This document shows, one piece after another, positions 1 to 64,000 of a DNA stretch of 64,000 nucleotides (its first letter is position 1; each line of letters opens with the position of its first letter). The translations under genes and the position numbers were made by a program. A model generated the notes under the pieces. That model saw only the letters and a program-made list of their open reading frames with translations. It did not search any database and was not told the DNA's origin. Source of the DNA: Clostridiales bacterium (lineage in GTDB: Bacteria; Bacillota; Clostridia; Lachnospirales; Lachnospiraceae); NCBI GenBank assembly GCA_021199255.1, contig JAJQIK010000045.1, forward strand, positions 169,572 through 233,571, given 5' to 3'.

Positions 1-4
1 CCGG

Positions 5-559
5 ATGAGTAAGAAAAATGTGGAGTCCACCAGAGAACTGATGGAATACATCATCAGAACCTTCAGAAACGATGAACTGGTGTACTTTTTAATCCAGCTA
101 AGAAATATTCCGTGCTTTCGGAGGAGAGACTGCCGGCAAGAATCTATGGTCTGATGACCGTATTAAAAGGCATTACGGAAATCAAAATGATGTGCCTTAA
201 TTTCAGGGAAAACTTTGAGGATAATAAAAGATATTTAAAAGAAGCGGATGGAGGAGGAAACCAATCCTGTGGTGAGAAAACTGTTGGAAAGGGATGCCGG
301 GTATTTAGACCGTATGCAGGTACAGCTGGCAACTGCAAGAGAGTTTCTGTTAATTATCCGTATCCGTAACCAGAAGGAAAGTGAGATTTTCTCTTATCTA
401 AACCGTATTGAAAAAATGCTGGTGGAGCAGGGCTTTAAGTCCAAGCGTGTAGAGGAAGAGGATATCAGGAGAATACTTGCCGTCTATTTTGAACAGAACG
501 TGACAACGGAGAAGTTTGAGGAGTTTAGCGGAGAAAGGTGGATTATTTTAAATGAGTAA
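5..559 (+). pseudogene. Broken TraC-like conjugal transfer protein
   Basis: Three reading-frame pieces make one damaged protein. An N-terminal piece starts at the ATG at 5 (MSKKNVESTRELMEYI) and goes out of frame near 105. A middle piece (GLMTVLKGITEIK) runs in another frame to about 243. A C-terminal piece (residues AREFLLIIRIRNQKE onward) starts at 248 and ends at 559. A single extra base near 243-247 would explain the last switch, since the two pieces join smoothly as RYLKE-R-MEEETN. The pattern resembles the TraC-like N-terminal domain encoded next to VirB4-type ATPases in Firmicute integrative conjugative elements. That identity is a resemblance, not proven. No other transfer genes are visible, so this is probably the edge of a decayed element. 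Confidence 0.5.
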
Positions 560-642
560 AGAGTAGAATATTCTTGTTGCCATTCTGTCGGAACACCGAT
601 ATAATACTGTCAGATAAAGAAATTTTAGAAAAAGCCGGGGTG

Positions 643-957
643 ATGGAAATGACAATCGGAGAACTGTTGGAGGCAAAGGGATTATCCCGTTATCGTCTGT
701 CAAAGGAAAGCGGAGTGCCGTGGGCAACTTTGTCTGATATTTGCTCCGGGAAAACGAGGTTTGAACGCTGTAATGCCGCAACCCTTGCCAAACTCTCGAA
801 GATACTGAAGATTTCCATAGAAGAACTGCTTGAGCTGGAACAGGGAATGGATAGGGATGCAGAGGAAAAACCGACAGATAAGAAGTATTTGGGAACAGAC
901 CTTCCGGGAAGTCTGCAGAAAACGATTGATGATTATGTACAGGGCGAAGAGGAGTAG
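643..957 (+). CDS. XRE-family helix-turn-helix regulator
   Basis: A 104-residue protein starting MEMTIGELLEAKGLSRYRL. Residues 5-65 form a Cro/C1-type helix-turn-helix (KGLSRYRLSKESGVPWATL, then TLAKLSKILKISIEELLEL). The rest is acidic and charged. The open frame extends upstream to 574, but residues before the ATG at 643 do not look like this family, so 643 (or the GTG at 640) is the likelier start; no strong ribosome binding site decides it. It lies upstream of a tiny ORF and a Fic gene on the same strand and could regulate that set. DNA binding is known for the fold; the target is inferred. Confidence 0.7.
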   Translation: MEMTIGELLEAKGLSRYRLSKESGVPWATLSDICSGKTRFERCNAATLAKLSKILKISIEELLELEQGMDRDAEEKPTDKKYLGTDLPGSLQKTIDDYVQGEEE

Positions 958-966
958 GTTTCACAC

Positions 967-1095
967 ATGGACTGCCTGTGGGGAGAAATGTACGGCTCCA
1001 TCAATGCCTGCCAGTGGGACGGAAGAATTACTAAAGAACAGGCAGATCATATGCGGACAAAATACCTTTTTGGAGATACAGAGGAAGATTTATAA
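967..1095 (+). CDS. Small conserved-looking hypothetical protein (42 aa)
   Basis: A 42-residue ORF beginning MDCLWGEMYGSINACQWD and ending DTEEDL. A GAGGAG ribosome binding site lies about ten bases upstream, inside the end of the XRE gene, which suggests translational coupling. Composition (WGEMYGSIN, ITKEQADHMR) looks like a real helical protein rather than chance translation. I do not recognise a named family. Its place between an XRE regulator and a Fic gene suggests a toxin-antitoxin-like module, but that is inference only. Confidence 0.45.
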   Translation: MDCLWGEMYGSINACQWDGRITKEQADHMRTKYLFGDTEEDL

Positions 1096-1136
1096 GATAG
1101 AATGGCAATAGAAACAGGAAAGCATGAGGTAGAAGG

Positions 1137-1892
1137 ATGAGCTTATTAGAAATATTGGAAAAACAAAAGCAGTATGAAGCATTAAAAGATACGCTTCCCC
1201 AAATGACCCTTGCTTCCTATGAGCAGTCGTTTGAAGTGGAATATACGCATCATTCCACAGCCATTGAAGGCAATACGCTGACTCTTATGGAAACCAAGGT
1301 GATATTAGAAGATGGAATAGCCATTGGAGGAAAGTCACTCAAAGAGATTTATGAGGTTGTAAATCATAAGAAAGCATACCAGTATGTGAAGGAATGTATC
1401 CAACAGGGGCTTCTCTTGGATGAAAAAATAGTCAAGGATATTCATGCACTGCTGATGGAGAATATACTGACAGGCGGTATTTATCGCAGGGAAGAGGTTA
1501 CGATTAGTGGCGCCAGCCATACTCCGCCGGCAGGAAATGAAATGTACAGTCAGATTAAAAATTTCTATGCGGAGCTTGCGGAAAAGAACCATTTAAACGG
1601 AGTGGAGCTTGCGGCATGGACCCATGCGGAATTTGTGCGTATACACCCGTTTGCGGATGGAAATGGAAGAACATCCCGACTGCTTATGAATTATCAGTTA
1701 TTAAGCAAAGGATTTTTGCCGGTATCTGTTGCAAAGGAAAACAGACTGGATTATTACAATGCACTGGATAAATATGCCGCACAGGGGGAACTAAATGACT
1801 TTATGGAACTGGTTGCAGGACTGGAAGAAAAGCAGTTAGAAAAGTATCTTGCCAATGTGGTAACACAGGAGGAGATACCGCCAACACAGTAA
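1137..1892 (+). CDS. Fic domain protein, class II (self-inhibited AMPylator-type)
   Basis: A 251-residue Fic protein. The catalytic motif HPFADGNGRTSR begins at His170 and matches HPFx(D/E)GNGRxxR completely, so the nucleotidyl-transfer site is intact. The N-terminal inhibitory helix motif (S/T)xxxE(G/N) is seen as STAIEG at Ser40-Glu44. This makes it a class II Fic, in which the glutamate blocks productive ATP binding until relieved. Such proteins transfer AMP (or another phosphate-containing group) to hydroxyl side chains of target proteins; the target here is unknown. No C-terminal winged-helix domain is present, and the protein ends soon after the core. Translation starts at ATG 1137 behind a purine-rich GGTAGAAGG. 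It follows the XRE gene and the 42-residue ORF and may be cotranscribed with them. Confidence 0.9.
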   Translation: MSLLEILEKQKQYEALKDTLPQMTLASYEQSFEVEYTHHSTAIEGNTLTLMETKVILEDGIAIGGKSLKEIYEVVNHKKAYQYVKECIQQGLLLDEKIVKDIHALLMENILTGGIYRREEVTISGASHTPPAGNEMYSQIKNFYAELAEKNHLNGVELAAWTHAEFVRIHPFADGNGRTSRLLMNYQLLSKGFLPVSVAKENRLDYYNALDKYAAQGELNDFMELVAGLEEKQLEKYLANVVTQEEIPPTQ

Positions 1893-2377
1893 CAGATAAG
1901 CCTGTTACAATAAGTAATTTTCATTTTTAATATCGGTATGGAAATGATAATATGATGCATTTTGTAATCGAGAATTACAGGGCTTTAAAAACGAATTATT
2001 GTGTGATAGCAAAATGAGAAGACGTATTGTTATGAATCTTAAAATGAAAATATATTTTCATAAGACAACTCGAAGATTAGTGTTGGAATATGATTCGGAT
2101 AGTATTAGTAAAGCGATGTCCTTTTTTATTAATACAAAATATTGGGAGGCAAATAATGAGAACCATATAGGGACTGTTTGATATTCCCCGACTGTCAGGC
2201 ATTTTGACAGACAGCGTGGACAGAACCATTATTAAAATTCATGGCCAAACTGCGGAAACAGGCAAAATACACTTGTTTTGGCATTATATATTATATATAA
2301 TAAAATGCAGTTAGGGCTTGTTATCAGAAAGAGAGAATAATGAGTTACGAAGCCGCGCAGCCCCTTTTGGATATCTT
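1893..2377. other. Intergenic region with possible ORF remnant
   Basis: No convincing gene. A short open frame (2029-2181, MNLKMKIYFHKTTRRLV) has no good ribosome binding site and matches nothing I know; it may be a remnant of the decayed element upstream. A small hairpin CTGTCA/TGACAG lies near 2195-2215. The 3 prime part contains the promoter listed at 2273-2301. Confidence 0.4.
2273..2301 (+). promoter_or_regulatory. Candidate sigma-A promoter for the exonuclease gene
   Basis: TTGTTT at 2273-2278, a 17-base spacer and a perfect TATAAT at 2296-2301 within a very AT-rich stretch, about 75 bases upstream of the chosen start codon. Confidence 0.5.
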
Positions 2378-3328
2378 ATGAATTACATTATACTTGATTT
2401 AGAATGGAATCAAAGCAGCACCGGGAAGGAAGAAGTCTCTAAGCTTCTGCCCTTTGAAATCATAGAAATCGGTGCGATTAAATTAAACAGCGACCGCATC
2501 ATGATAGATGAGTTCAGCGAATTAATCAAGCCGCAGGTCTATCATGAAATGCACCATATTACCGGGAAGCTGATTCATTTGCAGATGGATCAGCTTGAGC
2601 AGGGCTGCCCTTTTCCGGAGGTAATGCGGCGTTTCAGGGACTGGTGCGGTGAGGACTGTATGTTTTGTACATGGGGACCTCTGGATTTAGTAGAATTGCA
2701 GAGAAATATCAGATATTATGGGTTGGAGCCGTTAAGCGACGGCCCATTTCGGTATCTTGATGTGCAGAAGCTGTTCAGCATTGCCTATGAGGACAGAAAG
2801 TCAAGGAGAACGTTAGAGTATGCGATTGATTTTCTTCATATTGAGAAGGATATTCCCTTTCACAGGGCGTTCAGCGACGCTTATTACACCGCTAAAATAT
2901 TAGCTGGTCTGGAAGCGCAGGTATTGTCTAATTATTCCTTCGACGTGTTCCATCTTCCCAAGGATAAGGATTCGGAAATACACGTTGTCTTTCAGGATTA
3001 TGCGAAGTATATTTCCCGTGGATTTGCGGATAAATCGGAAGCGATAGCGGATAAAACGGTGATTTCCACGAAATGCTATCTGTGCCACAGGGGGCTTCGT
3101 AAGAAAATCCGCTGGTTTACTCCTAATGGAAAGCATTATTACAGCGTAGCGTACTGTGATAAACATGGCTATATGAAATCTAAGATTCGTATCCGCAAGT
3201 CGGAAGAGGATCTGGTATATGTCGTCAAGACAGAAAAGTTCATTACGGAAGAGCAAATGGCGGATATCCGCGATAAGCAGGAAAGATCAAAAAAGCAGCG
3301 GAAAAAGGGCGCCCAAAAGCCTCTGTAA
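2378..3328 (+). CDS. DnaQ-like 3'-5' exonuclease (DEDDh family)
   Basis: A 316-residue protein starting MNYIILDLEWNQ. The first exonuclease motif (D-x-E in DLEW) comes right after the start, which is why ATG 2378 is preferred over the upstream frame start at 2318. Later motifs are HHITG, the DLVELQRNI region (ExoII) and HRAFSDAYYTA (the H-x4-D of ExoIII). The N-terminal ~190 residues therefore form an RNase T/DnaQ-type nuclease domain. The C-terminal part adds CYLCHRGLRKK and CDKHGY, which could bind a metal, followed by a basic tail. Stand-alone DEDDh proteins of this kind trim DNA or RNA 3 prime ends; the substrate cannot be told here. The gene converges on the carboxypeptidase gene with only six bases between them. 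Confidence 0.85.
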   Translation: MNYIILDLEWNQSSTGKEEVSKLLPFEIIEIGAIKLNSDRIMIDEFSELIKPQVYHEMHHITGKLIHLQMDQLEQGCPFPEVMRRFRDWCGEDCMFCTWGPLDLVELQRNIRYYGLEPLSDGPFRYLDVQKLFSIAYEDRKSRRTLEYAIDFLHIEKDIPFHRAFSDAYYTAKILAGLEAQVLSNYSFDVFHLPKDKDSEIHVVFQDYAKYISRGFADKSEAIADKTVISTKCYLCHRGLRKKIRWFTPNGKHYYSVAYCDKHGYMKSKIRIRKSEEDLVYVVKTEKFITEEQMADIRDKQERSKKQRKKGAQKPL

Positions 3329-3334
3329 TAGCGT

Positions 3335-4822
3335 TTAGAAATCAAAATCGTCGAAATCCGACCGAATCCTGGCTCGTCTGTTTTGTTTGCGCTTTACCCG
3401 GTTCTTTCTGCGTTTTGCGTTCTTATTGTTAATGACTAATGCCTGTAGGACAAATAATAGAATGATAACCGCGGCCAGAATAAGGATTCCTATCAGAACC
3501 TTTTTTACATTGATAAAGATGGTATTCTGTTCCGGCTCCGCCTCTGTTTTTTCTACATTAATATCGGTAGTGGTTATATTGGTGTCAAAATCATAGGAGG
3601 AAGCGGTGTTGTCAATCAGGTTCAAATAGGCTTTTCCCACGAAAGTATCATGATAGGAATACATAATCTGCGCGACACGGTTTTCATTCTCCTCAGAGAC
3701 GCTGTAATCTATCTCCGATTCCAGGTCGTTAAAGTTAATGGTATTTGGGATGATAACATAGCTGTCGGTATCCAGAGACAGGATAGATTTGGAATTACCG
3801 AAAATATCATTGCCAATCTGCAGGAATCCGGTTGCTTCTATATTATAATCTTCCTCATTTTCTGAAATATTCATAATCTGGAAATTATGAAATCCGTAGT
3901 CGAATAACTCTACCGTGTCGGTAAACTGGGTGGGAGATTCCTCTTTCAGTACGACGCAGATGAGCTTCATACCGTTCTGCTCCGCGCAGGTAACAAGCGT
4001 CTGCCGGGCTTCATTGGTATAGCCGGTTTTACCGCCGCATATGCCGTCGTATTCGATTTCGCCGTTAATCAGCTTATGTTTATTATTCAGGTAAAAATCG
4101 TCCGGCTGGGTGGCGGTAGCCTCAAAATGATAGCGGGCGGTATTGCCTATTTTGCACAGCATTTCATCTTGAAAAAAGGCGCGGGCAATCAGAGCCAGAT
4201 CATAAGCGGTCGTATAATGGTCATCGTCGTAGAGGCCGTTAGTGTTCACAAAATGAGTATTGGTACAGCCCAATTCCGCAGCCCGTTCGTTCATCATGGT
4301 AACGAAGTTATCGATCGTTCCTCCGATATGCTCGGCTACCGCGTTAGCCACTTCATTAGCGGAGCCTACAAGGATACCGTAAAGACATTCTTCCATCGTG
4401 ATGGATTCGCCCACGTCCATGCCCATGTTGGAACCGTCCGAGGGTACGCTGAATACGGCTTCTGTAGTAAATTCTACCATATCATCCAGGTTACCCTCTT
4501 CCATTGCCAGCACACAGGTCATCATTTTGGTGGTACTGGCAGGATAGAGTTTCTCGTCAATGTTTTTAGCATAGAGAATCGCGCCCGTGTCGGCGTCCAT
4601 CAGGATAGCGGCCTGTGCGCTGATTTCCGGCCCTACCGGCCAATTATCAATTTCGTTAGATTGAATGGGAAGAGACTTTCTGGCTTCCGCTTCCGCCTCC
4701 AGTTCTTCCTGTGTGGCGTAGACTGTGAGAGAATCTGCGAAGATTCCTCCAATTAACAGGGCAATGGCAAGCAGCAGGCAGGCCGGGAATGTGATCTTTG
4801 ATTTTCTATTGGAAAAGAGCAT
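3335..4822 (-). CDS. D-alanyl-D-alanine carboxypeptidase (penicillin-binding protein, S11)
   Basis: A 495-residue DacF/PBP5-type enzyme that removes the terminal D-Ala from peptidoglycan stem peptides outside the membrane. An N-terminal hydrophobic segment (residues 12-30) is a signal peptide or anchor. The three active-site motifs are present: S96-T-T-K99, S154-A-N156 and K265-T-G267. A second hydrophobic helix near residues 440-465 is followed by a strongly basic, cytoplasm-like tail (KNAKRRKNRVKRKQNRR), so the protein is probably membrane bound at its C-terminus. This tail is longer than in the classical amphipathic-helix anchored enzymes. Candidates in spore formers include DacB/DacF roles in the cortex, but the sequence does not separate these. 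Confidence 0.93.
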   Translation of the reverse strand: MLFSNRKSKITFPACLLLAIALLIGGIFADSLTVYATQEELEAEAEARKSLPIQSNEIDNWPVGPEISAQAAILMDADTGAILYAKNIDEKLYPASTTKMMTCVLAMEEGNLDDMVEFTTEAVFSVPSDGSNMGMDVGESITMEECLYGILVGSANEVANAVAEHIGGTIDNFVTMMNERAAELGCTNTHFVNTNGLYDDDHYTTAYDLALIARAFFQDEMLCKIGNTARYHFEATATQPDDFYLNNKHKLINGEIEYDGICGGKTGYTNEARQTLVTCAEQNGMKLICVVLKEESPTQFTDTVELFDYGFHNFQIMNISENEEDYNIEATGFLQIGNDIFGNSKSILSLDTDSYVIIPNTINFNDLESEIDYSVSEENENRVAQIMYSYHDTFVGKAYLNLIDNTASSYDFDTNITTTDINVEKTEAEPEQNTIFINVKKVLIGILILAAVIILLFVLQALVINNKNAKRRKNRVKRKQNRRARIRSDFDDFDF

Positions 4823-5029
4823 GGTATTATCACCTTTCTGTTATACTTTATAATCATACACTATTTTTATGGAAAACAGTAGTAAATTCACAAAAAATAC
4901 AAAGATGTTTCGGGAAAATAAGGCGGCAGGGAAATAGGGCTTTGCGAAAAATGCAAAATAGTGTAGAATAAGGATACAGCTTATGGGAGAACTGAAAGAA
5001 AGATAAAAATAAGCGGAAAGACAAGGAAT

Positions 5030-5668
5030 ATGAGACTTCGTAACGTGACCGGCTCAAGAGAGGTGATCGCCCAAAGCCCTTATGTGGTTCAGGAACCGCA
5101 GCGGCAAAAAGGGAAATGGCATACCTTATTCGGCAATGATTATCCGATCCGCATAGAGATCGGTATGGGAAAAGGCAGATTTATCATGGATTTGGCGGGA
5201 ATGAATCCGGATATTAACTATGTGGGGATTGAGAAATATTCCAGCGTACTGCTTCGCGGTATTCAGAAAATGGAGACGGAGCCGCTGCCGAATCTGTATT
5301 TTATCCGTATGGACGCGGAAGAGATCACGTCTGTATTTGGCAGGGCTGAGGTAGACAGAATTTATCTGAACTTCTCAGATCCCTGGCCGAAGGACAGGCA
5401 TGCGAAAAGAAGATTGCCGTCCCGTGAATTTTTACGGCGTTATGATGAGATACTAATACCGGATGGAAGGATAGAATTTAAAACGGATAACCATGACTTG
5501 TTTCAATTTGCCTTAGAAGAGCTGGAACCGGCCGGCTGGCATTTGGAGCAGATGACGGAGGATCTGCATCATAATGCTGAAATGATGCGGGGAAATGTTA
5601 TGACGGAATATGAAGAAAGATTTTCTTCCATGGGCAATCCGATTTATAAGTATATTATTTCCAGATAA
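5030..5668 (+). CDS. trmB: tRNA (guanine-N7-)-methyltransferase
   Basis: A 212-residue enzyme, the usual length for TrmB, which uses S-adenosylmethionine to make m7G46 in tRNA. The SAM-binding motif is seen as EIGMGKGRF (about residues 43-51) followed by NYVGIEKYSS. The family hallmark NFSDPWPKDRHAKRRL (about residues 114-130) is intact, with the catalytic Asp and substrate-binding residues. An AAGGA sequence just upstream of ATG 5030 serves as ribosome binding site. It stands divergent from the carboxypeptidase gene. Confidence 0.95.
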   Translation: MRLRNVTGSREVIAQSPYVVQEPQRQKGKWHTLFGNDYPIRIEIGMGKGRFIMDLAGMNPDINYVGIEKYSSVLLRGIQKMETEPLPNLYFIRMDAEEITSVFGRAEVDRIYLNFSDPWPKDRHAKRRLPSREFLRRYDEILIPDGRIEFKTDNHDLFQFALEELEPAGWHLEQMTEDLHHNAEMMRGNVMTEYEERFSSMGNPIYKYIISR

Positions 5669-5776
5669 GTCATTTTAGTCACTTTACGGTCGTCCCTGCC
5701 GATGCGGGTCTGTCCGCCTGGCTCGCCGTTTGCGGGAATCAATCATAGAGCGTAATGCTTTGGAATGGAGGAAATC

Positions 5777-6094
5777 ATGGAGCACAAATTTACAACTGCT
5801 AATTTTAACAGTGAGGTATTGGAATCTGAGGTACCGGTATTGGTGGATTTTTACGCGGACTGGTGCGGCCCGTGTAAGATGATGGCGCCTGTTGTGGCCG
5901 CTTTGGCGGAGAAGTACGAGGGTAAGGTCAAAGTGGGAAAATGTAATATCGATGAGGAAGAGAGCCTTGCGGGAACCTATCGCGTTATGTCGATTCCCAC
6001 GATGAAGCTTTTTGTGAACGGGGAGGCAGCAGCCACTGTGGTAGGAGCTGTGCCTCAGGAAGAACTGGAAGCGGAAATCCGCAAGGTTCTATAG
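5777..6094 (+). CDS. trxA: Thioredoxin
   Basis: A 105-residue cytoplasmic thioredoxin with the redox motif W29-C-G-P-C33-K and the cis-proline loop MSIPTMKLF. It reduces protein disulfides and is recycled by thioredoxin reductase. The start ATG 5777 is chosen because GGAGG lies about six bases upstream; the upstream ATG at 5765 would overlap that site. About 100 bases separate it from trmB, with no gene and only weak dyads. Confidence 0.95.
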   Translation: MEHKFTTANFNSEVLESEVPVLVDFYADWCGPCKMMAPVVAALAEKYEGKVKVGKCNIDEEESLAGTYRVMSIPTMKLFVNGEAAATVVGAVPQEELEAEIRKVL

Positions 6095-6105
6095 TAAACA
6101 TTGAT

Positions 6106-6123
6106 GCGCTGCTGACGCAGCGC
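6106..6123. repeat. Perfect GC-rich hairpin after trxA
   Basis: GCGCTGC and GCAGCGC form a seven-base-pair stem closed by TGAC, 11 bases after the trxA stop. There is no T-run, so it is not a typical intrinsic terminator; it may stabilise the transcript end. Confidence 0.55.
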
Positions 6124-6130
6124 GCCACCA

Positions 6131-6297
6131 AGTATGAAAGTCGATTGCTCCGCTCTGACGAGCTCCCGCAATCGCCGCCGATATTCGCAATCCGCACTAT
6201 CGTGCTACTTGCTCATACCGGCTTAGTCGTCGAATATCCAGCCATCTGGTCATGCAAGCATGCCCAGCCGTCTGTCTATTCACGACACTTTCATAGT
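6131..6297. other. Intergenic hairpin chain A (possible structured RNA)
   Basis: A 167-base stretch with no gene that folds on paper as a closed multi-helix unit. An outer imperfect stem pairs AGTATGAAAGTCG (6131-6143) with its near complement at 6283-6297. Inside are CGATTGC/GCAATCG (6142-6148 with 6168-6174) containing GCTC-TGAC-GAGC. Next are GATATTCG/CGAATATC (6180-6187 with 6231-6238) containing GCAC-TATC-GTGC, and CTGG-CATGC-AA-GCATG-CCAG (6246-6267). The open frame across it shows no family resemblance. It could be an RNA or a small non-autonomous repeat. Confidence 0.5.
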
Positions 6298-6319
6298 AAG
6301 TGGGAAGGACGAGCTTCTT

Positions 6320-7504
6320 TCAGGCCGACTGTCCGTAGGGCTCATGGGAGTAAAGAAGCTTCAGAATAATCGGCGTGGCGATGGAGGATACCAGGATTAA
6401 AAGAATGACCGCCGTGAAGTAATCCGCAGTCAAAAGCCCTGCGGCAAGACCCTTTTGCGCTACGATCAGCGCCACCTCTCCTCTGGTCATCATTCCCACG
6501 CCGATTTTAAGAGAATCCGTTCCGTTAAATCTGCATATTCTGGCAATCATCCCGCAGCCGACAATTTTGGCAAGAAGCGCTACCAGCACAAAACAAATAC
6601 AGAAGGCAAACAGCCTGCCGTTCATGGAATCAAAGGAAGTTTTCAGGCCGATGCTTGTGAAGAAGATGGGGCCGAAAATCATATAGGAGCTGACGTCGAT
6701 TTTACGCTCTATGTATTCGTTATCGCTTAAATTGCACAGTACGATACCGGCGATATAAGCGCCGGTGATATCCGCGATGCCGAAATATTTCTCCGCGATG
6801 TAGGACAGGGCGAAGCAAAACGCCAGACTGACGATAGGAATCCTTCTGGTATGCGGATAGCGGTTGTCCAGTTTGAGGAAAAATTTAAAAATAAGAAATC
6901 CGCCGAGAATGGCAATCGCAAAGAAAGCGATGGTTTTGACAATCACCATACCGGGGTGGGACGTAGGATTCTTAAATCCGATTACAAAGGTCAGCACAAT
7001 GATACCGATTACGTCATCGATAATAGCCGCGCTGACAATGGTGGTTCCGACCTTGCTTTTAATCTTCCCTAATTCCTGCAGGGAAGCCACGGTAATACTT
7101 ACGCTGGTGGCGGTCATGATGGTTCCGATAAAGACCGCTTTGTAGAAATTTTCGCTTCCCCAGGGAGCTGCGCCGTAAAACGCCATATATAATATCGTAC
7201 CGGAAACCAAAGGGATCAGAACGCCCATGCAGGCAATCAGAAAAGCCACGGGTCCCGTCTTGATCAATTCCTTGAGATCTGTTTCCAAGCCCACGGCGAA
7301 CATGAGAATAATAACGCCGATTTCCGCCATCTGCGCAATAAAATCAGACTGGCCGACCCAGCCTAAAACGCAGGGGCCGATCAGCAGGCCGGCAATAATC
7401 TGGCCGACGACCTGCGGCGCTTTGCATTTTCTGGCTGCGATACCCAGCACTTTCGCAAAAAACAGGATAATAGCAAGATCTCTTAATACTTCATAGGCTT
7501 CCAT
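6320..7504 (-). CDS. Kef/CPA2-type cation:proton antiporter
   Basis: A 394-residue polytopic membrane protein of the monovalent cation:proton antiporter-2 family. It starts with MEAYEVLRDLAIILFFAKVLG and runs through about 12 hydrophobic segments with typical family signatures: QVVGQIIAGLLIGP near residues 32-45, FAVGLETDLKEL near 75, and AAIIDDVIGIIVL near 160 with the conserved acidic pair in a membrane helix. It ends soon after the last helix, so there is no TrkA-N regulatory domain. It exchanges Na+ or K+ for H+ across the cytoplasmic membrane; the ion cannot be decided. It is a single-gene unit with its own strong promoter. Confidence 0.9.
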   Translation of the reverse strand: MEAYEVLRDLAIILFFAKVLGIAARKCKAPQVVGQIIAGLLIGPCVLGWVGQSDFIAQMAEIGVIILMFAVGLETDLKELIKTGPVAFLIACMGVLIPLVSGTILYMAFYGAAPWGSENFYKAVFIGTIMTATSVSITVASLQELGKIKSKVGTTIVSAAIIDDVIGIIVLTFVIGFKNPTSHPGMVIVKTIAFFAIAILGGFLIFKFFLKLDNRYPHTRRIPIVSLAFCFALSYIAEKYFGIADITGAYIAGIVLCNLSDNEYIERKIDVSSYMIFGPIFFTSIGLKTSFDSMNGRLFAFCICFVLVALLAKIVGCGMIARICRFNGTDSLKIGVGMMTRGEVALIVAQKGLAAGLLTADYFTAVILLILVSSIATPIILKLLYSHEPYGQSA

Positions 7505-7543
7505 AATAATCCCTCCAACATCAAACTAAATGCCATCGTTATA

Positions 7544-7572
7544 GTTATAGTCTTAAAATAAAATGATGTCAA
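7544..7572 (-). promoter_or_regulatory. Sigma-A promoter for the cation:proton antiporter
   Basis: On the minus strand TTGACA (7567-7572), a 17-base spacer and TATAAC (7544-7549), about 40 bases upstream of the start codon at 7504. Confidence 0.75.
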
Positions 7573-7715
7573 CTTTTGTATTGGACTTCTCCGAAATTTT
7601 CATCAAAATTTTCAACCTAATCTCCTTCATTATATCAGCATAATTTTTTATATAATCTATTTACGGAAAATGTGAAACGTGGTATAAGAGGATACAGGGA
7701 ATAAAAGATGTGAAG

Positions 7716-7746
7716 CAGACGCTTGCGCAAGCGACGCCTGCGTCTG
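7716..7746 (+). promoter_or_regulatory. Hairpin in the MATE gene leader
   Basis: CAGACGC (7716-7722) pairs perfectly with GCGTCTG (7740-7746). The 3 prime arm ends about four bases before the GGAGG ribosome binding site of the MATE gene, so the fold could affect translation. Any role is inference. Confidence 0.4.
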
Positions 7747-7767
7747 GCGGGGAGGCATAGGTTTTTC

Positions 7768-9111
7768 ATGAATCATATAACGGATATGACGCAGGGCAGC
7801 TCCCTGAAATTAATTCTCAGGTTCACGCTGCCGCTGTTGATAGGAAATATTTTCCAGCAACTATATAATATGGTAGATTCTGTGATCGTAGGCAACTATG
7901 TAGGAGCCAATGCGCTGGCGGCGGTAGGCTCCTGCGGTTCTGTCAATTTTCTGTTCTTTTCCCTGAGTTCAGGGCTTGCCATCGGTATTGGGATTATGAT
8001 CGCGCAGTACTTTGGCGCCGGAATGGAGAAGGAAATCCGCAGAACGATTATGAACGGCGCGTATCTGCTGATAGCCGCGTCTTTGATTGTCACGGTTATT
8101 TCCTGTGTGTTTGCGCCTCAGATTCTGCGGCTGCTGTCTACGCCGGATGAGATTCTTGGGGACGCTGTTATCTATCTGCGCACGATCAGCGCCGGAATCC
8201 TGTTTGTCGCCTTTTATAATGGGATTGCCGCTGTCCTGCGGGCGTTGGGAGATTCTCAGTCTCCGCTTTACTTTTTGATTTTATCCAGCATTGTCAATGT
8301 GGTATTGGATCTTGTGTTTGTACTGCAGCTTGGCTGGGGTGTGTTCGGAGTAGGGTTTGCGACGCTGATTGCACAGATTATATCGGCGGTTGCCTGCCTG
8401 ATTTACGCCTGCCTGCGCGTGTCGTATTTTAGAATCACAAGGGAGGAATGTATGCTGGATATGGACGTCGTGGGGAGAGCCTTCCGGCTGGGAATCCCGG
8501 TGGCCATACAGAATTCCATGATTGCGGTATCCTGCATCGCGCTGCAGGGAGTGGTCAATCACTTTGGCGCAACCGTAATGGCGGCCTATACGATTATAGG
8601 AAGAATTGAGCAGATTGTACAGCAGCCTTATGCTTCCCTTGGAACCGCGCTCACTAATTTTACGGGTCAGAATATTGGAGCCGGGTTGGGAGGACGTGTG
8701 AAAAAGGGATACTGGCAATGCGTATGGATGGTGCTTATCTTTAGTATCGTTCTGATACCGGTTGCGTACTTATTCGGAGAGCAGATTATCGGCTTTTTCG
8801 TCAAAGAGCCGGAGGTCATTGCGATAGGGGTTAAGGCGCTCAAGATCAACAGCCTGTGCTATTTTGCGCTGGGCATGATTTACGTGCCCCGCGCGCTCCT
8901 GAACGGATGCGGCGATACGGCGTTTGCGGTAATCAACGGATTTACGGAGGTGGCGTGCAGGATTGCATACTCGCAGATTCTTACCAGGATTCCTCTGTTG
9001 GGCTATTGGGGAATCTGGATCACTACGGCGGCTACCTGGACAACCACGGCGGTTGTCTGTGTGGTCCGCTATGCAAGCGGAGTCTGGAAGGGGAAAAAGC
9101 TGCTTGATTGA
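7768..9111 (+). CDS. MATE family multidrug exporter
   Basis: A 447-residue protein with about 12 transmembrane helices arranged as two related halves. The first half starts at LILRFTLPLLIGNIFQQLYN with the typical NMVDSVIVGNYVG. The second half has RLGIPVAIQNSM near residue 245 and FTGQNIGAGL near 315, the MATE signature. MATE proteins exchange cationic drugs or metabolites for Na+ or H+ in the cytoplasmic membrane. Start ATG 7768 is preferred because GGAGG lies 12 bases upstream; the longer frame start at 7723 begins inside a leader hairpin with a basic, unrelated translation. Confidence 0.9.
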   Translation: MNHITDMTQGSSLKLILRFTLPLLIGNIFQQLYNMVDSVIVGNYVGANALAAVGSCGSVNFLFFSLSSGLAIGIGIMIAQYFGAGMEKEIRRTIMNGAYLLIAASLIVTVISCVFAPQILRLLSTPDEILGDAVIYLRTISAGILFVAFYNGIAAVLRALGDSQSPLYFLILSSIVNVVLDLVFVLQLGWGVFGVGFATLIAQIISAVACLIYACLRVSYFRITREECMLDMDVVGRAFRLGIPVAIQNSMIAVSCIALQGVVNHFGATVMAAYTIIGRIEQIVQQPYASLGTALTNFTGQNIGAGLGGRVKKGYWQCVWMVLIFSIVLIPVAYLFGEQIIGFFVKEPEVIAIGVKALKINSLCYFALGMIYVPRALLNGCGDTAFAVINGFTEVACRIAYSQILTRIPLLGYWGIWITTAATWTTTAVVCVVRYASGVWKGKKLLD

Positions 9112-9151
9112 TGGAGAGGGCGCTGAATACAGGCGAAAGACAACAAACAAA

Positions 9152-9181
9152 AAACCGGAAACAAGGGAATGCTTCCGGTTT
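9152..9181 (-). terminator. Intrinsic terminator of tRNA-Pro
   Basis: On the minus strand AAACCGGAA and TTCCGGTTT form a nine-base-pair stem about ten bases after the tRNA, followed by a T-rich run. It lies in the gap after the MATE gene and could also stop plus-strand transcripts weakly. Confidence 0.75.
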
Positions 9182-9190
9182 CGTCCATAA

Positions 9191-9264
<74 letters not shown>

Positions 9265-9282
9265 TTGTAAAGGACAATTATG

Positions 9283-9312
9283 ATAATACAACATTTTCAG
9301 ATGACTTGTCAA
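9283..9312 (-). promoter_or_regulatory. Promoter of tRNA-Pro
   Basis: Minus-strand TTGACA (9307-9312) and TATTAT (9283-9288) with an 18-base spacer, about 20 bases upstream of the mature tRNA 5 prime end. Confidence 0.7.
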
Positions 9313-9363
9313 TGTTTCTTTTAGAATGAATGATTTATTTTGTAGAAAAGCGGAGGGCGTAAA

Positions 9364-11295
9364 ATGGGAGATTTAAAGCTGGTGAAGAAATTTGAGATAG
9401 GAGAGGGGTTTTTTGACCGCTATGAGAAGCTGGTAAGGGACGTAGTGCTTCCATATCAGGAAAAAGCGCTAAAGGATCAGATTGAGGGCGCGGAGAAAAG
9501 TCACTGTATTGAGAATTTTCGTATGGCGGCTGAAAAGCTTAAGACCGGCCGGTGTGACGGGGAATTTTACGGAATGGTATTTCAGGACAGCGACGTGGCG
9601 AAATGGCTGGAGGGAGCGGCGTATTCCCTGGCACAGAACCCGAATGAGGAACTGGAGAAGCGGTGCGACGATATCATTGAGCTGATCGGTGAGGCACAGC
9701 AAAAGGACGGCTATCTGAATACCTATTTTACCGTGAAGGAGCCCGGCAGAAGATGGACGAATCTCCATGAGGCGCATGAGCTATACTGCGCGGGTCATAT
9801 GATAGAAGCGGCGGTGGCTTACGCGGAATGTACCGGCAAATCCCGTCTGCTGGATATTATGTGCGGTATGGCGGATCATATTTACAGGCATTTTATAGAA
9901 GAGGGCGCGGAAGGGTATCCGGGACATCCTGAGATCGAGCTTGCCCTGATGAGACTCTACCGCTGCACCAGGGAGAATAAATACAAAGAGCTGGCGCTGC
10001 ATTTTATTAATATACGCGGCGTGGACAGCCACTATTTTACCAAAGAAAGAGAAAAAAGGGGCTGGAGCGTATGGGGGGCTCACCCGGAAGATGTGGAATA
10101 TGCCCAGAATGGAGCGCCGGTCAGAAAACAGGATAAAGCGGTGGGGCACGCGGTGAGGGCGGTCTACCTTTATACCGGCATGGCGGACGCCGCTATGGAA
10201 ACCGGAGACAGGGAATTGACGGAGGCGTGCAAAACCCTCTGGAATAACATTACCCAGTGCAGGATGTATGTTACGGGAGCCATTGGTTCCGCCTACGAGG
10301 GGGAGGCTTTTACCAGGGATTACCACTTACCCAATGATACGGCATACGCGGAAACCTGCGCCGCTATCGGCTTGATCTTCTTTTCCAATAAAATGCTTTA
10401 TCTGGAGAGAAACGGTAAATATGCGGACGTCATGGAACGGGCGTTATATAACTGTGTGCTGGCGGGAATGCAGTTGGACGGAACAAGGTTCTTTTATGTG
10501 AATCCGCTGGAGGTACTGCCGGGCATTTCCGGGGAAGCCCAGACACATAAGCACGCCCTGCCGGTTAGACCCAAATGGTTTGCCTGCGCCTGCTGCCCGC
10601 CCAATGTGGCAAGACTGTTGGCGTCCATTGCCGAATATGCGTGGCATGTGACTCCGGAAACGCTGTTTTCCAACCTTTTTATCGGGGGAACGCTGGATCT
10701 TCGGGACAGCCTTGGCGGGAAGATTACATTGGAGACAGAATATCCCTATCATAACAGAATAAAATATCATTTCGAACCGGAGAAGGAGACGATGACGGTA
10801 TCCCTCGCTATCCGTATTCCCGCCTGGAGCCGGGAAGCGACAATTCTTGTAAACGGCAGGCCTGTCCAATGTGCGGTACAGGACGGTTATGCGTATTTGC
10901 AGGGAAGCTTTAGCGCCGGAGACGTGGTGGCGGCGGAATTTGACCTGTCTGTCAGAAGGGTCTATACCAGCAACAAGGTATCCGCCAATACCGGAAAGAC
11001 GGCAATACAGAGAGGCCCTTTGATCTATTGTATCGAAGGCGTTGATAATGAAAATGATATTCTGTCCGTCAGCCTGAAAAAGGACGGGGCGATAAGAGTC
11101 AGCGAATATCTGCCGGATAAGCTGTGCGGTATTTGCGAGCTGTATGCAGAGGGATATCGGGAGACGGTGAGCGATGACCTGTACAGCTTTGAGGCGCCCT
11201 CCGCAGAGGAATGTCAGGTAACGTTAGTCCCCTATTATACCTGGGGCAATCGCGGACTGAACCAAATGAGAGTTTGGATTCCGGAGAAAAAATGA
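9364..11295 (+). CDS. Glycoside hydrolase family 127 (beta-L-arabinofuranosidase type)
   Basis: A 643-residue cytoplasmic enzyme (no signal peptide) of the DUF1680/GH127 family, which releases beta-linked L-arabinofuranose from plant glycoprotein or arabinan oligosaccharides. The unusual zinc-thiolate active site is visible. GEAF places the acid/base candidate at Glu314. ETC gives Glu330 and Cys332. CACCPP gives Cys408, Cys410 and Cys411, with Cys410 the likely nucleophile. Spacing between these groups nearly equals that of the characterised Bifidobacterium enzyme HypBA1 (Glu322, Glu338, Cys340, Cys417, Cys418). The start has a GGAGGG site. A GH3 gene follows 41 bases later, so the two are probably one operon for import and breakdown of arabinose-containing glycans. 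Confidence 0.92.
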   Translation: MGDLKLVKKFEIGEGFFDRYEKLVRDVVLPYQEKALKDQIEGAEKSHCIENFRMAAEKLKTGRCDGEFYGMVFQDSDVAKWLEGAAYSLAQNPNEELEKRCDDIIELIGEAQQKDGYLNTYFTVKEPGRRWTNLHEAHELYCAGHMIEAAVAYAECTGKSRLLDIMCGMADHIYRHFIEEGAEGYPGHPEIELALMRLYRCTRENKYKELALHFINIRGVDSHYFTKEREKRGWSVWGAHPEDVEYAQNGAPVRKQDKAVGHAVRAVYLYTGMADAAMETGDRELTEACKTLWNNITQCRMYVTGAIGSAYEGEAFTRDYHLPNDTAYAETCAAIGLIFFSNKMLYLERNGKYADVMERALYNCVLAGMQLDGTRFFYVNPLEVLPGISGEAQTHKHALPVRPKWFACACCPPNVARLLASIAEYAWHVTPETLFSNLFIGGTLDLRDSLGGKITLETEYPYHNRIKYHFEPEKETMTVSLAIRIPAWSREATILVNGRPVQCAVQDGYAYLQGSFSAGDVVAAEFDLSVRRVYTSNKVSANTGKTAIQRGPLIYCIEGVDNENDILSVSLKKDGAIRVSEYLPDKLCGICELYAEGYRETVSDDLYSFEAPSAEECQVTLVPYYTWGNRGLNQMRVWIPEKK

Positions 11296-11336
11296 TATAC
11301 TATTAGAAAAAACCAGACGAAAGGATACATAGCCTT

Positions 11337-13571
11337 ATGAGACCAGGTGCAAAAATGGATAGCAGGAAAATAGAAAAAGAAATTGATAAAATCATGAAAA
11401 AGCTGACCTTAGATGAAAAGCTTGCCATGATCCACGGAGCCACGCTTTTTAAATCGGGCGCTGTAGAGAGATTGGGGATTCCGGGGATATCGACTTCTGA
11501 CGGCCCTATGGGCGTCAGGGCGGAATTTATGGGCGACAGATGGATTCCAGCAGGGAATAATGACGATATGGTGTCTTATCTGCCCAGCAACAGCGCGCTG
11601 GCGTCCACATGGAATACGGTACTGGCTCATGATATGGGTCATGTGCTGGGGGCGGAGGCAAGAGGACGGGGGAAGGATATGATTCTGGCGCCGGGCATTA
11701 ATATAAAACGTGACCCCAGATGCGGCAGAAACTTTGAGTATATGAGCGAGGACCCTAAGCTGACCGCAACTCTTGCGGCGCCCTTTGTCCAGGGCATACA
11801 GGAGAACGATGTGGCGGCGTGTGTGAAGCATTTTGCGGTAAACTGTCAGGAAACAGACCGTCTGATGGTGGACGAGGAAATTGACGACAGAACGCTGTAT
11901 GAAGTATATCTGCCCGCGTTTAAAGCGGCAGTACAGGAGGGCAACGCTTATTCTGTAATGGGCGCTTATAATAAGATCAACGGACAGCATTGCTGTGAGA
12001 GTAAGAACCTGCTGGATCTGATCCTGCGCCATGAATGGGGCTATGACGGGGTTGTAATCAGCGATTGGGGAGGCGTCCACAAGACCAGGGAGGCGGCGGA
12101 GTGTTCGATGGATTTGGAGATGTCCGTATTCCCTGATTTTGAAAATTATAAATTTGCCAATCCGCTCAAGGAATGTATTCAGAAGGGGGAGGTTTCTGAA
12201 GATCGAATAGACGCCAAGGTTCGTAATCTTCTGCGTATGATGTATCGTCTTAAGATGCTTGGAAAGCAGAAGGAGAATAGAAAAACCGGCGCTTATAACG
12301 CGCCTGAGCATCGGGAGGCGATTCTGCGTACAGCGGAGGAGTCCATGATTTTATTAAAAAACGAGAAGAATACGCTTCCGCTGAATAGGAAGAAAATCAA
12401 AAAGCTGGTGGTAGTCGGCCAGAACGCGGCGAAGATCCATTCAGATGGCGGCGGAAGCGCTGAGATTAAGGCATTATATGAGATTTGCCCGTTGATGGGG
12501 CTTAAGATGTACTTAGGGGGCAACGTGCAGGTAGAATATGTGAAGGGCTACCATGTGCCGGACAAGCCTAAGACCTTTGAACAGAACTGGCAGGCGGCCA
12601 GCCTGGACGAGTTGGAAAACACGACGGTAGGACAGGCGGTCAGAGATGAGGAGCATACGGAAGAGAACCATCGAAAAGGGGAAGAGGAAAGGCTTGCCCG
12701 GATAGAGGAGGAGAAAGCGGAAATTCATGAGAAGAACGAGAAGCTTTTCGCGCAGGCTCTAGAGGCGGTGAAGGACGCCGACGCGGTGATTTTTGTGGGC
12801 GGTTTAAATCACGATATAGACAGCGAGGGCTTTGACCGTTCCGATATGAAGCTTCCTTATGAACAGGATATTTTAATAGAAGAGCTTCTGAAGGTCAGAG
12901 AGGATATGATTGTGGCGCTGATTGGCGGCGCTCCGGTAGAAATGCCATGGAGAAACAAAGCGCAGACTATTCTGTGGAGTTATTATGCCGGAATGGAGAC
13001 GGGGAATGCGTTTGCCAGAATTATATTCGGGGAGGTGAATCCTTCCGGAAAGCTGGCGGAGACTTTTCCGGTTCAATATGAGGATTGCGCGACCGGGCAG
13101 AACGGGCAGTTCGGCAAATGGGGCTCAATTAAGCTGGAGGAAGGGTTGTACTACGGTTATCGGCATTTTGACCGTCAGCGAATCGCGCCCGCTTTCTGCT
13201 TTGGGCACGGATTGTCCTATACCAGCTTTGAATACAGCGGGCTGTCCATGATAGCAGAGAAGGGTAAAAATGTAAAGCTGACCTTTACGGTTAAGAATAC
13301 CGGCAAAAGAGCCGGCGCTGAAATCGCCCAGGTATATGTTGCGCCTATTTCCCCGCAGGCAGATCGGCCGGTCAAGGAGCTGAAAGCGTATGCCAAAATC
13401 GAACTGGCGCCGGGAAAATCCAGGAAGGTCAGCCTTACGTTAACGCAGGAGGATTTTGCATATTTTGACGTACATTTGCATGATTTTATTGCCGACGCAG
13501 GGGATTATGAGATTCTGGTGGGCGCTTCCTGTCAGGATATCCGCTTAAAGGGCATTGCCACGTTGGAGTGA
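11337..13571 (+). CDS. Glycoside hydrolase family 3 (beta-glucosidase-like)
   Basis: A 744-residue cytoplasmic GH3 enzyme. The N-terminal TIM-barrel domain (about residues 15-300) contains GVVISDWGG with the nucleophile Asp243 and the substrate-binding CVKHFAVN. The second alpha/beta domain starts near ESMILLKNEKNTLPL and includes GGLNHDIDSEGFDRSDM, where the acid/base usually lies. A charged coiled segment (about residues 420-475) is inserted in it. The C-terminal ~100 residues form the fibronectin type III-like domain (VKNTGKRAGAEIAQVYV). GH3 members cleave beta-glucosides, xylosides or arabinosides; the neighbouring GH127 suggests a plant-derived substrate but does not fix it. ATG 11337 has AAAGGA upstream; ATG 11355 is an alternative. 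Confidence 0.92.
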   Translation: MRPGAKMDSRKIEKEIDKIMKKLTLDEKLAMIHGATLFKSGAVERLGIPGISTSDGPMGVRAEFMGDRWIPAGNNDDMVSYLPSNSALASTWNTVLAHDMGHVLGAEARGRGKDMILAPGINIKRDPRCGRNFEYMSEDPKLTATLAAPFVQGIQENDVAACVKHFAVNCQETDRLMVDEEIDDRTLYEVYLPAFKAAVQEGNAYSVMGAYNKINGQHCCESKNLLDLILRHEWGYDGVVISDWGGVHKTREAAECSMDLEMSVFPDFENYKFANPLKECIQKGEVSEDRIDAKVRNLLRMMYRLKMLGKQKENRKTGAYNAPEHREAILRTAEESMILLKNEKNTLPLNRKKIKKLVVVGQNAAKIHSDGGGSAEIKALYEICPLMGLKMYLGGNVQVEYVKGYHVPDKPKTFEQNWQAASLDELENTTVGQAVRDEEHTEENHRKGEEERLARIEEEKAEIHEKNEKLFAQALEAVKDADAVIFVGGLNHDIDSEGFDRSDMKLPYEQDILIEELLKVREDMIVALIGGAPVEMPWRNKAQTILWSYYAGMETGNAFARIIFGEVNPSGKLAETFPVQYEDCATGQNGQFGKWGSIKLEEGLYYGYRHFDRQRIAPAFCFGHGLSYTSFEYSGLSMIAEKGKNVKLTFTVKNTGKRAGAEIAQVYVAPISPQADRPVKELKAYAKIELAPGKSRKVSLTLTQEDFAYFDVHLHDFIADAGDYEILVGASCQDIRLKGIATLE

Positions 13572-13740
13572 GACCTGGCAATTCTTTGCGTGGAATAACA
13601 TAAAAAAGCGTCTTTGGGTATATTTTTGTAATCGCAGGACATCCTAATAACAGAGCAATTGTTAAGCTGTTTATATAATAGTAGAAAGGATGTAACTGCG
13701 GGAGCGTTTGTTCCCTCCTGTTACAAAGGGACAGAGAAGA

Positions 13741-13980
13741 ATGGATTATAATGATTTACCCATTGGCTTAGGGCTGGCGTTTGCCACGAATCGCGCGGCA
13801 ATGGATCGATTTGTGGATATGACGGATAATGAAAAGGAAGAATTTGTTGAGAGGAGCCGCAGCGTCATGTCCAAAAGTGAAATGGAACGTTTGGTGGGTT
13901 CTCTGGCGCAGGATGATGAGGAGCCGGAGCTTCACATGGAGGATGTAAAGGATATTTTTAAAGGCCCCAGCATTGGTTAG
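13741..13980 (+). CDS. Small conserved hypothetical protein (79 aa)
   Basis: A 79-residue acidic, helical protein, MDYNDLPIGLGLAFATN at the start, then MTDNEKEEFVERSR and an acidic tail. Similar short proteins occur next to housekeeping genes in clostridia; no function is known to me. ATG 13741 is preferred because AGAGAAG lies just upstream. It ends 30 bases before cca and is probably cotranscribed with it. Confidence 0.65.
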   Translation: MDYNDLPIGLGLAFATNRAAMDRFVDMTDNEKEEFVERSRSVMSKSEMERLVGSLAQDDEEPELHMEDVKDIFKGPSIG

Positions 13981-14009
13981 GGCGAGGGCGGAAGGAGCCG
14001 TTACAGGGT

Positions 14010-15332
14010 ATGAGGATAAAGCTGCCTGATAAAGTGCATAAGATTATAGAAATCCTGCAGGCAGCAGGATATGAAGCGTATGCGGTAGGCGGCTGCGTCA
14101 GGGATTCTGTTTTGGGCAGGGAACCCAACGACTGGGACATTACTACTTCGGCGAAACCGGAAGAGACGAAAGCCCTTTTCCCAAGAACGATAGATACCGG
14201 TATCCAGCATGGTACGGTAACGATTATGATGGACAGGGAAGGGTTTGAGGTGACCACCTATCGTATTGACGGAGAATATGAGGACAGCCGTCATCCTAAG
14301 GAAGTGATCTTTACAGCCAGTCTGCGGGAGGATCTTAAGAGGCGTGATTTTACGGTCAATGCCATGGCTTATAATGAACAGGATGGGCTGGTGGATATTT
14401 TCGGCGGTATGCGGGATATGGAAGAGGGCGTGATCCGGTGCGTAGGAGACGCCGGAGAGCGGTTTACGGAGGACGCCCTGCGTATGCTGCGGGCAGTGAG
14501 GTTTTCGGCACAGTTGGGATACCGGATTGAGGAAAGCACCGCGAAGGCGATGAAAAAGCTGGCGCCTGCCCTGCGGAAAATCAGTGCGGAAAGGATTCAG
14601 GCGGAGCTGGTTAAGCTGGTCGTTTCCTCCCATCCCGATTACCTGCGGATTGCCTATGAAACAGGGATTACTAAGGAAATTTTGCCGGAATTTGACCTTT
14701 GTATGGAGACGCCTCAGAATAATCCCCATCATTGTTATAACGTGGGCGAGCATATTTTACATTCCATGCTGGAGATAGAAGCGGACAAGGTACTTCGGCT
14801 GGGGATGCTTTTTCACGATATTGGCAAGCCGCAGACGATGACCGTTGATGAAGAGGGGATTACTCATAATAAAAGACATCCGGTGGTGGGTCAGGAGATG
14901 ACCAGAAATATTCTGCGCCGGTTAAAATTTGATAACGATACGATTGATAAGGTATCTAAGCTTGTCTTGTATCATGATCAGCGGATTCCGTTGACAGATG
15001 TGGGAGTCCGGCGTGCCATAAACCGCATGGGAGAAGATATTTTTCCCATGATACTGGCGGTAAACCGCGCGGATATTCGCGCCCAGAGCGATTATCAAAG
15101 AGAAGAAAAGCTGCGGAAGCTGGCCTACATAGAGAAAACATATACGGAGATTTGTAAGCGGAAGGAAGCCGTCAGCCTGAAAGATCTGGCGGTAAACGGC
15201 AGCGATCTGATTGCGCTGGGGATACAGCCGGGCAGGCAGATCGGAGAAACGCTGCGGGAGCTGCTGGAGCTTGTGCTGGAGAATCCGGAACTGAATCAGA
15301 AGGAAGAGCTGCTGAAAAGATGCAGGAGATAA
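14010..15332 (+). CDS. cca: CCA-adding enzyme / poly(A) polymerase family nucleotidyltransferase
   Basis: A 440-residue enzyme that adds or repairs the CCA end of tRNAs. The class II nucleotidyltransferase head is clear: VGGCVRDSVLGREPNDWDI with the metal-binding D-x-D, then RRDFTVNAMAY and the ERFTEDALRMLRAVRF neck motif. An HD domain follows (LGMLFHDIGKP, near residues 265-280), as in many Firmicute CCA enzymes. The tRNA-Pro in this window lacks an encoded CCA, so such an enzyme is needed. AGGAG lies upstream of ATG 14010. Confidence 0.95.
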   Translation: MRIKLPDKVHKIIEILQAAGYEAYAVGGCVRDSVLGREPNDWDITTSAKPEETKALFPRTIDTGIQHGTVTIMMDREGFEVTTYRIDGEYEDSRHPKEVIFTASLREDLKRRDFTVNAMAYNEQDGLVDIFGGMRDMEEGVIRCVGDAGERFTEDALRMLRAVRFSAQLGYRIEESTAKAMKKLAPALRKISAERIQAELVKLVVSSHPDYLRIAYETGITKEILPEFDLCMETPQNNPHHCYNVGEHILHSMLEIEADKVLRLGMLFHDIGKPQTMTVDEEGITHNKRHPVVGQEMTRNILRRLKFDNDTIDKVSKLVLYHDQRIPLTDVGVRRAINRMGEDIFPMILAVNRADIRAQSDYQREEKLRKLAYIEKTYTEICKRKEAVSLKDLAVNGSDLIALGIQPGRQIGETLRELLELVLENPELNQKEELLKRCRR

Positions 15333-15392
15333 ATTCATACTTTTCCACCCCTATTCATAAGATAAGATAGACGAGAAAGCGGGGGTGTTCGT

Positions 15393-16388
15393 GTGAATGA
15401 CAGATCTGTCAGTTTATTAGACCAATATGAAATAGAGATCAATCGCACTTGGAAAGGCCGGGGAGCGATTCTGTGTGAATCGGATCAGGGCTTACTGATT
15501 ATGAAGGAATATACCGGACCGGCGGAAAAGGTTAAATTTCAGGATTACCTGTTAAAGCATATTCAGGAAAGCGGCACAGTCCGGACGGAAACGATTCTTA
15601 AAACCAGGGAAGAGGAGCTGGTCGTTTATGATCAGGACAGGGTTGCCTATATCGTAAAGACCTACTGCAATGGCAGGGAGTGTAATCACAGAGAACCCAG
15701 AGAGTGCGCTCAGGCAGTGGAAACGCTGGCGAAGCTGCATAAGGCCTCCGATCTGTCAGGGAGTCCGGTGCTCGAAAACCAGCCGATTTTCCGGATTGAC
15801 AGGGAATATGAGAAGCATAACAAGGAATTGAGAAAGGTAAGAAAGTTCCTGCGGGGCAAAAGCCAGAAGGCGGATTTTGAGATTTATCTGATGCGGCACT
15901 ATGATTATTTTTTGGACACGGCCTTGCAAATTACGGAAGAATTGCAGTATGATTCCCGTGAGAAGGATTCTTACGAATTTCCTATTGTATGTCATGGAGA
16001 TTACCAGTATCATAATATTATACAGACGGAAGAAGGAAGTATGCTGGTTAATTTTGAGAAATGCGTAAGGGATTATCCTGTCAGGGATCTGTATTTGTTT
16101 CTGCGCAAATTACTGGAAAAAAATAATTGGTCGCAGACGCTTGGGAATATGCTTTTAGAGAGTTATAATAGAGAAAAGCCATTAACGGACAGGGATTACA
16201 GACAACTGTATTATCGGTTCGCATATCCTGAGAAATTCTGGAAGATCGTGAACTTTTATTATAATACCGGTAAGGCGTGGATTCCTGACAGAAATATGGA
16301 GAAAATAGAGAAGTTATTTGCACAGGAGCGGGAAAAACAGCTTTTTCTGGAAAGCGTATTCAGACCGCAGGGATTCGTTGTCAGGTAG
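15393..16388 (+). CDS. CotS-family spore coat / aminoglycoside phosphotransferase-like protein
   Basis: A 331-residue kinase-fold protein starting at GTG 15393 behind GGGGGTG. The catalytic-loop-like motif VCHGDYQYHNII (about residues 200-211) and the following MLVNFEKC, where Asp is replaced by Asn in the usual D-F-E position, place it in the CotS/YsxE-like group of the aminoglycoside phosphotransferase superfamily. These proteins sit in or help assemble the spore coat. The N-terminal lobe has LLIMKEYTGP with a plausible ATP-contact lysine. The altered metal-binding residue suggests weak or absent kinase activity, which is inference. Confidence 0.75.
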   Translation: MNDRSVSLLDQYEIEINRTWKGRGAILCESDQGLLIMKEYTGPAEKVKFQDYLLKHIQESGTVRTETILKTREEELVVYDQDRVAYIVKTYCNGRECNHREPRECAQAVETLAKLHKASDLSGSPVLENQPIFRIDREYEKHNKELRKVRKFLRGKSQKADFEIYLMRHYDYFLDTALQITEELQYDSREKDSYEFPIVCHGDYQYHNIIQTEEGSMLVNFEKCVRDYPVRDLYLFLRKLLEKNNWSQTLGNMLLESYNREKPLTDRDYRQLYYRFAYPEKFWKIVNFYYNTGKAWIPDRNMEKIEKLFAQEREKQLFLESVFRPQGFVVR

Positions 16389-16406
16389 AAAGGATAAGGG
16401 TTTCCT

Positions 16407-18044
16407 ATGCACAAAAGAATTTTACAGGCAGTTACAGTTATGATGGTTGTCGCAATGCTTATTACCGGCTGCGCTTCGGAGGTAAGCAATATCGGGCTCG
16501 CCAAGGATGGCGGCTATGATTCGGCGGATACCGGCTTCAGCGCTGCCGCGCCGGGAAGTTATGATTCGGCGGATACCGCCGTAGTCATGTCCATTGACAA
16601 GGATAACAGCAGCGTAAGCTTTATGAATATGGATACGGGTAAGCAGTATACGCTGTATTATGACGGCACCACCTACATAGAAGATAAATATGGCGGAGCT
16701 ATGACGATTTCCCAGCTAAAAGCGGGAGATGTGGTGGACGTTAACTTTCTGAAGGGAAAACGGCAGATCGCAAGGATACAGTTATCTACTAAGGCATGGG
16801 TATATGATAACGTCCAGAATTACGATTTCGGCGGTATCAACAGCACTGCCACGATCGGTTCCACGACCTATTCCCTGCCGGAGAACGTAGTCGTCTTCTC
16901 AGAGGGCGAACGCGCGGAGATCATGGATGTGGTAGAGCGGGATATCGTTACGATTTCCGGGATTGACCATCAGATCTATAGCGTCAGTGTGGAAAAAGGC
17001 CATGGATATTTGCGCCTTAAGAATGAACAGGCGCTGCTGGGCGGCTGGATTGAGGTGGGCAGCAGCGTTATCAAAGAGATTACGGAGGATATGCTGTTAG
17101 TTGTGCCGGAAGGAAGCTATCAGGTGCTCCTGTCCAATGACGGTATCAGTTGTACAAAGGACGTGGTGATTGAGAGGGATAAGGAAGTCGTACTGGATGT
17201 GGGCGATCTGGAAATAACCGGCAATAAAACCGGCAAGATTATTTTTAACGTTACGCCGGACAGCGCTGAAGTCACGATAGACGGCAAGCTGACGGATATC
17301 AGCAGCGCGGTAGAGCTGACCTATGGTATCCATCAGGTACATTTAGAGGCGGAAGGATATGATTCGCTGACGAAATATATTCAGGTCGGTTCTGAGAGGG
17401 CAAGCATCAGCTTTACTTTAGAGAAGAGCAAAGAGGATACCACAGACAGTCTCAGCCAGAACAGCCTGGATACGGACGATGACGAAGAAGATGATTCCAG
17501 CGTCAGTGAAAATACCATCAGCGCCACAAGCAGCAATAAGGTATATATTGACGCGCCGGAAGACGTCGAGGTTTATGTGGACAGTAATTATGTGGGGATT
17601 GTGCCCGTAAGCTTTACCAAGGTGGCGGGAAGCCATACAATTACGCTGCGCAAGAGCGGATATACGACCAAGAGTTATACCATCTATCTGTATGACGATG
17701 GAGAGGATATTACCTATTCCTTCTCGGAGCTTGAGAAAGAAGAGGATGATGATGACGACGATGATGATTCCAGCGTCAGCGATAATGATGCGGACGACGA
17801 TGATGATGATTCCAGCGTCAGCGATAATGATGTGGACGATGATGATTCCAGCGTCAGTGGTAATGATGTGGACGACGATGACGATGATAACAGCTCCAGC
17901 GTCAGCGGGAATGAGGTAGCGGGAATGACGGGGAGGAGCGTTTGGGCTGATGGCACTGCCGTGGTGATAGCAGTGAGGGGGACTCCGGCGTCAGCGACAG
18001 GAATATGGATGATGGCGGGTAATGAAAATGATGGACAAGCATGA
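16407..18044 (+). CDS. PEGA-domain surface lipoprotein with Asp/Ser repeat tail
   Basis: A 545-residue lipoprotein. A signal peptide ends in the lipobox ITGC (Cys22), so it should be lipid-anchored outside the membrane. Two PEGA domains are visible: GKIIFNVTPDSAEVTIDGK with SAVELTYGIHQVHLEAEGY, and KVYIDAPEDVEVYVDSNYVG with KVAGSHTITLRKSGY. An acidic tail repeats a D-rich run plus SSVSDND or SSVSGND at least five times and may act as a spacer. The last 45 residues lose this pattern, although the motif DSGVSDRN is found in another frame just before the end (see findings). It may overlap mazG by 23 bases because of that frame change. Function unknown; PEGA proteins are usually cell-surface. Confidence 0.8.
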   Translation: MHKRILQAVTVMMVVAMLITGCASEVSNIGLAKDGGYDSADTGFSAAAPGSYDSADTAVVMSIDKDNSSVSFMNMDTGKQYTLYYDGTTYIEDKYGGAMTISQLKAGDVVDVNFLKGKRQIARIQLSTKAWVYDNVQNYDFGGINSTATIGSTTYSLPENVVVFSEGERAEIMDVVERDIVTISGIDHQIYSVSVEKGHGYLRLKNEQALLGGWIEVGSSVIKEITEDMLLVVPEGSYQVLLSNDGISCTKDVVIERDKEVVLDVGDLEITGNKTGKIIFNVTPDSAEVTIDGKLTDISSAVELTYGIHQVHLEAEGYDSLTKYIQVGSERASISFTLEKSKEDTTDSLSQNSLDTDDDEEDDSSVSENTISATSSNKVYIDAPEDVEVYVDSNYVGIVPVSFTKVAGSHTITLRKSGYTTKSYTIYLYDDGEDITYSFSELEKEEDDDDDDDDSSVSDNDADDDDDDSSVSDNDVDDDDSSVSGNDVDDDDDDNSSSVSGNEVAGMTGRSVWADGTAVVIAVRGTPASATGIWMMAGNENDGQA

Positions 18045-18765
18045 TAAAAAATACAGTTATGAAGAATTGCTGGAAATTATCAGGGTGCTCAGGGGGGACA
18101 ATGGCTGTCCGTGGGACAAGGTACAGACCCATGAAAGCCTGAAACCCTGTATGATGGAGGAAGCGGCGGAGCTGCTTGCGTCTATTCGGATTTACGAGCA
18201 GACGGGAAATGCTGAGAATATGCGGGAAGAACTGGGAGATGTGCTCTTGCAGGTTGTGATGCATGCGCAGATTGCTTCCGAAGAGGGGCTTTTTGCCATG
18301 GAAGATGTGGTAGATGAAGTCAGCCGTAAAATGGTTCGCAGGCATCCCCATGTATTCGGGACAGGAAGCGCAGATACGCCGGAGGACGTGCTTTATAATT
18401 GGGAAGAAATCAAAAAGGAAGAAAAAAAGGATAAGGAGTGGATTGAATCGCCGCTTCGGGAGATTCCCAGGGAACTGCCGGCATTAACCAGGGCGCCTAA
18501 GGTTTTAAAGAAAATAGATAAACTCTATCAAAAAGGAAACAGCTACGAGCAGGCGGCAGAGGCGCTGCGAAGGGCAGCAGATGCCTTAGGAGGGTGCGAA
18601 CCGCAGGCATATAGCAAAGAAATAGAACGGAATATGGCAGATGCGCTGATTGGCCTGTCGGATATTGCCAGAATCTGCAAAATATCACAGGAGCAGGTGC
18701 TGACGGACAGAATTGAGGATATCATAGAAGAAATTGAGGGATATCATGGCAGAGATGGGAAATAA
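18022..18765 (+). CDS. mazG: Nucleoside triphosphate pyrophosphohydrolase MazG
   Basis: A 247-residue protein with two MazG-type helical domains, which hydrolyse NTPs to NMP and pyrophosphate and limit aberrant nucleotides. The first has GDNGCPWDKVQTHESLKP, then EEAAELL and EELGDVLLQVVMHAQIA, which supply the acidic metal ligands. RRHPHVFG completes the family signature. The second domain (from about residue 150) is more divergent. Starts at 18022, 18028 or 18031 are possible. Confidence 0.92.
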   Translation: MKMMDKHDKKYSYEELLEIIRVLRGDNGCPWDKVQTHESLKPCMMEEAAELLASIRIYEQTGNAENMREELGDVLLQVVMHAQIASEEGLFAMEDVVDEVSRKMVRRHPHVFGTGSADTPEDVLYNWEEIKKEEKKDKEWIESPLREIPRELPALTRAPKVLKKIDKLYQKGNSYEQAAEALRRAADALGGCEPQAYSKEIERNMADALIGLSDIARICKISQEQVLTDRIEDIIEEIEGYHGRDGK

Positions 18766-18846
18766 CTCATGAAAGATTTCAGCAGGTTCAGACAGAGTAT
18801 TTTTTGATTTCAATTTACATAATGCCAAAAGACGCATAAAATCCCG

Positions 18847-18871
18847 AAAATGCCGTAAAAAAGGCATTTTT
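18847..18871 (+). terminator. Intrinsic terminator after mazG
   Basis: AAAATGCC (18847-18854) and GGCATTTT (18863-18870) form an eight-base-pair stem ending in a T-run. It ends four bases before the -35 of the HU promoter. Confidence 0.65.
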
Positions 18872-18874
18872 GGC

Positions 18875-18903
18875 TTGACAAGCCGTTGAAAAACGTTTAT
18901 AAG
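18875..18903 (+). promoter_or_regulatory. Strong sigma-A promoter of the HU gene
   Basis: TTGACA (18875-18880), a 17-base spacer and TATAAG (18898-18903), about 70 bases upstream of the HU start. Confidence 0.8.
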
Positions 18904-18972
18904 TATGTATAGGCGTTTCAAAAGAGAAACATCTAAATATAATGAAAACTCATTTAATAGGAGGAGTTCGAG

Positions 18973-19248
18973 ATGAACAAGACGGAATTAGTTGCAGCTA
19001 TGGCTGATCAGGCAGGATTATCCAAAAAAGACACAGAGAAGGCATTAAAGGCATTTACAGATGTTGTTGCTGAGGAATTAAAGAAAGACGGAAAAGTACA
19101 GTTAGTTGGTTTCGGTACTTTCGAAGTATCCCAGAGAGCAGCAAGAGAAGGCAGAAACCCTCAGAGCGGCGAGGTTATGAAGATCGCAGCTTCCAAGGCG
19201 CCTAAGTTTAAGGCTGGTAAGGCTTTAAAGGATTTGCTTAACGCATAA
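18973..19248 (+). CDS. hup: HU family DNA-binding protein
   Basis: A 91-residue histone-like protein of typical HU length. MNKTELVAAMADQAGLSKKD is the dimerisation helix region, GFGTFEVSQRAAREGRNP the beta-arm with the intercalating proline, and the C-terminus is FKAGKALKDLLN. It coats and bends DNA in the nucleoid. Its consensus promoter, GGAGGAG ribosome binding site and perfect terminator suggest a highly expressed single-gene unit. Confidence 0.97.
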   Translation: MNKTELVAAMADQAGLSKKDTEKALKAFTDVVAEELKKDGKVQLVGFGTFEVSQRAAREGRNPQSGEVMKIAASKAPKFKAGKALKDLLNA

Positions 19249-19265
19249 TGGAATAGCTTTGTCAG

Positions 19266-19294
19266 AGCCTGTATGTGGACGCATACAGGCTTTT
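19266..19294 (+). terminator. Intrinsic terminator of the HU gene
   Basis: AGCCTGTATG (19266-19275) and CATACAGGCT (19282-19291) form a perfect ten-base-pair stem with a TGGACG loop, followed by TTTT interrupted by CC. Confidence 0.85.
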
Positions 19295-19297
19295 CCA

Positions 19298-19498
19298 TTT
19301 TATTTCATAAAATTTTTATGAAATAAAATTTTTATGCAATCGGCATAATTAGTGTGAAAAATCACACTGATGTGCTGATTTTTCACAATCCTCTGGAAGC
19401 GGATTTGGCTATTTGTTTCTGGGCGAAAACAAATAGCCCTGATGGCAGACGAGAAACCGTCTTCACGGATTTCTCGTCGCCGCTTCGCAACAAGTTGC
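19298..19498. other. Intergenic hairpin chain B
   Basis: No gene lies between the HU terminator and rqcP. The stretch holds five dyads in a row. 1: a perfect 15-base-pair AT palindrome (19298-19312 with 19314-19328). 2: GTGAAAAATCA/TGATTTTTCAC (19354-19364 with 19376-19386), which competes with AGTGTGA/TCACACT (19351-19357 with 19362-19368). 3: a 12-base-pair stem GGCTATTTGTTT/AAACAAATAGCC (19407-19418 with 19427-19438). 4: GACGAGAAA-CCGT-CTTC-ACGG-TTTCTCGTC (19448-19478, one bulged A). 5: GCAAC-AA-GTTGC (19487-19498). No T-run follows stems 3-5. Confidence 0.6.
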
Positions 19499-19571
19499 TC
19501 AGAAATGGGGATTAGTATGACGAAGGGGTTATATAATTACTTGAGGCAATCGGCACAGAAGGGAGAAAAAC

Positions 19572-19814
19572 TTGAGATTAGATAAATATTTAAAGGTATC
19601 TCGTTTGATTAAGCGCCGCACGGTGGCTAATGAAGCGTGTGATGCGGGAAGGGTTCTGATTAACGACAGGCCGGCTAAGGCCTCCGCCAATGTGAAGGCA
19701 GGAGATATCCTTACCATCTGCTTCGGCAATAAGGAGGTAAAGGTAGAGGTTTTAGATGTGCAGGAGACGGTACGGAAGGAGGAGGCAAAAGAATTATTCC
19801 GGTATCTGACGTAA
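19572..19814 (+). CDS. rqcP: S4-domain RNA-binding protein RqcP
   Basis: An 80-residue S4 RNA-binding protein starting at TTG 19572 behind GGGAGA. It starts with MRLDKYLKVSRLIKRRTVANE, followed by GRVLINDRPAKASANVKAGD, the typical S4 fold. Proteins of this size next to yabP are RqcP (YabO), which works with RqcH on stalled 50S subunits to add alanine tails. The neighbourhood of yabP, yabQ and divIC supports this over the heat-shock protein Hsp15. Confidence 0.88.
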   Translation: MRLDKYLKVSRLIKRRTVANEACDAGRVLINDRPAKASANVKAGDILTICFGNKEVKVEVLDVQETVRKEEAKELFRYLT

Positions 19815-19890
19815 ACAGGAATCAATAAAAGGAATATCGGGCAAAGATCAGACATACATTTAATAAGCACTATTATTATGGGAGGCATGT

Positions 19891-20181
19891 ATGGAAGATC
19901 TGAATAATGTGAATAGAAAACCCCATAAGCTGATGCTTACAAATAGAAGGACATGTAACATCAGCGGCGTGAACGACGTACTTTCCTTTGACGTGAATGA
20001 AATCCTGTTGGAGACAGAGCAGGGAATGTTGATGATCAAGGGCAGCGAGCTGCATATCAGCAGATTGTCTCTGGATAAGGGAGAGGTAGATGTGGACGGG
20101 CGCATCGACAGCTTTACCTATTCGGAAACAGGCGGATACGGCGCCAAGGGCGAATCGATACTGGCCAGATTGTTTAAATGA
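19891..20181 (+). CDS. yabP: Sporulation protein YabP
   Basis: A 96-residue protein, MEDLNNVNRKPHKLMLTN at the start, then the family core ISGVNDVLSFDVNEILLETEQG and LHISRLSLDKGEVDVDG. YabP is made under sporulation control and is needed for spore cortex formation. GGGAGG precedes ATG 19891. Its last four bases overlap the possible start of yabQ, so the two are coupled. Confidence 0.93.
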   Translation: MEDLNNVNRKPHKLMLTNRRTCNISGVNDVLSFDVNEILLETEQGMLMIKGSELHISRLSLDKGEVDVDGRIDSFTYSETGGYGAKGESILARLFK

Positions 20182-20693
20182 AATTTCGGGGGAAGTCATG
20201 GGGTATGAGTCAGGACATTGTGCAGGAAGTGACTTTTTTTCTACATTCTATTCTCGCAGGCCTGTTTATTACGTTTGTCTATGATTGGATATTGATTTTC
20301 AGAAGGCTGGTAAAGCATGGCGCCGTTCTGGTATCCATTGAGGATTTTATTTTTTGGTTTGCCTGTGGAATCGGCGTTTTTTATATGTTGTACAGGGAGA
20401 ATAATGGCGTCTTAAGATGGTTTGCCGTAGTAGGGGCTGCTCTTGGGATGCTTTTTTATAAAGCGGTAGTCAAAAACAGATTTGTGTATGTTATGTCAAC
20501 GTGTATATACAAGATCATGTGGTTTGTTTTTCGCTTCATACAAATTGTGCTAAAACCGTTAAAATGCCTGTTTTTCGCGGCCGGAAGGTTTGTTCGATGG
20601 GCTGGAAAAAAGTTGGGAAAGTGTGTACAATTTATAAAAAAGCGGTTGACGGTTTGCATAAAAATGCTTAAAATGGTTTTATGTAAACGATGA
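20178..20693 (+). CDS. yabQ: Spore cortex protein YabQ
   Basis: A 171-residue membrane protein with about four hydrophobic segments (HSILAGLFITFVYDWILIF, FWFACGIGVFYMLY, FAVVGAALGMLFY and a later one), then a long basic tail rich in Lys and Phe. YabQ is needed for cortex assembly in Bacillus. The frame start overlaps the yabP stop (ATGA). ATG 20205 (MSQDIVQEVTFF) fits family N-termini better, so the true start may be 27 bases later. Confidence 0.85.
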   Translation: MKFRGKSWGMSQDIVQEVTFFLHSILAGLFITFVYDWILIFRRLVKHGAVLVSIEDFIFWFACGIGVFYMLYRENNGVLRWFAVVGAALGMLFYKAVVKNRFVYVMSTCIYKIMWFVFRFIQIVLKPLKCLFFAAGRFVRWAGKKLGKCVQFIKKRLTVCIKMLKMVLCKR

Positions 20694-21019
20694 GAGAGGG
20701 GTATTTTCGGGGAATGGCAAGGAGAGCGGCATATCGTAAAAAGCGTCAGAACAGAATGGGTATGCTTTTGGTCACCACGGTTGTGTTAATGATGCTGGTG
20801 GTGGTTACGGTCAAAAGTGTGGAGCTTCGTGAGAAGCGTGAAACCTATATGGCCAGAGAAGCAGAACTACAGGAAGAGATCGAGGCGGAGCAGGCAAGGA
20901 CGGAAGAAATAGCCGAGTACGAAAAGTATACGCAAACCAAAAAGTATGTGGAAGAGGTCGCCAAGGAAAAATTAGGGCTTGTGTATGAGGGCGAGATCAT
21001 ATTTAAAGATGAAAATTAA
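20690..21019 (+). CDS. divIC: Septum formation initiator DivIC/FtsB family
   Basis: A 109-residue bitopic protein: a basic cytoplasmic start (RRAAYRKKRQNR), one transmembrane helix (MLLVTTVVLMMLVVVTV) and an extracytoplasmic coiled coil rich in Glu and Arg, ending with KYVEEVAKEKLGLVYEGEIIF. This is the DivIC/FtsB layout; the protein joins FtsL and DivIB in the divisome. It overlaps the yabQ stop. ATG 20714 is another possible start. Confidence 0.9.
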   Translation: MREGYFRGMARRAAYRKKRQNRMGMLLVTTVVLMMLVVVTVKSVELREKRETYMAREAELQEEIEAEQARTEEIAEYEKYTQTKKYVEEVAKEKLGLVYEGEIIFKDEN

Positions 21020-21261
21020 GCAGATTGTGGAGGAATCCGCGATCTGCTTCTTCTATATATTCTCCCATAGTCAGTGCGCCGGGCGGACAGGCCTTAACAG
21101 AACCGTTTGGCGAATTTCATATGAATAATCCGCAAAGACCGCACATATATTGATTAAAGATGCATGTTAGTAATATATAATGCGGGAAATATTGGGAATG
21201 AGGCTTCGCTGCGTCAAAGTGAAAGAGGCGAGGGCAGACGTTCTCGGAATGGAGGATTAAC
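21020..21261. other. Intergenic region between divIC and spoIIE
   Basis: About 240 bases with no gene. No transmembrane-coding sequence is open here, so the missing SpoIIE membrane domain is not hidden upstream. A sporulation promoter may be present but I could not pick one with confidence. Confidence 0.4.
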
Positions 21262-22503
21262 GTGAAAAAACAGGCAGGGAGCAGAGATGAGAATATCATG
21301 ACGATCATACCGGAGTATGGCAGGCAGAGGCTTTTGACTTATGCGGAATCATTTAGGGATCTGGCGGATTTGTTTGAGGAAGAGGAGGAGCTTTCGGACA
21401 GCGGGACTATACAGACGACAGAGGACAGGCAGGATTATTTGTGGCATAGGAAATTGCAGGAGAATCAGGAGCTTCTGGCGGAGAATCTGAAGGAAATGGC
21501 GCATATCATGTCGGAGGTGGCGAAGGAAACCTGCCGCTATCGCCCTATGGGAGAGCGGCGGTTCAGGCAGATGTCCAGAATACTTCGGGAATCCGGTATT
21601 TCCCTCAGGAATTTCTTCGAGACGGAGCATGAAGATGGCCATGTGGAATTTAGCCTGACGATGAAGTATGAGAGCAGTAAGTACAGGAAGCTGGGAGAGA
21701 GCGAGCATATCTCCATTGAAGATGTGGCGGATTTTATATCTGTGGCAATGAATATGAGGCTTTGCGCCGCCAGCAACACGTCTATGTATCTGACCGACAA
21801 TTACCATACCTACTATTTTCAGGAGGAGCCTGCGTACCATCTGCTCACCGGGGTTGCCAAGGCGGTAAAGGAGACGGAGAAAATATCCGGGGATAATTAT
21901 TCTTTCTATGAAGCGGATACGGGAAAGATGATGGTGCTTCTTTCTGACGGCATGGGTTCCGGGGAGAAAGCCTGTGAAGATTCCCGGCGGGTTATTGAGG
22001 TGATGGAGAGCTTCCTGGCGGCCGGATTCCGCATGGAGGCGGCGGTTCAGATGATTAACGGCGCGCTTGCGGCGGCCGGGCCGGAGCAGAATATGTCTAC
22101 GCTTGATCTCTGCGATATCAATCTTTATACCGGCGAATGTGGATTTGTAAAGGCGGGAGCCGCCTGTACTTATATCAAAAGGGGGCGTCTGGTGGAGCGG
22201 CTGTCCGCGCAGAACCTGCCTCTGGGAGTGTTTGGCCAGATTCAGGCGGAGCGTATGGACAGAACGCTGCAAAACGGGGATTATATTGTGATGATGTCGG
22301 ACGGCGTACTGGACGCGCTTTCTCAGGGGATTGGGGAGGAGGTGCTGACGGAAATGATCGGACGAATGGATTATGCCAGTCCCGGAGAAATTGCCAATCA
22401 GATTTTAACCTATTGCATTAAACAGAGCAACGGGCAGATTCGGGACGATATGACAGTGCTGGTGACAGGCATTTGGAATCAGGCGGAGGATTGCATTTTA
22501 TGA
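21262..22503 (+). CDS. spoIIE: SpoIIE-like PP2C phosphatase lacking the membrane domain
   Basis: A 413-residue protein starting at GTG 21262 behind GGAGG. The C-terminal ~220 residues form a PPM/PP2C-type serine phosphatase: MMVLLSDGMGSGEKACEDS (about residues 224-242), DYIVMMSDGVLDALSQG and IRDDMTVLV carry the metal-binding aspartates. The preceding ~190 residues, with helical AENLKEMAHIMSEVAKE, resemble the SpoIIE regulatory region that oligomerises and controls the phosphatase. Classical SpoIIE is about 800 residues with ten transmembrane helices; none is present here. The gene order divIC-spoIIE-tilS-hpt-ftsH strongly supports orthology. SpoIIE dephosphorylates SpoIIAA and so activates sigma-F in the forespore. 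Confidence 0.85.
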   Translation: MKKQAGSRDENIMTIIPEYGRQRLLTYAESFRDLADLFEEEEELSDSGTIQTTEDRQDYLWHRKLQENQELLAENLKEMAHIMSEVAKETCRYRPMGERRFRQMSRILRESGISLRNFFETEHEDGHVEFSLTMKYESSKYRKLGESEHISIEDVADFISVAMNMRLCAASNTSMYLTDNYHTYYFQEEPAYHLLTGVAKAVKETEKISGDNYSFYEADTGKMMVLLSDGMGSGEKACEDSRRVIEVMESFLAAGFRMEAAVQMINGALAAAGPEQNMSTLDLCDINLYTGECGFVKAGAACTYIKRGRLVERLSAQNLPLGVFGQIQAERMDRTLQNGDYIVMMSDGVLDALSQGIGEEVLTEMIGRMDYASPGEIANQILTYCIKQSNGQIRDDMTVLVTGIWNQAEDCIL

Positions 22504-22562
22504 CAAAAATGCATATAATTTTCTCAACCGGCGATTACTAAAGGGAAGCTGTCAGGATTAGA

Positions 22563-24089
22563 ATGGTAGATATTACATATAATAAAGTGAAAAAATTCAT
22601 AGAAAAGCATCAGATGATAACGCAGGGAGATCTGGTGGCGGCAGGGGTATCCGGCGGGGCGGATTCTGTCTGCCTGCTGCATCTGCTGCTGCGGCTGCGC
22701 AGGGAGATTTCCTTTCGCCTGATCGTTGTACATGTGAACCATCTGGCGCGCGCGGAGGCGGCGGAGGACGCGGCCTACGTCAAGGCGTTGTGCGGGCAGT
22801 TGGGCGTCCCTTATTTTCTCAGGGAAGTGGATATGAAGGGATACGCTGCGGTTCACAGGCTTTCTGTGGAGGAGGCGGGAAGAATCCTCAGATATCGGGC
22901 TTTTGAGGAGGTGCTGGCCGAACAGGGAGAGGGAAACGCAGGCTGTAAAATAGCGGTTGCCCATAATGCCAACGACAGGGCGGAGACGATGCTTTTTCAT
23001 ATATTCCGCGGAAGCGGCGTGAAGGGGGTCGGTTCTATTCAGCCGGTAAGGGGAACCGTGATTCACCCGCTTCTGTGTCTGGAAAGAGAAGAGATCGAGG
23101 CTTATCTGGAAAGCCATAAGCTTGCCTGGCGTACAGACGCCACGAATCAGGAGGATCTCTATACCCGCAATAAGATCAGGCGTCATATTCTTCCCTACGC
23201 AGAGCAGGAAATCTGTCAGGGCGCGGTGGCGCATATGAACGGACTGGCGGATATTCTCTCAGATACGGAGGCTTATTTGGAAGAGCAAAGCCGAAAAGTG
23301 TATGAAGCCTGTGTGCAGAGCCGGAATAATGGCGAGACTCTGTGGCGGAGAGGATATGAACCGCAGGCCGGGGCGGATCAGTTGAGGGTTCAGGCGGATC
23401 GGCTATTGGCCGAACACCCGGTTATGGTTCAGAGAGTGCTGCTGTCCTGTCTGGAGCAGATGATTCCCCATCGAAAAGATATTACCGGACGGCATATCGC
23501 GGAACTGACGGAGCTTATGACGAAAGAGGGCAGTAAAGAGCTGTCGCTTCCCTGCGGCGTGAAGGCCTATCAGGAGTATGCAGTCCTTTTCCTCGTCAGG
23601 GAAGACCGGGGATTCGGGGCTCCCTTTCCCGTCTCAGGGAGGAAGGACAACAACGGCGCGGCGTATGAAATCAAGCCCCCTATGGAGCTTCACATACCGG
23701 GAACAGGGGACGTTGCCTTCACATTGCGGGAGCCTGACCCGGATTTGCTGGAGAAAATTTTCTGTAAAGAGGAGGAAAATATTCCGGAAAATGGATATAC
23801 GAAATGGTTTGATTATGATAAAATAACAACGGTTCTATTGTTGCGGACCAGACGGCAGGGAGATTATCTTACAATAGATTCTTCTCTGCGGACAAAGTCT
23901 GTAAAACAATATATGATTAATGAGAAAGTCCCCAAAATGCAGCGAGACAGTCTGTATTTGCTGGCTGACGGCGCACATGTGCTGTGGATACCAGGATATC
24001 GGATCAGTCAGTATTATAAAGTGGATAAAAGTACAAAGCGTATCTTACAGGTAGGCATAAGAGGAGGTCGGAATGGCGGAACGAGTTGA
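22563..24089 (+). CDS. tilS: tRNA(Ile)-lysidine synthase
   Basis: A 508-residue enzyme that converts C34 of the CAU-anticodon tRNA-Ile to lysidine using ATP and lysine. The PP-loop SGGADSVCLLHLL is near residue 30. AHNANDRAETMLFHIFRGSG is the N-type ATPase signature, and NKIRRHILPY is the tRNA-binding motif. A C-terminal TilS domain (about residues 415-500, ending LWIPGYRISQYYKV) is present, so the protein is full length. It overlaps hpt by 17 bases. Confidence 0.95.
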   Translation: MVDITYNKVKKFIEKHQMITQGDLVAAGVSGGADSVCLLHLLLRLRREISFRLIVVHVNHLARAEAAEDAAYVKALCGQLGVPYFLREVDMKGYAAVHRLSVEEAGRILRYRAFEEVLAEQGEGNAGCKIAVAHNANDRAETMLFHIFRGSGVKGVGSIQPVRGTVIHPLLCLEREEIEAYLESHKLAWRTDATNQEDLYTRNKIRRHILPYAEQEICQGAVAHMNGLADILSDTEAYLEEQSRKVYEACVQSRNNGETLWRRGYEPQAGADQLRVQADRLLAEHPVMVQRVLLSCLEQMIPHRKDITGRHIAELTELMTKEGSKELSLPCGVKAYQEYAVLFLVREDRGFGAPFPVSGRKDNNGAAYEIKPPMELHIPGTGDVAFTLREPDPDLLEKIFCKEEENIPENGYTKWFDYDKITTVLLLRTRRQGDYLTIDSSLRTKSVKQYMINEKVPKMQRDSLYLLADGAHVLWIPGYRISQYYKVDKSTKRILQVGIRGGRNGGTS

Positions 24090-24597
24090 AGTATTATTAA
24101 CCGAAGAAGAGGTAGACAGGAGAATCCAGGAGATTGGCGATCAGATTTCCCATGATTATGCAGGCAGGCAGGTGCATCTGGTCTGTGTGTTAAAGGGCGG
24201 CAGCTTTTTTATGTGCGAGCTTGCCAAGAGAATTACAATACCTGTTTCTTTGGATTTCATGTCGGTATCCAGCTATGGCGGAGATACGAAATCCAGCGGG
24301 GTTGTTAAAATCGTGAAAGATTTAGACGAGCCTCTTGCGGGCAAAAACGTACTGGTGGTGGAGGATATTGTAGATTCAGGCAGAACGTTGAGCTATCTGT
24401 TGGAGATGCTGAGAGACAGGGGACCGGCGGAGGTAAAGCTTTGCACATTGTTGGATAAGCCGGAGAGAAGAGTGGTGGACGTAAAGGTAGATTATACAGG
24501 CTTCCGGATTCCGGACGAGTTTGTAGTAGGCTACGGATTGGATTACGACCAGAAATATCGCAACCTGCCCTATATCGGTGTTGTGAAATTTGATTAA
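24073..24597 (+). CDS. hpt: Hypoxanthine phosphoribosyltransferase
   Basis: A 174-residue purine salvage enzyme that makes IMP or GMP from the base and PRPP. The PRPP-binding motif VLVVEDIVDSGRTLSYL is near residues 95-111. CVLKGGSFFMCELAKRI and the flexible-loop SSYGGDTKSSG are typical. It begins inside the tilS end with AGGAGGTCGGA as ribosome binding site, so translation is coupled. Next to tilS and ftsH this order is widely conserved in Firmicutes. Confidence 0.95.
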   Translation: MAERVEVLLTEEEVDRRIQEIGDQISHDYAGRQVHLVCVLKGGSFFMCELAKRITIPVSLDFMSVSSYGGDTKSSGVVKIVKDLDEPLAGKNVLVVEDIVDSGRTLSYLLEMLRDRGPAEVKLCTLLDKPERRVVDVKVDYTGFRIPDEFVVGYGLDYDQKYRNLPYIGVVKFD

Positions 24598-24612
24598 TGA
24601 AAGAGGTTTGCT

Positions 24613-26475
24613 TTGAGTAGAAATAATAGAAGCTTTTATTTATATTTTGTGATCATTATCGGATTGCTTTTGTTTACCGTCTGGATAGGTACTTTACAGG
24701 TTCAGCACACCGGATACACCAGAGGACAGTTTGAAGAGCAGTTGGAAAATAGCGAGGTCGCCCGTGTGAATATCTGTCCCAATAAGGATACCCCGACAGG
24801 TTCGCTGGAGATTACGTTAAAGAGCGGGGAAGAAAAGGTACTCTATGTAACGGACGTAACCGAGATGGAGGAGCTGGTCAGGAGCTATGGTATCGACCCG
24901 ACGGTGGAGAGCGTGCCGGAGGAAAGCTGGTTCCTGAATAGTATTCTCCCGATTTTAATTGTGGTGATTGTCTGCGTCTTCTTCTTTGTTATGATGAACG
25001 CCCAAAATGCCGGAGGCGGCGGCAACGGCAAGATGATGAATTTTGGAAAGAGCCGCGCAAGACTGACCATGGGCGCTGAGAATAAGATTACGCTGGAAGA
25101 AGTGGCGGGTCTTAAGGAAGAAAAGGAAGAGCTGCAGGAAATTGTAGAGTTCCTCAGGGATCCCGGTAAATTTACGAAGGTAGGCGCCCGTATTCCCAAG
25201 GGAGTGCTTCTGGAAGGAGCGCCCGGTACCGGTAAGACCCTTCTGGCAAAAGCGATTGCAGGAGAGGCTAACGTCCCCTTCTTTAGTATTTCGGGCTCTG
25301 ATTTTGTGGAAATGTTTGTAGGCGTGGGCGCGTCCCGTGTGCGCGATATGTTTGCGGAGGCCAAAAGGCACGCTCCCTGTATTATCTTTATTGATGAGAT
25401 CGACGCAGTGGCAAGGCGCAGAGGAACCGGTATGGGCGGCGGCCATGACGAGCGGGAGCAGACCTTGAACCAGCTATTGGTGGAGATGGACGGTTTCGGC
25501 GTAAACGAGGGAATTATCGTGATGGCGGCGACAAACCGCGTGGATATCTTAGACCCGGCGATTCTTCGTCCGGGGCGTTTTGACAGAAAGATTACGGTGG
25601 TATCCCCTGACGTCCGGGGAAGAGAGGATATTCTCAAGGTGCATGCCAGAAATAAGCCGCTTGGCGATGACGTGGATTTACAGCAGATCGCCCAGACGAC
25701 CGCCGGTTTTACAGGCGCTGACCTGGAGAATCTCTTAAACGAGGCCGCCATCAACGCGGCAATGGATAAGCGGGCGTTTGTCAAGCAGGAGGATATTAAG
25801 AGGGCTTTTATCAAGGTGGGAATCGGCGCGGAGAAGAAGAGCCGTATTATATCCGATAAAGAGAAAAAGATTACCGCGTACCACGAGGCGGGCCACGCAA
25901 TTCTGTTCCATGTGCTGCCGGATGTGGGACCTGTTTATACAGTTTCTATTATTCCCACGGGGCTGGGCGCAGCCGGTTATACCATGCCTCTTCCCGAAAA
26001 GGATGAAATGTTTATGACGAAAGGCAAAATGCTGGAGGATATTATGGTATCCCTTGGCGGGCGCATCGCGGAGGAGATTATTTTCGATGATATTACAACG
26101 GGAGCCTCCAGCGATATTAAACAGGCCACAAAGCGGGCCAGGGCAATGGTTACGCGGTACGGAATGTCTGATAATATCGGCATTATCAACTATGACGATG
26201 ATGACGACGAGGTATTTATCGGCAGAGACCTGGCTCATGCCAAGAACCATAGCGAACTGATCTCCGGCGAAATCGACAAGGAAGTGAAGTCGATTATCGA
26301 CGACTGCTATCAGAAAGCCAGGAACATTATTATGGAGCATGAGGACGTGCTGCACCGGTGCGCAAAGCTTCTGTTAGAGAAAGAAAAGATCAACCGCGCG
26401 GAGTTTGAGGCGCTGTTTGATACCTATTATCCCCAGCCGGAAGAACCGGGCGCAGAGCTTGTACCGGAAGGATAA
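24613..26475 (+). CDS. ftsH: ATP-dependent zinc metalloprotease FtsH
   Basis: A 620-residue membrane AAA+ protease starting at TTG 24613, with GAGG upstream. Transmembrane helices lie at about residues 9-30 and 112-130 and flank an extracytoplasmic domain. The AAA domain has Walker A GAPGTGKT near residue 201, Walker [11 protein letters not shown], and the second region of homology [20 protein letters not shown]. The zinc site HEAGH starts at His424. FtsH degrades damaged membrane proteins and regulators. It ends the spoIIE-tilS-hpt-ftsH cluster. Confidence 0.97.
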
Positions 26476-26533
26476 TTGTACAAAGTGCACAAAAACAGAT
26501 AGACAAAATTGTAATATTTGTGAATCCTTGGTA

Positions 26534-26562
26534 TTGTGGACGGGCATAGGCTATGCTATTAT
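26534..26562 (+). promoter_or_regulatory. Candidate promoter downstream of ftsH
   Basis: TTGTGG (26534-26539), a 17-base spacer and TATTAT (26557-26562). No ORF follows before the terminator at 26637-26663, so a short RNA of about 95 bases is possible. Confidence 0.4.
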
Positions 26563-26636
26563 ACTACTTGTAACCCCCCAATACATTATATAGTTTTTTG
26601 CTATACCCCATAAGAAAGAAATACCTTCTCTAAAAA

Positions 26637-26663
26637 AGGCAGCTTTTAAAAGCTGTCTTTTTT
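26637..26663 (+). terminator. Intrinsic terminator downstream of ftsH
   Basis: AAGGCAGCTTTT pairs with AAAAGCTGTCTT and is followed by a run of Ts. Confidence 0.85.
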
Positions 26664-26724
26664 ACTGTGCGCTTTACGGCGCACGTTTCTGCCCCTAAAT
26701 CGGCTTTCGAAATCGTTTAAGCTC

Positions 26725-26753
26725 TTGAATCTCCACCATATATAGTATAAAAT
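26725..26753 (+). promoter_or_regulatory. Candidate promoter of the GH13 gene
   Basis: TTGAAT (26725-26730), a 17-base spacer and TAAAAT (26748-26753), 46 bases upstream of the start codon. Confidence 0.5.
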
Positions 26754-26799
26754 AATACTGTATGTTTTCGTATTTTTTAGAGGAAGGCTAGTTAGGGGT

Positions 26800-28932
26800 A
26801 TGGATATCAATCAATTTCAGAAAACAGAGAAAAATCAATTGTATATAGCGAGTATGCGGCCGGTATTCAACCGAAAGGCATTATTCTCAGATATGACGGA
26901 GGACTATGTCTGCCCGCCGGAACCAAGCGCTTACGGGGAAGTTGTGATTCGTTTCCGTTCCGCGAAGAATAATATCGACAGGGTATTTTTTATCTGTAAG
27001 AATGAAAAGCATATTATGATGAAAACGGAATCAGATGAATATTTCGACTATTATTCCCATTCCGTTCAGTTGGAAAACGAGAAATTAGTTTATTATTTTC
27101 AGGTACAGGGGGGGAAGATTTCCTGCTATTATGATACAAGGGGAGTCTGTAAGGACGTCAACGAGTACTATCATTTTCAGTTGATTCCGGGCTTTAAGAC
27201 GCCTGAATGGGCGAAGGGGGCAGTCTTTTATCAGATCTATGTAGACCGTTTCTATAACGGAGATCCCACGAACGATGTGTTGACCAATGAATATCAGTAT
27301 ATTGGGGATAAGACGGTAAAAGTGGAGGACTGGGATAAGTATCCCGCCGCTATGGGAGTCCGGGAATTTTACGGCGGCGACTTGCAGGGAGTTCTGGATA
27401 AAATGGACTATTTGCAGGATCTGGGCGTGGACGTGATCTATTTTAATCCATTGTTTGTGTCGCCCTCTAATCACAAATATGATATTCAGGACTATGATTA
27501 TATCGATCCGCATTTTGGGAAGATTGTGCATGACGAAGGAGATCTGCTTCGTGCGGATCAGAACGAGAACCGCTTTGCCACCAGATATATAGACCGGATT
27601 TCCAATAAAGACAATCTGGAAGCCAGTAACGCCCTTTTTGCAGAGGTTGTGAAGGAAGCGCACAGAAGAGGAATGAAGGTTATTCTGGACGGCGTGTTTA
27701 ACCACTGCGGTTCCTTTAACAAGTGGATGGACAGAGAGCGCATTTATGAGAACGCGCCGGGATACGAAAAGGGCGCCTACATCACACAGGACAGCCCTTA
27801 TCACGATTACTTTCAATTTTTCGACAATAATCAGTTCCCGTATAACGGTTCCTATGACGGCTGGTGGGGGCACGATACATTGCCGAAGCTTAATTATGAA
27901 AATTCCAGACAGCTTCTGGACTATGTATTATACATTGCCAGAAAATGGGTTTCCCCGCCGTACAACGCGGATGGCTGGAGATTAGACGTGGCGGCGGATC
28001 TGGGGCACAGCCCGGAGTTTAACCATAATTTCTGGAAAGAGTTTCGCAAGAGCGTTAAGATGGCGAATCCCAACGCGATTATTCTGGCGGAGCATTATGG
28101 CTGCCCGAAGGATTGGCTGCAGGGTGACGAATGGGATACAGTCATGAACTATGACGCCTTTATGGAGCCGGTTACCTGGTTTTTGACAGGAATGCAGAAG
28201 CATAGCGACGATTACAGGGAAGACCTGCTGGGCAACGCGGACAGCTTCTGGGGCGCTATGAGACATCACGGAGCCAGTTTTACCACGCCCTCTCTTCAGG
28301 TGGCGATGAATGAACTGTCAAATCACGATCACTCCCGGTTCCTGACCAGAACCAACCATAAGGTAGGAAGAACCAATACTCTGGGGCCTCAGGCGGCGGA
28401 CGAAGGAGTCAATAAGGCGGTTCTGCGGGAAGCGGTGGTCATTCAGATGACATGGCCCGGCGCACCGACCATCTATTATGGAGACGAGGCGGGCGTCTGC
28501 GGTTTCACCGACCCGGACAACAGACGTACTTATCCCTGGGGGCATGAAGACCGGGAATTAATCAATTTTCATAAAGATATTATTAGAATCCATAAGGAGC
28601 ATAAGGAATTTCTGACCGGCTCGCTGAAATATATGGAGGCGGAATATAATGTAATCGCATACGGCAGATTTACCAGACAGGGGCAGTCCGTTATTCTGAT
28701 TAATAATAATGAGCATGAGATTACGAAGGAGCTCTCAGTGTGGTATCTGGGAATCCCGAAAGAATGTATGGTAAGACAACTGCTTCTTACAACGGGAGAT
28801 GGATATACGACAGAGGAGAGGGAGTATCCGGTTATCGGAGGAAAGGTTACCATAACGCTTCCCGCGGTATCGGCGATTATTCTTCATTATGAAGACCGTA
28901 CCATTAAAAATTTCTTGCATTTTATGGAGTGA
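26800..28932 (+). CDS. GH13 neopullulanase / cyclomaltodextrinase-type alpha-glucanase
   Basis: A 710-residue cytoplasmic glycoside hydrolase family 13 enzyme. The N-terminal ~125 residues (VVIRFRSAKNNIDRVFFICK) match the CBM34-like domain of neopullulanases. The barrel follows at WAKGAVFYQIYVDRFYNGDP. Catalytic residues are Asp396 (GWRLDVAADLG), Glu431 (IILAEHYG) and Asp510 (NHDHSRFL). VIYFNPLFVSPSNHKYD is also typical. These enzymes open cyclodextrins and cut pullulan or maltodextrins inside the cell. There is no signal peptide. The calcium-site and inserted loops were not compared. Confidence 0.92.
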   Translation: MDINQFQKTEKNQLYIASMRPVFNRKALFSDMTEDYVCPPEPSAYGEVVIRFRSAKNNIDRVFFICKNEKHIMMKTESDEYFDYYSHSVQLENEKLVYYFQVQGGKISCYYDTRGVCKDVNEYYHFQLIPGFKTPEWAKGAVFYQIYVDRFYNGDPTNDVLTNEYQYIGDKTVKVEDWDKYPAAMGVREFYGGDLQGVLDKMDYLQDLGVDVIYFNPLFVSPSNHKYDIQDYDYIDPHFGKIVHDEGDLLRADQNENRFATRYIDRISNKDNLEASNALFAEVVKEAHRRGMKVILDGVFNHCGSFNKWMDRERIYENAPGYEKGAYITQDSPYHDYFQFFDNNQFPYNGSYDGWWGHDTLPKLNYENSRQLLDYVLYIARKWVSPPYNADGWRLDVAADLGHSPEFNHNFWKEFRKSVKMANPNAIILAEHYGCPKDWLQGDEWDTVMNYDAFMEPVTWFLTGMQKHSDDYREDLLGNADSFWGAMRHHGASFTTPSLQVAMNELSNHDHSRFLTRTNHKVGRTNTLGPQAADEGVNKAVLREAVVIQMTWPGAPTIYYGDEAGVCGFTDPDNRRTYPWGHEDRELINFHKDIIRIHKEHKEFLTGSLKYMEAEYNVIAYGRFTRQGQSVILINNNEHEITKELSVWYLGIPKECMVRQLLLTTGDGYTTEEREYPVIGGKVTITLPAVSAIILHYEDRTIKNFLHFME

Positions 28933-28943
28933 TATGCTATAAA
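28915..28943 (+). promoter_or_regulatory. Promoter of tRNA-Tyr
   Basis: TTGCAT (28915-28920), a 17-base spacer and TATAAA (28938-28943), overlapping the end of the GH13 gene and about 32 bases upstream of the tRNA. Confidence 0.65.
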
Positions 28944-28975
28944 TGTTACGTGTGAGACGTATAAGGTTTCACTAT

Positions 28976-29057
28976 GGATGGATTCCCGAGTGGCCAAAGG
29001 GGACAGACTGTAAATCTGCTGCAAATTGCTTCGGTGGTTCGAATCCACCTCCATCCA
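28976..29057 (+). tRNA. tRNA-Tyr (anticodon GTA)
   Basis: An 82-base class II tRNA with a long variable arm. The acceptor GGATGGA pairs with TCCATCC. The loop CTGTAAA carries anticodon GTA. The T arm is GGTGGTTCGAATCCACC. The final A57 is the discriminator and CCA is not encoded. Confidence 0.95.
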
Positions 29058-29119
29058 GTCAGCGCGGTTCTGCGCGGCAAGTCTGTTTTGATTGGTATGT
29101 GAATATGTGTTCAGGAAAG

Positions 29120-29162
29120 GAATCCGACGGGTAGCCTGTGGCTATGTCGGGTTCTTTTGTTT
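29120..29162 (+). terminator. Intrinsic terminator of tRNA-Tyr
   Basis: GAATCCGAC (29120-29128) pairs with GTCGGGTTC (29146-29154) with one G-T pair, followed by TTTTGTTTT. Confidence 0.75.
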
Positions 29163-29192
29163 TATAATTCTATATGAGGAATGGAGGTTGTT

Positions 29193-31529
29193 ATGAAATT
29201 CAATAACGGTTGCTGGCTGTTAAAGGAGGGTGTGGCACGTTTTTCCCCGCAGCAGGTCTATGAAATGAAAAGGACGGAAACGGAGGTTACCATATGCGCG
29301 CCTGCCCACAAAATCAACCGCAGGGGCGATACCTTAGGCGGCGCTAATCTGACAATCCGCATTACATCCCCGCTGCCGGATGTGCTCCGCATACAGACAG
29401 ATCATTATCGGGGGACTTGTCCGAAGGCGCCCTCCTTTGAGCTGAAGCTGGATCAGCCCCAGCCCCTTCAGGTAGAGGATTCTGAGGAGAAGCTGCTGAT
29501 TACCAGCGGCGGCCTGACCCTGGAGATCGGTAAAAAAACCTGGTATATGCGCTATATGAGAGAGAGCCGGGTTATTACCCGAAGCGACGACGGCGACCTT
29601 GCCATGATGAAAACGGACTGGAAGGGCGAATTTTATGATATCAACGGCGATCTGGAAAACACTTATATGCGCCAGCAGCTCAGCATTGGTGTGGGGGAGC
29701 TGTTCTATGGTACGGGAGAGCGTTTTACCCCGTTTGTGAAAAACGGCCAGACGGTAGAAATATATCATGAGGACGGCGGTACCAGCACAGAGCAGTCTTA
29801 TAAAAACATTCCCTTCTATCTATCCAACAAAGGATACGGCGTTTTGGTAAATCATCCTGAACGGGTGTCCTTTGAATTTGCGACGGAAAATGTGACAAAG
29901 GCTGCGTTCAGCGTGAAGGGCGGTTCTCTGGACTATTTCTTTTTCAATGGGCCTGCCATGAAGGACGTCCTGACAAGATATACGGAACTGTCAGGCAAGC
30001 CGACCCTGCCGGCGCCCTGGACCTTTGGGCTGTGGCTGTCTACTTCTTTTACCACGGATTATGATGAAGCTACTGTTATGAGCTTTATTGACGGAATGTT
30101 AGATCGCGGAATCCCTTTGCGTACTTTTCATTTCGACTGCTTTTGGATGAAGGGATTTCATTGGTCTGATTTTATCTGGGACGAGCAGGTGTTTCCCGAT
30201 CCGGAGGGACTGCTGCGCCGCATCAAGGATAAAGGATTAAATATCTGCGTGTGGATTAATCCTTATATCGGACAGGAATCCGTACTTTTCAAGGAGGGGA
30301 TGGAAAAGGGATATTTTATCAAACGCCCCAACGGAGATGTGTGGCAGTGGGATATGTGGCAGCCCGGTATGGCGCTGGTTGATTTTACGAATCCGGCGGC
30401 GCGCGGCTGGTTTCAGAACAAGCTGGAAGTCCTGCTGGATATGGGCGTAGATTGTTTCAAGACAGATTTCGGGGAGAGGATTCCGATAAACTGTGTTTAT
30501 TATGACGGCTCTGATCCTGAGAAAATGCATAATTTCTACACCTATCTATATAATAAGGCCGTTTTTGAACTGCTGGAGAAGAAACGGGGAAAAGGGGAGG
30601 CAGTTCTGTTTGCCCGTTCCGCCACTGTAGGAGGACAGAAATTCCCGGTACACTGGGGCGGCGATTGCTGGTCTGATTATGAGTCTATGGAGGAGAGCCT
30701 GCGGGGCGGCCTGTCTCTTTTAATGTCGGGCTTTGGTTTCTGGGCGCATGATATCGGCGGTTTTGAGAGCACTTCCACCGCGGATGTATATAAGCGCTGG
30801 GTAGCCTTCGGCTTGTTGTCCTCCCACAGCCGCCTTCACGGCAGCAGCTCTTATCGCGTGCCGTGGGTATATGATGAGGAAGCGGTGGAGGTAGTCAGAA
30901 CCTTTACCAGGCTCAAGGCATCTCTGATGCCATATCTATATAAAACGGCGGTGGATACGTCCAGAACCGGGATTCCCGTTATGCGCAGTATGGTGCTGGA
31001 ATTTACGCAGGACAGGAACTGCGCTTATCTGGATAAACAGTATATGCTGGGCGATTGTCTGCTGGCGGCGCCTGTGTTTAATGATGAGGGACGCGGTATT
31101 TTCTATCTGCCAAAGGGAGTCTGGACGGATTTCCTTACCGGTGAGGTCATGGAAGGCCCTGCCTGGAAGGAGAAGCATTATGATTATCTGCACTTGCCGT
31201 TGATGGCCAGGGAGAACAGTATCATAGCGATTGGAGCCTGTGAGGATAAGCCCGATTATGATTACGCGGACGGCGTTGAGCTGCGTGTGTATGCGCTGCT
31301 TGAAGGACAGGAAACCTCTGCCGTTATCTACGATATGCAGCAGAAGATTGCGCTGACGGCCGATATCGTAAGAAAAGGAGCGAGAATCACCATACGGGTA
31401 AAGGCTGAGAAGCCCTGTACAGTCCGGCTGGTGAATTATAAGGCAGCTTCCGCTTCCGGAGCCAGAATGTGGGCTGAGGGGAAAGACACGGTGCTGATTC
31501 CGGAGACGGAAGTGATAGAGGTGGAGTGA
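29193..31529 (+). CDS. yicI: GH31 alpha-xylosidase (YicI type)
   Basis: A 778-residue cytoplasmic GH31 enzyme that removes alpha-linked xylose, for example isoprimeverose units from xyloglucan. The nucleophile is Asp425 in TDFGERIP and the acid/base is Asp491 in GGDCWSDY. Their 66-residue spacing equals that in E. coli YicI (Asp416, Asp482). FDCFWMKGFHWSDFIWD is the YicI-type substrate loop and favours xylosidase over glucosidase. The N-terminal beta-sandwich holds YGTGERFTPFVKNGQ. ATG 29193 is chosen because GGAGG lies eight bases upstream; an earlier ATG at 29181 overlaps it. Confidence 0.93.
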   Translation: MKFNNGCWLLKEGVARFSPQQVYEMKRTETEVTICAPAHKINRRGDTLGGANLTIRITSPLPDVLRIQTDHYRGTCPKAPSFELKLDQPQPLQVEDSEEKLLITSGGLTLEIGKKTWYMRYMRESRVITRSDDGDLAMMKTDWKGEFYDINGDLENTYMRQQLSIGVGELFYGTGERFTPFVKNGQTVEIYHEDGGTSTEQSYKNIPFYLSNKGYGVLVNHPERVSFEFATENVTKAAFSVKGGSLDYFFFNGPAMKDVLTRYTELSGKPTLPAPWTFGLWLSTSFTTDYDEATVMSFIDGMLDRGIPLRTFHFDCFWMKGFHWSDFIWDEQVFPDPEGLLRRIKDKGLNICVWINPYIGQESVLFKEGMEKGYFIKRPNGDVWQWDMWQPGMALVDFTNPAARGWFQNKLEVLLDMGVDCFKTDFGERIPINCVYYDGSDPEKMHNFYTYLYNKAVFELLEKKRGKGEAVLFARSATVGGQKFPVHWGGDCWSDYESMEESLRGGLSLLMSGFGFWAHDIGGFESTSTADVYKRWVAFGLLSSHSRLHGSSSYRVPWVYDEEAVEVVRTFTRLKASLMPYLYKTAVDTSRTGIPVMRSMVLEFTQDRNCAYLDKQYMLGDCLLAAPVFNDEGRGIFYLPKGVWTDFLTGEVMEGPAWKEKHYDYLHLPLMARENSIIAIGACEDKPDYDYADGVELRVYALLEGQETSAVIYDMQQKIALTADIVRKGARITIRVKAEKPCTVRLVNYKAASASGARMWAEGKDTVLIPETEVIEVE

Positions 31530-31539
31530 GGAACAATCC

Positions 31540-32829
31540 ATGAAAATCTTGAAGAACGTACTGACGGCCATAGGTATTATGGCAATCTTATTATGCGCCT
31601 TTATTTTTCTATGCGCTATAAACCCGAATATTACGGAGACTCTGGCGGAGCTGGTTTCTCAGGACGAACAGGCTGCCCGGCCGCAGAGTATGGCGCGGGA
31701 AGAGACGCCGTTGCCGGAAGAAGCTGCCGTCCCGGATGAGACTGAAGCGGACGTTGACAGCGTTTCTCAAAGCGGGCGGATGCTGGAAGCCTTAGCAGGC
31801 GAAAAGGCGGCTCCGGAGAATATGGAGGCAGAGCCGGTAAGAGGCAGCGGCGGTTACGAAGCGCCCTCTGAGGCCGATATCGTCGTACCTAAGGCAGTAA
31901 ACGGCAAGGCGGGCTATCAGCCCATTACGGAAAGAACCGAAGAGCTGCCGGGGGCCGAGGGCGGGGAATACACCAGCGAGCTGGGATATGGGGAAACGGG
32001 AGACGGCCTTGTCTTTGACGCTGCGTTTTACCCCTACTATCAAATGCTGGATACAAAGGGGCAGCATCTGTATCGGCAGATATATGCGAACGCTAATGCG
32101 CTGAATAAAGCGTTTGTGCCTGTTGAAGCGGTACCTGCGTCAGAAATGCGCAACATCATCTGTGCGGTATATAATGACCACCCGGAATTGTTCTGGATGA
32201 ATACGGCTTATGTCTGCAAATATGATAGAAATAAGATCTGCGCGGAGCTGGAACTAGATTTTAATGAGACGGCAGACGATCTGGACAGTGCATCGGAGGA
32301 GTTTGATGCCTCCGTCAATGAAATATTGGAGCAGGTGCAGAATCTGGGGAGTAATTATGAGAAGGAAAAAGCGGTACACGATATCCTGATCGATAAGATT
32401 ACATACCGTCTCAATGCCAGTATGAGTCAAAGCGCCTATAGCGCCCTGGTAAACGGGGAAACGGTTTGCGCCGGATATGCCAGAGCTTTCCAGTACTTGC
32501 TGCAAAAGCTGGGGATTCCCTGTTACTATTGCACCGGATACGCGGGCGAAGACCATGCGTGGAATATTGTGGCGCTGGAGGACGGCTATTATAATGTAGA
32601 TGTGACCTGGGACGATACGCCGGGGGGAGAATACGACTATTTTAACCGGACAGATCAGGATTATGCGCAGACGCATGTACGAAGAGAATTATCCGTTAAT
32701 CTGCCTCCATGTAACGGGCAGCAATACCGTAATCTGGAGCAGTCCGGGGAAACGGAGGAGCCGGGAAGCGCGCTTTCAACAAATCAGCCGGCCTCCTCCT
32801 TTAAACAGGTTTTTGAGAAAGCGCTCTAA
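31540..32829 (+). CDS. Secreted or membrane-anchored transglutaminase-like protein
   Basis: A 429-residue protein with an N-terminal hydrophobic helix (VLTAIGIMAILLCAFIFLCA) acting as signal or anchor, then a low-complexity acidic linker up to about residue 160. The C-terminal half is a transglutaminase-like papain fold. Cys is in NGETVCAGYARAFQ (about residue 311), His in EDHAWNIVAL and Asp in NVDVTWDD, so the triad is complete. Such bacterial domains act as peptidases or amidases on surface proteins; the substrate is unknown. It starts ten bases after the GH31 gene and converges on the MerR gene with a four-base overlap. Confidence 0.85.
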   Translation: MKILKNVLTAIGIMAILLCAFIFLCAINPNITETLAELVSQDEQAARPQSMAREETPLPEEAAVPDETEADVDSVSQSGRMLEALAGEKAAPENMEAEPVRGSGGYEAPSEADIVVPKAVNGKAGYQPITERTEELPGAEGGEYTSELGYGETGDGLVFDAAFYPYYQMLDTKGQHLYRQIYANANALNKAFVPVEAVPASEMRNIICAVYNDHPELFWMNTAYVCKYDRNKICAELELDFNETADDLDSASEEFDASVNEILEQVQNLGSNYEKEKAVHDILIDKITYRLNASMSQSAYSALVNGETVCAGYARAFQYLLQKLGIPCYYCTGYAGEDHAWNIVALEDGYYNVDVTWDDTPGGEYDYFNRTDQDYAQTHVRRELSVNLPPCNGQQYRNLEQSGETEEPGSALSTNQPASSFKQVFEKAL

Positions 32830-33263
32830 TTATGCGTACTTTCGTATGCGAGCCTGATTTCTTCCGGCATATCCTCCGGCTTCATTGCTTTCAGTCTTTC
32901 CTCGTTACCGTCCTGAATGGCCTGCTCATAATACCAGCATTTATATTTCAGAAGAGCAAGAACGCCATTCATTCTTTCCATTTCCGATTCGACTGATTCT
33001 ATCTGCTTTTCAAACAATTCCTTTCGCTGCCGATAAGTCTTGCTTCCTTGTCCGCACCATTCCATAAATTGTTTGATGTCCTTAATCTCCAGCCCGGATT
33101 TTTTCAGACATTCTATCACGTGCAGAGTTTCAATTTCTCTGTCTGAGAACTTTCTTATACCGGAAGTGCGCTGAAGATTTGGAAACAATCCCTCTTTATC
33201 ATAATAGCGAAGCGTTGAAACAGGCAGGTCAAACATTTCCGAAACTTGACCAATTGTATACAT
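32826..33263 (-). CDS. MerR family transcriptional regulator
   Basis: A 145-residue regulator. The N-terminal MerR helix-turn-helix is plain (YTIGQVSEMFDLPVSTLRYY, then DKEGLFPN), followed by a coiled-coil dimerisation helix with ESVESEMERMNGVLALLKYK. Only one conserved Cys pair candidate is visible (WCGQ, KCWYYE), so it is not clearly a metal sensor. ATG at 33263 is chosen because the MerR domain begins there; the longer frame adds an unrelated leader. It is divergent from the redox cluster and is the likely regulator of the promoter at 33308-33338. Confidence 0.9.
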   Translation of the reverse strand: MYTIGQVSEMFDLPVSTLRYYDKEGLFPNLQRTSGIRKFSDREIETLHVIECLKKSGLEIKDIKQFMEWCGQGSKTYRQRKELFEKQIESVESEMERMNGVLALLKYKCWYYEQAIQDGNEERLKAMKPEDMPEEIRLAYESTHN

Positions 33264-33307
33264 AATAACGATAGCCTCCAACTCACAAAAATTTTTCAAA
33301 TAAGGTA

Positions 33308-33338
33308 TTGACCTAAAGTCAGGTTTAGGTATTACAAT
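33308..33338 (+). promoter_or_regulatory. MerR-type promoter with operator in a 19-base spacer
   Basis: TTGACC (33308-33313) and TACAAT (33333-33338) are separated by 19 bases rather than 17. The perfect dyad ACCTAAA-N6-TTTAGGT (33311-33330) fills the spacer. This is the classic MerR activation layout, in which the regulator untwists the spacer. Confidence 0.85.
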
Positions 33339-33424
33339 CATGTTATCATGTGAAGAGCGAAGTGTCAAACAGATTCTGATTTTTGTTTATGGCGCTTCCT
33401 GTATCAGAATGGAGGCATTTGCAT

Positions 33425-34180
33425 ATGGAAAAAATAGTACAGACGGCAGGGCAGGATGCCCTTGGAAAATTTGCACCTGAATTTGCGCACCTTAATGATA
33501 ATATCCTTTTTGGAGAAGTATGGAATAACGGGGACATCAATCATAAGACTCGTTGTATTATCACCGTGGTGGCGCTTATGTCTTCCGGTATTGCGGATTC
33601 TTCCTTGAAGTATCATCTGGAGAACGCGAAAAAGGCCGGTGTGGCCAGAAAAGAAATTGCGGCAATTATTACCCATACTGCTTTTTACGTAGGCTGGCCG
33701 AAGGGCTGGGCAGTATTTAATATGGCAAAAGAAGTGTGGTCAGAGGAAGGTGCTGTCACAGACGAAAAGTCCGCGCATGCCGCAGAGATGGTATTTCCGA
33801 TTGGTGAGCCTAATGATGCTTTTGCACAGTACTTTATTGGTCAGAGTTACCTTGCGCCGGTATCCGCCAATCAGGTCGGCATTTTTAATGTGACCTTTGA
33901 GCCGGGATGCCGCAACAACTGGCATATCCATCACGCTGATAAAGGCGGAGGACAGATTTTGGTGTGTGTAGCAGGACGGGGATATTATCAGGAGTGGGGC
34001 AAGGACGCTGTGGAGATGAAACCTGGCGATTGCATCAACATTCCGGTTGGCGTGAAGCACTGGCACGGCGCTGCGCCTGATAGCTGGTTCTCCCATCTGG
34101 CAGTCGAGGTGCCGGGAGAAAATGGCTCTAATGAGTGGCTGGAGGCTGTGGACGAGAACCAATATGGGATTTTGAAATAA
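33425..34180 (+). CDS. Carboxymuconolactone decarboxylase-like / cupin fusion protein
   Basis: A 251-residue two-domain protein. Residues 1-115 resemble the AhpD/carboxymuconolactone decarboxylase fold (RCIITVVALMSSGIADSSLKYH, then EIAAIITHTAFYVGWPK), but the CxxC of true AhpD is absent. Residues 130-250 are a cupin: the metal-binding His pattern is seen in CRNNWHIHHADKGGGQ and the second motif in PVGVKHWHGAAPDSW. The start is ATG 33425 with GGAGG ten bases upstream. It is the first gene behind the MerR-type promoter, followed by hydrolase, flavodoxin and reductase remnants. The reaction is unknown. Confidence 0.85.
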   Translation: MEKIVQTAGQDALGKFAPEFAHLNDNILFGEVWNNGDINHKTRCIITVVALMSSGIADSSLKYHLENAKKAGVARKEIAAIITHTAFYVGWPKGWAVFNMAKEVWSEEGAVTDEKSAHAAEMVFPIGEPNDAFAQYFIGQSYLAPVSANQVGIFNVTFEPGCRNNWHIHHADKGGGQILVCVAGRGYYQEWGKDAVEMKPGDCINIPVGVKHWHGAAPDSWFSHLAVEVPGENGSNEWLEAVDENQYGILK

Positions 34181-34204
34181 TTATGGAAAGCGAGGATATA
34201 GAAC

Positions 34205-35179
34205 ATGGAAGATAAACTGGTTTTAACGTCAGAATGGGATAAGGTTTTTCCACAGAGTGACAAAGTAAATCACAGGAAGGTAACATTTCATAACCGTTAT
34301 GGAATCACGCTTGCGGCAGATTGGTATGAGCCAAAAGCGATATCCGGTAAGCTCCCTGCTATCGCTGTGTGTGGGCCATTCGGTGCGGTAAAGGAGCAGT
34401 CCTCTGGACTGTATGCCCAGACCATGGCGGAGCGGGGATTCCTGACCATTGCCTTTGATCCGTCCTACACTGGCGAGAGCGGTGGTCAGCCTCGCTACAT
34501 GGCTTCGCCGGATATCAATACTGAGGATTTTATGGCAGCGGTAGACTATCTTTCCGTTCAGCAGAATGTTGACCCGGAACGTATAGGAATCATCGGCATC
34601 TGTGGCTGGGGAGGTATGGCGCTTAACGCAGCGGCACTTGATACACGCATCAAAGCGACAGTTGCCTCTACCATGTATGATATGACCCGCGTAAACGCCA
34701 ACGGTTATTTTGACAGTGAGGACAGCGAAGAAGCAAGATACGAGAAACGCAAGGCGCTCTGTGCACAGCGTATTGTCGATTATAAGAACGACAGTTATGC
34801 ATTAGGCGGCGGTGTGGTAGACCCTTTGCCGGAGGATGCGCCGTTTTTTGTAAAGGACTATTACGACTACTATAAAACTGAGCGTGGATATCATCCGCGC
34901 AGCTTGAATTCCAACGGTGGCTGGAATGTAACGGGATGTCAATCCTTTATGAATATGCCAATCCTGCAGTACAGCAATGAGATTCGCAATGCAGTCCTTA
35001 TTATTCACGGGGAAAAGGCTCATTCCTGCTATTTCAGTAAGGATGCTTTTGCAAAGCTGACCGGTGATAATAAGGAATTGATGATTATTCCGGGAGCGGT
35101 TCACACGGATTTATATGACAGGATGGACATTATTCCATTCGATAAGATAACTGAATTTTTTGACAGGTATCTGGTATAA
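34205..35179 (+). CDS. Alpha/beta hydrolase
   Basis: A 324-residue soluble hydrolase. The nucleophile-elbow region is GIIGICGWGGMALNAAAL (about residues 137-154), where G-x-C-x-G replaces the usual G-x-S-x-G, so Cys may be the nucleophile as in dienelactone hydrolases. GPFGAVKEQSSGLYAQTMAE near residue 58 is typical of the related YcjY-like group. A late His lies in PGAVHTDLYD. It sits in the MerR-linked redox cluster between the cupin fusion and flavodoxin genes. The substrate is unknown. Confidence 0.82.
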   Translation: MEDKLVLTSEWDKVFPQSDKVNHRKVTFHNRYGITLAADWYEPKAISGKLPAIAVCGPFGAVKEQSSGLYAQTMAERGFLTIAFDPSYTGESGGQPRYMASPDINTEDFMAAVDYLSVQQNVDPERIGIIGICGWGGMALNAAALDTRIKATVASTMYDMTRVNANGYFDSEDSEEARYEKRKALCAQRIVDYKNDSYALGGGVVDPLPEDAPFFVKDYYDYYKTERGYHPRSLNSNGGWNVTGCQSFMNMPILQYSNEIRNAVLIIHGEKAHSCYFSKDAFAKLTGDNKELMIIPGAVHTDLYDRMDIIPFDKITEFFDRYLV

Positions 35180-35218
35180 AGAACATCGAGGAATATGGCC
35201 TGAAAGGAGAATTTTACG

Positions 35219-35695
35219 ATGGCAAAGAAAACATTAGTAGCATATTTTTCGGCAAGCGGAGTGACCGCTGCCCTGGCAAAACGACTGGCAGATGCAATCG
35301 GTGCAGACCTGCATGAAATCCAACCGGAGGTTCCGTATACGAAAGCAGATTTGGACTGGACAAATAAGAACAGCCGCAGCAGCGTGGAAATGAACGATAA
35401 GTCTTTCCGTCCGCCGATAGCAAACCGTGTGGAGAGTATGGAGGATTATGACAAGGTTTACATCGGCTTTCCGATATGGTGGTATGTGGCTCCAACCATC
35501 ATCAACACATTTTTGGAACAGTATGACCTGGCGGGAAAGAAAATCATTCCGTTTGCTACATCCGGCAGCAGCGGAATGGAAAGGACGAATGAGGAATTGA
35601 GGATATCCTGCAATGGTGCAGCTTTAAAGGAAGGAAGACGTTTCGCTGCCAATGCCAGTGCAGCAGAGCTTAAGGCTTGGGCAGAAAATTATTAA
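35219..35695 (+). CDS. Flavodoxin
   Basis: A 158-residue FMN-binding protein. The phosphate-binding loop is at the N-terminus (VAYFSASGVTAALAKRLADA), followed by YDKVYIGFPIWWYVAPTIIN, which supplies the aromatic residues that stack on the flavin, and PFATSGSSGM. It carries electrons, here probably within the MerR-regulated cluster. AAAGGAG precedes ATG 35219. Confidence 0.92.
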   Translation: MAKKTLVAYFSASGVTAALAKRLADAIGADLHEIQPEVPYTKADLDWTNKNSRSSVEMNDKSFRPPIANRVESMEDYDKVYIGFPIWWYVAPTIINTFLEQYDLAGKKIIPFATSGSSGMERTNEELRISCNGAALKEGRRFAANASAAELKAWAENY

Positions 35696-35718
35696 TTTTA
35701 AAGGGAAAACAAGATATT

Positions 35719-36099
<381 letters not shown>

Positions 36100-36130
36100 C
36101 AGCAAATCAGGCAGGAACATTAGACTGAGT

Positions 36131-36178
36131 ATAAAAAAGTTCGCCGGGAACTAATTATCAGGTTCTCGACGAGCTTTT
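36131..36178 (+). terminator. Terminator after the redox cluster
   Basis: AAAAAGTTCGCCGGGAAC pairs with GTTCTCGACGAGCTTTTT with two G-T pairs and one mismatch, ending in a T-run. Confidence 0.7.
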
Positions 36179-36341
36179 TGTTATATCAGGCTAAGAGAAA
36201 AAAGATTATGGTATAAGAAAATTTGTGATATTTTCAGAATACGTACTGACCCGTCTATGTTATAATGGCAGTGCAGACAGAAAAGGACAAGAAGTGCAGC
36301 ATTGGATTTGTCAGCAATCTTAGGAAAACAGAATTGCAGAG

Positions 36342-36480
36342 CAGAATCTGAGATTCTGTTCGCAGTCCTCAGCGTAGACGCTGTAGAATGGAGAAAAGAG
36401 TGAAAAATAAATTTTTCACTCGGCAAGTTTGTGACTGCGCGTTGCTTGCACAAACATTGCTTTATGCGCAAAACAGCGCA
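36342..36480. other. Intergenic hairpin chain C
   Basis: Five perfect dyads in 139 bases with no credible gene. 1: CAGAATC-TGA-GATTCTG (36342-36358). 2: CAGCGT-AG-ACGCTG (36370-36383). 3: GAGTGAAAAAT-AA-ATTTTTCACTC (36398-36421). 4: GTTTGTG/CACAAAC (36427-36433 with 36449-36455). 5: TGCGC-AAAACA-GCGCA (36465-36480). A good TATAAT lies upstream at about 36260. An open frame runs through part of it but only mirrors the hairpins. Confidence 0.55.
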
Positions 36481-36495
36481 GAGATGAAGGTAAGC

Positions 36496-36621
36496 ATGAA
36501 AACACAAGTCTATATAAGCGATCAACTTAAAAAAGCCAGAATGTATGAAGCGTCGGCACAGACACTGGATCAATTGTGTATTTATTTTGGAGATCGAATT
36601 ACCCCGGAAGATCTCTGGTGA
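36496..36621 (+). pseudogene. Possible gene remnant after hairpin chain C
   Basis: A 41-codon frame (MKTQVYISDQLKKARMYEAS, then TLDQLCIYFGDRITPEDLW). It looks like the end of a real protein but has no ribosome binding site and no match I recognise. Confidence 0.25.
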
Positions 36622-36689
36622 TTTTCAGAGACTGTTTCAAGTTTTGTGTAAACTCAAAAAACTGACATAAGAATTGTTAATGGTTACAA

Positions 36690-36722
36690 ATGGGCAGAGC
36701 CGAATCATACGGTTTCTGCCCA
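36690..36722 (-). terminator. Terminator of the ribbon-helix-helix operon
   Basis: TGGGCAGA and TCTGCCCA form an eight-base-pair stem. On the minus strand it is followed by TTTG. Confidence 0.5.
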
Positions 36723-36860
36723 TGCCTGTATTATACAGCCTAAGTGTTTGCTGCCTGCTTTATAACGAAAAATTGCTTCCAGACGTCTTGTTCCAACATC
36801 GTTGGGAATTGTCTGTTCTTTTAGAAAACGGATAAGCAGTTGGTATTCGCTCATTCCCAT
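36705..36860 (-). CDS. Small hypothetical protein (51 aa)
   Basis: A 51-residue ORF, MGMSEYQLLIRFLKEQTIPN at the start and ending IIQAWAETV, ten bases after the ribbon-helix-helix gene on the same strand. It could be the partner of that regulator, but it has no toxin motif that I recognise. Its last codons lie within a stem (TGGGCAGA/TCTGCCCA, 36690-36722) that probably also terminates the transcript. Confidence 0.4.
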   Translation of the reverse strand: MGMSEYQLLIRFLKEQTIPNDVGTRRLEAIFRYKAGSKHLGCIIQAWAETV

Positions 36861-36870
36861 AACTATGCTT

Positions 36871-37053
36871 TTAAGGTTCTTCCTTTGAGGAATCCATATT
36901 TTCTAAAGCATATTCACACGCTTGTATGACAAAGCTTGAAAAGGTCACGTTTTGGTTTTCAAGCGTTTTATCAATTCGTTCTATAAGATTGATTGGGAAA
37001 CGAATGGTCTTGTTTTCGGTTTCCTTGCGATTTTCTTTTAATTGAAAAGCCAT
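36871..37053 (-). CDS. Ribbon-helix-helix (CopG/Arc-type) regulator
   Basis: A 60-residue protein starting MAFQLKENRKETENKTIRF. NKTIRFPINLIERIDKTL followed by TFSSFVIQACEYALENM is the beta-strand plus two-helix ribbon-helix-helix DNA-binding fold. AGGAGGTG lies seven bases upstream of ATG 37053, which decides the start over the ATG nine bases earlier. Proteins of this size are often antitoxins or autorepressors. The three ATTGCA repeats upstream are its likely operators. Confidence 0.75.
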   Translation of the reverse strand: MAFQLKENRKETENKTIRFPINLIERIDKTLENQNVTFSSFVIQACEYALENMDSSKEEP

Positions 37054-37080
37054 ATGCAGCACCTCCTATAAGACAATGGT

Positions 37081-37135
37081 ATTGCAAAAATGACAATAAA
37101 TAAGCATTGCATAACGCAAGACAAAATGCATTGCA
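37081..37135. promoter_or_regulatory. Three evenly spaced ATTGCA repeats (candidate operators)
   Basis: ATTGCA occurs at 37081-37086, 37106-37111 and 37130-37135, 24-25 bases apart, in the divergent gap between the ribbon-helix-helix gene and the lipoprotein gene. The last copy overlaps the -35 of the lipoprotein promoter. Confidence 0.45.
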
Positions 37136-37159
37136 ATCAAAAGCGAGATATAGTATAAT
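37131..37159 (+). promoter_or_regulatory. Sigma-A promoter of the lipoprotein gene
   Basis: TTGCAA (37131-37136), a 17-base spacer and TATAAT (37154-37159), about 58 bases upstream of the start. Confidence 0.75.
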
Positions 37160-37216
37160 CAACTTGTTATGTTGGATTCAAAATGATTATTTAAAAAGAA
37201 ATGAGGAGGAAAAACT

Positions 37217-38239
37217 ATGAAGAGAAAATTAGCGGTTTTATTAACGCTTACCTTATCGGCTGCCTTGTTAGGCGGCTGTGGTGGTGGAAGCAGCACGGGC
37301 AGCAGTTCAGCATGGGGCAGCAGCAAGACAAAGACGTTGAGTGAATATCTGAGTAAGGAGGATACGATTTGCTATTGGGTATCTTCAGTGGACAAAGGCG
37401 TAACACCACATAACATTTATTTCTTTCAGGATGGGACTTTAACTGTCATTCCGGGTGATGAATTTGGGCTTACCATGGGCGATTTTGCGCAGATGACAGA
37501 CAAGGAAATCTGGGAAACCTACGAGACTGTCAGAGAAACTTATGCGGAAGAATATAAGGCGGAAAAATTAGAAAGTGTTGAAAAAGATTTAAAAAATAGT
37601 GTGCAGGATCTGGAATATTGGATAGAGGATGGGATATTCATGGCAGCTTCCTTAGGAGATAATGAAGATAATGCTATGTATGAAATCGAAATGTATGCAA
37701 GCCAGTTGTACGCCATATACGATCTTGATTCATCCGAACTTGATTTATCCAAACTTGAAGATGCAATTGCTTTCATGGAGCAGGAAGCGGAGCAGCTTAA
37801 GGCAGCAGGAGTTTATGATGAGGAACTGGATGGATACTTCGAAGATGTGAGAGAACTGATGGCAACAGTAGCAGCGGGGAATGTCTGTGTCGGACCTTTT
37901 TATGACCAGACCGTCTATTTTGCTATCACAACAGATTCCAGTGGTAATAATGTGCAGGACGAGCGGATAGTATGGACTACAGACGCGGATGCCTTTGATA
38001 CAATACCCACATCCTATTATACCAGCATAGAATTATCAAATGCGGAGAGTGTTGACAGAGAAATTTATGATAGTTCATATAATTGTTTTACGATAAAAGC
38101 AGGATCAAAGGATTCCATGTTTTGTACACGCGATTCCATGACACTTGACACAGTCGACAGCCAAAACGTATTGCTAGATCCGGACAGTGAAGAATTAAAT
38201 GCGCTTTTTGAGTCGGAAGTACTGGCAAGATACGAATAA
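37217..38239 (+). CDS. Hypothetical lipoprotein
   Basis: A 340-residue predicted lipoprotein. The signal peptide ends in a lipobox, LLGGC, with Cys at residue 21, followed by a Gly/Ser-rich linker. The mature part is acidic, with helical DLKNSVQDLEYWIEDGIF and LSKLEDAIAFMEQEAEQLKA. I recognise no domain. GAGGAGG precedes ATG 37217. It is flanked by its own promoter and a strong terminator, so it is a single-gene unit, possibly controlled by the divergent ribbon-helix-helix protein. Confidence 0.8.
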   Translation: MKRKLAVLLTLTLSAALLGGCGGGSSTGSSSAWGSSKTKTLSEYLSKEDTICYWVSSVDKGVTPHNIYFFQDGTLTVIPGDEFGLTMGDFAQMTDKEIWETYETVRETYAEEYKAEKLESVEKDLKNSVQDLEYWIEDGIFMAASLGDNEDNAMYEIEMYASQLYAIYDLDSSELDLSKLEDAIAFMEQEAEQLKAAGVYDEELDGYFEDVRELMATVAAGNVCVGPFYDQTVYFAITTDSSGNNVQDERIVWTTDADAFDTIPTSYYTSIELSNAESVDREIYDSSYNCFTIKAGSKDSMFCTRDSMTLDTVDSQNVLLDPDSEELNALFESEVLARYE

Positions 38240-38286
38240 TTACCAATGGAAGAATCAATTAATAGTTACCTGAATATGTGAGCATA

Positions 38287-38329
38287 CCCCTGCGTAAACT
38301 GTACAGACAGATTATGCAGGGGTTTTTTT
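38287..38329 (+). terminator. Intrinsic terminator of the lipoprotein gene
   Basis: CCCCTGC (38287-38293) pairs with GCAGGGG (38316-38322), followed by seven Ts. Confidence 0.88.
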
Positions 38330-38339
38330 AAAGTTATAT

Positions 38340-38662
38340 TGAAGAGAAAGCCGTTGAAATTATCAATTATATGATTGAAAATAATATGAAATTGAACTCT
38401 GGCATTGAACTTTGATAAGTAAATATGATCCGAAGTGATAAAAATAAGCGTGACAATAAAGCATAGCTTTTACTATGCTGAAAAATGAGGTATGATATCT
38501 AATAGGATTATGCCGTTTGCAGAATCAACTTTTTCAAGGTTGATTCCAGGCATTGACCTCCGTTATCCGCACGCCTGATGATGCTGATGGCGTTTTGTTT
38601 AAGGCAGACGGAGAGGTTTTGGCAGACGTCGTAAAGCATGAGATTAACGTAAGGTAAGAGGA
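38340..38662. other. Gene remnants upstream of the sugar kinase
   Basis: No intact gene. A frame around 38340-38415 ends as EEKAVEIINYMIENNMKL and looks like the tail of a lost protein. A second frame (about 38546-38660) reads VIRTPDDADGVLFKADGEV and then VKHEINVR before a stop. It is also tail-like, and I cannot name its family. A perfect dyad AGCATAG-N6-CTATGCT lies near 38462-38481 and could be an operator. Confidence 0.35.
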
Positions 38663-38668
38663 AGGAAG

Positions 38669-39634
38669 ATGGAAAAGAAGAAAGCGGTTGCATTAGGCGA
38701 ATTATTAATTGATTTTACGGAAAACGGGATTTCTGAACAGGGGAATATGCTGCTTGAAGCAAATCCGGGAGGCGCCCCCTGCAATGTCCTTGCGATGCTG
38801 ACAAAGCTGGGGGTGGACACTGCATTTATCGGTAAAGTGGGAAAAGATGCTTTGGGAAAAATGTTAAAAGAAAGGGTATCGGGGCTGGGAATAGACGTAT
38901 CGGCTCTTTATGAGGACGAAGAGGTGCATACTACGCTGGCATTTGTACATAATTACCCGGATGGAGACCGGGAATTTTCCTTTTATCGGAATCCGGGCGC
39001 GGATATGATGCTGCGGGAGAATGAAATACCTGAAGAAATGATTGAAAGCGCAGATTTGTTTCATTTTGGCACTTTGTCGCTGACCCATGAAGGAGTGAGA
39101 AACGCTACCCGGAAGGCTGTTCGCATAGCCCAGAAGGCTGGCTGCCTGATTTCCTTTGATCCGAATCTGCGGCCTCCGCTATGGGAAAGCCTAGAGCTGG
39201 CCAGAGAACAGGTGAAATATGGTCTCGGAGTATGCGATATACTCAAAATAGCGGATAATGAAATCCAATGGTTCAGCGGCAGGGAGGACTTAGAAGAAGG
39301 AATTGCATGGCTGAGAGATCGATATCCGGTTCCCCTGATTGTCTTATCCATGGGAAAAGACGGCAGCAGGGCATATTACGGCGACCTGCGTATGGAGGCA
39401 GATGCGTTTATTCAACAGAATACGATAGAAACTACAGGCGCGGGGGATACCTTTGGAGCGTGCATTATCCAATATGTTTTGGAGCATGGAATCAACAACC
39501 TGAACACAGCAGACTTAAGGGAAATGCTGACATTTGCAAATGCGGCGGCGTCTATCGTTACCACAAAAAGGGGAGCGCTGTGCGTGATGCCGGAGAAAGA
39601 AGAAGTACAAAAATTAATGGAGGGGCGGATGTAA
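38669..39634 (+). CDS. PfkB-family fructokinase-like sugar kinase
   Basis: A 321-residue cytoplasmic kinase of the ribokinase/PfkB family. The N-terminal signature GELLIDFTENG and the two-glycine substrate loop NPGGAPCNVLAML are present. The catalytic ATTGAGD-type motif is seen as TTGAGDTFGACIIQY near residues 253-267, with Asp as base. GTLSLTHEGVRNA and SFDPNLRPPLWES are typical of fructokinases, which phosphorylate fructose from sucrose or fructans. GAGGAAGG precedes ATG 38669. Fructose specificity is inferred from resemblance. Confidence 0.88.
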   Translation: MEKKKAVALGELLIDFTENGISEQGNMLLEANPGGAPCNVLAMLTKLGVDTAFIGKVGKDALGKMLKERVSGLGIDVSALYEDEEVHTTLAFVHNYPDGDREFSFYRNPGADMMLRENEIPEEMIESADLFHFGTLSLTHEGVRNATRKAVRIAQKAGCLISFDPNLRPPLWESLELAREQVKYGLGVCDILKIADNEIQWFSGREDLEEGIAWLRDRYPVPLIVLSMGKDGSRAYYGDLRMEADAFIQQNTIETTGAGDTFGACIIQYVLEHGINNLNTADLREMLTFANAAASIVTTKRGALCVMPEKEEVQKLMEGRM

Positions 39635-39849
39635 AAAAGTATGACTCTTAGAAATTACTGCTGTAAAGATGGGTATCATATGGGACTTGCAGAGAAGCAG
39701 GACATAAAGTTTGGCAATATGAAAGACCGGGAGCTGTAGCTGACAGTTGACGCAAGCTTTTGAAAACAACGTTATCCGTTGTACGTGTTGTTCTATTTTG
39801 ATGTGGAGCCGCCTATAATGAGCTTAACAAATGAAGGAGGTTTATCAGA
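39635..39849. other. Intergenic region
   Basis: A 29-codon frame at about 39641 (MTLRNYCCKDGYHMGLAE) is probably a remnant. Near the 3 prime end TTCTAT and TATAAT with a 17-base spacer (about 39791-39819) may promote the next gene. Confidence 0.35.
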
Positions 39850-40203
39850 ATGAACACAGATAAGATTTTTGCAGAAGCCCTTGCTAACGAATATGCGCCC
39901 AAAGATACGTCCAAGGTTGTCGCCCTGAAAAAGCTGGACAGGAAGGCAAAGCTGCCGGCGAATATTTTCGCGTATAGCTTTGGTATTATCGCAGCCTTGG
40001 CGGCAGGTTTCGGGATGTGCCTGTCTATGCAGGTAATCGGTTCGGCGACAACAGCCAACATGGTGGCCGGAATTATTTTCGGTATCATCGGATTTATTGG
40101 AATGAGCATCAATTATTCCGTTTATAAAAGAATCCGGGAGAACGGCAAAAAGAAGTACGCTTTTGAAATCATGGAGCTTGCGAGAGAAATCAGTGATAAC
40201 TGA
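39850..40203 (+). CDS. Small two-helix membrane protein
   Basis: A 117-residue protein with two transmembrane helices (IFAYSFGIIAALAAGFGMCL and MVAGIIFGIIGFIGMSINYSVY) between charged ends. Close relatives in clostridia are sometimes labelled dihydropteridine reductase without evidence. I can only call it a conserved small membrane protein. AAGGAGG precedes ATG 39850. A TetR gene follows 37 bases later and may regulate it. Confidence 0.7.
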   Translation: MNTDKIFAEALANEYAPKDTSKVVALKKLDRKAKLPANIFAYSFGIIAALAAGFGMCLSMQVIGSATTANMVAGIIFGIIGFIGMSINYSVYKRIRENGKKKYAFEIMELAREISDN

Positions 40204-40240
40204 AATCAGCAAATATCTGTGAGAATGGGAGAGAAAGCGG

Positions 40241-40819
40241 ATGACTAAGTCTGAAAGCAAATATTTTAATACTGCCCGCAAAATGGACGATGCTTTTCTG
40301 GAACTTATGGAAAAGAAAGAATTTGAATATATTACGGTTACGGAAATTTGTAAGAAAGCCGGTGTCAACCGCTCTACCTTCTATCTTCACTATGAAACGG
40401 TCGGAGATTTACTGGCTGAGTGCGTGGAGGATATGAATTATCGCTTTAGCCTATATTTTAAAGACAGCTTATCTGAGTTTGGGCAGAAGATAGGAACGGC
40501 ATCTCTGGAAGAATTGTTTCTGGTTACGCCGAATTATCTGATTCCGTATTTGACTTATATATCGGAACACAAGACAGTATTCAAGGTGGTACTCGTCAAG
40601 CCGGAAATTATGCAGGCTGACAGAACATATGCTTCCTTATTCTGCGAAATATTTGATCCGATCCTGGAGCGTTATGGAATTCCTGAAAAGAATCGTGATT
40701 ATGTTCTTTCCTTTTATATGGAAGGTATGATGGGTATCATTAAGCGTTGGCTGTTGCTGGACTGCCAAACTCCCATTGACGATGTGGCCGGAATTATGAT
40801 GGATGTTGTCAGGCGGTGA
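40241..40819 (+). CDS. TetR/AcrR family regulator
   Basis: A 192-residue regulator. The N-terminal helix-turn-helix is FEYITVTEICKKAGVNRSTF followed by YLHYETVGDLLAEC (about residues 28-62), typical of the TetR family. The C-terminal ligand domain is typical of the clostridial group with FYMEGMMGIIKRWL. It lies between two small membrane protein genes, with the next start three bases after its stop, so it probably belongs to the same unit and controls it. Confidence 0.88.
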   Translation: MTKSESKYFNTARKMDDAFLELMEKKEFEYITVTEICKKAGVNRSTFYLHYETVGDLLAECVEDMNYRFSLYFKDSLSEFGQKIGTASLEELFLVTPNYLIPYLTYISEHKTVFKVVLVKPEIMQADRTYASLFCEIFDPILERYGIPEKNRDYVLSFYMEGMMGIIKRWLLLDCQTPIDDVAGIMMDVVRR

Positions 40820-40822
40820 CAT

Positions 40823-41455
40823 ATGAAACGATTGTTCCCCCGATTGTATGGTAATCCTGTGATTCACAGATATTTAACGGATAATTGGTTTAAAATTTCC
40901 ACTTCCTTGTTTAGCTCGTTTGCATTTAATTTGTTGTATGCGGTTTGGGAAATAATCTGCGGTATTTATTACCAGTCTTACTGGTTTATTACGCTGGGCT
41001 GTTATTATATGCTGCTGATGCTGACTCGCTTAATCTTACTGCGGGAAACCCATGGAACAAAGAGAACAGGCTGGAAAAGATACCGCGTCTGCGGCGTTTT
41101 GCTGTTAGGCATGAATTTTGTTTTGTCCGGTATCGTTGTGCTGGCAGTCACGGATGGCCAAGGCGCCCATTATGCAGGATATTTAATCTACGCTATGGCA
41201 GCATATACTTTTTACAGAACAGGAATGGCAATAAGGAATCTTGTCAAATATCGCAGTTTGCATAACCCTGTTTTAACTGCTTCCAAGGTGATTAGTTTTA
41301 TTGCGGCAATGGTTTCCATGCTGTCGCTGGAGATTGCCATGATCCTGCAATTTACGGATGACCAGAGCTTTTTGCAAATCATGACTGCGTTGACCGGAGC
41401 CGGTGTCTGCCTGATTATCTCCGGGACGGCAGTTTATCTGATACGAATCAAGTAA
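40823..41455 (+). CDS. Hypothetical multi-helix membrane protein
   Basis: A 210-residue protein with about six hydrophobic segments (FSSFAFNLLYAVWEIICGIY, FITLGCYYMLLMLTRLILL, LLLGMNFVLSGIVVLAV, VISFIAAMVSMLSLEIAMI and others). No family is recognised. It directly follows the TetR gene. Confidence 0.75.
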   Translation: MKRLFPRLYGNPVIHRYLTDNWFKISTSLFSSFAFNLLYAVWEIICGIYYQSYWFITLGCYYMLLMLTRLILLRETHGTKRTGWKRYRVCGVLLLGMNFVLSGIVVLAVTDGQGAHYAGYLIYAMAAYTFYRTGMAIRNLVKYRSLHNPVLTASKVISFIAAMVSMLSLEIAMILQFTDDQSFLQIMTALTGAGVCLIISGTAVYLIRIK

Positions 41456-41484
41456 AAAAACAATTAGAACGGGAGGAAAGCATC

Positions 41485-41817
41485 ATGGCTATAGCGGTTA
41501 ATCTTTATTACACAGGAATTAACGGGAATGCCCGGAAATTTGCGCAGGAAATGGTATCCAGCGGTACAGTCGAACAGATACGGGCGGAGCAGGGAAATCT
41601 CCGCTACGAGTATTTCTTTCCAATGGACGACCCGGAGACCGTGCTGCTGGTCGATGAATGGGAAGATCAGGCGGCGATTGACAGGCATCATGCGTCCCCC
41701 TTGATGGAGAAAATCTCTGCGCTGCGGGAGAAATGTGATCTTCATATGAGGGTGGAGCGTTATATCTCTGAGACAGAAGGGCTCCATCGCCAAGATGAAC
41801 AATTTATCAGGAAATAG
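41485..41817 (+). CDS. Antibiotic biosynthesis monooxygenase-like (quinol monooxygenase) protein
   Basis: A 110-residue dimeric ferredoxin-like fold protein of the ABM family: AVNLYYTGINGNARKFAQEM, then IRAEQGNLRYEYFFP and VLLVDEWEDQAAIDRHHASP, with HASP the usual family position. These small enzymes oxidise quinols or polyketides without cofactors, or bind heme. GGGAGG precedes ATG 41485. Confidence 0.82.
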   Translation: MAIAVNLYYTGINGNARKFAQEMVSSGTVEQIRAEQGNLRYEYFFPMDDPETVLLVDEWEDQAAIDRHHASPLMEKISALREKCDLHMRVERYISETEGLHRQDEQFIRK

Positions 41818-41940
41818 CCGTATGATATTCATCTCTCAAGTATTGCGACATAACGTTAATGCATTTTACAGAACAGGCATTATGCTTACAGGAGCAGAGC
41901 CAAAGATAGGAAATGAAAAAGATGTGGGAGGTTTCATCTT

Positions 41941-42153
41941 ATGGGCGATAATCACAAAATTCAACTATATGAAAATCAGCCGATTCGTACTGCTTGGGAC
42001 GAGGAACGGGAAGAATGGTTTTTCTCTATTGTAGATGTTGTTGGCGTATTGACAGAACAGCCGAATCAGAGAGGTGCCAGCAACTATTGGGCAAAACTGA
42101 AACAACGGCTTAAAGAGGAAGGAGCAGATCAGTTGCTGACAAATTGTCAGTAA
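41941..42153 (+). pseudogene. Truncated BRO-N/DinD-like phage-type protein
   Basis: Seventy residues (KIQLYENQPIRTAWDEEREE, then VVDVVGVLTEQPNQRGASNY) match the start of the BRO-N/DinD-like proteins common in Firmicute mobile elements. The frame stops at TNCQ, and the following codons read LKMKS, which continues the family sequence after the stop. The rest of the gene, normally over 200 residues, is gone, and mntP begins just beyond on the other strand. Confidence 0.75.
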
Positions 42154-42173
42154 CTGAAAATGAAAAGTATTAT

Positions 42174-42731
42174 TTATAATACGCCTAAATCCTGTAACAA
42201 AGTCAAAGTACCCATTGTAATCAGAATAATACCGCCAAGAATTTCAGCCTTAGATTTGTATTTCTCTCCAAATTTGCTGCCGAGTTTGACGCCAAGGGCG
42301 GATAGGACGCAGGTAATGGTTCCGATAAGTAATACGGCAGGAATAATATTGACATCCATAAAAGCAAAGGTTACCCCGGCGGCAAGCGCATCTATGCTAT
42401 CGGCGATAGCTAAAGGGAACATAACCTTGGCAGAAAAGGACGCATTCAGCTTTTTAGCTTCTTCCCGTGACTCTCTAATCATATTAAGGCCGATCATGCC
42501 AAGCAGAATAAAGGTGATCCAGTGGTCGATACTCTCTACGAACGATTGAAAGTTAATCCCTAATAAATATCCGATAAGAGGCATAATCGCCTGTGAACCG
42601 CCAAACCATAATCCGGTAATAATCATGTGTTTCTTCTGTACTTTTCCCACAGAAAGTCCTTTACATAGGGAAATTGCCAGCGCGTCCATTGATAATCCTA
42701 CTGCGACAAAAAATAATTCCTGTAAATTCAT
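42174..42731 (-). CDS. mntP: Manganese efflux pump MntP
   Basis: A 185-residue membrane protein with six helices, the DUF204/MntP family that exports Mn2+. Family signatures are [20 protein letters not shown] at the N-terminus and the matching second half [17 protein letters not shown] with its acidic residues. ATG at 42731 has GGAGGAATT directly upstream, which decides the start. A yybP-ykoY-type riboswitch precedes it, so expression should rise with manganese. Confidence 0.95.
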
Positions 42732-42775
42732 GATAATTCCTCCAATTGATATGTGGTCAAGCTGCGTATGGGGAT

Positions 42776-42815
42776 AAAAAAAGACAAAACTCATCCCGCT
42801 ACTGTAGATAAGTCT
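42776..42815 (-). terminator. Expression-platform terminator of the manganese riboswitch
   Basis: On the minus strand AGACTTATC pairs with GATGAGTTTTGTCT around a loop and leads into seven Ts, 45 bases before the mntP start. Its 5 prime arm overlaps the 3 prime strand of the aptamer P1 helix, as expected for a switch. Confidence 0.6.
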
Positions 42816-42893
42816 CGTCATTTCAGGTTACTCCAGGAATAAATCCATTATGTTGAAGGCAACCACACATTGTGCTGACTACTCCCTTATTCG
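42807..42893 (-). promoter_or_regulatory. yybP-ykoY manganese riboswitch
   Basis: The minus-strand leader of mntP has ATAAGGGAGTAG near its 5 prime end and GACGAGACTTAT at its 3 prime end. ATAAG and CTTAT close the P1 helix. GGGAGTAG and the AC-GAGAC segment correspond to the two conserved Mn2+-binding loops. The second conserved element appears as GGAGTAACCTGAAATGACGAG. The gene context (mntP) is one of the best known for this riboswitch. Confidence 0.72.
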
Positions 42894-42898
42894 TGGTA

Positions 42899-42927
42899 AG
42901 TATATCAGAAACACACATTTTTCTCAA
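42899..42927 (-). promoter_or_regulatory. Promoter of the mntP leader
   Basis: Minus-strand TTGAGA (42922-42927), 17-base spacer, TATACT (42899-42904), just upstream of the riboswitch. Confidence 0.7.
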
Positions 42928-43059
42928 TAAAATCTGATAAATTGTTTTGGACAAAAATAGGAATGTGTCCCAAAAGGTAACAATTTTGCAAAAAGGGAAA
43001 ATACGACAGAGAAGGGATTCGGGGAAGGCCTTCCAATCGCGGGGGCGGTTACGGCATAC

Positions 43060-43088
43060 TTCACAATTTCCTGAAAATGGGATATGAT
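43060..43088 (+). promoter_or_regulatory. Candidate promoter of the oligo-1,6-glucosidase gene
   Basis: TTCACA (43060-43065), 17-base spacer, TATGAT (43083-43088), 32 bases upstream of the start codon. The 130 bases before it hold no gene. Confidence 0.5.
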
Positions 43089-43119
43089 GATAGCACAATC
43101 AGAAAAGGAGACGGAGAGC

Positions 43120-44841
43120 ATGGAGAAGACATGGTGGAAGAGCAGTGTGGTATATCAGATTTATCCAAGGAGCTTTTGCGACAGCAATGGGGACGGAATA
43201 GGCGATATCAATGGAATCAGGTCTAAATTACAGTATTTAAAGGAGCTGGGGATTGATGTGATATGGTTAAGCCCGGTCTATCAGTCTCCCAATGACGATA
43301 TGGGATATGATATCAGCGACTACCGGGCTATTATGAAGGAATTTGGAACGATGGAGGATTATGACCATATGCTGGAGGAGGCTCATGCGCTGGGGATTAA
43401 GGTGATGATGGATCTGGTGGTAAACCATACCTCCGACGAACATGCGTGGTTTGTGGAGAGCCGGAAGTCCAAGGACAATCCGTATCGCGATTTTTATATC
43501 TGGCGGGACGGCAGGGACGGGAAGGAGCCGAATAACTGGGGTTCCTGCTTCGGCGGCTCCGCGTGGAAATATGATGAGGCGACGGAACAGTATTATCTGC
43601 ATCTGTTTTCCCCGAAACAGCCGGATCTGAACTGGGAAAATGAAGCGGTCAGAAAAAGCGTATATGATATGATGACTTGGTGGTGCGATAAAGGGGTCGA
43701 CGGATTTCGGATGGATGTAATCAGTATGATTTCCAAGGTACAGGCGCTTCCCGATGGGCAGGCCGGCGTAAGCGGCTATGGAGATTTTGGGCCGTACTGT
43801 ATAAACGGGCCGAGGGTTCATGAATTTTTACAGGAGATGAACAGGGAAGTTTTGTCTAAATATGACCTGATTACCGTAGGCGAATGTTCCGGCGTTACGA
43901 TAGAGGAAGCGAAGAAATATGCCTCCTGCGCCGGAAACGAGCTGAATATGGTATTTCAGTTTGAGCATATGGATCTGGACGGCGGAGAGACCTTTAAATG
44001 GAATCACCGGAAGATTAAACTGTCGGAGTTAAAGGCCGTTATGAGTAAGTGGCAGACGCAGCTACAGGGAAAGGCATGGAACAGTCTGTACTGGTGTAAT
44101 CACGACCAGCCCAGAATGATTTCGCGTATGGGAGACGACAGCCCGGAGTATCGTGAGAGGTCGGCCAAAATGCTGGCCACGTGTCTCCATATGCTTCAGG
44201 GAACTCCTTATATTTATCAGGGGGAAGAGCTGGGAATGACCAATTATCCCTTTACCTCGCTGGACGAATTTAGGGATATTGAGAGTATCAACGCTTATCA
44301 TGAGTTGACGGAGGGAGGAATTTTCTCCCCCGAAGAAATGTTTGGTTATATCAGCTACAAGGGGCGGGACAACGCCCGGACTCCCATGCAGTGGGACGAC
44401 GGCGGGCAGGCTGGCTTCACAACGGGAACGCCTTGGATAGCGGTGAATCCCAATTATAAGGAGATTAACGCAAAGGAACAGATGGGGAGGGCGGATTCCG
44501 TATTTCATTATTACCGGAAGCTGATTGCCCTGCGCAGGCAGTACGATATTATTGTGTATGGGGACTATGAACTGCTTTGCCCGGACAGCGAGGAATTATA
44601 TTCCTATCTGCGCGCCTATGGGGAGCAGAAGCTTCTGGTGCTCTGCAATTTTACTTCGGCGGAGATTCCCTATGAATTTCCCAGGCTGCTTCAGAACCGG
44701 AAGGGTGAGCTCCTGATTTCCAATTATAACAGGCAGCAGGCCGCATCGTCCGGGGTTCTGGCGCCTTACGAGGCTATGGCGCTTCTGTTTGGAAGCGCAG
44801 GTTCGGACGATACGGCGGAAACCGGCCTTTACCATAGCTGA
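43120..44841 (+). CDS. malL: GH13 oligo-1,6-glucosidase / alpha-glucosidase
   Basis: A 573-residue cytoplasmic GH13 subfamily 31-type enzyme. It opens with WWKSSVVYQIYPRSFCDSNG and DGIGDINGI, the calcium-site segment typical of the group. Catalytic residues are Asp199 (GFRMDVISM), Glu255 (TVGECSG) and Asp329 (CNHDQPR). DLNWENEAVR and the isomaltase-type GVTIEEA after the acid/base fit an enzyme that cuts alpha-1,6 bonds of isomaltose or limit dextrins; activity on sucrose or trehalose-6-phosphate relatives is possible. AAGGAG before ATG 43120 decides the start. Its end overlaps the last antiporter gene by 13 bases on the opposite strand. Confidence 0.9.
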   Translation: MEKTWWKSSVVYQIYPRSFCDSNGDGIGDINGIRSKLQYLKELGIDVIWLSPVYQSPNDDMGYDISDYRAIMKEFGTMEDYDHMLEEAHALGIKVMMDLVVNHTSDEHAWFVESRKSKDNPYRDFYIWRDGRDGKEPNNWGSCFGGSAWKYDEATEQYYLHLFSPKQPDLNWENEAVRKSVYDMMTWWCDKGVDGFRMDVISMISKVQALPDGQAGVSGYGDFGPYCINGPRVHEFLQEMNREVLSKYDLITVGECSGVTIEEAKKYASCAGNELNMVFQFEHMDLDGGETFKWNHRKIKLSELKAVMSKWQTQLQGKAWNSLYWCNHDQPRMISRMGDDSPEYRERSAKMLATCLHMLQGTPYIYQGEELGMTNYPFTSLDEFRDIESINAYHELTEGGIFSPEEMFGYISYKGRDNARTPMQWDDGGQAGFTTGTPWIAVNPNYKEINAKEQMGRADSVFHYYRKLIALRRQYDIIVYGDYELLCPDSEELYSYLRAYGEQKLLVLCNFTSAEIPYEFPRLLQNRKGELLISNYNRQQAASSGVLAPYEAMALLFGSAGSDDTAETGLYHS

Positions 44842-46961
44842 AAGACATCTCTCAGGAAAAGGTAAATCACGGTAAAGATCAGGCCAATACAGAATTGCAG
44901 CAGGCCGAAGGACAGGCTGCGGTTAATTACCGCGCTATTTTCTGACCACTGCTGATGCCACATTGCGAATTTATGATCGTAATCTGTCTTGCGGGGCTGC
45001 TTTTTGCGGAATGTCTTATTGCCCAGCTTTTGTAATCCTTCCGCTATGGAAGCGCACATATGACTCAGTTGAGTACCTTCCGCAAGCTCCTGGGGCAGTT
45101 TACTGTCCCGATAGATGGTTTTGCGCAGCAGGACAACCAGGGTATCTACGAGGCTGTCCAGAATACGGCACAGGAAGCCGAACACGGCGGGCAGAATTTT
45201 CAGCAGCAGGGGGCGGTAGACCATATCCTCCAGGTCAAGATATCGATACCAGCGGTTGATATAGCTTCTGGAAGCGCTTCCGGCGCCGTCCTTTTTCATC
45301 AGCCATAGGCGGACAACGAGGAGGTAGACCAAGGCTCCGATAACAAGAGAGATAGCCGCGCCCTTTAAATTGGTCAGGGAGAAATAGGATACCTGGGGTG
45401 CGGCTGCTTTTACCTGCATAAATCCCTGTCCTATGTCGGCCAGCCCGTTCATAATGACGCCGGGGAAGAATCCCATGAGCGGCAGCAGGGTGGCGCTGAC
45501 GCCCAGCGCAAAAGCGCTGGCTTTATTCATGTATCTGCCCTTCAGGGCGTCGTAGGCTGCCTGTACGGATTCGTCCCGGTTCTTTTCGAGGAAAATACAG
45601 ACATAAAGCTTGGTCATATAGGCCACGGTCAGACCGCCGCTGATCAGGAAAATCCACTCGATCGCTTTCACCCAGCCGACGCTGAATATGCCTGTAGCAG
45701 CGCCTTCTCTCAGCAGTTCCAGATATTCCACAATACTTTCATGGATCAGCGTTTTGCTGATGTAACCGTTCCAGAGGGGCACGCCGCCGATACCGAGGGC
45801 GCCCATCAGGAAAATATAATTCAGCAGGGGCTTTTTGCGCCCGAAACCACGGATATCATTCAGGTCGAGTTTATGCACGTTCATAAAGATCACTCCGGCG
45901 GCCATAAAGAGCGCCAGCTTAATCAGGGAATGATTCATCATATGAAGCATACTGCCTCTTACCGCCAGAAAATTTTCCTCTCCCAGCAGGCCGGACATTC
46001 CTACGCCCACCAGAATAAATCCGATCTGGGAAACGGAGGAGCAGGCAAGGGTTCTTTTCAGATCCACAGAGAACAGGGCAAGCACCGCGCCGACCACCAT
46101 TGTGCACACGCCGATGATCAGGATTAAGCTTCCCCAGGAGGTACTGCCCAGGAAAAGATAGGACGTCAGGATCAAAATACCGTACATTCCCGCCTTGGTC
46201 AGAATACCGGACAGCAGCGCCGACGCCGGAGCAGGAGCTACCGGATGCGCCTTAGGAAGCCAGATGTGCAGGGGAAAAGCGCCCGCTTTAGCACCAAAGC
46301 CAAACAGCATACAGATTCCTGCGATCCAAAGTCTGACGGTTTCCGTGCCGGAGAGATCGAGTCGGCTATAGGCGCCTGTCAGTTCCGTAAAGAATAAGGT
46401 GCCGGTCACGTCATACAGCAGGAAAATCCCCATCAGCATGACAAGACCGCCGATGATTGCCACGGCCAGATAAGTTTCCGCAGCCCGCAGAGATTCTTTT
46501 CGTTCATCATGGGCAACCCATACATAAGAGGTAAAGGACATCATTTCAAAGAAGATAAAGGTGGTATAGAAGTCTGCGGAGAGGAATACCCCTTCCGTGG
46601 CTCCTAAGGTCAGCAACAGGAACAGATAGTATCGGTTCCTGTTGTGATAATGCGAGAAATACTCCCTGGAAAAGAGCGTACTCATAAACCACATAAACGC
46701 GGCGATCATTCCGTATACGGCGCGGAACCCGTCTATGGTAAAGTGCAGGCCCATGCCGCAGACATAGGGGATTTCTGCAAGGGTTTCCGGAGCGCCGGCG
46801 GTCAGAACCTGTATCAATAAATATACGCACAATCCGAAGATAACGCCTGTGACCACATTGGCCAGACAGCTTCTGGCCGCCTTGTGGAAACGTCCCAGAA
46901 GGTAGCAGAGGATTGCCGATATCATAGGCAGAAAAACAACGGTATAAATAAGTGTATTCAT
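44829..46961 (-). CDS. NuoL/MrpA-like proton-translocating subunit
   Basis: A 710-residue polytopic membrane protein, the last gene of the antiporter operon. The core (about residues 90-410) is the complex I antiporter-like fold: SADFYTTFIFFEMMSFTSYV with the conserved helix-5 Glu, and FGFGAKAGAFPLHIWLPKAH with the central lysine and the family PVAPAPASALLSG. A C-terminal extension with two further helices and a charged loop (RKTIYRDSKLPQELAEGTQL) makes it longer than its three paralogues and like NuoL or MrpA in size. It should move H+ or Na+ as part of the complex. It lacks the MrpA C-terminal DUF4040 domain, which is a separate gene at 52763. Confidence 0.88.
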   Translation of the reverse strand: MNTLIYTVVFLPMISAILCYLLGRFHKAARSCLANVVTGVIFGLCVYLLIQVLTAGAPETLAEIPYVCGMGLHFTIDGFRAVYGMIAAFMWFMSTLFSREYFSHYHNRNRYYLFLLLTLGATEGVFLSADFYTTFIFFEMMSFTSYVWVAHDERKESLRAAETYLAVAIIGGLVMLMGIFLLYDVTGTLFFTELTGAYSRLDLSGTETVRLWIAGICMLFGFGAKAGAFPLHIWLPKAHPVAPAPASALLSGILTKAGMYGILILTSYLFLGSTSWGSLILIIGVCTMVVGAVLALFSVDLKRTLACSSVSQIGFILVGVGMSGLLGEENFLAVRGSMLHMMNHSLIKLALFMAAGVIFMNVHKLDLNDIRGFGRKKPLLNYIFLMGALGIGGVPLWNGYISKTLIHESIVEYLELLREGAATGIFSVGWVKAIEWIFLISGGLTVAYMTKLYVCIFLEKNRDESVQAAYDALKGRYMNKASAFALGVSATLLPLMGFFPGVIMNGLADIGQGFMQVKAAAPQVSYFSLTNLKGAAISLVIGALVYLLVVRLWLMKKDGAGSASRSYINRWYRYLDLEDMVYRPLLLKILPAVFGFLCRILDSLVDTLVVLLRKTIYRDSKLPQELAEGTQLSHMCASIAEGLQKLGNKTFRKKQPRKTDYDHKFAMWHQQWSENSAVINRSLSFGLLQFCIGLIFTVIYLFLRDVFQLW

Positions 46962-46972
46962 ACGGAGCCTCC

Positions 46973-48436
46973 TTAATATAAGCCAGCCGCCACGTCATAG
47001 AGGAAATCCATCAGCGGCTGGGAGTAAACGCCAAACAAAATAATAAAGAAAGTAAATACAAACAGCGGAACCAGCATTTTCCAGTTAGGGTCTTTTACGC
47101 CGTCCAGGGCGCTGTAGTCAAAATCCTTGCCGGGAAAGAAAGCGCGTACTACGATGGACAGCATATAGATAGCCGTCAGCAGTGCGGAAACCAGCAGACA
47201 GGCGATTCCGAAATAGGCTATCGTGTTGCCGCTTTCCACCGCGGCGGAGGCGAGATTCCATTTACTGATAAAGCCCGCCAGTCCGGGAACGCCCATCAGG
47301 GCGAAAGCGGATATGGTAAAGACGCCGAATATGCAGGGCATTTTATAGCCCATACCGTCTAATTCATGTACATAATTTTTGCCGGTCTGATGAATAATAG
47401 CGCCCGCGCAGAAGAAGGAGCTGATCTTCATAACCGCATGAATCACCAGATGAGACAGTGCGCCTGCCAGTCCCAGAGGCGTCATAATGACGGCGCCGAA
47501 GAGAATATAAGACAGGTTGCTGATGGTGGAGTAGGCCAGACGTCTTTTTAAGTGCGTTTCCTTTACGGCGCGGCTGCAACCATATACAATCGTAAACATG
47601 ACAATAATCATGACGGTGGTCTGCGCCCAGGTGCCCTGGAGGAAATCCGTACCGAAGCTGTAATAGGTCAGACGTATAATGGCGAAAGCGCCGGATTTGA
47701 CCACTGCCACCGCGTGGAGCAGGGCGGTAACCGGGGTAGGCGCAACGCCCGCCTGGGGCAGCCATGAGTTGAACGGGCAGACTGCCGCTTTCACGCCGAA
47801 GCCCATAAACGCTATTACATATATCAGCAGTAGAATATTAGTCTTATCTCCGATTTTGGCAGGGTCAAGCACACCGCCGAAAATGAAATTATTGGTGGAG
47901 CCGTAAACGATAATCATAATCAAGCCGAGGAAAGCGAAAGCCGCGCCGCCTAAGGAATAATACAGATATTTCCGGCTGGCGAGAATGGCTTCTCTGGTCA
48001 GCGTGTGCATGACTAAGGGAACCGTAACCAACGTTAATAATTCATAGAAAAAGTACATGGTCAGCAGGTTGGCGGCCAGCGCAATGCCGAGCGTTACGCC
48101 GTAGGTCATGGTATAGAATAAAAAGAAAATCTTTTCATGCTCCTCTTTGGTCATATACTCGAACGCATACAGAGTGGCAAAGGGCCATAACGCGGAAACC
48201 AGTCCCGCAAAGACCATGCTCATACCGTCTACGCGGAAGCTGATGTTCAGGTTTCCCGTAAAGTGAGCCAGTACAAAGGCGCTGTCGGAATGATGCAGCA
48301 GCAGATACCATACAAGGATACTGTTGAGAACAACCGCACATTCCAGAAAGATTTCCCAGTGGCTTCTCTTTTTAAAGGGAAGCAGCGGTACTAAAATGCC
48401 GGCTATCAATGGGAGTAAAATTACTAAAATAATCAT
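46973..48436 (-). CDS. MrpD/NuoN-like antiporter subunit (copy 3)
   Basis: A 487-residue membrane protein with about 14 helices. The helix-5 region is TMYFFYELLTLVTVPLVMHT and the lysine helix is FGVKAAVCPFNSWLPQAGVAP, followed by TPVTALLHAVAVVKSG, the usual fold of MrpD/NuoM/NuoN. It lies 11 bases upstream of the large NuoL-like gene with GGAGG-type spacing. Confidence 0.88.
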   Translation of the reverse strand: MIILVILLPLIAGILVPLLPFKKRSHWEIFLECAVVLNSILVWYLLLHHSDSAFVLAHFTGNLNISFRVDGMSMVFAGLVSALWPFATLYAFEYMTKEEHEKIFFLFYTMTYGVTLGIALAANLLTMYFFYELLTLVTVPLVMHTLTREAILASRKYLYYSLGGAAFAFLGLIMIIVYGSTNNFIFGGVLDPAKIGDKTNILLLIYVIAFMGFGVKAAVCPFNSWLPQAGVAPTPVTALLHAVAVVKSGAFAIIRLTYYSFGTDFLQGTWAQTTVMIIVMFTIVYGCSRAVKETHLKRRLAYSTISNLSYILFGAVIMTPLGLAGALSHLVIHAVMKISSFFCAGAIIHQTGKNYVHELDGMGYKMPCIFGVFTISAFALMGVPGLAGFISKWNLASAAVESGNTIAYFGIACLLVSALLTAIYMLSIVVRAFFPGKDFDYSALDGVKDPNWKMLVPLFVFTFFIILFGVYSQPLMDFLYDVAAGLY

Positions 48437-48452
48437 AACTGCTTCTCCTTTC

Positions 48453-49925
48453 TTACAATATCGCGCTGATGATCCCGGTCAGGGAATCTATCAACGGGGT
48501 TGGGAATAAACCGATTAAAACTGACAGGATTGTCAGAATTAGTAACGGTATGGTCATCAAGCGGGACGGCTCCTGTTTCCTGAAATGCTCATAGTCATAA
48601 TCTGCACCGGGGAAAAAGCCCTGAATGGTAAGCGGCAGCAGATAACCCGCAGTCAGCAGGGCGCTGACAAGCAGGATAACGGGGCCAAGCCAAGAAAATA
48701 CCGGAATGGCGCTCTTCAGGGAGCCGCTGGCCAGATACCATTTGCTGATAAAGCCTCCTGTGGGCGGAATACCGATCAGCCCCAGCGAGACAATCGTATA
48801 GCACCACATGGTCAGAGGCATTTCCTTGCCGATGCCGCGAAGCTCGTCTACCCGGGTTTTGCCTGTGGTATAGATGATAGCGCCGGCGCAGAGGAACAGG
48901 GTCGATTTGATAAATCCGTGAGCCAGCACATGGAGAAGGCTGCCCGTTACGGAATCGGCGTCCATAAGCGCAAGTCCGAATAAAATATAGGAAAGCTGAC
49001 TTACGGTAGAGTAGGCAAGCCGCTTTTTCAGAACTTTTTCACGGTATGCGAGCATGGAACCCATAAATACGGTAATCAGGGCAAGAGTAAGCCATGCGGT
49101 CTGAACCCAGGTGCCCCGCAGGAAGGAAGCGCCGAAAATGTAATAAACCAGGCGGACAACCGCCAAAATCCCCGCCTTGACGATTACGGCGGAAAGAACC
49201 GCAGATGCCGGGGCGGGAGCCACCGGGTGAGCGGTGGGCAGCCATGCGTGCATGGGGAACATTCCCGCTTTTACACTGAAGCCCAGAATCATGACAAAGG
49301 CGGCAATCAGTAAAAGCCCGGTGTGTCCAGCCGCAGAGGCAGAGTTCAGTACGCCTCCCGCGGTAAAGGTTAAGCTGTCGCCGTAATGATAAATAAAGTA
49401 AAGGCCAAACAGGGCGGCATAAGCGCCGCATAAGGAGTAAAATAAGTATTTCAGGCCTGCCATAATGGCCTCCCTGCTGCCGTTGTGTAATACCAGGGGC
49501 ATGGAGGATAAGGTCAGGATTTCAAAGAACAGGTAAAAAGTGATCAGGTTGCCCGCAAAGCACAGTCCGTTCAGCACACCGAATACGATCAGATAATAAC
49601 CGTAATATCGCTTCTCCTTGGTTTCATGCTTCATATACTCGAAGGAAAAGAAACCGGCACAGAGAAAAATGATCATGGTCATGGCGGCGAAGACGACGCT
49701 GACGGCGTCAATCTTAAAGCAGATCGGCAGCGACCGGGTCAGGTGAAACAAGGTAAAATCCACGCCATATGCCGTAAACAGCGCGGAAACGACCAGTAAG
49801 CCGGTGAGCGTCAGACAGACGCCCACGGTAATCAGCAGATTCCGCCTGCCGGCGTTCTCCCTTTTGATGAAAAGGCAGACTCCGGCGAAAATCGGAAAGA
49901 ATATAGATAAAAGAATCAGATACAT
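48453..49925 (-). CDS. MrpD/NuoM-like antiporter subunit (copy 2)
   Basis: A 490-residue paralogue of its neighbours. ITFYLFFEILTLSSMPLVLH gives the helix-5 Glu, and LGFSVKAGMFPMHAWLPTAH followed by PVAPAPASAVLSAVIVKAG gives the lysine helix and the proline-rich loop. ISKWYLASGSL is near the C-terminus. Gap to the next gene is 16 bases. Confidence 0.88.
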   Translation of the reverse strand: MYLILLSIFFPIFAGVCLFIKRENAGRRNLLITVGVCLTLTGLLVVSALFTAYGVDFTLFHLTRSLPICFKIDAVSVVFAAMTMIIFLCAGFFSFEYMKHETKEKRYYGYYLIVFGVLNGLCFAGNLITFYLFFEILTLSSMPLVLHNGSREAIMAGLKYLFYSLCGAYAALFGLYFIYHYGDSLTFTAGGVLNSASAAGHTGLLLIAAFVMILGFSVKAGMFPMHAWLPTAHPVAPAPASAVLSAVIVKAGILAVVRLVYYIFGASFLRGTWVQTAWLTLALITVFMGSMLAYREKVLKKRLAYSTVSQLSYILFGLALMDADSVTGSLLHVLAHGFIKSTLFLCAGAIIYTTGKTRVDELRGIGKEMPLTMWCYTIVSLGLIGIPPTGGFISKWYLASGSLKSAIPVFSWLGPVILLVSALLTAGYLLPLTIQGFFPGADYDYEHFRKQEPSRLMTIPLLILTILSVLIGLFPTPLIDSLTGIISAIL

Positions 49926-49937
49926 GTCGCCGCCTCC

Positions 49938-51431
49938 TTACGCAAACATGGCAAGACCCTGTTCGATCATATCTACGATCGGCTGGGAGTTAATGCCTAA
50001 GATAATATTCAGAACGATAAATAACACCAACACAACGGCATATAATTTCATATCCTTGAAGGTTACGCTGGGATAAGCTGTTGCTTCCACCGGCGTATAG
50101 ATCCGAATTACCGTTTTCATAAAGTAAATCGCATTTAAGATCGTGCTGACGCCTAAAACGATCAGCGCGGGCAGCATCTTGCCGTTTATCTGAACCGCGG
50201 CCTGTGCAAACAGCAGCTTACTGATAAAACCGGAAAACAGCGGTATGCCCACCATGGAGAGAGAGCCCACCGTAAAGGTAACGCCCGCCCATTTGTTGCG
50301 GTACGCGGAGCCGGTCAATTCAATAAATTTACGGCTGCCGCCGGAAACGTCGGTCAGACCGATGGCGGCGATAAAGAGCAGGGATTTGGTAGCCGCGTGG
50401 GAGAGCATATGGAACACACTGGCCACCATACCGTACTGGGTGCCCATGCCAAAGCCCATATAAATGTACCCGATCTGTGCTACCGAGGAGTAGGCGATCA
50501 TTCTGCGGATATCATTTTCCCAGATAGCGCTCAGGGAGCCGAAAATCATACCCATTAAACCGAAAACAAACAGCACGTCAATTATTCTTGTGTTAATAAA
50601 GATATCAAACCCAATGACGCGGTAGATAATCTTAATCAGAAGAAAAATGTAGCCCTTGGATACCAGGCTGGACAATATGGCGGCGGAGGATACTGTGGAG
50701 TAGCCGTAGGCGTCAGGCAGCCATGCATGGAACGGGAATAAGGCGCTCTTAATGCAAAGCCCCACCGTCATCAGGGCAATGGAAACAATCAGGGGGATAT
50801 TGTACTCACCCTGAGCCACGATGGCGGCGATAGACTCCTTCATATTACTCATAAGAAGATGTCCGGTCAGGTCATACAGCATACATAAGCCGAGCAGCAG
50901 CAGGCCGGAACCCAGAAGGCTCATAATCATATATCTGACGGCGGCTTCAATGGTTCTGCCCACCTGCCGGATCATAATCAGGCCGCAGGCGGATATGGTG
51001 TTGATCTCCACGAAAACGTATGCCGTAAACATATCGTTGGTATATACCAGCGCCAGCAGGGAGCTTAGGAGAAGATTTGTCAGCACATAGTAAAGAAAAA
51101 CCTTGTTTTCCTCCACCTCCTTCACCAGCTTATGCTGGCCGCCTAAAAGGGACAGCAGCATAATGATACAGAAAAATAACGCCATTCCCGCTTCCAGTAC
51201 GCCGGCACGGATTTCGTTGCCCCAGGGAGCGGGGAACTTACCCATGACATAGACGAAGGATTCGCCTGTGGAAAGCGTGTAAAACAGGGTGCAGGCGCTT
51301 AAAAACGTTACAATCAGCAATAAAGCGATATTAATCCATCTGGCGGTTCTGCCTCTCAGCCCGGAGCTGATAATCCCCGCGAACAGGCAGAGCATGATGG
51401 AGATACAGGGAAAGTTCCGTATGAAATCCAT
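49938..51431 (-). CDS. MrpD/NuoM-like antiporter subunit (copy 1)
   Basis: A 497-residue paralogue. DMFTAYVFVEINTISACGLI carries the helix-5 Glu and LCIKSALFPFHAWLPDAYGY the lysine helix. It is the first of four antiporter-like subunits after the MrpC gene, in the position of MrpD/MbhH. The start codon directly abuts the mrpC stop. Confidence 0.88.
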   Translation of the reverse strand: MDFIRNFPCISIMLCLFAGIISSGLRGRTARWINIALLLIVTFLSACTLFYTLSTGESFVYVMGKFPAPWGNEIRAGVLEAGMALFFCIIMLLSLLGGQHKLVKEVEENKVFLYYVLTNLLLSSLLALVYTNDMFTAYVFVEINTISACGLIMIRQVGRTIEAAVRYMIMSLLGSGLLLLGLCMLYDLTGHLLMSNMKESIAAIVAQGEYNIPLIVSIALMTVGLCIKSALFPFHAWLPDAYGYSTVSSAAILSSLVSKGYIFLLIKIIYRVIGFDIFINTRIIDVLFVFGLMGMIFGSLSAIWENDIRRMIAYSSVAQIGYIYMGFGMGTQYGMVASVFHMLSHAATKSLLFIAAIGLTDVSGGSRKFIELTGSAYRNKWAGVTFTVGSLSMVGIPLFSGFISKLLFAQAAVQINGKMLPALIVLGVSTILNAIYFMKTVIRIYTPVEATAYPSVTFKDMKLYAVVLVLFIVLNIILGINSQPIVDMIEQGLAMFA

Positions 51432-51806
51432 TTACAGCCCCTCCCTTTTTAATGAAGTAGAAATCTCGTCCAGATCCAGCGTATGATAACGCCTGTACAG
51501 ACGGATCGTTAACGCCAGCATTAACGCGCTGACGGAAACGGATACCACGATACCGGTCAGCACCAGACCGCTGGGAACCGGATTGATATAGGCCTCCACG
51601 CTGGTTACGCCGTCCGTCACGATAGGAGCCACACGCCCCTCGATATAGCCTTTTTCCGCCAGGAACAGATAAATCGCGGTGTCCATGATATTAAGGCCTA
51701 TAATCTTCTTAATTAAATTAGACTGTAATAGTAGATTGCCAAAGCCGATACCGAACAGAATCATGGCAACCGCTTCGCCGTAGTTGGTCAATAAGTTCGC
51801 GCCCAT
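51432..51806 (-). CDS. mrpC: MrpC/NuoK-like subunit
   Basis: A 124-residue protein with three transmembrane helices: NYGEAVAMILFGIGFGNLLL, IKKIIGLNIMDTAIYLFLAE and VLTGIVVSVSVSALMLAL. This is the NuoK/MrpC fold. The segment between helices 2 and 3 (EGRVAPIVTDGVTSVEAYIN then PVPSGLVLT) is typical of MrpC/MbhG. It abuts its neighbours on both sides. Confidence 0.9.
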   Translation of the reverse strand: MGANLLTNYGEAVAMILFGIGFGNLLLQSNLIKKIIGLNIMDTAIYLFLAEKGYIEGRVAPIVTDGVTSVEAYINPVPSGLVLTGIVVSVSVSALMLALTIRLYRRYHTLDLDEISTSLKREGL

Positions 51807-51807
51807 T

Positions 51808-52770
51808 TTACAGCCCTCCTCTTCTGAATAATGCGTAGAATGCGTACATGGTGCAGGCCACCTCCAGCCCCACGCAGATATTAATGGGCAGGATGATGCC
51901 GCCGCTTAGGATATGTCCGGCGATTCCCAGCGGAATATGATTCTCGATGCCGTTAGCCCCTGTCATATAGAAATAAGTACCGATCAGGCCGTACATACAC
52001 AACGCGGTTATTTTCGCGATTTTATAAACGTGCTCATTGAAAAATTCCTGCGTTTTCTTAAAGCCGAAGGAGCATACATACAGAATCAGCCCGGCGCCTA
52101 TAATAGCGCCGCCGGAGAAACCGCCTCCCGGAGACAAGTGCCCGTTTAAAATAATATAAATGCCGAAGATAAAAATGATCGGGCAGAGGACGAAAGCCAC
52201 GCCCTGCAGGATCATATCGTTTTTAGGCTCAAAACGTCGGTCGTTCTGCACTTCCTGTTTCTTTAAAAGCTCGTCGTCGATCATCAGAAGAATCATAACG
52301 CAGCAGGTGGCGATAAACAGCACGTTGGTTTCGCCAAAGGTATCAAAGGCCCTGTAGGTCAGAATCATGCCGGATACAATATTGAGCGCGCCGGTTTCCT
52401 CTAACCCCTGTTCAATATAACGCTCGGCCACAGTATTGCTGGCAGGGTTGGAGGCGTCGCCGGTAGGCGGCAGCCAGGATACGGTCACCAGCAGCAGCAC
52501 AACCAGCGCGATACAGAACAGAAGGGCGGCCGCCTTATAAATCCGGTAGAAGAGAAAGAGCAGCTTGTTATGTTTGGTATCATAGACCTTATCCCGAAGC
52601 ATCTGCGCTTCGCTCATCCGTTCCACAATCGTAGCTTCCGGCACAACCTTTTCCTTCTGAGGCTGCATTTCTACTTCTCCCAGATAGGGGTCCTTTTCGC
52701 CGGACAGCCAGCGGAAGAACCGGAAAGAGCCGGTTTTTTCATATTCGTCCTTAGATTTTAATTTACTCAT
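51808..52770 (-). CDS. MbhE/MrpB-like fusion subunit
   Basis: A 320-residue subunit. A soluble charged N-terminus of about 75 residues (MSKLKSKDEYEKTGSFRFF) is followed by a hydrophobic helix and the MrpA-C/MbhE-like part (GALNIVSGMILTYRAFDTFG, NVLFIATCCVMILLM). Next comes an MnhB/MrpB domain with GVAFVLCPIIFIFGIYIILN and the hallmark GHLSPGGGFSGGAI. Two normally separate subunits thus appear fused. Start ATG 52770 is chosen because GGAGCAG precedes it; it overlaps the end of the upstream gene. Confidence 0.8.
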   Translation of the reverse strand: MSKLKSKDEYEKTGSFRFFRWLSGEKDPYLGEVEMQPQKEKVVPEATIVERMSEAQMLRDKVYDTKHNKLLFLFYRIYKAAALLFCIALVVLLLVTVSWLPPTGDASNPASNTVAERYIEQGLEETGALNIVSGMILTYRAFDTFGETNVLFIATCCVMILLMIDDELLKKQEVQNDRRFEPKNDMILQGVAFVLCPIIFIFGIYIILNGHLSPGGGFSGGAIIGAGLILYVCSFGFKKTQEFFNEHVYKIAKITALCMYGLIGTYFYMTGANGIENHIPLGIAGHILSGGIILPINICVGLEVACTMYAFYALFRRGGL

Positions 52771-53050
52771 GTTGGTTCTGCTCCCCCTTCTCCTCTTTCT
52801 TTTGATCCTCTTCAACGCGGATCGCCTGAATCTTCTTGAGCGTGGCGAAGAAGAGGACGCTTGTCACCCCGGCGCCCACGGCGGCCTCCGTAATCGCTAA
52901 GTCCGGCGATTCCAGACATACCCAGAGAATGGACATGATCAGGCTGTAGGACATATAAATCAGAATAGAATTTAAAAGGTTCTTGGACAGACTGACCGAG
53001 ATTGCGCAGACAATCAGGAATAATAATAAAATATACTGGAAAACGGTCAT
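52763..53050 (-). CDS. DUF4040/MbhD-like subunit
   Basis: A 95-residue protein with three short helices (YILLLFLIVCAISVSLSKNL, ILIYMSYSLIMSILWVC and AVGAGVTSVLFFATLKKI) around SPDLAITEAAVGAG, the hallmark of DUF4040, the domain normally found at the MrpA C-terminus or as MbhD. It overlaps the mrpG stop by four bases (ATGA), so the genes are coupled. Confidence 0.88.
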   Translation of the reverse strand: MTVFQYILLLFLIVCAISVSLSKNLLNSILIYMSYSLIMSILWVCLESPDLAITEAAVGAGVTSVLFFATLKKIQAIRVEEDQKKEEKGEQNQHE

Positions 53051-53457
53051 GACAGCTCGCCTCCTATCGTCTGGTCTGCTTGAACGGCAGAAGCGTCAGC
53101 CTCGGCGAGCTCTGCCTCCAAATCCTTCAGATCGCTATAAATCGTACAATGTGCCTCCAAATTATCATTCGTGGCAACCTCCAGCCTGGATACCACATGG
53201 GAGGATACCGGAGAAGTAAACCACAGAAAACAAACGATCAGCATAAGCTTCAGGGTAGTGAAGTTCAGCCCTGAAAAGAACATCAGTCCCACCAGACAGG
53301 CGCTGATGCCTAACGTATCGCCCATGGCGGCGGCGTGCATTCTGTTTAAGACATATGAAAAATGAAACACACCGAATATCTCCGTAAAAAAGATTACCAG
53401 CCCGCATATCAGAAACGCGCTTCCGATTATGAGCCTGATCCAGTCAAAGATTTCCAT
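53047..53457 (-). CDS. mrpG: MrpG/MnhG-like subunit
   Basis: A 136-residue protein with three helices. MEIFDWIRLIIGSAFLICGL starts the first and RMHAAAMGDTLGISACLVGL is the MnhG signature; FTSPVSSHVVSRLEVATND follows. The C-terminal ~30 residues are acidic and cytoplasmic. ATG 53457 follows AGGAGG and overlaps the mrpF end by 14 bases. Confidence 0.88.
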   Translation of the reverse strand: MEIFDWIRLIIGSAFLICGLVIFFTEIFGVFHFSYVLNRMHAAAMGDTLGISACLVGLMFFSGLNFTTLKLMLIVCFLWFTSPVSSHVVSRLEVATNDNLEAHCTIYSDLKDLEAELAEADASAVQADQTIGGELS

Positions 53458-53788
53458 CAGACATACCTCCTTCTTCCGTATCCTCTGCTTCCTTGCGTTT
53501 TTCTTCATAGATACCGATATATACCTTAGACAAAACCACCACTGCCAAAAAGCTGATCATGGCATAGATCAGGCAGACGTCGACCAGATATCCTTCGTTC
53601 AGCATCAGCGCCAGAACCGAAATCATAACCATAACCATTGTGCCCATCATATTGACCGACATCAGGCGGTCGGCAACCCGCGGCCCCCTTACGGCGCGGA
53701 ACAGGCAGGCAACCAGCATCAGTGCCAGTATAATCAGTACGATAATATAGATATAGTGAAGTATTGTAGGAATCATTTGCTCACTCAC
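53444..53788 (-). CDS. mrpF: MrpF/MnhF-like subunit
   Basis: A 114-residue protein with three helices. It contains FRAVRGPRVADRLMSVNMMG, the MnhF signature, and YLVDVCLIYAMISFLAVVVL near the end. It overlaps mrpE by eight bases and mrpG by 14. Confidence 0.9.
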   Translation of the reverse strand: MSEQMIPTILHYIYIIVLIILALMLVACLFRAVRGPRVADRLMSVNMMGTMVMVMISVLALMLNEGYLVDVCLIYAMISFLAVVVLSKVYIGIYEEKRKEAEDTEEGGMSDGNL

Positions 53789-54248
53789 CTACCCTTTCTA
53801 TTCGTTCCAATAGCTGTACAAATATGGAGGAATCGATTCCTCTGGCCAGCTCCTTATCCAGACAGTGTACCGTGTACTCGTCGTCTTCCAGGGATACGGT
53901 AATGGTTCCAGGCGTCAGGGTGATGGAATTGGCCAGAAGCACCCTGGCGAACCGGGTATGCAGGTTGGTTTTGAAATGAATTACCGCCGGTTCCAGATCA
54001 TATTTGGCGGAATAAACCATTTTAAACACCGCGCCGTTGGCTTTCAGGATTTCCAGGATTAAAACGATAAGGTAATGGATTACCAGGAAGGATTTTTTCA
54101 ATAAAAGGATATCCATCTGCGGCCTGTAACCCATGAATTTGCATATAAACCAGTAAATCAGCCCCGCGATGACCACACCGAACGCAGCAATTTCCAAAGT
54201 AAACTGCCCATTAAAGATAATCCATATCAGAAAAAAAATGATATACAT
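53781..54248 (-). CDS. mrpE: MrpE/MnhE-like subunit, first gene of the operon
   Basis: A 155-residue protein with two N-terminal helices (MYIIFFLIWIIFNGQFTLEI, AAFGVVIAGLIYWFIC) and a third at HYLIVLILEILKAN. The soluble end has HTRFARVLLANSITLTPGTI followed by TVSLEDDEYTVHCLD, the MnhE signature. GGAGGG precedes ATG 54248. The order E-F-G-DUF4040-E/B-C-D resembles membrane-bound hydrogenase Mbh modules and some clostridial Mrp operons more than the Bacillus mrpABCDEFG order. Confidence 0.9.
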   Translation of the reverse strand: MYIIFFLIWIIFNGQFTLEIAAFGVVIAGLIYWFICKFMGYRPQMDILLLKKSFLVIHYLIVLILEILKANGAVFKMVYSAKYDLEPAVIHFKTNLHTRFARVLLANSITLTPGTITVSLEDDEYTVHCLDKELARGIDSSIFVQLLERIERVGE

Positions 54249-54318
54249 GTCCTGTTTCCCTCCGATTAGTTTCTTCCTATTTATTATGTGATTTAATCAT
54301 ATCTTTATAATCTTAGCT

Positions 54319-54347
54319 ATTATGGACCTTGAAGAAAAATGTGTCAA
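54319..54347 (-). promoter_or_regulatory. Strong sigma-A promoter of the antiporter operon
   Basis: Minus-strand TTGACA (54342-54347), 17-base spacer, CATAAT (54319-54324), about 70 bases upstream of mrpE. Confidence 0.8.
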
Positions 54348-54356
54348 GAGTATTTT

Positions 54357-54521
54357 TTATTTTTTCGGGGGTCTTTCGGGGTCTGAACGGCGTCTCTGCG
54401 GACGCCAGAGAAAATGCAATAAACGCGCCCTATGGCGGCAGGGCTCTCTGGCAGTCAAGAAGGGGACTTGCTTACGAAGCCGGATATTATTAAAAAACTG
54501 ATTTGCGTTTTTATGCTCCAT
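54357..54521 (-). CDS. Doubtful small basic ORF (54 aa)
   Basis: MEHKNANQFFNNIRLRKQ and then an Arg/Pro-rich end. GGAGG lies eight bases upstream of the ATG at 54521, so it may be translated. The frame runs into hairpin region D and into the operon promoter, and I recognise no family. Confidence 0.25.
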   Translation of the reverse strand: MEHKNANQFFNNIRLRKQVPFLTAREPCRHRARLLHFLWRPQRRRSDPERPPKK

Positions 54522-54719
54522 ATAGGCATACCTCCATTCAGGCATTAAAAAAGACCGCTCATCTTTTTACAGTTATTCGGGATTTTCAATCCCGTCCTTT
54601 TGGACGCCGGACAGGGGCTGTTGGCAGGAGAGAGGGGAAGCATCGCAGATCGCACAGAATATCCGCAAGGATATAAAAGTTTGCCCTTACAAGTAAGGGA
54701 TTATAGTTTGTTCTGCGAT
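54389..54719. other. Intergenic hairpin chain D (possible structured RNA)
   Basis: Between the antiporter promoter and the silent hsdS cassette are these dyads: GGCGTC/GACGCC (54389-54406), CGGGATT-TTC-AATCCCG (54578-54594) and CGTCC-TTTT-GGACG (54593-54606). Then a 78-base unit is closed by ATCGCAG/CTGCGAT (54642-54648 with 54713-54719). Inside it are ATATCC-GCAA-GGATAT (54659-54674, a GNRA loop) and CCCTTAC-AA-GTAAGGG (54684-54699). The last unit has the shape of a three-way junction. No gene explains it. Confidence 0.5.
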
Positions 54720-54742
54720 AATGTTGTTATAGTTGGCTACCA

Positions 54743-54839
54743 ATAATTTGCCTTATGAGAAAGTCGGCAATCGGGAACCAGTTTGCATAGAGGACGAGGT
54801 GCCTTTTGAGATACCGGATAGCTGGGAGTGGGTGCGGCT
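54743..54839 (+). repeat. Inverted repeat IR1, left copy (silent hsdS side)
   Basis: 97 bases that match 58309-58405 in inverted orientation with three mismatches by eye. It codes for NLPYEKVGNREPVCI and the PFEIPDSWEWVRL segment before the first target-recognition domain. Homology stops abruptly on both sides. Confidence 0.9.
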
Positions 54840-55373
54840 TGGCCAGATTGTATTTAATCATGGTCAGAAAAACCGGAAACAGATTTTTGTTACATTGACA
54901 TTGGTTCAATAGATAATAAGAATCAACGACTTAATGCAGATGAAACAATTCTACCAGCCGCTAATGCACCATCACGAGCAAGGAAAATTGTTGAGTATAA
55001 TGACATAATCTACTCGACGGTTCGACCGTATTTACACAATATGTGTATTATTGATCGTGAATTTAGCTTAATGCCTATAGCAAGCACGGGATTTGCGGTT
55101 ATTGCCTGTCATGCTGAATTTTTAAACGAGTTTCTTTTTTACTATATGATGGCTCCAGATTTTGATTCTTATGCCAATGATACTGACAATGCGAAGGGAG
55201 TAGCATATCCAGCAATAAACGATGAGCGTCTTTATAGAGCATTGATACCACTTCCCCCCGTTGCAGAACAATATCGGATAGTGGAAAAAATTAGGGCGCT
55301 TATCCCCTATATTAAGAAATATGACCAGGTTGAAGCTTGCCTAACAAAAATGAACGAGTTGTTCCCCGGCAAA

Positions 55374-55615
55374 CTCAAGAAATCCATCTTGCAGCTTGCC
55401 GTTCAGGGGAAACTTGTCCCGCAAGACCCGAACGATGAACCTGCCTCCGTTCTGTTAGAGCGTATCCGTGCAGAGAAGGAGCAGCTTATCAAGGCAGGCA
55501 AGATCAGGAGGGACAAGCATGAATCCGTCATCTACAGACGGGATAATTCTTATTATGAGATGATCAACGGTGTTGAGCGGTGCATAGATGATGAGATACC
55601 GTTTGAGATACCGGA
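55374..55615 (+). repeat. Inverted repeat IR2, left copy
   Basis: 242 bases that I read as identical, in inverted orientation, to 57541-57782. It codes for the central conserved region between the two target-recognition domains. Confidence 0.92.
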
Positions 55616-56166
55616 TTCATGGTGTTGGACACGTTTATCCAACATTGTATCTACCCTGGGTGATGGAATACATGGGACTCCTGATTATGATGTAAATGGA
55701 GTTGTTTATTTTATAAACGGCAACAATCTCTCTGATGGCAGTATCATAATAAAGGATGATACAAAAAAAGTTTCAAAATACGAAGCAGAAAAGCACAGAC
55801 GTGTCCTCACCAGTAATAGTATTTTAATCAGCATTAACGGAACAATCGGGAATATTGCATTTTATAAAAACGAAGATATTATTCTTGGCAAAAGTGCATG
55901 TTTCCTTAATGTAATACCAGACATGTCAAAATATTATTTAAAGGTATTATTCGAGAGTGATTATTTCTTAAAATACGCTCTTAAAATTGCAACAGGAACT
56001 ACGATTAAGAATGTGCCACTTGCAGGTATGAGAAATTTTTTAGTACCGATTCCACCACTGTCAGAACAGCCCCGAATTGTAACAAAAATTGAAGAACTGC
56101 TTTCAATGATAAAAGGTCTGTAATAACTTTTTAAGATACAATCATAGCGGAAGGAGGTCTTTCGCT

Positions 56167-56976
56167 ATGATAAATAAAAAAGAATTTGAAAGACACTTGA
56201 GAGCAACGAACCTCTCAGAAAACACGATCTCTTCCTATATGTTCGCTGTAAAACAGTTCGATGAACAGTACGGGGAGGTCACCAAGAAGAACCTGCGGGA
56301 GTACAAGGTCTGGCTAATTGAAAGCTACAAGCCGAAGACGGTCAATCTGCGGTTGCGAGCGATCAACTGCTACCTTGAGAGTGTGCGCAAAGAGACATGG
56401 AAGTTACCGTTTGTTCGTGTACAGCAGAAAGTGTTTCTTGAGAATGTAATTAGCGAAGCTGATTATGCTTATTTCAAGAAATGTTTGAAGCGGGACAATG
56501 AATTATTTTGGTACTTCGTTATCCGATTTCTGGCCGCCACCGGAGCCAGAGTAAGCGAACTGATTCAGATCAAGGTCGAACACATCAAATTAGGGTACCT
56601 GGACTTGTACTCCAAGGGAGGAAAGCTGCGGAGGATTTACATCCCCAAAGCCCTCCAAGAAGAAGCCCTTTCCTGGCTGGAAGACAAACACCAAGAGAGC
56701 GGCTTCATTTTTTTGAACAAGTATGGCAACCGTATCACGACAAGAGGTATTTCCGGCCAATTAAAAAAGCTGGCTGTTCGCTATGACATTGACCCGGCAG
56801 TGATCTATCCCCATTCGTTCAGGCATCGTTTCGCAAAGAGCTTCCTTGAGCGTTGCAACGACATTGCATTCCTCGCTGATCTTATGGGCCACGAAAGCAT
56901 TGAAACCACCAGAATTTATCTGAGGAAAACCGCCACGGAGCAGCGGGAAATCGTTGATAAAATCATAGACTGGTAA
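56167..56976 (+). CDS. Tyrosine recombinase (probable hsdS invertase)
   Basis: A 269-residue XerC/D-like integrase. The N-terminal SAM-like core-binding domain (about residues 1-85, with NTISSYMFAVKQFDEQYG) precedes the catalytic domain. Catalytic residues visible are Arg in GARVSELIQIK, His-x-x-Arg in HSFRHRFAKSF, His in GHESIETTRIY and the tyrosine in the same motif. GGAAGGAGG precedes ATG 56167, only 43 bases after the silent hsdS cassette. It lies inside the segment bounded by IR1 and IR2, as in phase-variable Type I loci such as pneumococcal SpnIII, and is the likely enzyme for the inversions. Confidence 0.93.
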   Translation: MINKKEFERHLRATNLSENTISSYMFAVKQFDEQYGEVTKKNLREYKVWLIESYKPKTVNLRLRAINCYLESVRKETWKLPFVRVQQKVFLENVISEADYAYFKKCLKRDNELFWYFVIRFLAATGARVSELIQIKVEHIKLGYLDLYSKGGKLRRIYIPKALQEEALSWLEDKHQESGFIFLNKYGNRITTRGISGQLKKLAVRYDIDPAVIYPHSFRHRFAKSFLERCNDIAFLADLMGHESIETTRIYLRKTATEQREIVDKIIDW

Positions 56977-57026
56977 ATCAAAGGCGTATGCAGTCGTGAT
57001 GATTGCATACGCCTTGTGTTCACACA

Positions 57027-58592
57027 TTACATTTTATTGCAAAATAGAACCAACTGGTCAACCTTTTTCACAATTCTGACTTGCTCCGCATATGGAGGAA
57101 GGACAATCAACGTATTTGCAATGTCCCTCATTACCCAGTTTTTATTACCAACGCCTCGTGTATTCTCTGCTGCTTGCTTTTGAACAAGGGGAGAGTTTAT
57201 CTCATACATCAGAAACCTATTGAAAATTTCGCTTTGATTAAATTTCAACAGAGCAACACTTACAAATAGAGAAAATTCTTGCGTTGTTTCAACAATGGCT
57301 GGTATACCCGTTGTTCCGACTTTAGTAAGCAATAAATCTCCAAATTCCGGATTACATCTTGCATATAAGAGTCTATGTTCATCGCTTGTGATGTATTTGC
57401 AGTTATCAAAACATAGCTTACCAGAACTTACATCCTTAACAGAGATAAACGGTACTCCAGCATTGACGTATTTAGGTGTAGAATGCGTACCGTCGCTCAA
57501 CTTCGTCAATAAACAACCAAGCCTACACCAACTCCAGTTCTCCGGTATCTCAAACGGTATCTCATCATCTATGCACCGCTCAACACCGTTGATCATCTCA
57601 TAATAAGAATTATCCCGTCTGTAGATGACGGATTCATGCTTGTCCCTCCTGATCTTGCCTGCCTTGATAAGCTGCTCCTTCTCTGCACGGATACGCTCTA
57701 ACAGAACGGAGGCAGGTTCATCGTTCGGGTCTTGCGGGACAAGTTTCCCCTGAACGGCAAGCTGCAAGATGGATTTCTTGAGCTGTTTAGAGAAGCCAGT
57801 GTTCAAGCTGTCCAAAGTTTTAGATGCTTGTGTATATTTATCTGTGAGTGGTTTGATGGTTTTTATTTTTTCAACAATTCGTATTTGCTCATCAAAGGGC
57901 GGGAGGGGGAACAACAAAGCATGAATAGCATTAGCGGAAAGTCCTTGGATACCGATACCCTTTCCACCAATCCAGCCAGCGTGCTTGTACAGATAAAACA
58001 AATAATAAAAGTATTCCGTACAAAGAGGCACATATGCACGCAAACGGTGTATATGGTTTTGAATGCAGATATTGAAATCAAAATTCCATATTGCCGCTCG
58101 GCCTATGTCTCCTCCTTCACAAACGAGAAGGTCGCCTTTGGTTGCGGTGCATTTTTCTATTTCTGGTTCGGTGAAATACATTTCTCTCACTGTATCCAGC
58201 TCAAAACGATTCCAATATAGATTTGAGGTTGTTATATATTTTAATAGCTGGCCAGAACGATTGGATGAGTTAAGTGCTTTCCCTGTATTATGCCAGAACA
58301 AATCACCTAGCCGCACCCACTCCCAGCTATCCGGTATCTCAAAAGGCACCTCGTCCGCTATACAAACGGGTTCCCGATTGCCGACTTTCTCATAAGGCAA
58401 ATTATCAGCACCACGGAAGATAACAGAGGGATTCTTTTCCTTTTTAATCTTACCTGTCTTGACCATTGCCGCCTTTTCTGCCAGGATGCGTTCCAGCAAT
58501 ACAGAAGCCGGTTCATCATTTGGGTCTTGCGGCACGAGCTTTCCCTGGACAGCCATCTGCAAGATTGAATTTTTCAACTGTTGTGCTGTCAC
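57027..58592 (-). CDS. hsdS: Type I restriction-modification specificity subunit (expressed copy)
   Basis: A 521-residue HsdS that sets the DNA sequence recognised by the M2S methylase and R2M2S2 nuclease. A short N-terminal conserved helix region (LKNSILQMAVQGKLVPQDPN) is followed by target-recognition domain 1 (PDSWEWVRLGDLFWHNTGKA to PPFDEQIRIVEKIK, about residues 90-245). The central conserved region (LKKSILQLAVQGKLVPQDPN) repeats the N-terminal one. Target-recognition domain 2 is about residues 345-515 (WSWCRLGCLLTKLSDGTHST to PPYAEQVRIVKKVDQL). It starts four bases inside the yhcG-like gene end (ATGA) and so is translationally coupled. IR1 lies at the border of recognition domain 1 and IR2 in the central region. 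Confidence 0.95.
   Translation of the reverse strand: MTAQQLKNSILQMAVQGKLVPQDPNDEPASVLLERILAEKAAMVKTGKIKKEKNPSVIFRGADNLPYEKVGNREPVCIADEVPFEIPDSWEWVRLGDLFWHNTGKALNSSNRSGQLLKYITTSNLYWNRFELDTVREMYFTEPEIEKCTATKGDLLVCEGGDIGRAAIWNFDFNICIQNHIHRLRAYVPLCTEYFYYLFYLYKHAGWIGGKGIGIQGLSANAIHALLFPLPPFDEQIRIVEKIKTIKPLTDKYTQASKTLDSLNTGFSKQLKKSILQLAVQGKLVPQDPNDEPASVLLERIRAEKEQLIKAGKIRRDKHESVIYRRDNSYYEMINGVERCIDDEIPFEIPENWSWCRLGCLLTKLSDGTHSTPKYVNAGVPFISVKDVSSGKLCFDNCKYITSDEHRLLYARCNPEFGDLLLTKVGTTGIPAIVETTQEFSLFVSVALLKFNQSEIFNRFLMYEINSPLVQKQAAENTRGVGNKNWVMRDIANTLIVLPPYAEQVRIVKKVDQLVLFCNKM
57541..57782 (-). repeat. Inverted repeat IR2, right copy
   Basis: Partner of 55374-55615, the same length of 242 bases, within the central conserved region of expressed hsdS. 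Recombination here swaps only target-recognition domain 2. Confidence 0.92.
58309..58405 (-). repeat. Inverted repeat IR1, right copy
   Basis: Partner of 54743-54839, within expressed hsdS before target-recognition domain 1. Recombination here inverts about 3.7 kb and swaps both recognition domains. Confidence 0.9.
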
Positions 58593-59605
58593 AGGATGTC
58601 GCTCCTTTCCTCGTATCGGCGGCGCTCATTTTCGAGATAGTGTTCCAACTCCTCCGCAGTGGGAAGTGTGAGCTGATACTTCGATGCAAATAGCTGCTTG
58701 CCGTCGTTCAACACAGAATACTTGGCTATCGCCTCGTTTTTCTCAGAACAGAGGACAATGCCAATGGTCGGGTTATCATCTTCACCCTTTTGAAACTTAT
58801 CAAAAATGCGAATATAGCTGTCCATCTGGCCAATATCCTGATGGGTCAATTTCCCTGTTTTCAGGTCGATTAGAACAAAGCATTTCAGAATATAATTATA
58901 GAAAACGAGGTCGATATAAAAATGCTCCCCGCCTAGGTTAATGTGCTTTTGTCTTGCCACAAAAGAAAAGCCTCGTCCAAGCTCCAGTAGGAAATTTTGC
59001 AGTTCACCAATCAATGCCTGCTCCAAATCGCTCTCATAAAAATCATCAGACTGTTTCAGGCCAAGAAATTCCAGCACATAGGGGTCGTGAATGACATCTT
59101 CCGGCTTTTTCCCCGGCTCCAACCTTGAAATTTCTGCGCTTACGTCCTCCTTGTCCCGGCTTGAAAGCAGTCGCTGATAGTAAAAGCTGTTGATCTGTCG
59201 TTCAAGCTGCCGTGTGCTCCAATTTGATTTTGCACATTCTTCTACATAAAAGTTCCGGGCACTTTCGTCCTCTACCTTCATAATCATTCGGTAATGCGTC
59301 CAACTCAATTCATCACGCAGTGCGTGACAATTTGGGAAGGTCAGATAGAATTGACGCATATATCTCAAATTTGTCGGTGTGAACCCTTTTCCAAAATCAC
59401 GGGTAAGCTGTGCGGACAACTCAGAAATTAAATTCTTTCCGTATTCCGCTCGGTCATCGGCGCCCTGTTGTTCCACGATACTCTTTCCGATGCTCCAATA
59501 AGCACGAACCATGGCAGAGTTTGCGGTGGAATAAACCTGATTTCTGGCAGATTCAAGGATTTCTTTTATGTGATTATAGAACCCGGTATCCATCAATTCA
59601 TTCAT
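58589..59605 (-). CDS. YhcG/DUF1016 family PD-(D/E)XK nuclease-like protein
   Basis: A 338-residue protein. The N-terminal helical domain (TANSAMVRAYWSIGKSIVEQ, LSAQLTRDFGKGFTPTNLRY) and LSWTHYRMIMKVED are the DUF1016 signature. The C-terminal domain has a PD-(D/E)XK-like core: GGEHFYIDLVFYN then CFVLIDLKTGKL, giving D and D-x-K. ATG 59605 overlaps the hsdM end by eight bases, and the stop overlaps hsdS. Such proteins are often found within Type I loci and other defence islands; the molecular role is not established to my knowledge. Confidence 0.88.
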   Translation of the reverse strand: MNELMDTGFYNHIKEILESARNQVYSTANSAMVRAYWSIGKSIVEQQGADDRAEYGKNLISELSAQLTRDFGKGFTPTNLRYMRQFYLTFPNCHALRDELSWTHYRMIMKVEDESARNFYVEECAKSNWSTRQLERQINSFYYQRLLSSRDKEDVSAEISRLEPGKKPEDVIHDPYVLEFLGLKQSDDFYESDLEQALIGELQNFLLELGRGFSFVARQKHINLGGEHFYIDLVFYNYILKCFVLIDLKTGKLTHQDIGQMDSYIRIFDKFQKGEDDNPTIGIVLCSEKNEAIAKYSVLNDGKQLFASKYQLTLPTAEELEHYLENERRRYEERSDIL

Positions 59606-61085
59606 TGGTTTCCTCCATATCAATGCCGAGGATTTCTGTAATTTGAGCCAGAATCCTGTCAATATCGGCATTCAGGCTGGCTCGCTTCTCCTGGTATTGC
59701 TGAATCAATTCTTTGGGCGGCAGAATTTCTTCCTCCTCATGCGGATACCCGCAGAGGTCAATATTGAAGGTTCTCTCAGCCAGTTCCTCTACAGTATACT
59801 TCTTTGATTTATCAAATCCATCAACAGTAATTTCCCGGCGGTCATTCCACCATTTCATAGCCGGGGCAAAGTGTTCCAGCTTCATGGGCTTGGTCTTGGA
59901 GAAATTCTTATATCCGTCCGGCATATCCAGACGATAGAACCACGTCTCCTTTGTCGGGCCGGTATGCTCAAAGAACAAAATATTCGTCGTGATAGACGTG
60001 TAAGGGGCAAAAACACTGTGGGGCATACGAATGATGGTATGAACATTAAACTCAGCGAACAGCTTCTTCTTGATAGCGACCTTTGCATTGTCTGTACCGA
60101 ACAGGAATCCATCCGGCAAAATAACAGCGGCACGGCCACCGACCTTTAGCCGATACATGATGACCGACATAAACAAATCTGCGGTTTCGCTGCTTGCCAG
60201 GTCTGACGGGAAATGATTCTTTACCTCCGTCTTTTCGCTCCCGCCGTAGGGCGGATTCATCAGGATCACGTCAAACTGGTCTTCCTCCGTATAGTCCAGG
60301 ACATCCTTCAACAAGGAATTGTCATGGTAAACACGGGGAACGTCAATGCCGTGCAGTAACATATTAGTGATGCAGAGCATATAAGGAAACTGCTTCTTTT
60401 CAACGCCATAAATGGAATGATCGAAGGACGCTCTGTCATCAGTATCCTTCACTTTTGTTTCCAACTCTTTCAGCCAGCTCGTTAAGAAGCCGCCTGTCCC
60501 ACACGCAAAGTCTGCAACCTGCTCTCCTATCTGAGGTTGTATCATTTTAGCCATAAAATCGGTAACAGCACGGGGTGTATAAAACTCACCGGAGGAACCT
60601 GCGCTTTGCAACTCTCTCAGGATAGATTCGTATATCTCGCCGAACGCATGGCTTTCCACATAGTCACTGAGATCAAGCTCGTCGATCACATTCAAGATCT
60701 GTCGGAGAAGCACACCGTCCTTCATATAGTTATTGGAGTCCTCAAAGGTTGTCTTGACGATGGCTTTCTTGATGGGGGTGTCCGACGTGACCTCCAGTTT
60801 TTTCAGCGTTGGGAACAGGGTGTTATTCACAAAGTCCAGCAGCTTGTCGCCGGTCATTGCCTTACCGGAACGGTCATCATGCCCCCAATTCTGCCAGCGA
60901 CATTCTTCCGGGATAATGGACGTATAATCATCATCGTCAAATTCCCAATCTTCTTCTTTGGAATCATAAACTTTCAGAAACAGCATCCATGCGATTTGCT
61001 CGATTCGCTGGGCATCGCCGTTGATACCAGCGTCATTGCGCATGATGTCACGAAGCCGTTTGACAAAGTTTGATAAGCTGCTCAT
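59598..61085 (-). CDS. hsdM: Type I restriction-modification methyltransferase subunit
   Basis: A 495-residue N6-adenine methyltransferase. An N-terminal helical domain (SNFVKRLRDIMRNDAGINGD) precedes the catalytic domain with the SAM-binding motif I DFACGTGGFLTSWL near residue 185 and the catalytic motif IV NPPYGGSEKTE near residue 275. GGRAAVILPDGFLFG follows. The C-terminus (HEEEEILPPKELIQQYQEKR) contacts HsdS. It starts three bases after the hsdR stop and overlaps the next gene. Confidence 0.95.
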   Translation of the reverse strand: MSSLSNFVKRLRDIMRNDAGINGDAQRIEQIAWMLFLKVYDSKEEDWEFDDDDYTSIIPEECRWQNWGHDDRSGKAMTGDKLLDFVNNTLFPTLKKLEVTSDTPIKKAIVKTTFEDSNNYMKDGVLLRQILNVIDELDLSDYVESHAFGEIYESILRELQSAGSSGEFYTPRAVTDFMAKMIQPQIGEQVADFACGTGGFLTSWLKELETKVKDTDDRASFDHSIYGVEKKQFPYMLCITNMLLHGIDVPRVYHDNSLLKDVLDYTEEDQFDVILMNPPYGGSEKTEVKNHFPSDLASSETADLFMSVIMYRLKVGGRAAVILPDGFLFGTDNAKVAIKKKLFAEFNVHTIIRMPHSVFAPYTSITTNILFFEHTGPTKETWFYRLDMPDGYKNFSKTKPMKLEHFAPAMKWWNDRREITVDGFDKSKKYTVEELAERTFNIDLCGYPHEEEEILPPKELIQQYQEKRASLNADIDRILAQITEILGIDMEETNE

Positions 61086-61088
61086 AGT

Positions 61089-63443
61089 TTAACCTGCCTT
61101 ATAGAGTTCTTCTTCCAGTTCCCGTATTGCTTTCAGATAAGCGTCCTTCCCGCCAAATTGCTTCACAATCCGAGCCGGCTTGCCCATCTTGGTAAACGGG
61201 TCGAGTTTCAATACATCGGTTTTTTCAATCTCATATATGCCTGTATTCATATATTTGTCCAGCAGAGCCTCAAGAACCTCTCTTGCAACACCGGTGTATC
61301 TGCTCAAGAAGTCCCGCTTCTTCACATTATTTGCCCGTTCTCTGCGGGTCAGCGGCTTGGCATCGTAAGCGACGTGACAGATGAAGTCAAAATCGTCTAC
61401 ATCGGACATCCCCTGATCGGCTTTCATTGCTTCAAGGTCAATTCCTTTCGCTTTCAGCGCTTCAGAAATAACTTCCTTCTTTTCCTCGGCAGACCACTGA
61501 CGGATAAAGCTATCCAGCGAGGCATACTGACCGAGGATGTTCATCCTGGTATAATCGATGATGCTTTCCTGCCGAAGCAACTTGCCATTGGTGTCATAGA
61601 CCGAAACTGTTTTGTTGATAATACGGACAGTGCATCCGTTTTCATCTACGATCGGCATGGGCGCATTCGGGTCTGACGGCGGGTCTGTATTGGGGGAACT
61701 TACCGGATCAACGTTTTCTGTCGGACGGTTTCCAACCTTGGATTTTCCGAAATCATCGTTCATTTCAATTGGGCCATCCCAATCTGGATCAGCGAACAGG
61801 CGTGACACGCCACGGAAATCCATAACAACAAAGCTCATTTTCCCTTTCTTTTCCTGCAACCGAGTTCCACGACCTATAATCTGCTTGAATTCAGTCATAG
61901 AACTGATTATTTCGTCCAATACGATGAGCTTGGTCATCTTGCAGTCAACACCCGTCGAAAGCAGCTTGGACGTTGTTGCAATCACGGGATAATCGGAACC
62001 AACTGAAATGAAATAATCCAGCTTGCTTTTCCCATAAGTATCGCTTCCAGTAATGCGGACGACGTAATCGGGATTTTGCCTGACCATATCGCTGTTAAGA
62101 TTGACCAGGGCAACCCTCATGCGCTCCGCAGCGTCTTCTGTCGCACAAAAAACAATAGTCTTTGACATACGGTCGGTACTCTTGAGATAGTTTGTAATCT
62201 CCTGAGCAACTGCGGTGATACGGTCTTCGATAATGATGTTGTAATCATAATCGCTGTTCGTGTAGATGCGGTCTTCTATGATATTGCCGTAAATATCTCG
62301 CTGCCCCTTGTATGGCCTCCATCCGTCTCCTATGTCAGTCGTAATATTGATTACCTTGAATGGAGCCAGGAAACCGTCTTCGATTCCCTTTTTCAAGCTG
62401 TAGCTGTAAATCGGCTCACCGAAATAGTTAATGTTGGAGACATACTTGGTTTCCTTCGGAGTTGCTGTCATGCCGATTTGTGTTGCGCTTGAGAAGTATT
62501 CCAGAATACGACGCCAACGGCTTTCCTCCTTCGCACTTCCACGATGACACTCATCCACGATGACAAGGTCGAAGAAATCAGGCGTAAACAGTTCGCTGAA
62601 ATGCTCCTGGTCATCATCTCCCACAAGCTGCTGATAGAGGGAGAAGTAAACCTCGTGAGAGGTGATGGTGCTTTTATCGTCTTTTGCTACATTGATTTTG
62701 TGGATGGTCTTTTCCAGAGGGGCAAAATCCTGCTGAATCGACTGATCGACCAGAATATTTCTGTCTGCCAAGTAGAGGACTTTTCGTTTCATGCCGTTTT
62801 GCAGCATACGCCAAACGATTTGAAACGCTGTGTAGGTCTTGCCCGTACCTGTTGCCATGACCAGAAGTATTCTAAGCTGGCCTTTGGCAATCGCATCAAC
62901 CACACGGTTAATGGCAATCCGCTGATAATATCGTGGAGGCCACGTGTTTTGGCTGGTATAGTAAGGCTGCCTTATGATAGCTTGTTCAGCATCATTCAGT
63001 CCGGCACCGTCATTTGCTCCTCTCTGATAGCGTGCAATTAATTCTTCTTGGGTTGGGAATTCATCCATTCCAAACTGCCGCTCTTTGCCAGTCAGGAAGT
63101 CATGCTCACAAAAGCCGTCCCCGTTGGAACTGTAGGCAAACGGCACGTCCAACATTTGCGCATAGGTGATGGCCTGCTGTAAGCCATGTGAAATGCTATG
63201 ATTATTATCTTTTGCCTCCACAATAGCGATAGGGTTATTGGTGCTTATATACAGCACATAGTCCGCCTTTTTGGGCTGCTCACGATGGACAAAGTTTCCC
63301 CGAAGGCTAATTTTGCCATCGGTGAATCTTATCGCCGTTTCCATTGTAATATGGTCACGCCATCCTTTGCTTTGAATGGCTGGCGTGATATATTGCAGCT
63401 TAATGTCCTCCTCGGACATCTGTTTTTTCGGCAGTATACTCAT
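61089..63443 (-). CDS. hsdR: Type I restriction endonuclease subunit (EcoEI-like)
   Basis: A 784-residue motor nuclease, close to the length of the EcoEI (Type IB) group rather than the longer EcoKI type. The N-terminal nuclease domain has KKADYVLYISTNNPIAIVEA with the D...E-x-K arrangement (VEAKDNN). The translocase follows: Walker A MATGTGKTYTAFQI, the DECH box VDECHRGSAKEES, motif III MTATPKETKYVSN and motif VI QIIGRGTRLQEKKG. The C-terminal ~200 residues bind the methylase core. It is the first gene of the R-M-yhcG-S operon. Confidence 0.95.
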   Translation of the reverse strand: MSILPKKQMSEEDIKLQYITPAIQSKGWRDHITMETAIRFTDGKISLRGNFVHREQPKKADYVLYISTNNPIAIVEAKDNNHSISHGLQQAITYAQMLDVPFAYSSNGDGFCEHDFLTGKERQFGMDEFPTQEELIARYQRGANDGAGLNDAEQAIIRQPYYTSQNTWPPRYYQRIAINRVVDAIAKGQLRILLVMATGTGKTYTAFQIVWRMLQNGMKRKVLYLADRNILVDQSIQQDFAPLEKTIHKINVAKDDKSTITSHEVYFSLYQQLVGDDDQEHFSELFTPDFFDLVIVDECHRGSAKEESRWRRILEYFSSATQIGMTATPKETKYVSNINYFGEPIYSYSLKKGIEDGFLAPFKVINITTDIGDGWRPYKGQRDIYGNIIEDRIYTNSDYDYNIIIEDRITAVAQEITNYLKSTDRMSKTIVFCATEDAAERMRVALVNLNSDMVRQNPDYVVRITGSDTYGKSKLDYFISVGSDYPVIATTSKLLSTGVDCKMTKLIVLDEIISSMTEFKQIIGRGTRLQEKKGKMSFVVMDFRGVSRLFADPDWDGPIEMNDDFGKSKVGNRPTENVDPVSSPNTDPPSDPNAPMPIVDENGCTVRIINKTVSVYDTNGKLLRQESIIDYTRMNILGQYASLDSFIRQWSAEEKKEVISEALKAKGIDLEAMKADQGMSDVDDFDFICHVAYDAKPLTRRERANNVKKRDFLSRYTGVAREVLEALLDKYMNTGIYEIEKTDVLKLDPFTKMGKPARIVKQFGGKDAYLKAIRELEEELYKAG

Positions 63444-63455
63444 ACCAATATCCCC

Positions 63456-63662
63456 CTATCTCGTACCGTATCCAACTTCCGATAATTTCAGATTATCGGA
63501 AGTTGGAGGGCATATTTTCTCCATGCTCCCCATAGAAACCGGTTCATTGCGGCTAAGCCTGCCCAATAGGTTCCCTGTAATTCCCGCTTCGTTCGCCATT
63601 TGCGTTCTGCCCATATCTTTATCAATTAAGAGCTTCCACAGCTTTTTGTAGCTGATTGTCAT
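63456..63662 (-). CDS. XRE-family regulator of the restriction locus
   Basis: A 68-residue protein: MTISYKKLWKLLIDKDMGRT, then QMANEAGITGNLLGRLSRNE and VSMGSMEKIC form a YozG-like XRE helix-turn-helix. The last 17 residues (PPTSDNLKLSEVGYGTR) come from a palindrome at 63471-63507 and replace the usual family ending, so the gene seems to have been cut short by that repeat. It lies 12 bases before hsdR on the same strand and probably controls the operon. Confidence 0.75.
   Translation of the reverse strand: MTISYKKLWKLLIDKDMGRTQMANEAGITGNLLGRLSRNEPVSMGSMEKICPPTSDNLKLSEVGYGTR
63471..63507. repeat. Perfect 16-base-pair palindrome between regulator and hsdR
   Basis: TCCAACTTCCGATAAT (63471-63486), loop TTCAG, then its exact complement (63492-63507). 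There is no T-run on either side. It lies within the regulator reading frame and just upstream of hsdR. Confidence 0.85.
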
Positions 63663-63726
63663 GCTGTTCCTTCTAACATTGTTACAATGAAAATTTCCAA
63701 ATCAAAACGCCATTGTACATTTACTA

Positions 63727-63794
63727 TTATACTAGCTCAAAGCTGAAATAACCACTGTTAATCATGAAAAATGAGTGGTAAAAAATGAGTGGTA
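63727..63794 (-). promoter_or_regulatory. Promoter and repeated half-sites upstream of the XRE regulator
   Basis: On the minus strand a perfect TATAAT (63727-63732) has a weak -35, TGGTTA, 17 bases upstream. ACCACT-type half-sites lie at 63752-63757 (inverted), 63775-63780 and 63789-63794; the last two belong to a 14-base direct repeat. The first overlaps the -35. These are candidate operators for the adjacent XRE protein. Confidence 0.5.
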
Positions 63795-63799
63795 TTAGC

Positions 63800-64000
63800 T
63801 TATTTGTCATGATTACTCCTTTCACGTTTCATGGGAAGTGTTACGTCATGAGGACAGCAAGGGATATATTAGGATTCTGTGGGCTTAAATCTATCGTAAT
63901 AATATCATTATTCCCAATCATTCTGCCACTAGTGCAATATTGCCTGATGAAGTAAAGGAATTGTCAGTTGAAATGAATAAGACTAATCCTATGAAGTATA
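63800..64000. other. Window end, possible gene fragment
   Basis: After an in-frame stop near 63886 a frame reads IYRNNIIIPNHSATSAIL and then DEVKELSVEMNKTNPMK to the window edge. It looks protein-like but has no visible start, and I cannot name it. Confidence 0.3.

Follow-up and report, generated by a model that had tools for sequence, protein, structure and literature searches.

Type I restriction-modification (R-M) systems in which hsdS DNA inverts are a kind already widely reported (PMC7394358), also among gut invertons (PMC11892184), and inverting loci make up 3.9% of type I systems according to PMC7394358. In Streptococcus pneumoniae, the tyrosine recombinase PsrA is described as inverting DNA at a 15-bp repeat, IR1, and at the longer IR2 and IR3 (PMC7096588, PMC4948785). 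The pneumococcal accounts do not agree. The first knock-out study reports that only IR1 inversion was lost without psrA (PMC4948785), while another report has rearrangement proceeding without any known site-specific recombinase (PMC6620402). The role of the recombinase is therefore less than certain, and in the locus described here it may be needed at one repeat pair or at both. We found no paper on hsdS inversion in Lachnospiraceae in the open-access literature.

This locus, from a member of that family, lies in a stretch of 64,000 nucleotides that was analysed as a whole (the window) and that forms the end of its contig, in a genome of 3.08 Mb and 93 contigs. It is, with good confidence, an inverting type I R-M locus of the SpnIII/cod kind, inversion itself being predicted from the sequence.

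Organization of the locus

On the minus strand, hsdR, hsdM, a gene for a YhcG/DUF1016 nuclease and hsdS are tightly packed (Table 1), the YhcG gene sharing 8 nt with the end of hsdM and 4 nt with the start of hsdS. The recombinase gene faces hsdS, and beyond it lies a silent hsdS cassette (54743-56123, plus strand) that starts at IR1 and has neither a start codon nor the 62 N-terminal codons. An expressed and a silent hsdS on opposite strands around a tyrosine recombinase were what the original prediction had proposed, and open reading frames and protein families agree with it. HsdR, HsdM and a two-domain HsdS are encoded in one operon with their motifs present, as expected of an EcoAI-type type I R-M system. 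GTGKT, DECH and VEAK in the hsdR product presumably play the roles usual for these motifs. A search for further hsdS copies in the genome at E<=0.001 found none. Directly to the left of the locus, the minus strand carries a run of membrane genes (window 44829-54248) that, judged from their sequence, resemble a multi-subunit Na+/H+ antiporter (Mnh/Mrp-like).

Table 1. Features of the locus, in window coordinates (TRD, recognition domain; IR, inverted repeat; L numbers, loci of relatives)
Feature	Position	Strand	Evidence
IR1, silent arm	54743..54839	+	94/97 to expressed arm
TRD1', silent first recognition domain, frame-broken near its start (about 54843-54900)	54840..55373	+	64-66% to open TRD1 of L079, L065, L066
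IR2, silent arm	55374..55615	+	242/242
TRD2', silent second recognition domain	55616..56123	+	Open frame of 249 aa from IR2
PsrA-like tyrosine recombinase, 269 aa	56167..56976	+	PF00589; conserved residues; 58% to annotated psrA
TRD2, expressed second recognition domain	57027..57540	-	65% to silent TRD2 of L107
IR2, expressed arm, central conserved region	57541..57782	-	242/242
TRD1, expressed first recognition domain	57783..58308	-	67-71% to position-2 domains of L064, L067, L070
IR1, expressed arm (HsdS from residue 62)	58309..58405	-	94/97 to silent arm
Expressed hsdS, GTG start, 521 aa, two recognition domains	57027..58592	-	PF01420 in two stretches; PADLOC Specificity_I, residues 1-521
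YhcG/DUF1016 PD-(D/E)XK nuclease, 338 aa	58589..59605	-	PF06250 E 2.2e-57; PF17761 E 9.3e-50; PADLOC PDC-S02
hsdM, N6-adenine methyltransferase, 495 aa	59598..61085	-	PF02384 E 6.9e-66; PF12161; FACGTGGF and NPPY present
hsdR, EcoAI-type restriction subunit, 784 aa	61089..63443	-	NF046051 1097 bits (cut-off 550); GTGKT, DECH, VEAK present

Inverted repeats

Two pairs of inverted repeats link the expressed and the silent hsdS, one before and one between the recognition domains (TRDs), as is characteristic of inverting loci. Their placement had been foreseen, IR1 where recognition domain 1 begins and IR2 in the region separating the two domains, and the coordinates and identities first given for both pairs proved exact to the base. 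A repeat search extends IR1 to 100 nt at 96% and IR2 to 255 nt at 98%. An exact inverted match of 242 nt is not a product of chance. The recognition domains around it are another matter: no match appeared between any pair of the four in the window at E<=1e-10, TRD1' having been entered without its first part. With identical IR2 DNA lying between domains that do not match one another, shared ancestry alone is an inadequate explanation; the pattern speaks for exchange and not for a recent duplication of the whole gene.

A core for the recombinase at the DNA level was also considered. The candidate, a TTTGAGATACCGGA stretch present in all four arms, resembled the pneumococcal 15-bp IR1 site; we make no claim for it. 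Under codon shuffling, a core of 14-15 nt common to IR1 and IR2 had a P of 0.053 in the window, and there was no excess of core sharing in any of the 21 relatives tested (P 0.19-0.995), 3 of 25 loci having been dropped for fewer than two motifs.

The frame break in the silent cassette

The silent cassette is not one open frame, a point absent from the original prediction: the frame entered from its IR1 arm closes after 55 aa, and what remains of TRD1' is encoded in a different one. When the beginning of TRD1' is aligned with four relatives whose frames are open over that stretch, the break falls just inside the domain, where it amounts to a net length difference within a short stretch. A sequencing error, or a single-base assembly error, could be its cause.

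How unusual this is can be gauged from 28 relatives that have a complete hsdS linked to hsdM, in 24 of which an IR2 pair was found, and in 20 an IR1 pair. The frame leading from IR1 into the partner copy comprises 418-475 open codons in 19 of these 20, against 55 in the window; in the twentieth, L138, the IR1 match covers merely 23 nt and the frame 11 aa. From IR2, all 24 relatives with that pair have an open partner frame of at least 150 aa, and the one in the window runs for 249 aa. Silent cassettes without a start codon do keep long frames in relatives. IR1 pairs were chosen by the number of matches minus three times the mismatches, a rule set after a preference for the longest pair had proved faulty: the latter gave 14 open frames of 18 and had taken cross pairs of IR1 with IR2 in L102, L107 and L117. 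The revised survey also changed the set of loci (HsdS match starting at residue 6 or before, hsdM on the same strand), L133 and L142 being added and L141 removed.

Simulation of the HsdS products gives 521 aa for the arrangement as found, 519 aa with IR2 inverted, 118 aa with IR1 inverted and again 118 aa with both. The length of the single-inversion products is constant at each of the 95 IR1 and 240 IR2 crossover points; the double-inverted state was simulated at one. A full HsdS in every arrangement is a usual, if not strictly defining, property of such loci; in two of the four simulated states here the product has 118 aa, and it lacks a complete recognition domain. The original prediction had counted on four HsdS combinations, and so four methylomes. 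Four arrangements remain possible, yet both of those that use TRD1' would give the short product. TRD1' is probably a null allele, which would give each repeat pair a role of its own.

Orientation and domain exchange among relatives

The alternative orientation, for which a search in related genomes had been advised, occurs among relatives. Of 27 loci that have an HsdS match and hsdM on a single strand, 17 have the recombinase pointing against hsdM and 10 have it pointing the same way, L088 (hsdM on both sides) being set aside. In L138 and L139 its direction may not report a switch, since the silent copy separates it from hsdS there. The recombinase block is inverted relative to hsdM in three close pairs of loci: L065/L066 (82% at the nucleotide level), L074/L077 (92-98%) and L072/L098 (89-90%). 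In the last two the DNA on the hsdM side aligns in the opposite sense (92% and 89%, respectively); in L065/L066 alignment above 80% is confined to the part bounded by the repeats, and the contrast is drawn from the position of hsdM.

Domains have changed place as well. Those expressed in L065 have their counterparts, at 78% and 90%, in the silent ones of L066; conversely, the first domain expressed in L066 matches the one that is silent in L065 (82%). A TRD1 that is silent in L087 is expressed in L093 (98.5% identical), the TRD2 expressed in both being 100% identical. TRD1 of the window, which occupies position 1, resembles position-2 domains (Table 1), and recognition domains have thus moved between positions over evolution. 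The recent or ongoing exchange first proposed from the identity of IR2 gains indirect backing from these orientations and swaps; being comparisons between species, they speak of history, not of rate. Among the fetched loci there was no second assembly of the same species: a pair drawn from the two genome sets was either one record present twice (as with L044/L067) or plainly diverged.

One locus stands apart. In Amedibacillus dolichus DSM 3991 (L088, 1-11594), at a contig end, hsdR and hsdM are found on both sides of the recombinase, in near-identical inverted copies (1591/1594, 924/924 and 652/652 nt). This is either a true inverted duplication or the trace, in the assembly, of both orientations in one culture.

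The recombinase and its spread

The recombinase is 58% identical, over 99% of the query, to WP_000651186.1, annotated as 'tyrosine-type DNA invertase PsrA', from a Streptococcus dysgalactiae plasmid, where its gene lies near an hsdS. R128, K153, H216, R219, H242 and Y251, which we take to be the catalytic residues, are invariant in the 17 recombinase sequences aligned, the window's included. Homology and catalytic residues make it a PsrA-type DNA invertase, of predicted activity.

A match to it exists in 32 of 299 genomes of the family (E<=1e-40) and in 8 of 77 of the genus, the window's own included, the other seven being 35-48% identical. A scan of named genomes returned at least 517 matched stretches, and the best 80 loci include, judging from record titles, Lachnospiraceae, Erysipelotrichaceae, Gastranaerophilales, Pasteurellaceae, Bacteroidales, Treponema and others. 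Because the spread of the recombinase is patchy, it suggests horizontal transfer. We set aside the idea of a phage or plasmid locus: matches at E<=1e-30 are few (2 of 50,697 phage records and 17 of 72,556 plasmid records, with one viral contig carrying the recombinase in a scan of close relatives), and mobility of the window is not shown by them. The contig from a viral collection, IMGVR_UViG_3300029928_000267 (L153), has hsdR, hsdM, and hsdS on both sides of a recombinase 88% identical to ours.

An HsdS match accompanies the recombinase in 45 of the best 80 loci and is absent from the other 35, some of them on short contigs; in a separate set of 20 recombinase stretches, 11 are without one (L046-L055, L060). 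This family of recombinases may also drive other inversions. Those of the eleven stretches without an HsdS match nearby are 66-75% identical to the window's, and in some of the six for which open reading frames were listed the neighbours look, by eye, like surface or polysaccharide genes.

A probable accessory slot

YhcG, which PADLOC files under the candidate PDC-S02, sits in the same slot in two of the best 80 loci (tblastn, 1e-10), L071 and L138, and an operon unique for its YhcG has to be rejected. In the Lachnospiraceae MAG S29_Bin8 (L071), the order R-M-YhcG-S-recombinase is the same, with YhcG and recombinase each 83% identical to those of the window; the contig ends 148 nt before the recombinase, so that a silent cassette cannot be seen. 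The original suggestion that the YhcG operon may be undescribed is weak in view of these two loci, although no paper combining YhcG/DUF1016 with type I R-M was found in open-access full text, judged by title and abstract opening. YhcG appears to be an accessory gene that the operon can do without. In other relatives unrelated genes occupy its slot, RhuM in L093 (7426-8421) and L101 (7342-8337) and a Schlafen/AlbA gene in L118 (10920-12512); in L087 a Schlafen/AlbA gene (5200-6672) lies between hsdR and hsdM.

How the switch may work

In the mechanism that we propose, hsdR, hsdM, YhcG and HsdS codons 1-62 would form a fixed upstream part. The PsrA-like recombinase would swap TRD2 and TRD2' by inverting the DNA that separates the IR2 arms, or replace the whole body of HsdS with the silent cassette by inverting that between the IR1 arms. 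TRD1-TRD2 and TRD1-TRD2' would both be full HsdS proteins differing in their second half-sites; the two TRD1' states would leave a fragment, and R-M would be off. As assembled, IR2 inversion would switch the methylome and IR1 inversion would turn the system on or off. The anatomy of the locus, its repeats, the intact catalytic motifs and the two orientations among relatives can be read directly in the DNA; from there we infer inversion in this organism and action of the recombinase on both pairs.

What the frame break means is a separate question. It might be real and kept: IR2 would then pick between two methylomes, and IR1 would turn the system off in a way both heritable and reversible, with HsdR, HsdM and the YhcG nuclease still produced but no functional HsdS. 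We hold this to be unlikely, if worth keeping in mind. A switch between four specificities, with the break put down to an error of sequencing or assembly or confined to the one clone that was sequenced, is a serious possibility, short of an even chance. An open TRD1' is the rule, the silent frame being open in 19 of the 20 relatives with an IR1 pair, and a net length difference in so short a stretch fits that account, although the break is there in the assembly. Inversion might also have ceased altogether, the silent cassette now degenerating in a locked locus. One silent domain is indeed broken, and with no recombinase above 50% identity in the other 76 genomes of the genus the locus looks like a sporadic arrival; yet IR2 has kept 242 of 242 positions identical despite its unrelated flanks, hsdR, hsdM, hsdS and the recombinase gene are open with their motifs present, and TRD2' is open too. 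Decay of this kind seems very improbable.

The repeats might, finally, recombine by homologous recombination with the recombinase a mere bystander. IR2 is long and identical enough for this, pneumococcal IR2 and IR3 inversions are reported as still detectable without psrA (PMC4948785), and independence of known recombinases is claimed elsewhere (PMC6620402). Against it, the recombinase accompanies hsdS in many phyla, PsrA is stated to invert IR1, IR2 and IR3 in vitro (PMC7096588), and later work cited there has IR2/IR3 inversion strongly reduced in vivo in the absence of psrA; we think this bystander role improbable.

Comparison with known systems

With this locus the inverting type I R-M systems gain a well-preserved member from the Lachnospiraceae. 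What is new is modest: a probable null allele that would give the repeat pairs separable roles, and what the relatives reveal about frames, orientation and the movement of domains. Relatives from several phyla show that the PsrA-hsdS module keeps its silent cassettes in frame and that it occurs in either orientation. The window would offer a simple case in which switching of specificity and on/off switching are separable by repeat pair.

The SpnIII-like design first recognized here is borne out by the two repeat pairs, the expressed and silent hsdS and the four possible arrangements. With SpnD39III/cod of S. pneumoniae, as described in PMC4948785 and PMC7096588, the locus shares hsdR, hsdM, an expressed hsdS, a tyrosine recombinase within the locus (there PsrA) and silent hsdS DNA linked by inverted repeats. 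The pneumococcal locus is described with two further hsdS genes and three repeat pairs (15, 298 and 85 bp), whereas ours has one cassette and two pairs (97 and 242 bp), a YhcG gene between hsdM and hsdS, and a broken frame in TRD1'. Invertons over restriction subunit S genes, enriched near tyrosine recombinases, are reported in gut bacteria as inverton group 145 (PMC11892184), a likeness that does not imply orthology. The four-phase loci of, for example, Streptococcus suis (PMC7394358) have, as here, two hsdS copies, one repeat before the 5' TRD and one between the TRDs, and four arrangements; in contrast to the loci described there, only two of the four would, as assembled, give a full HsdS in the present one.
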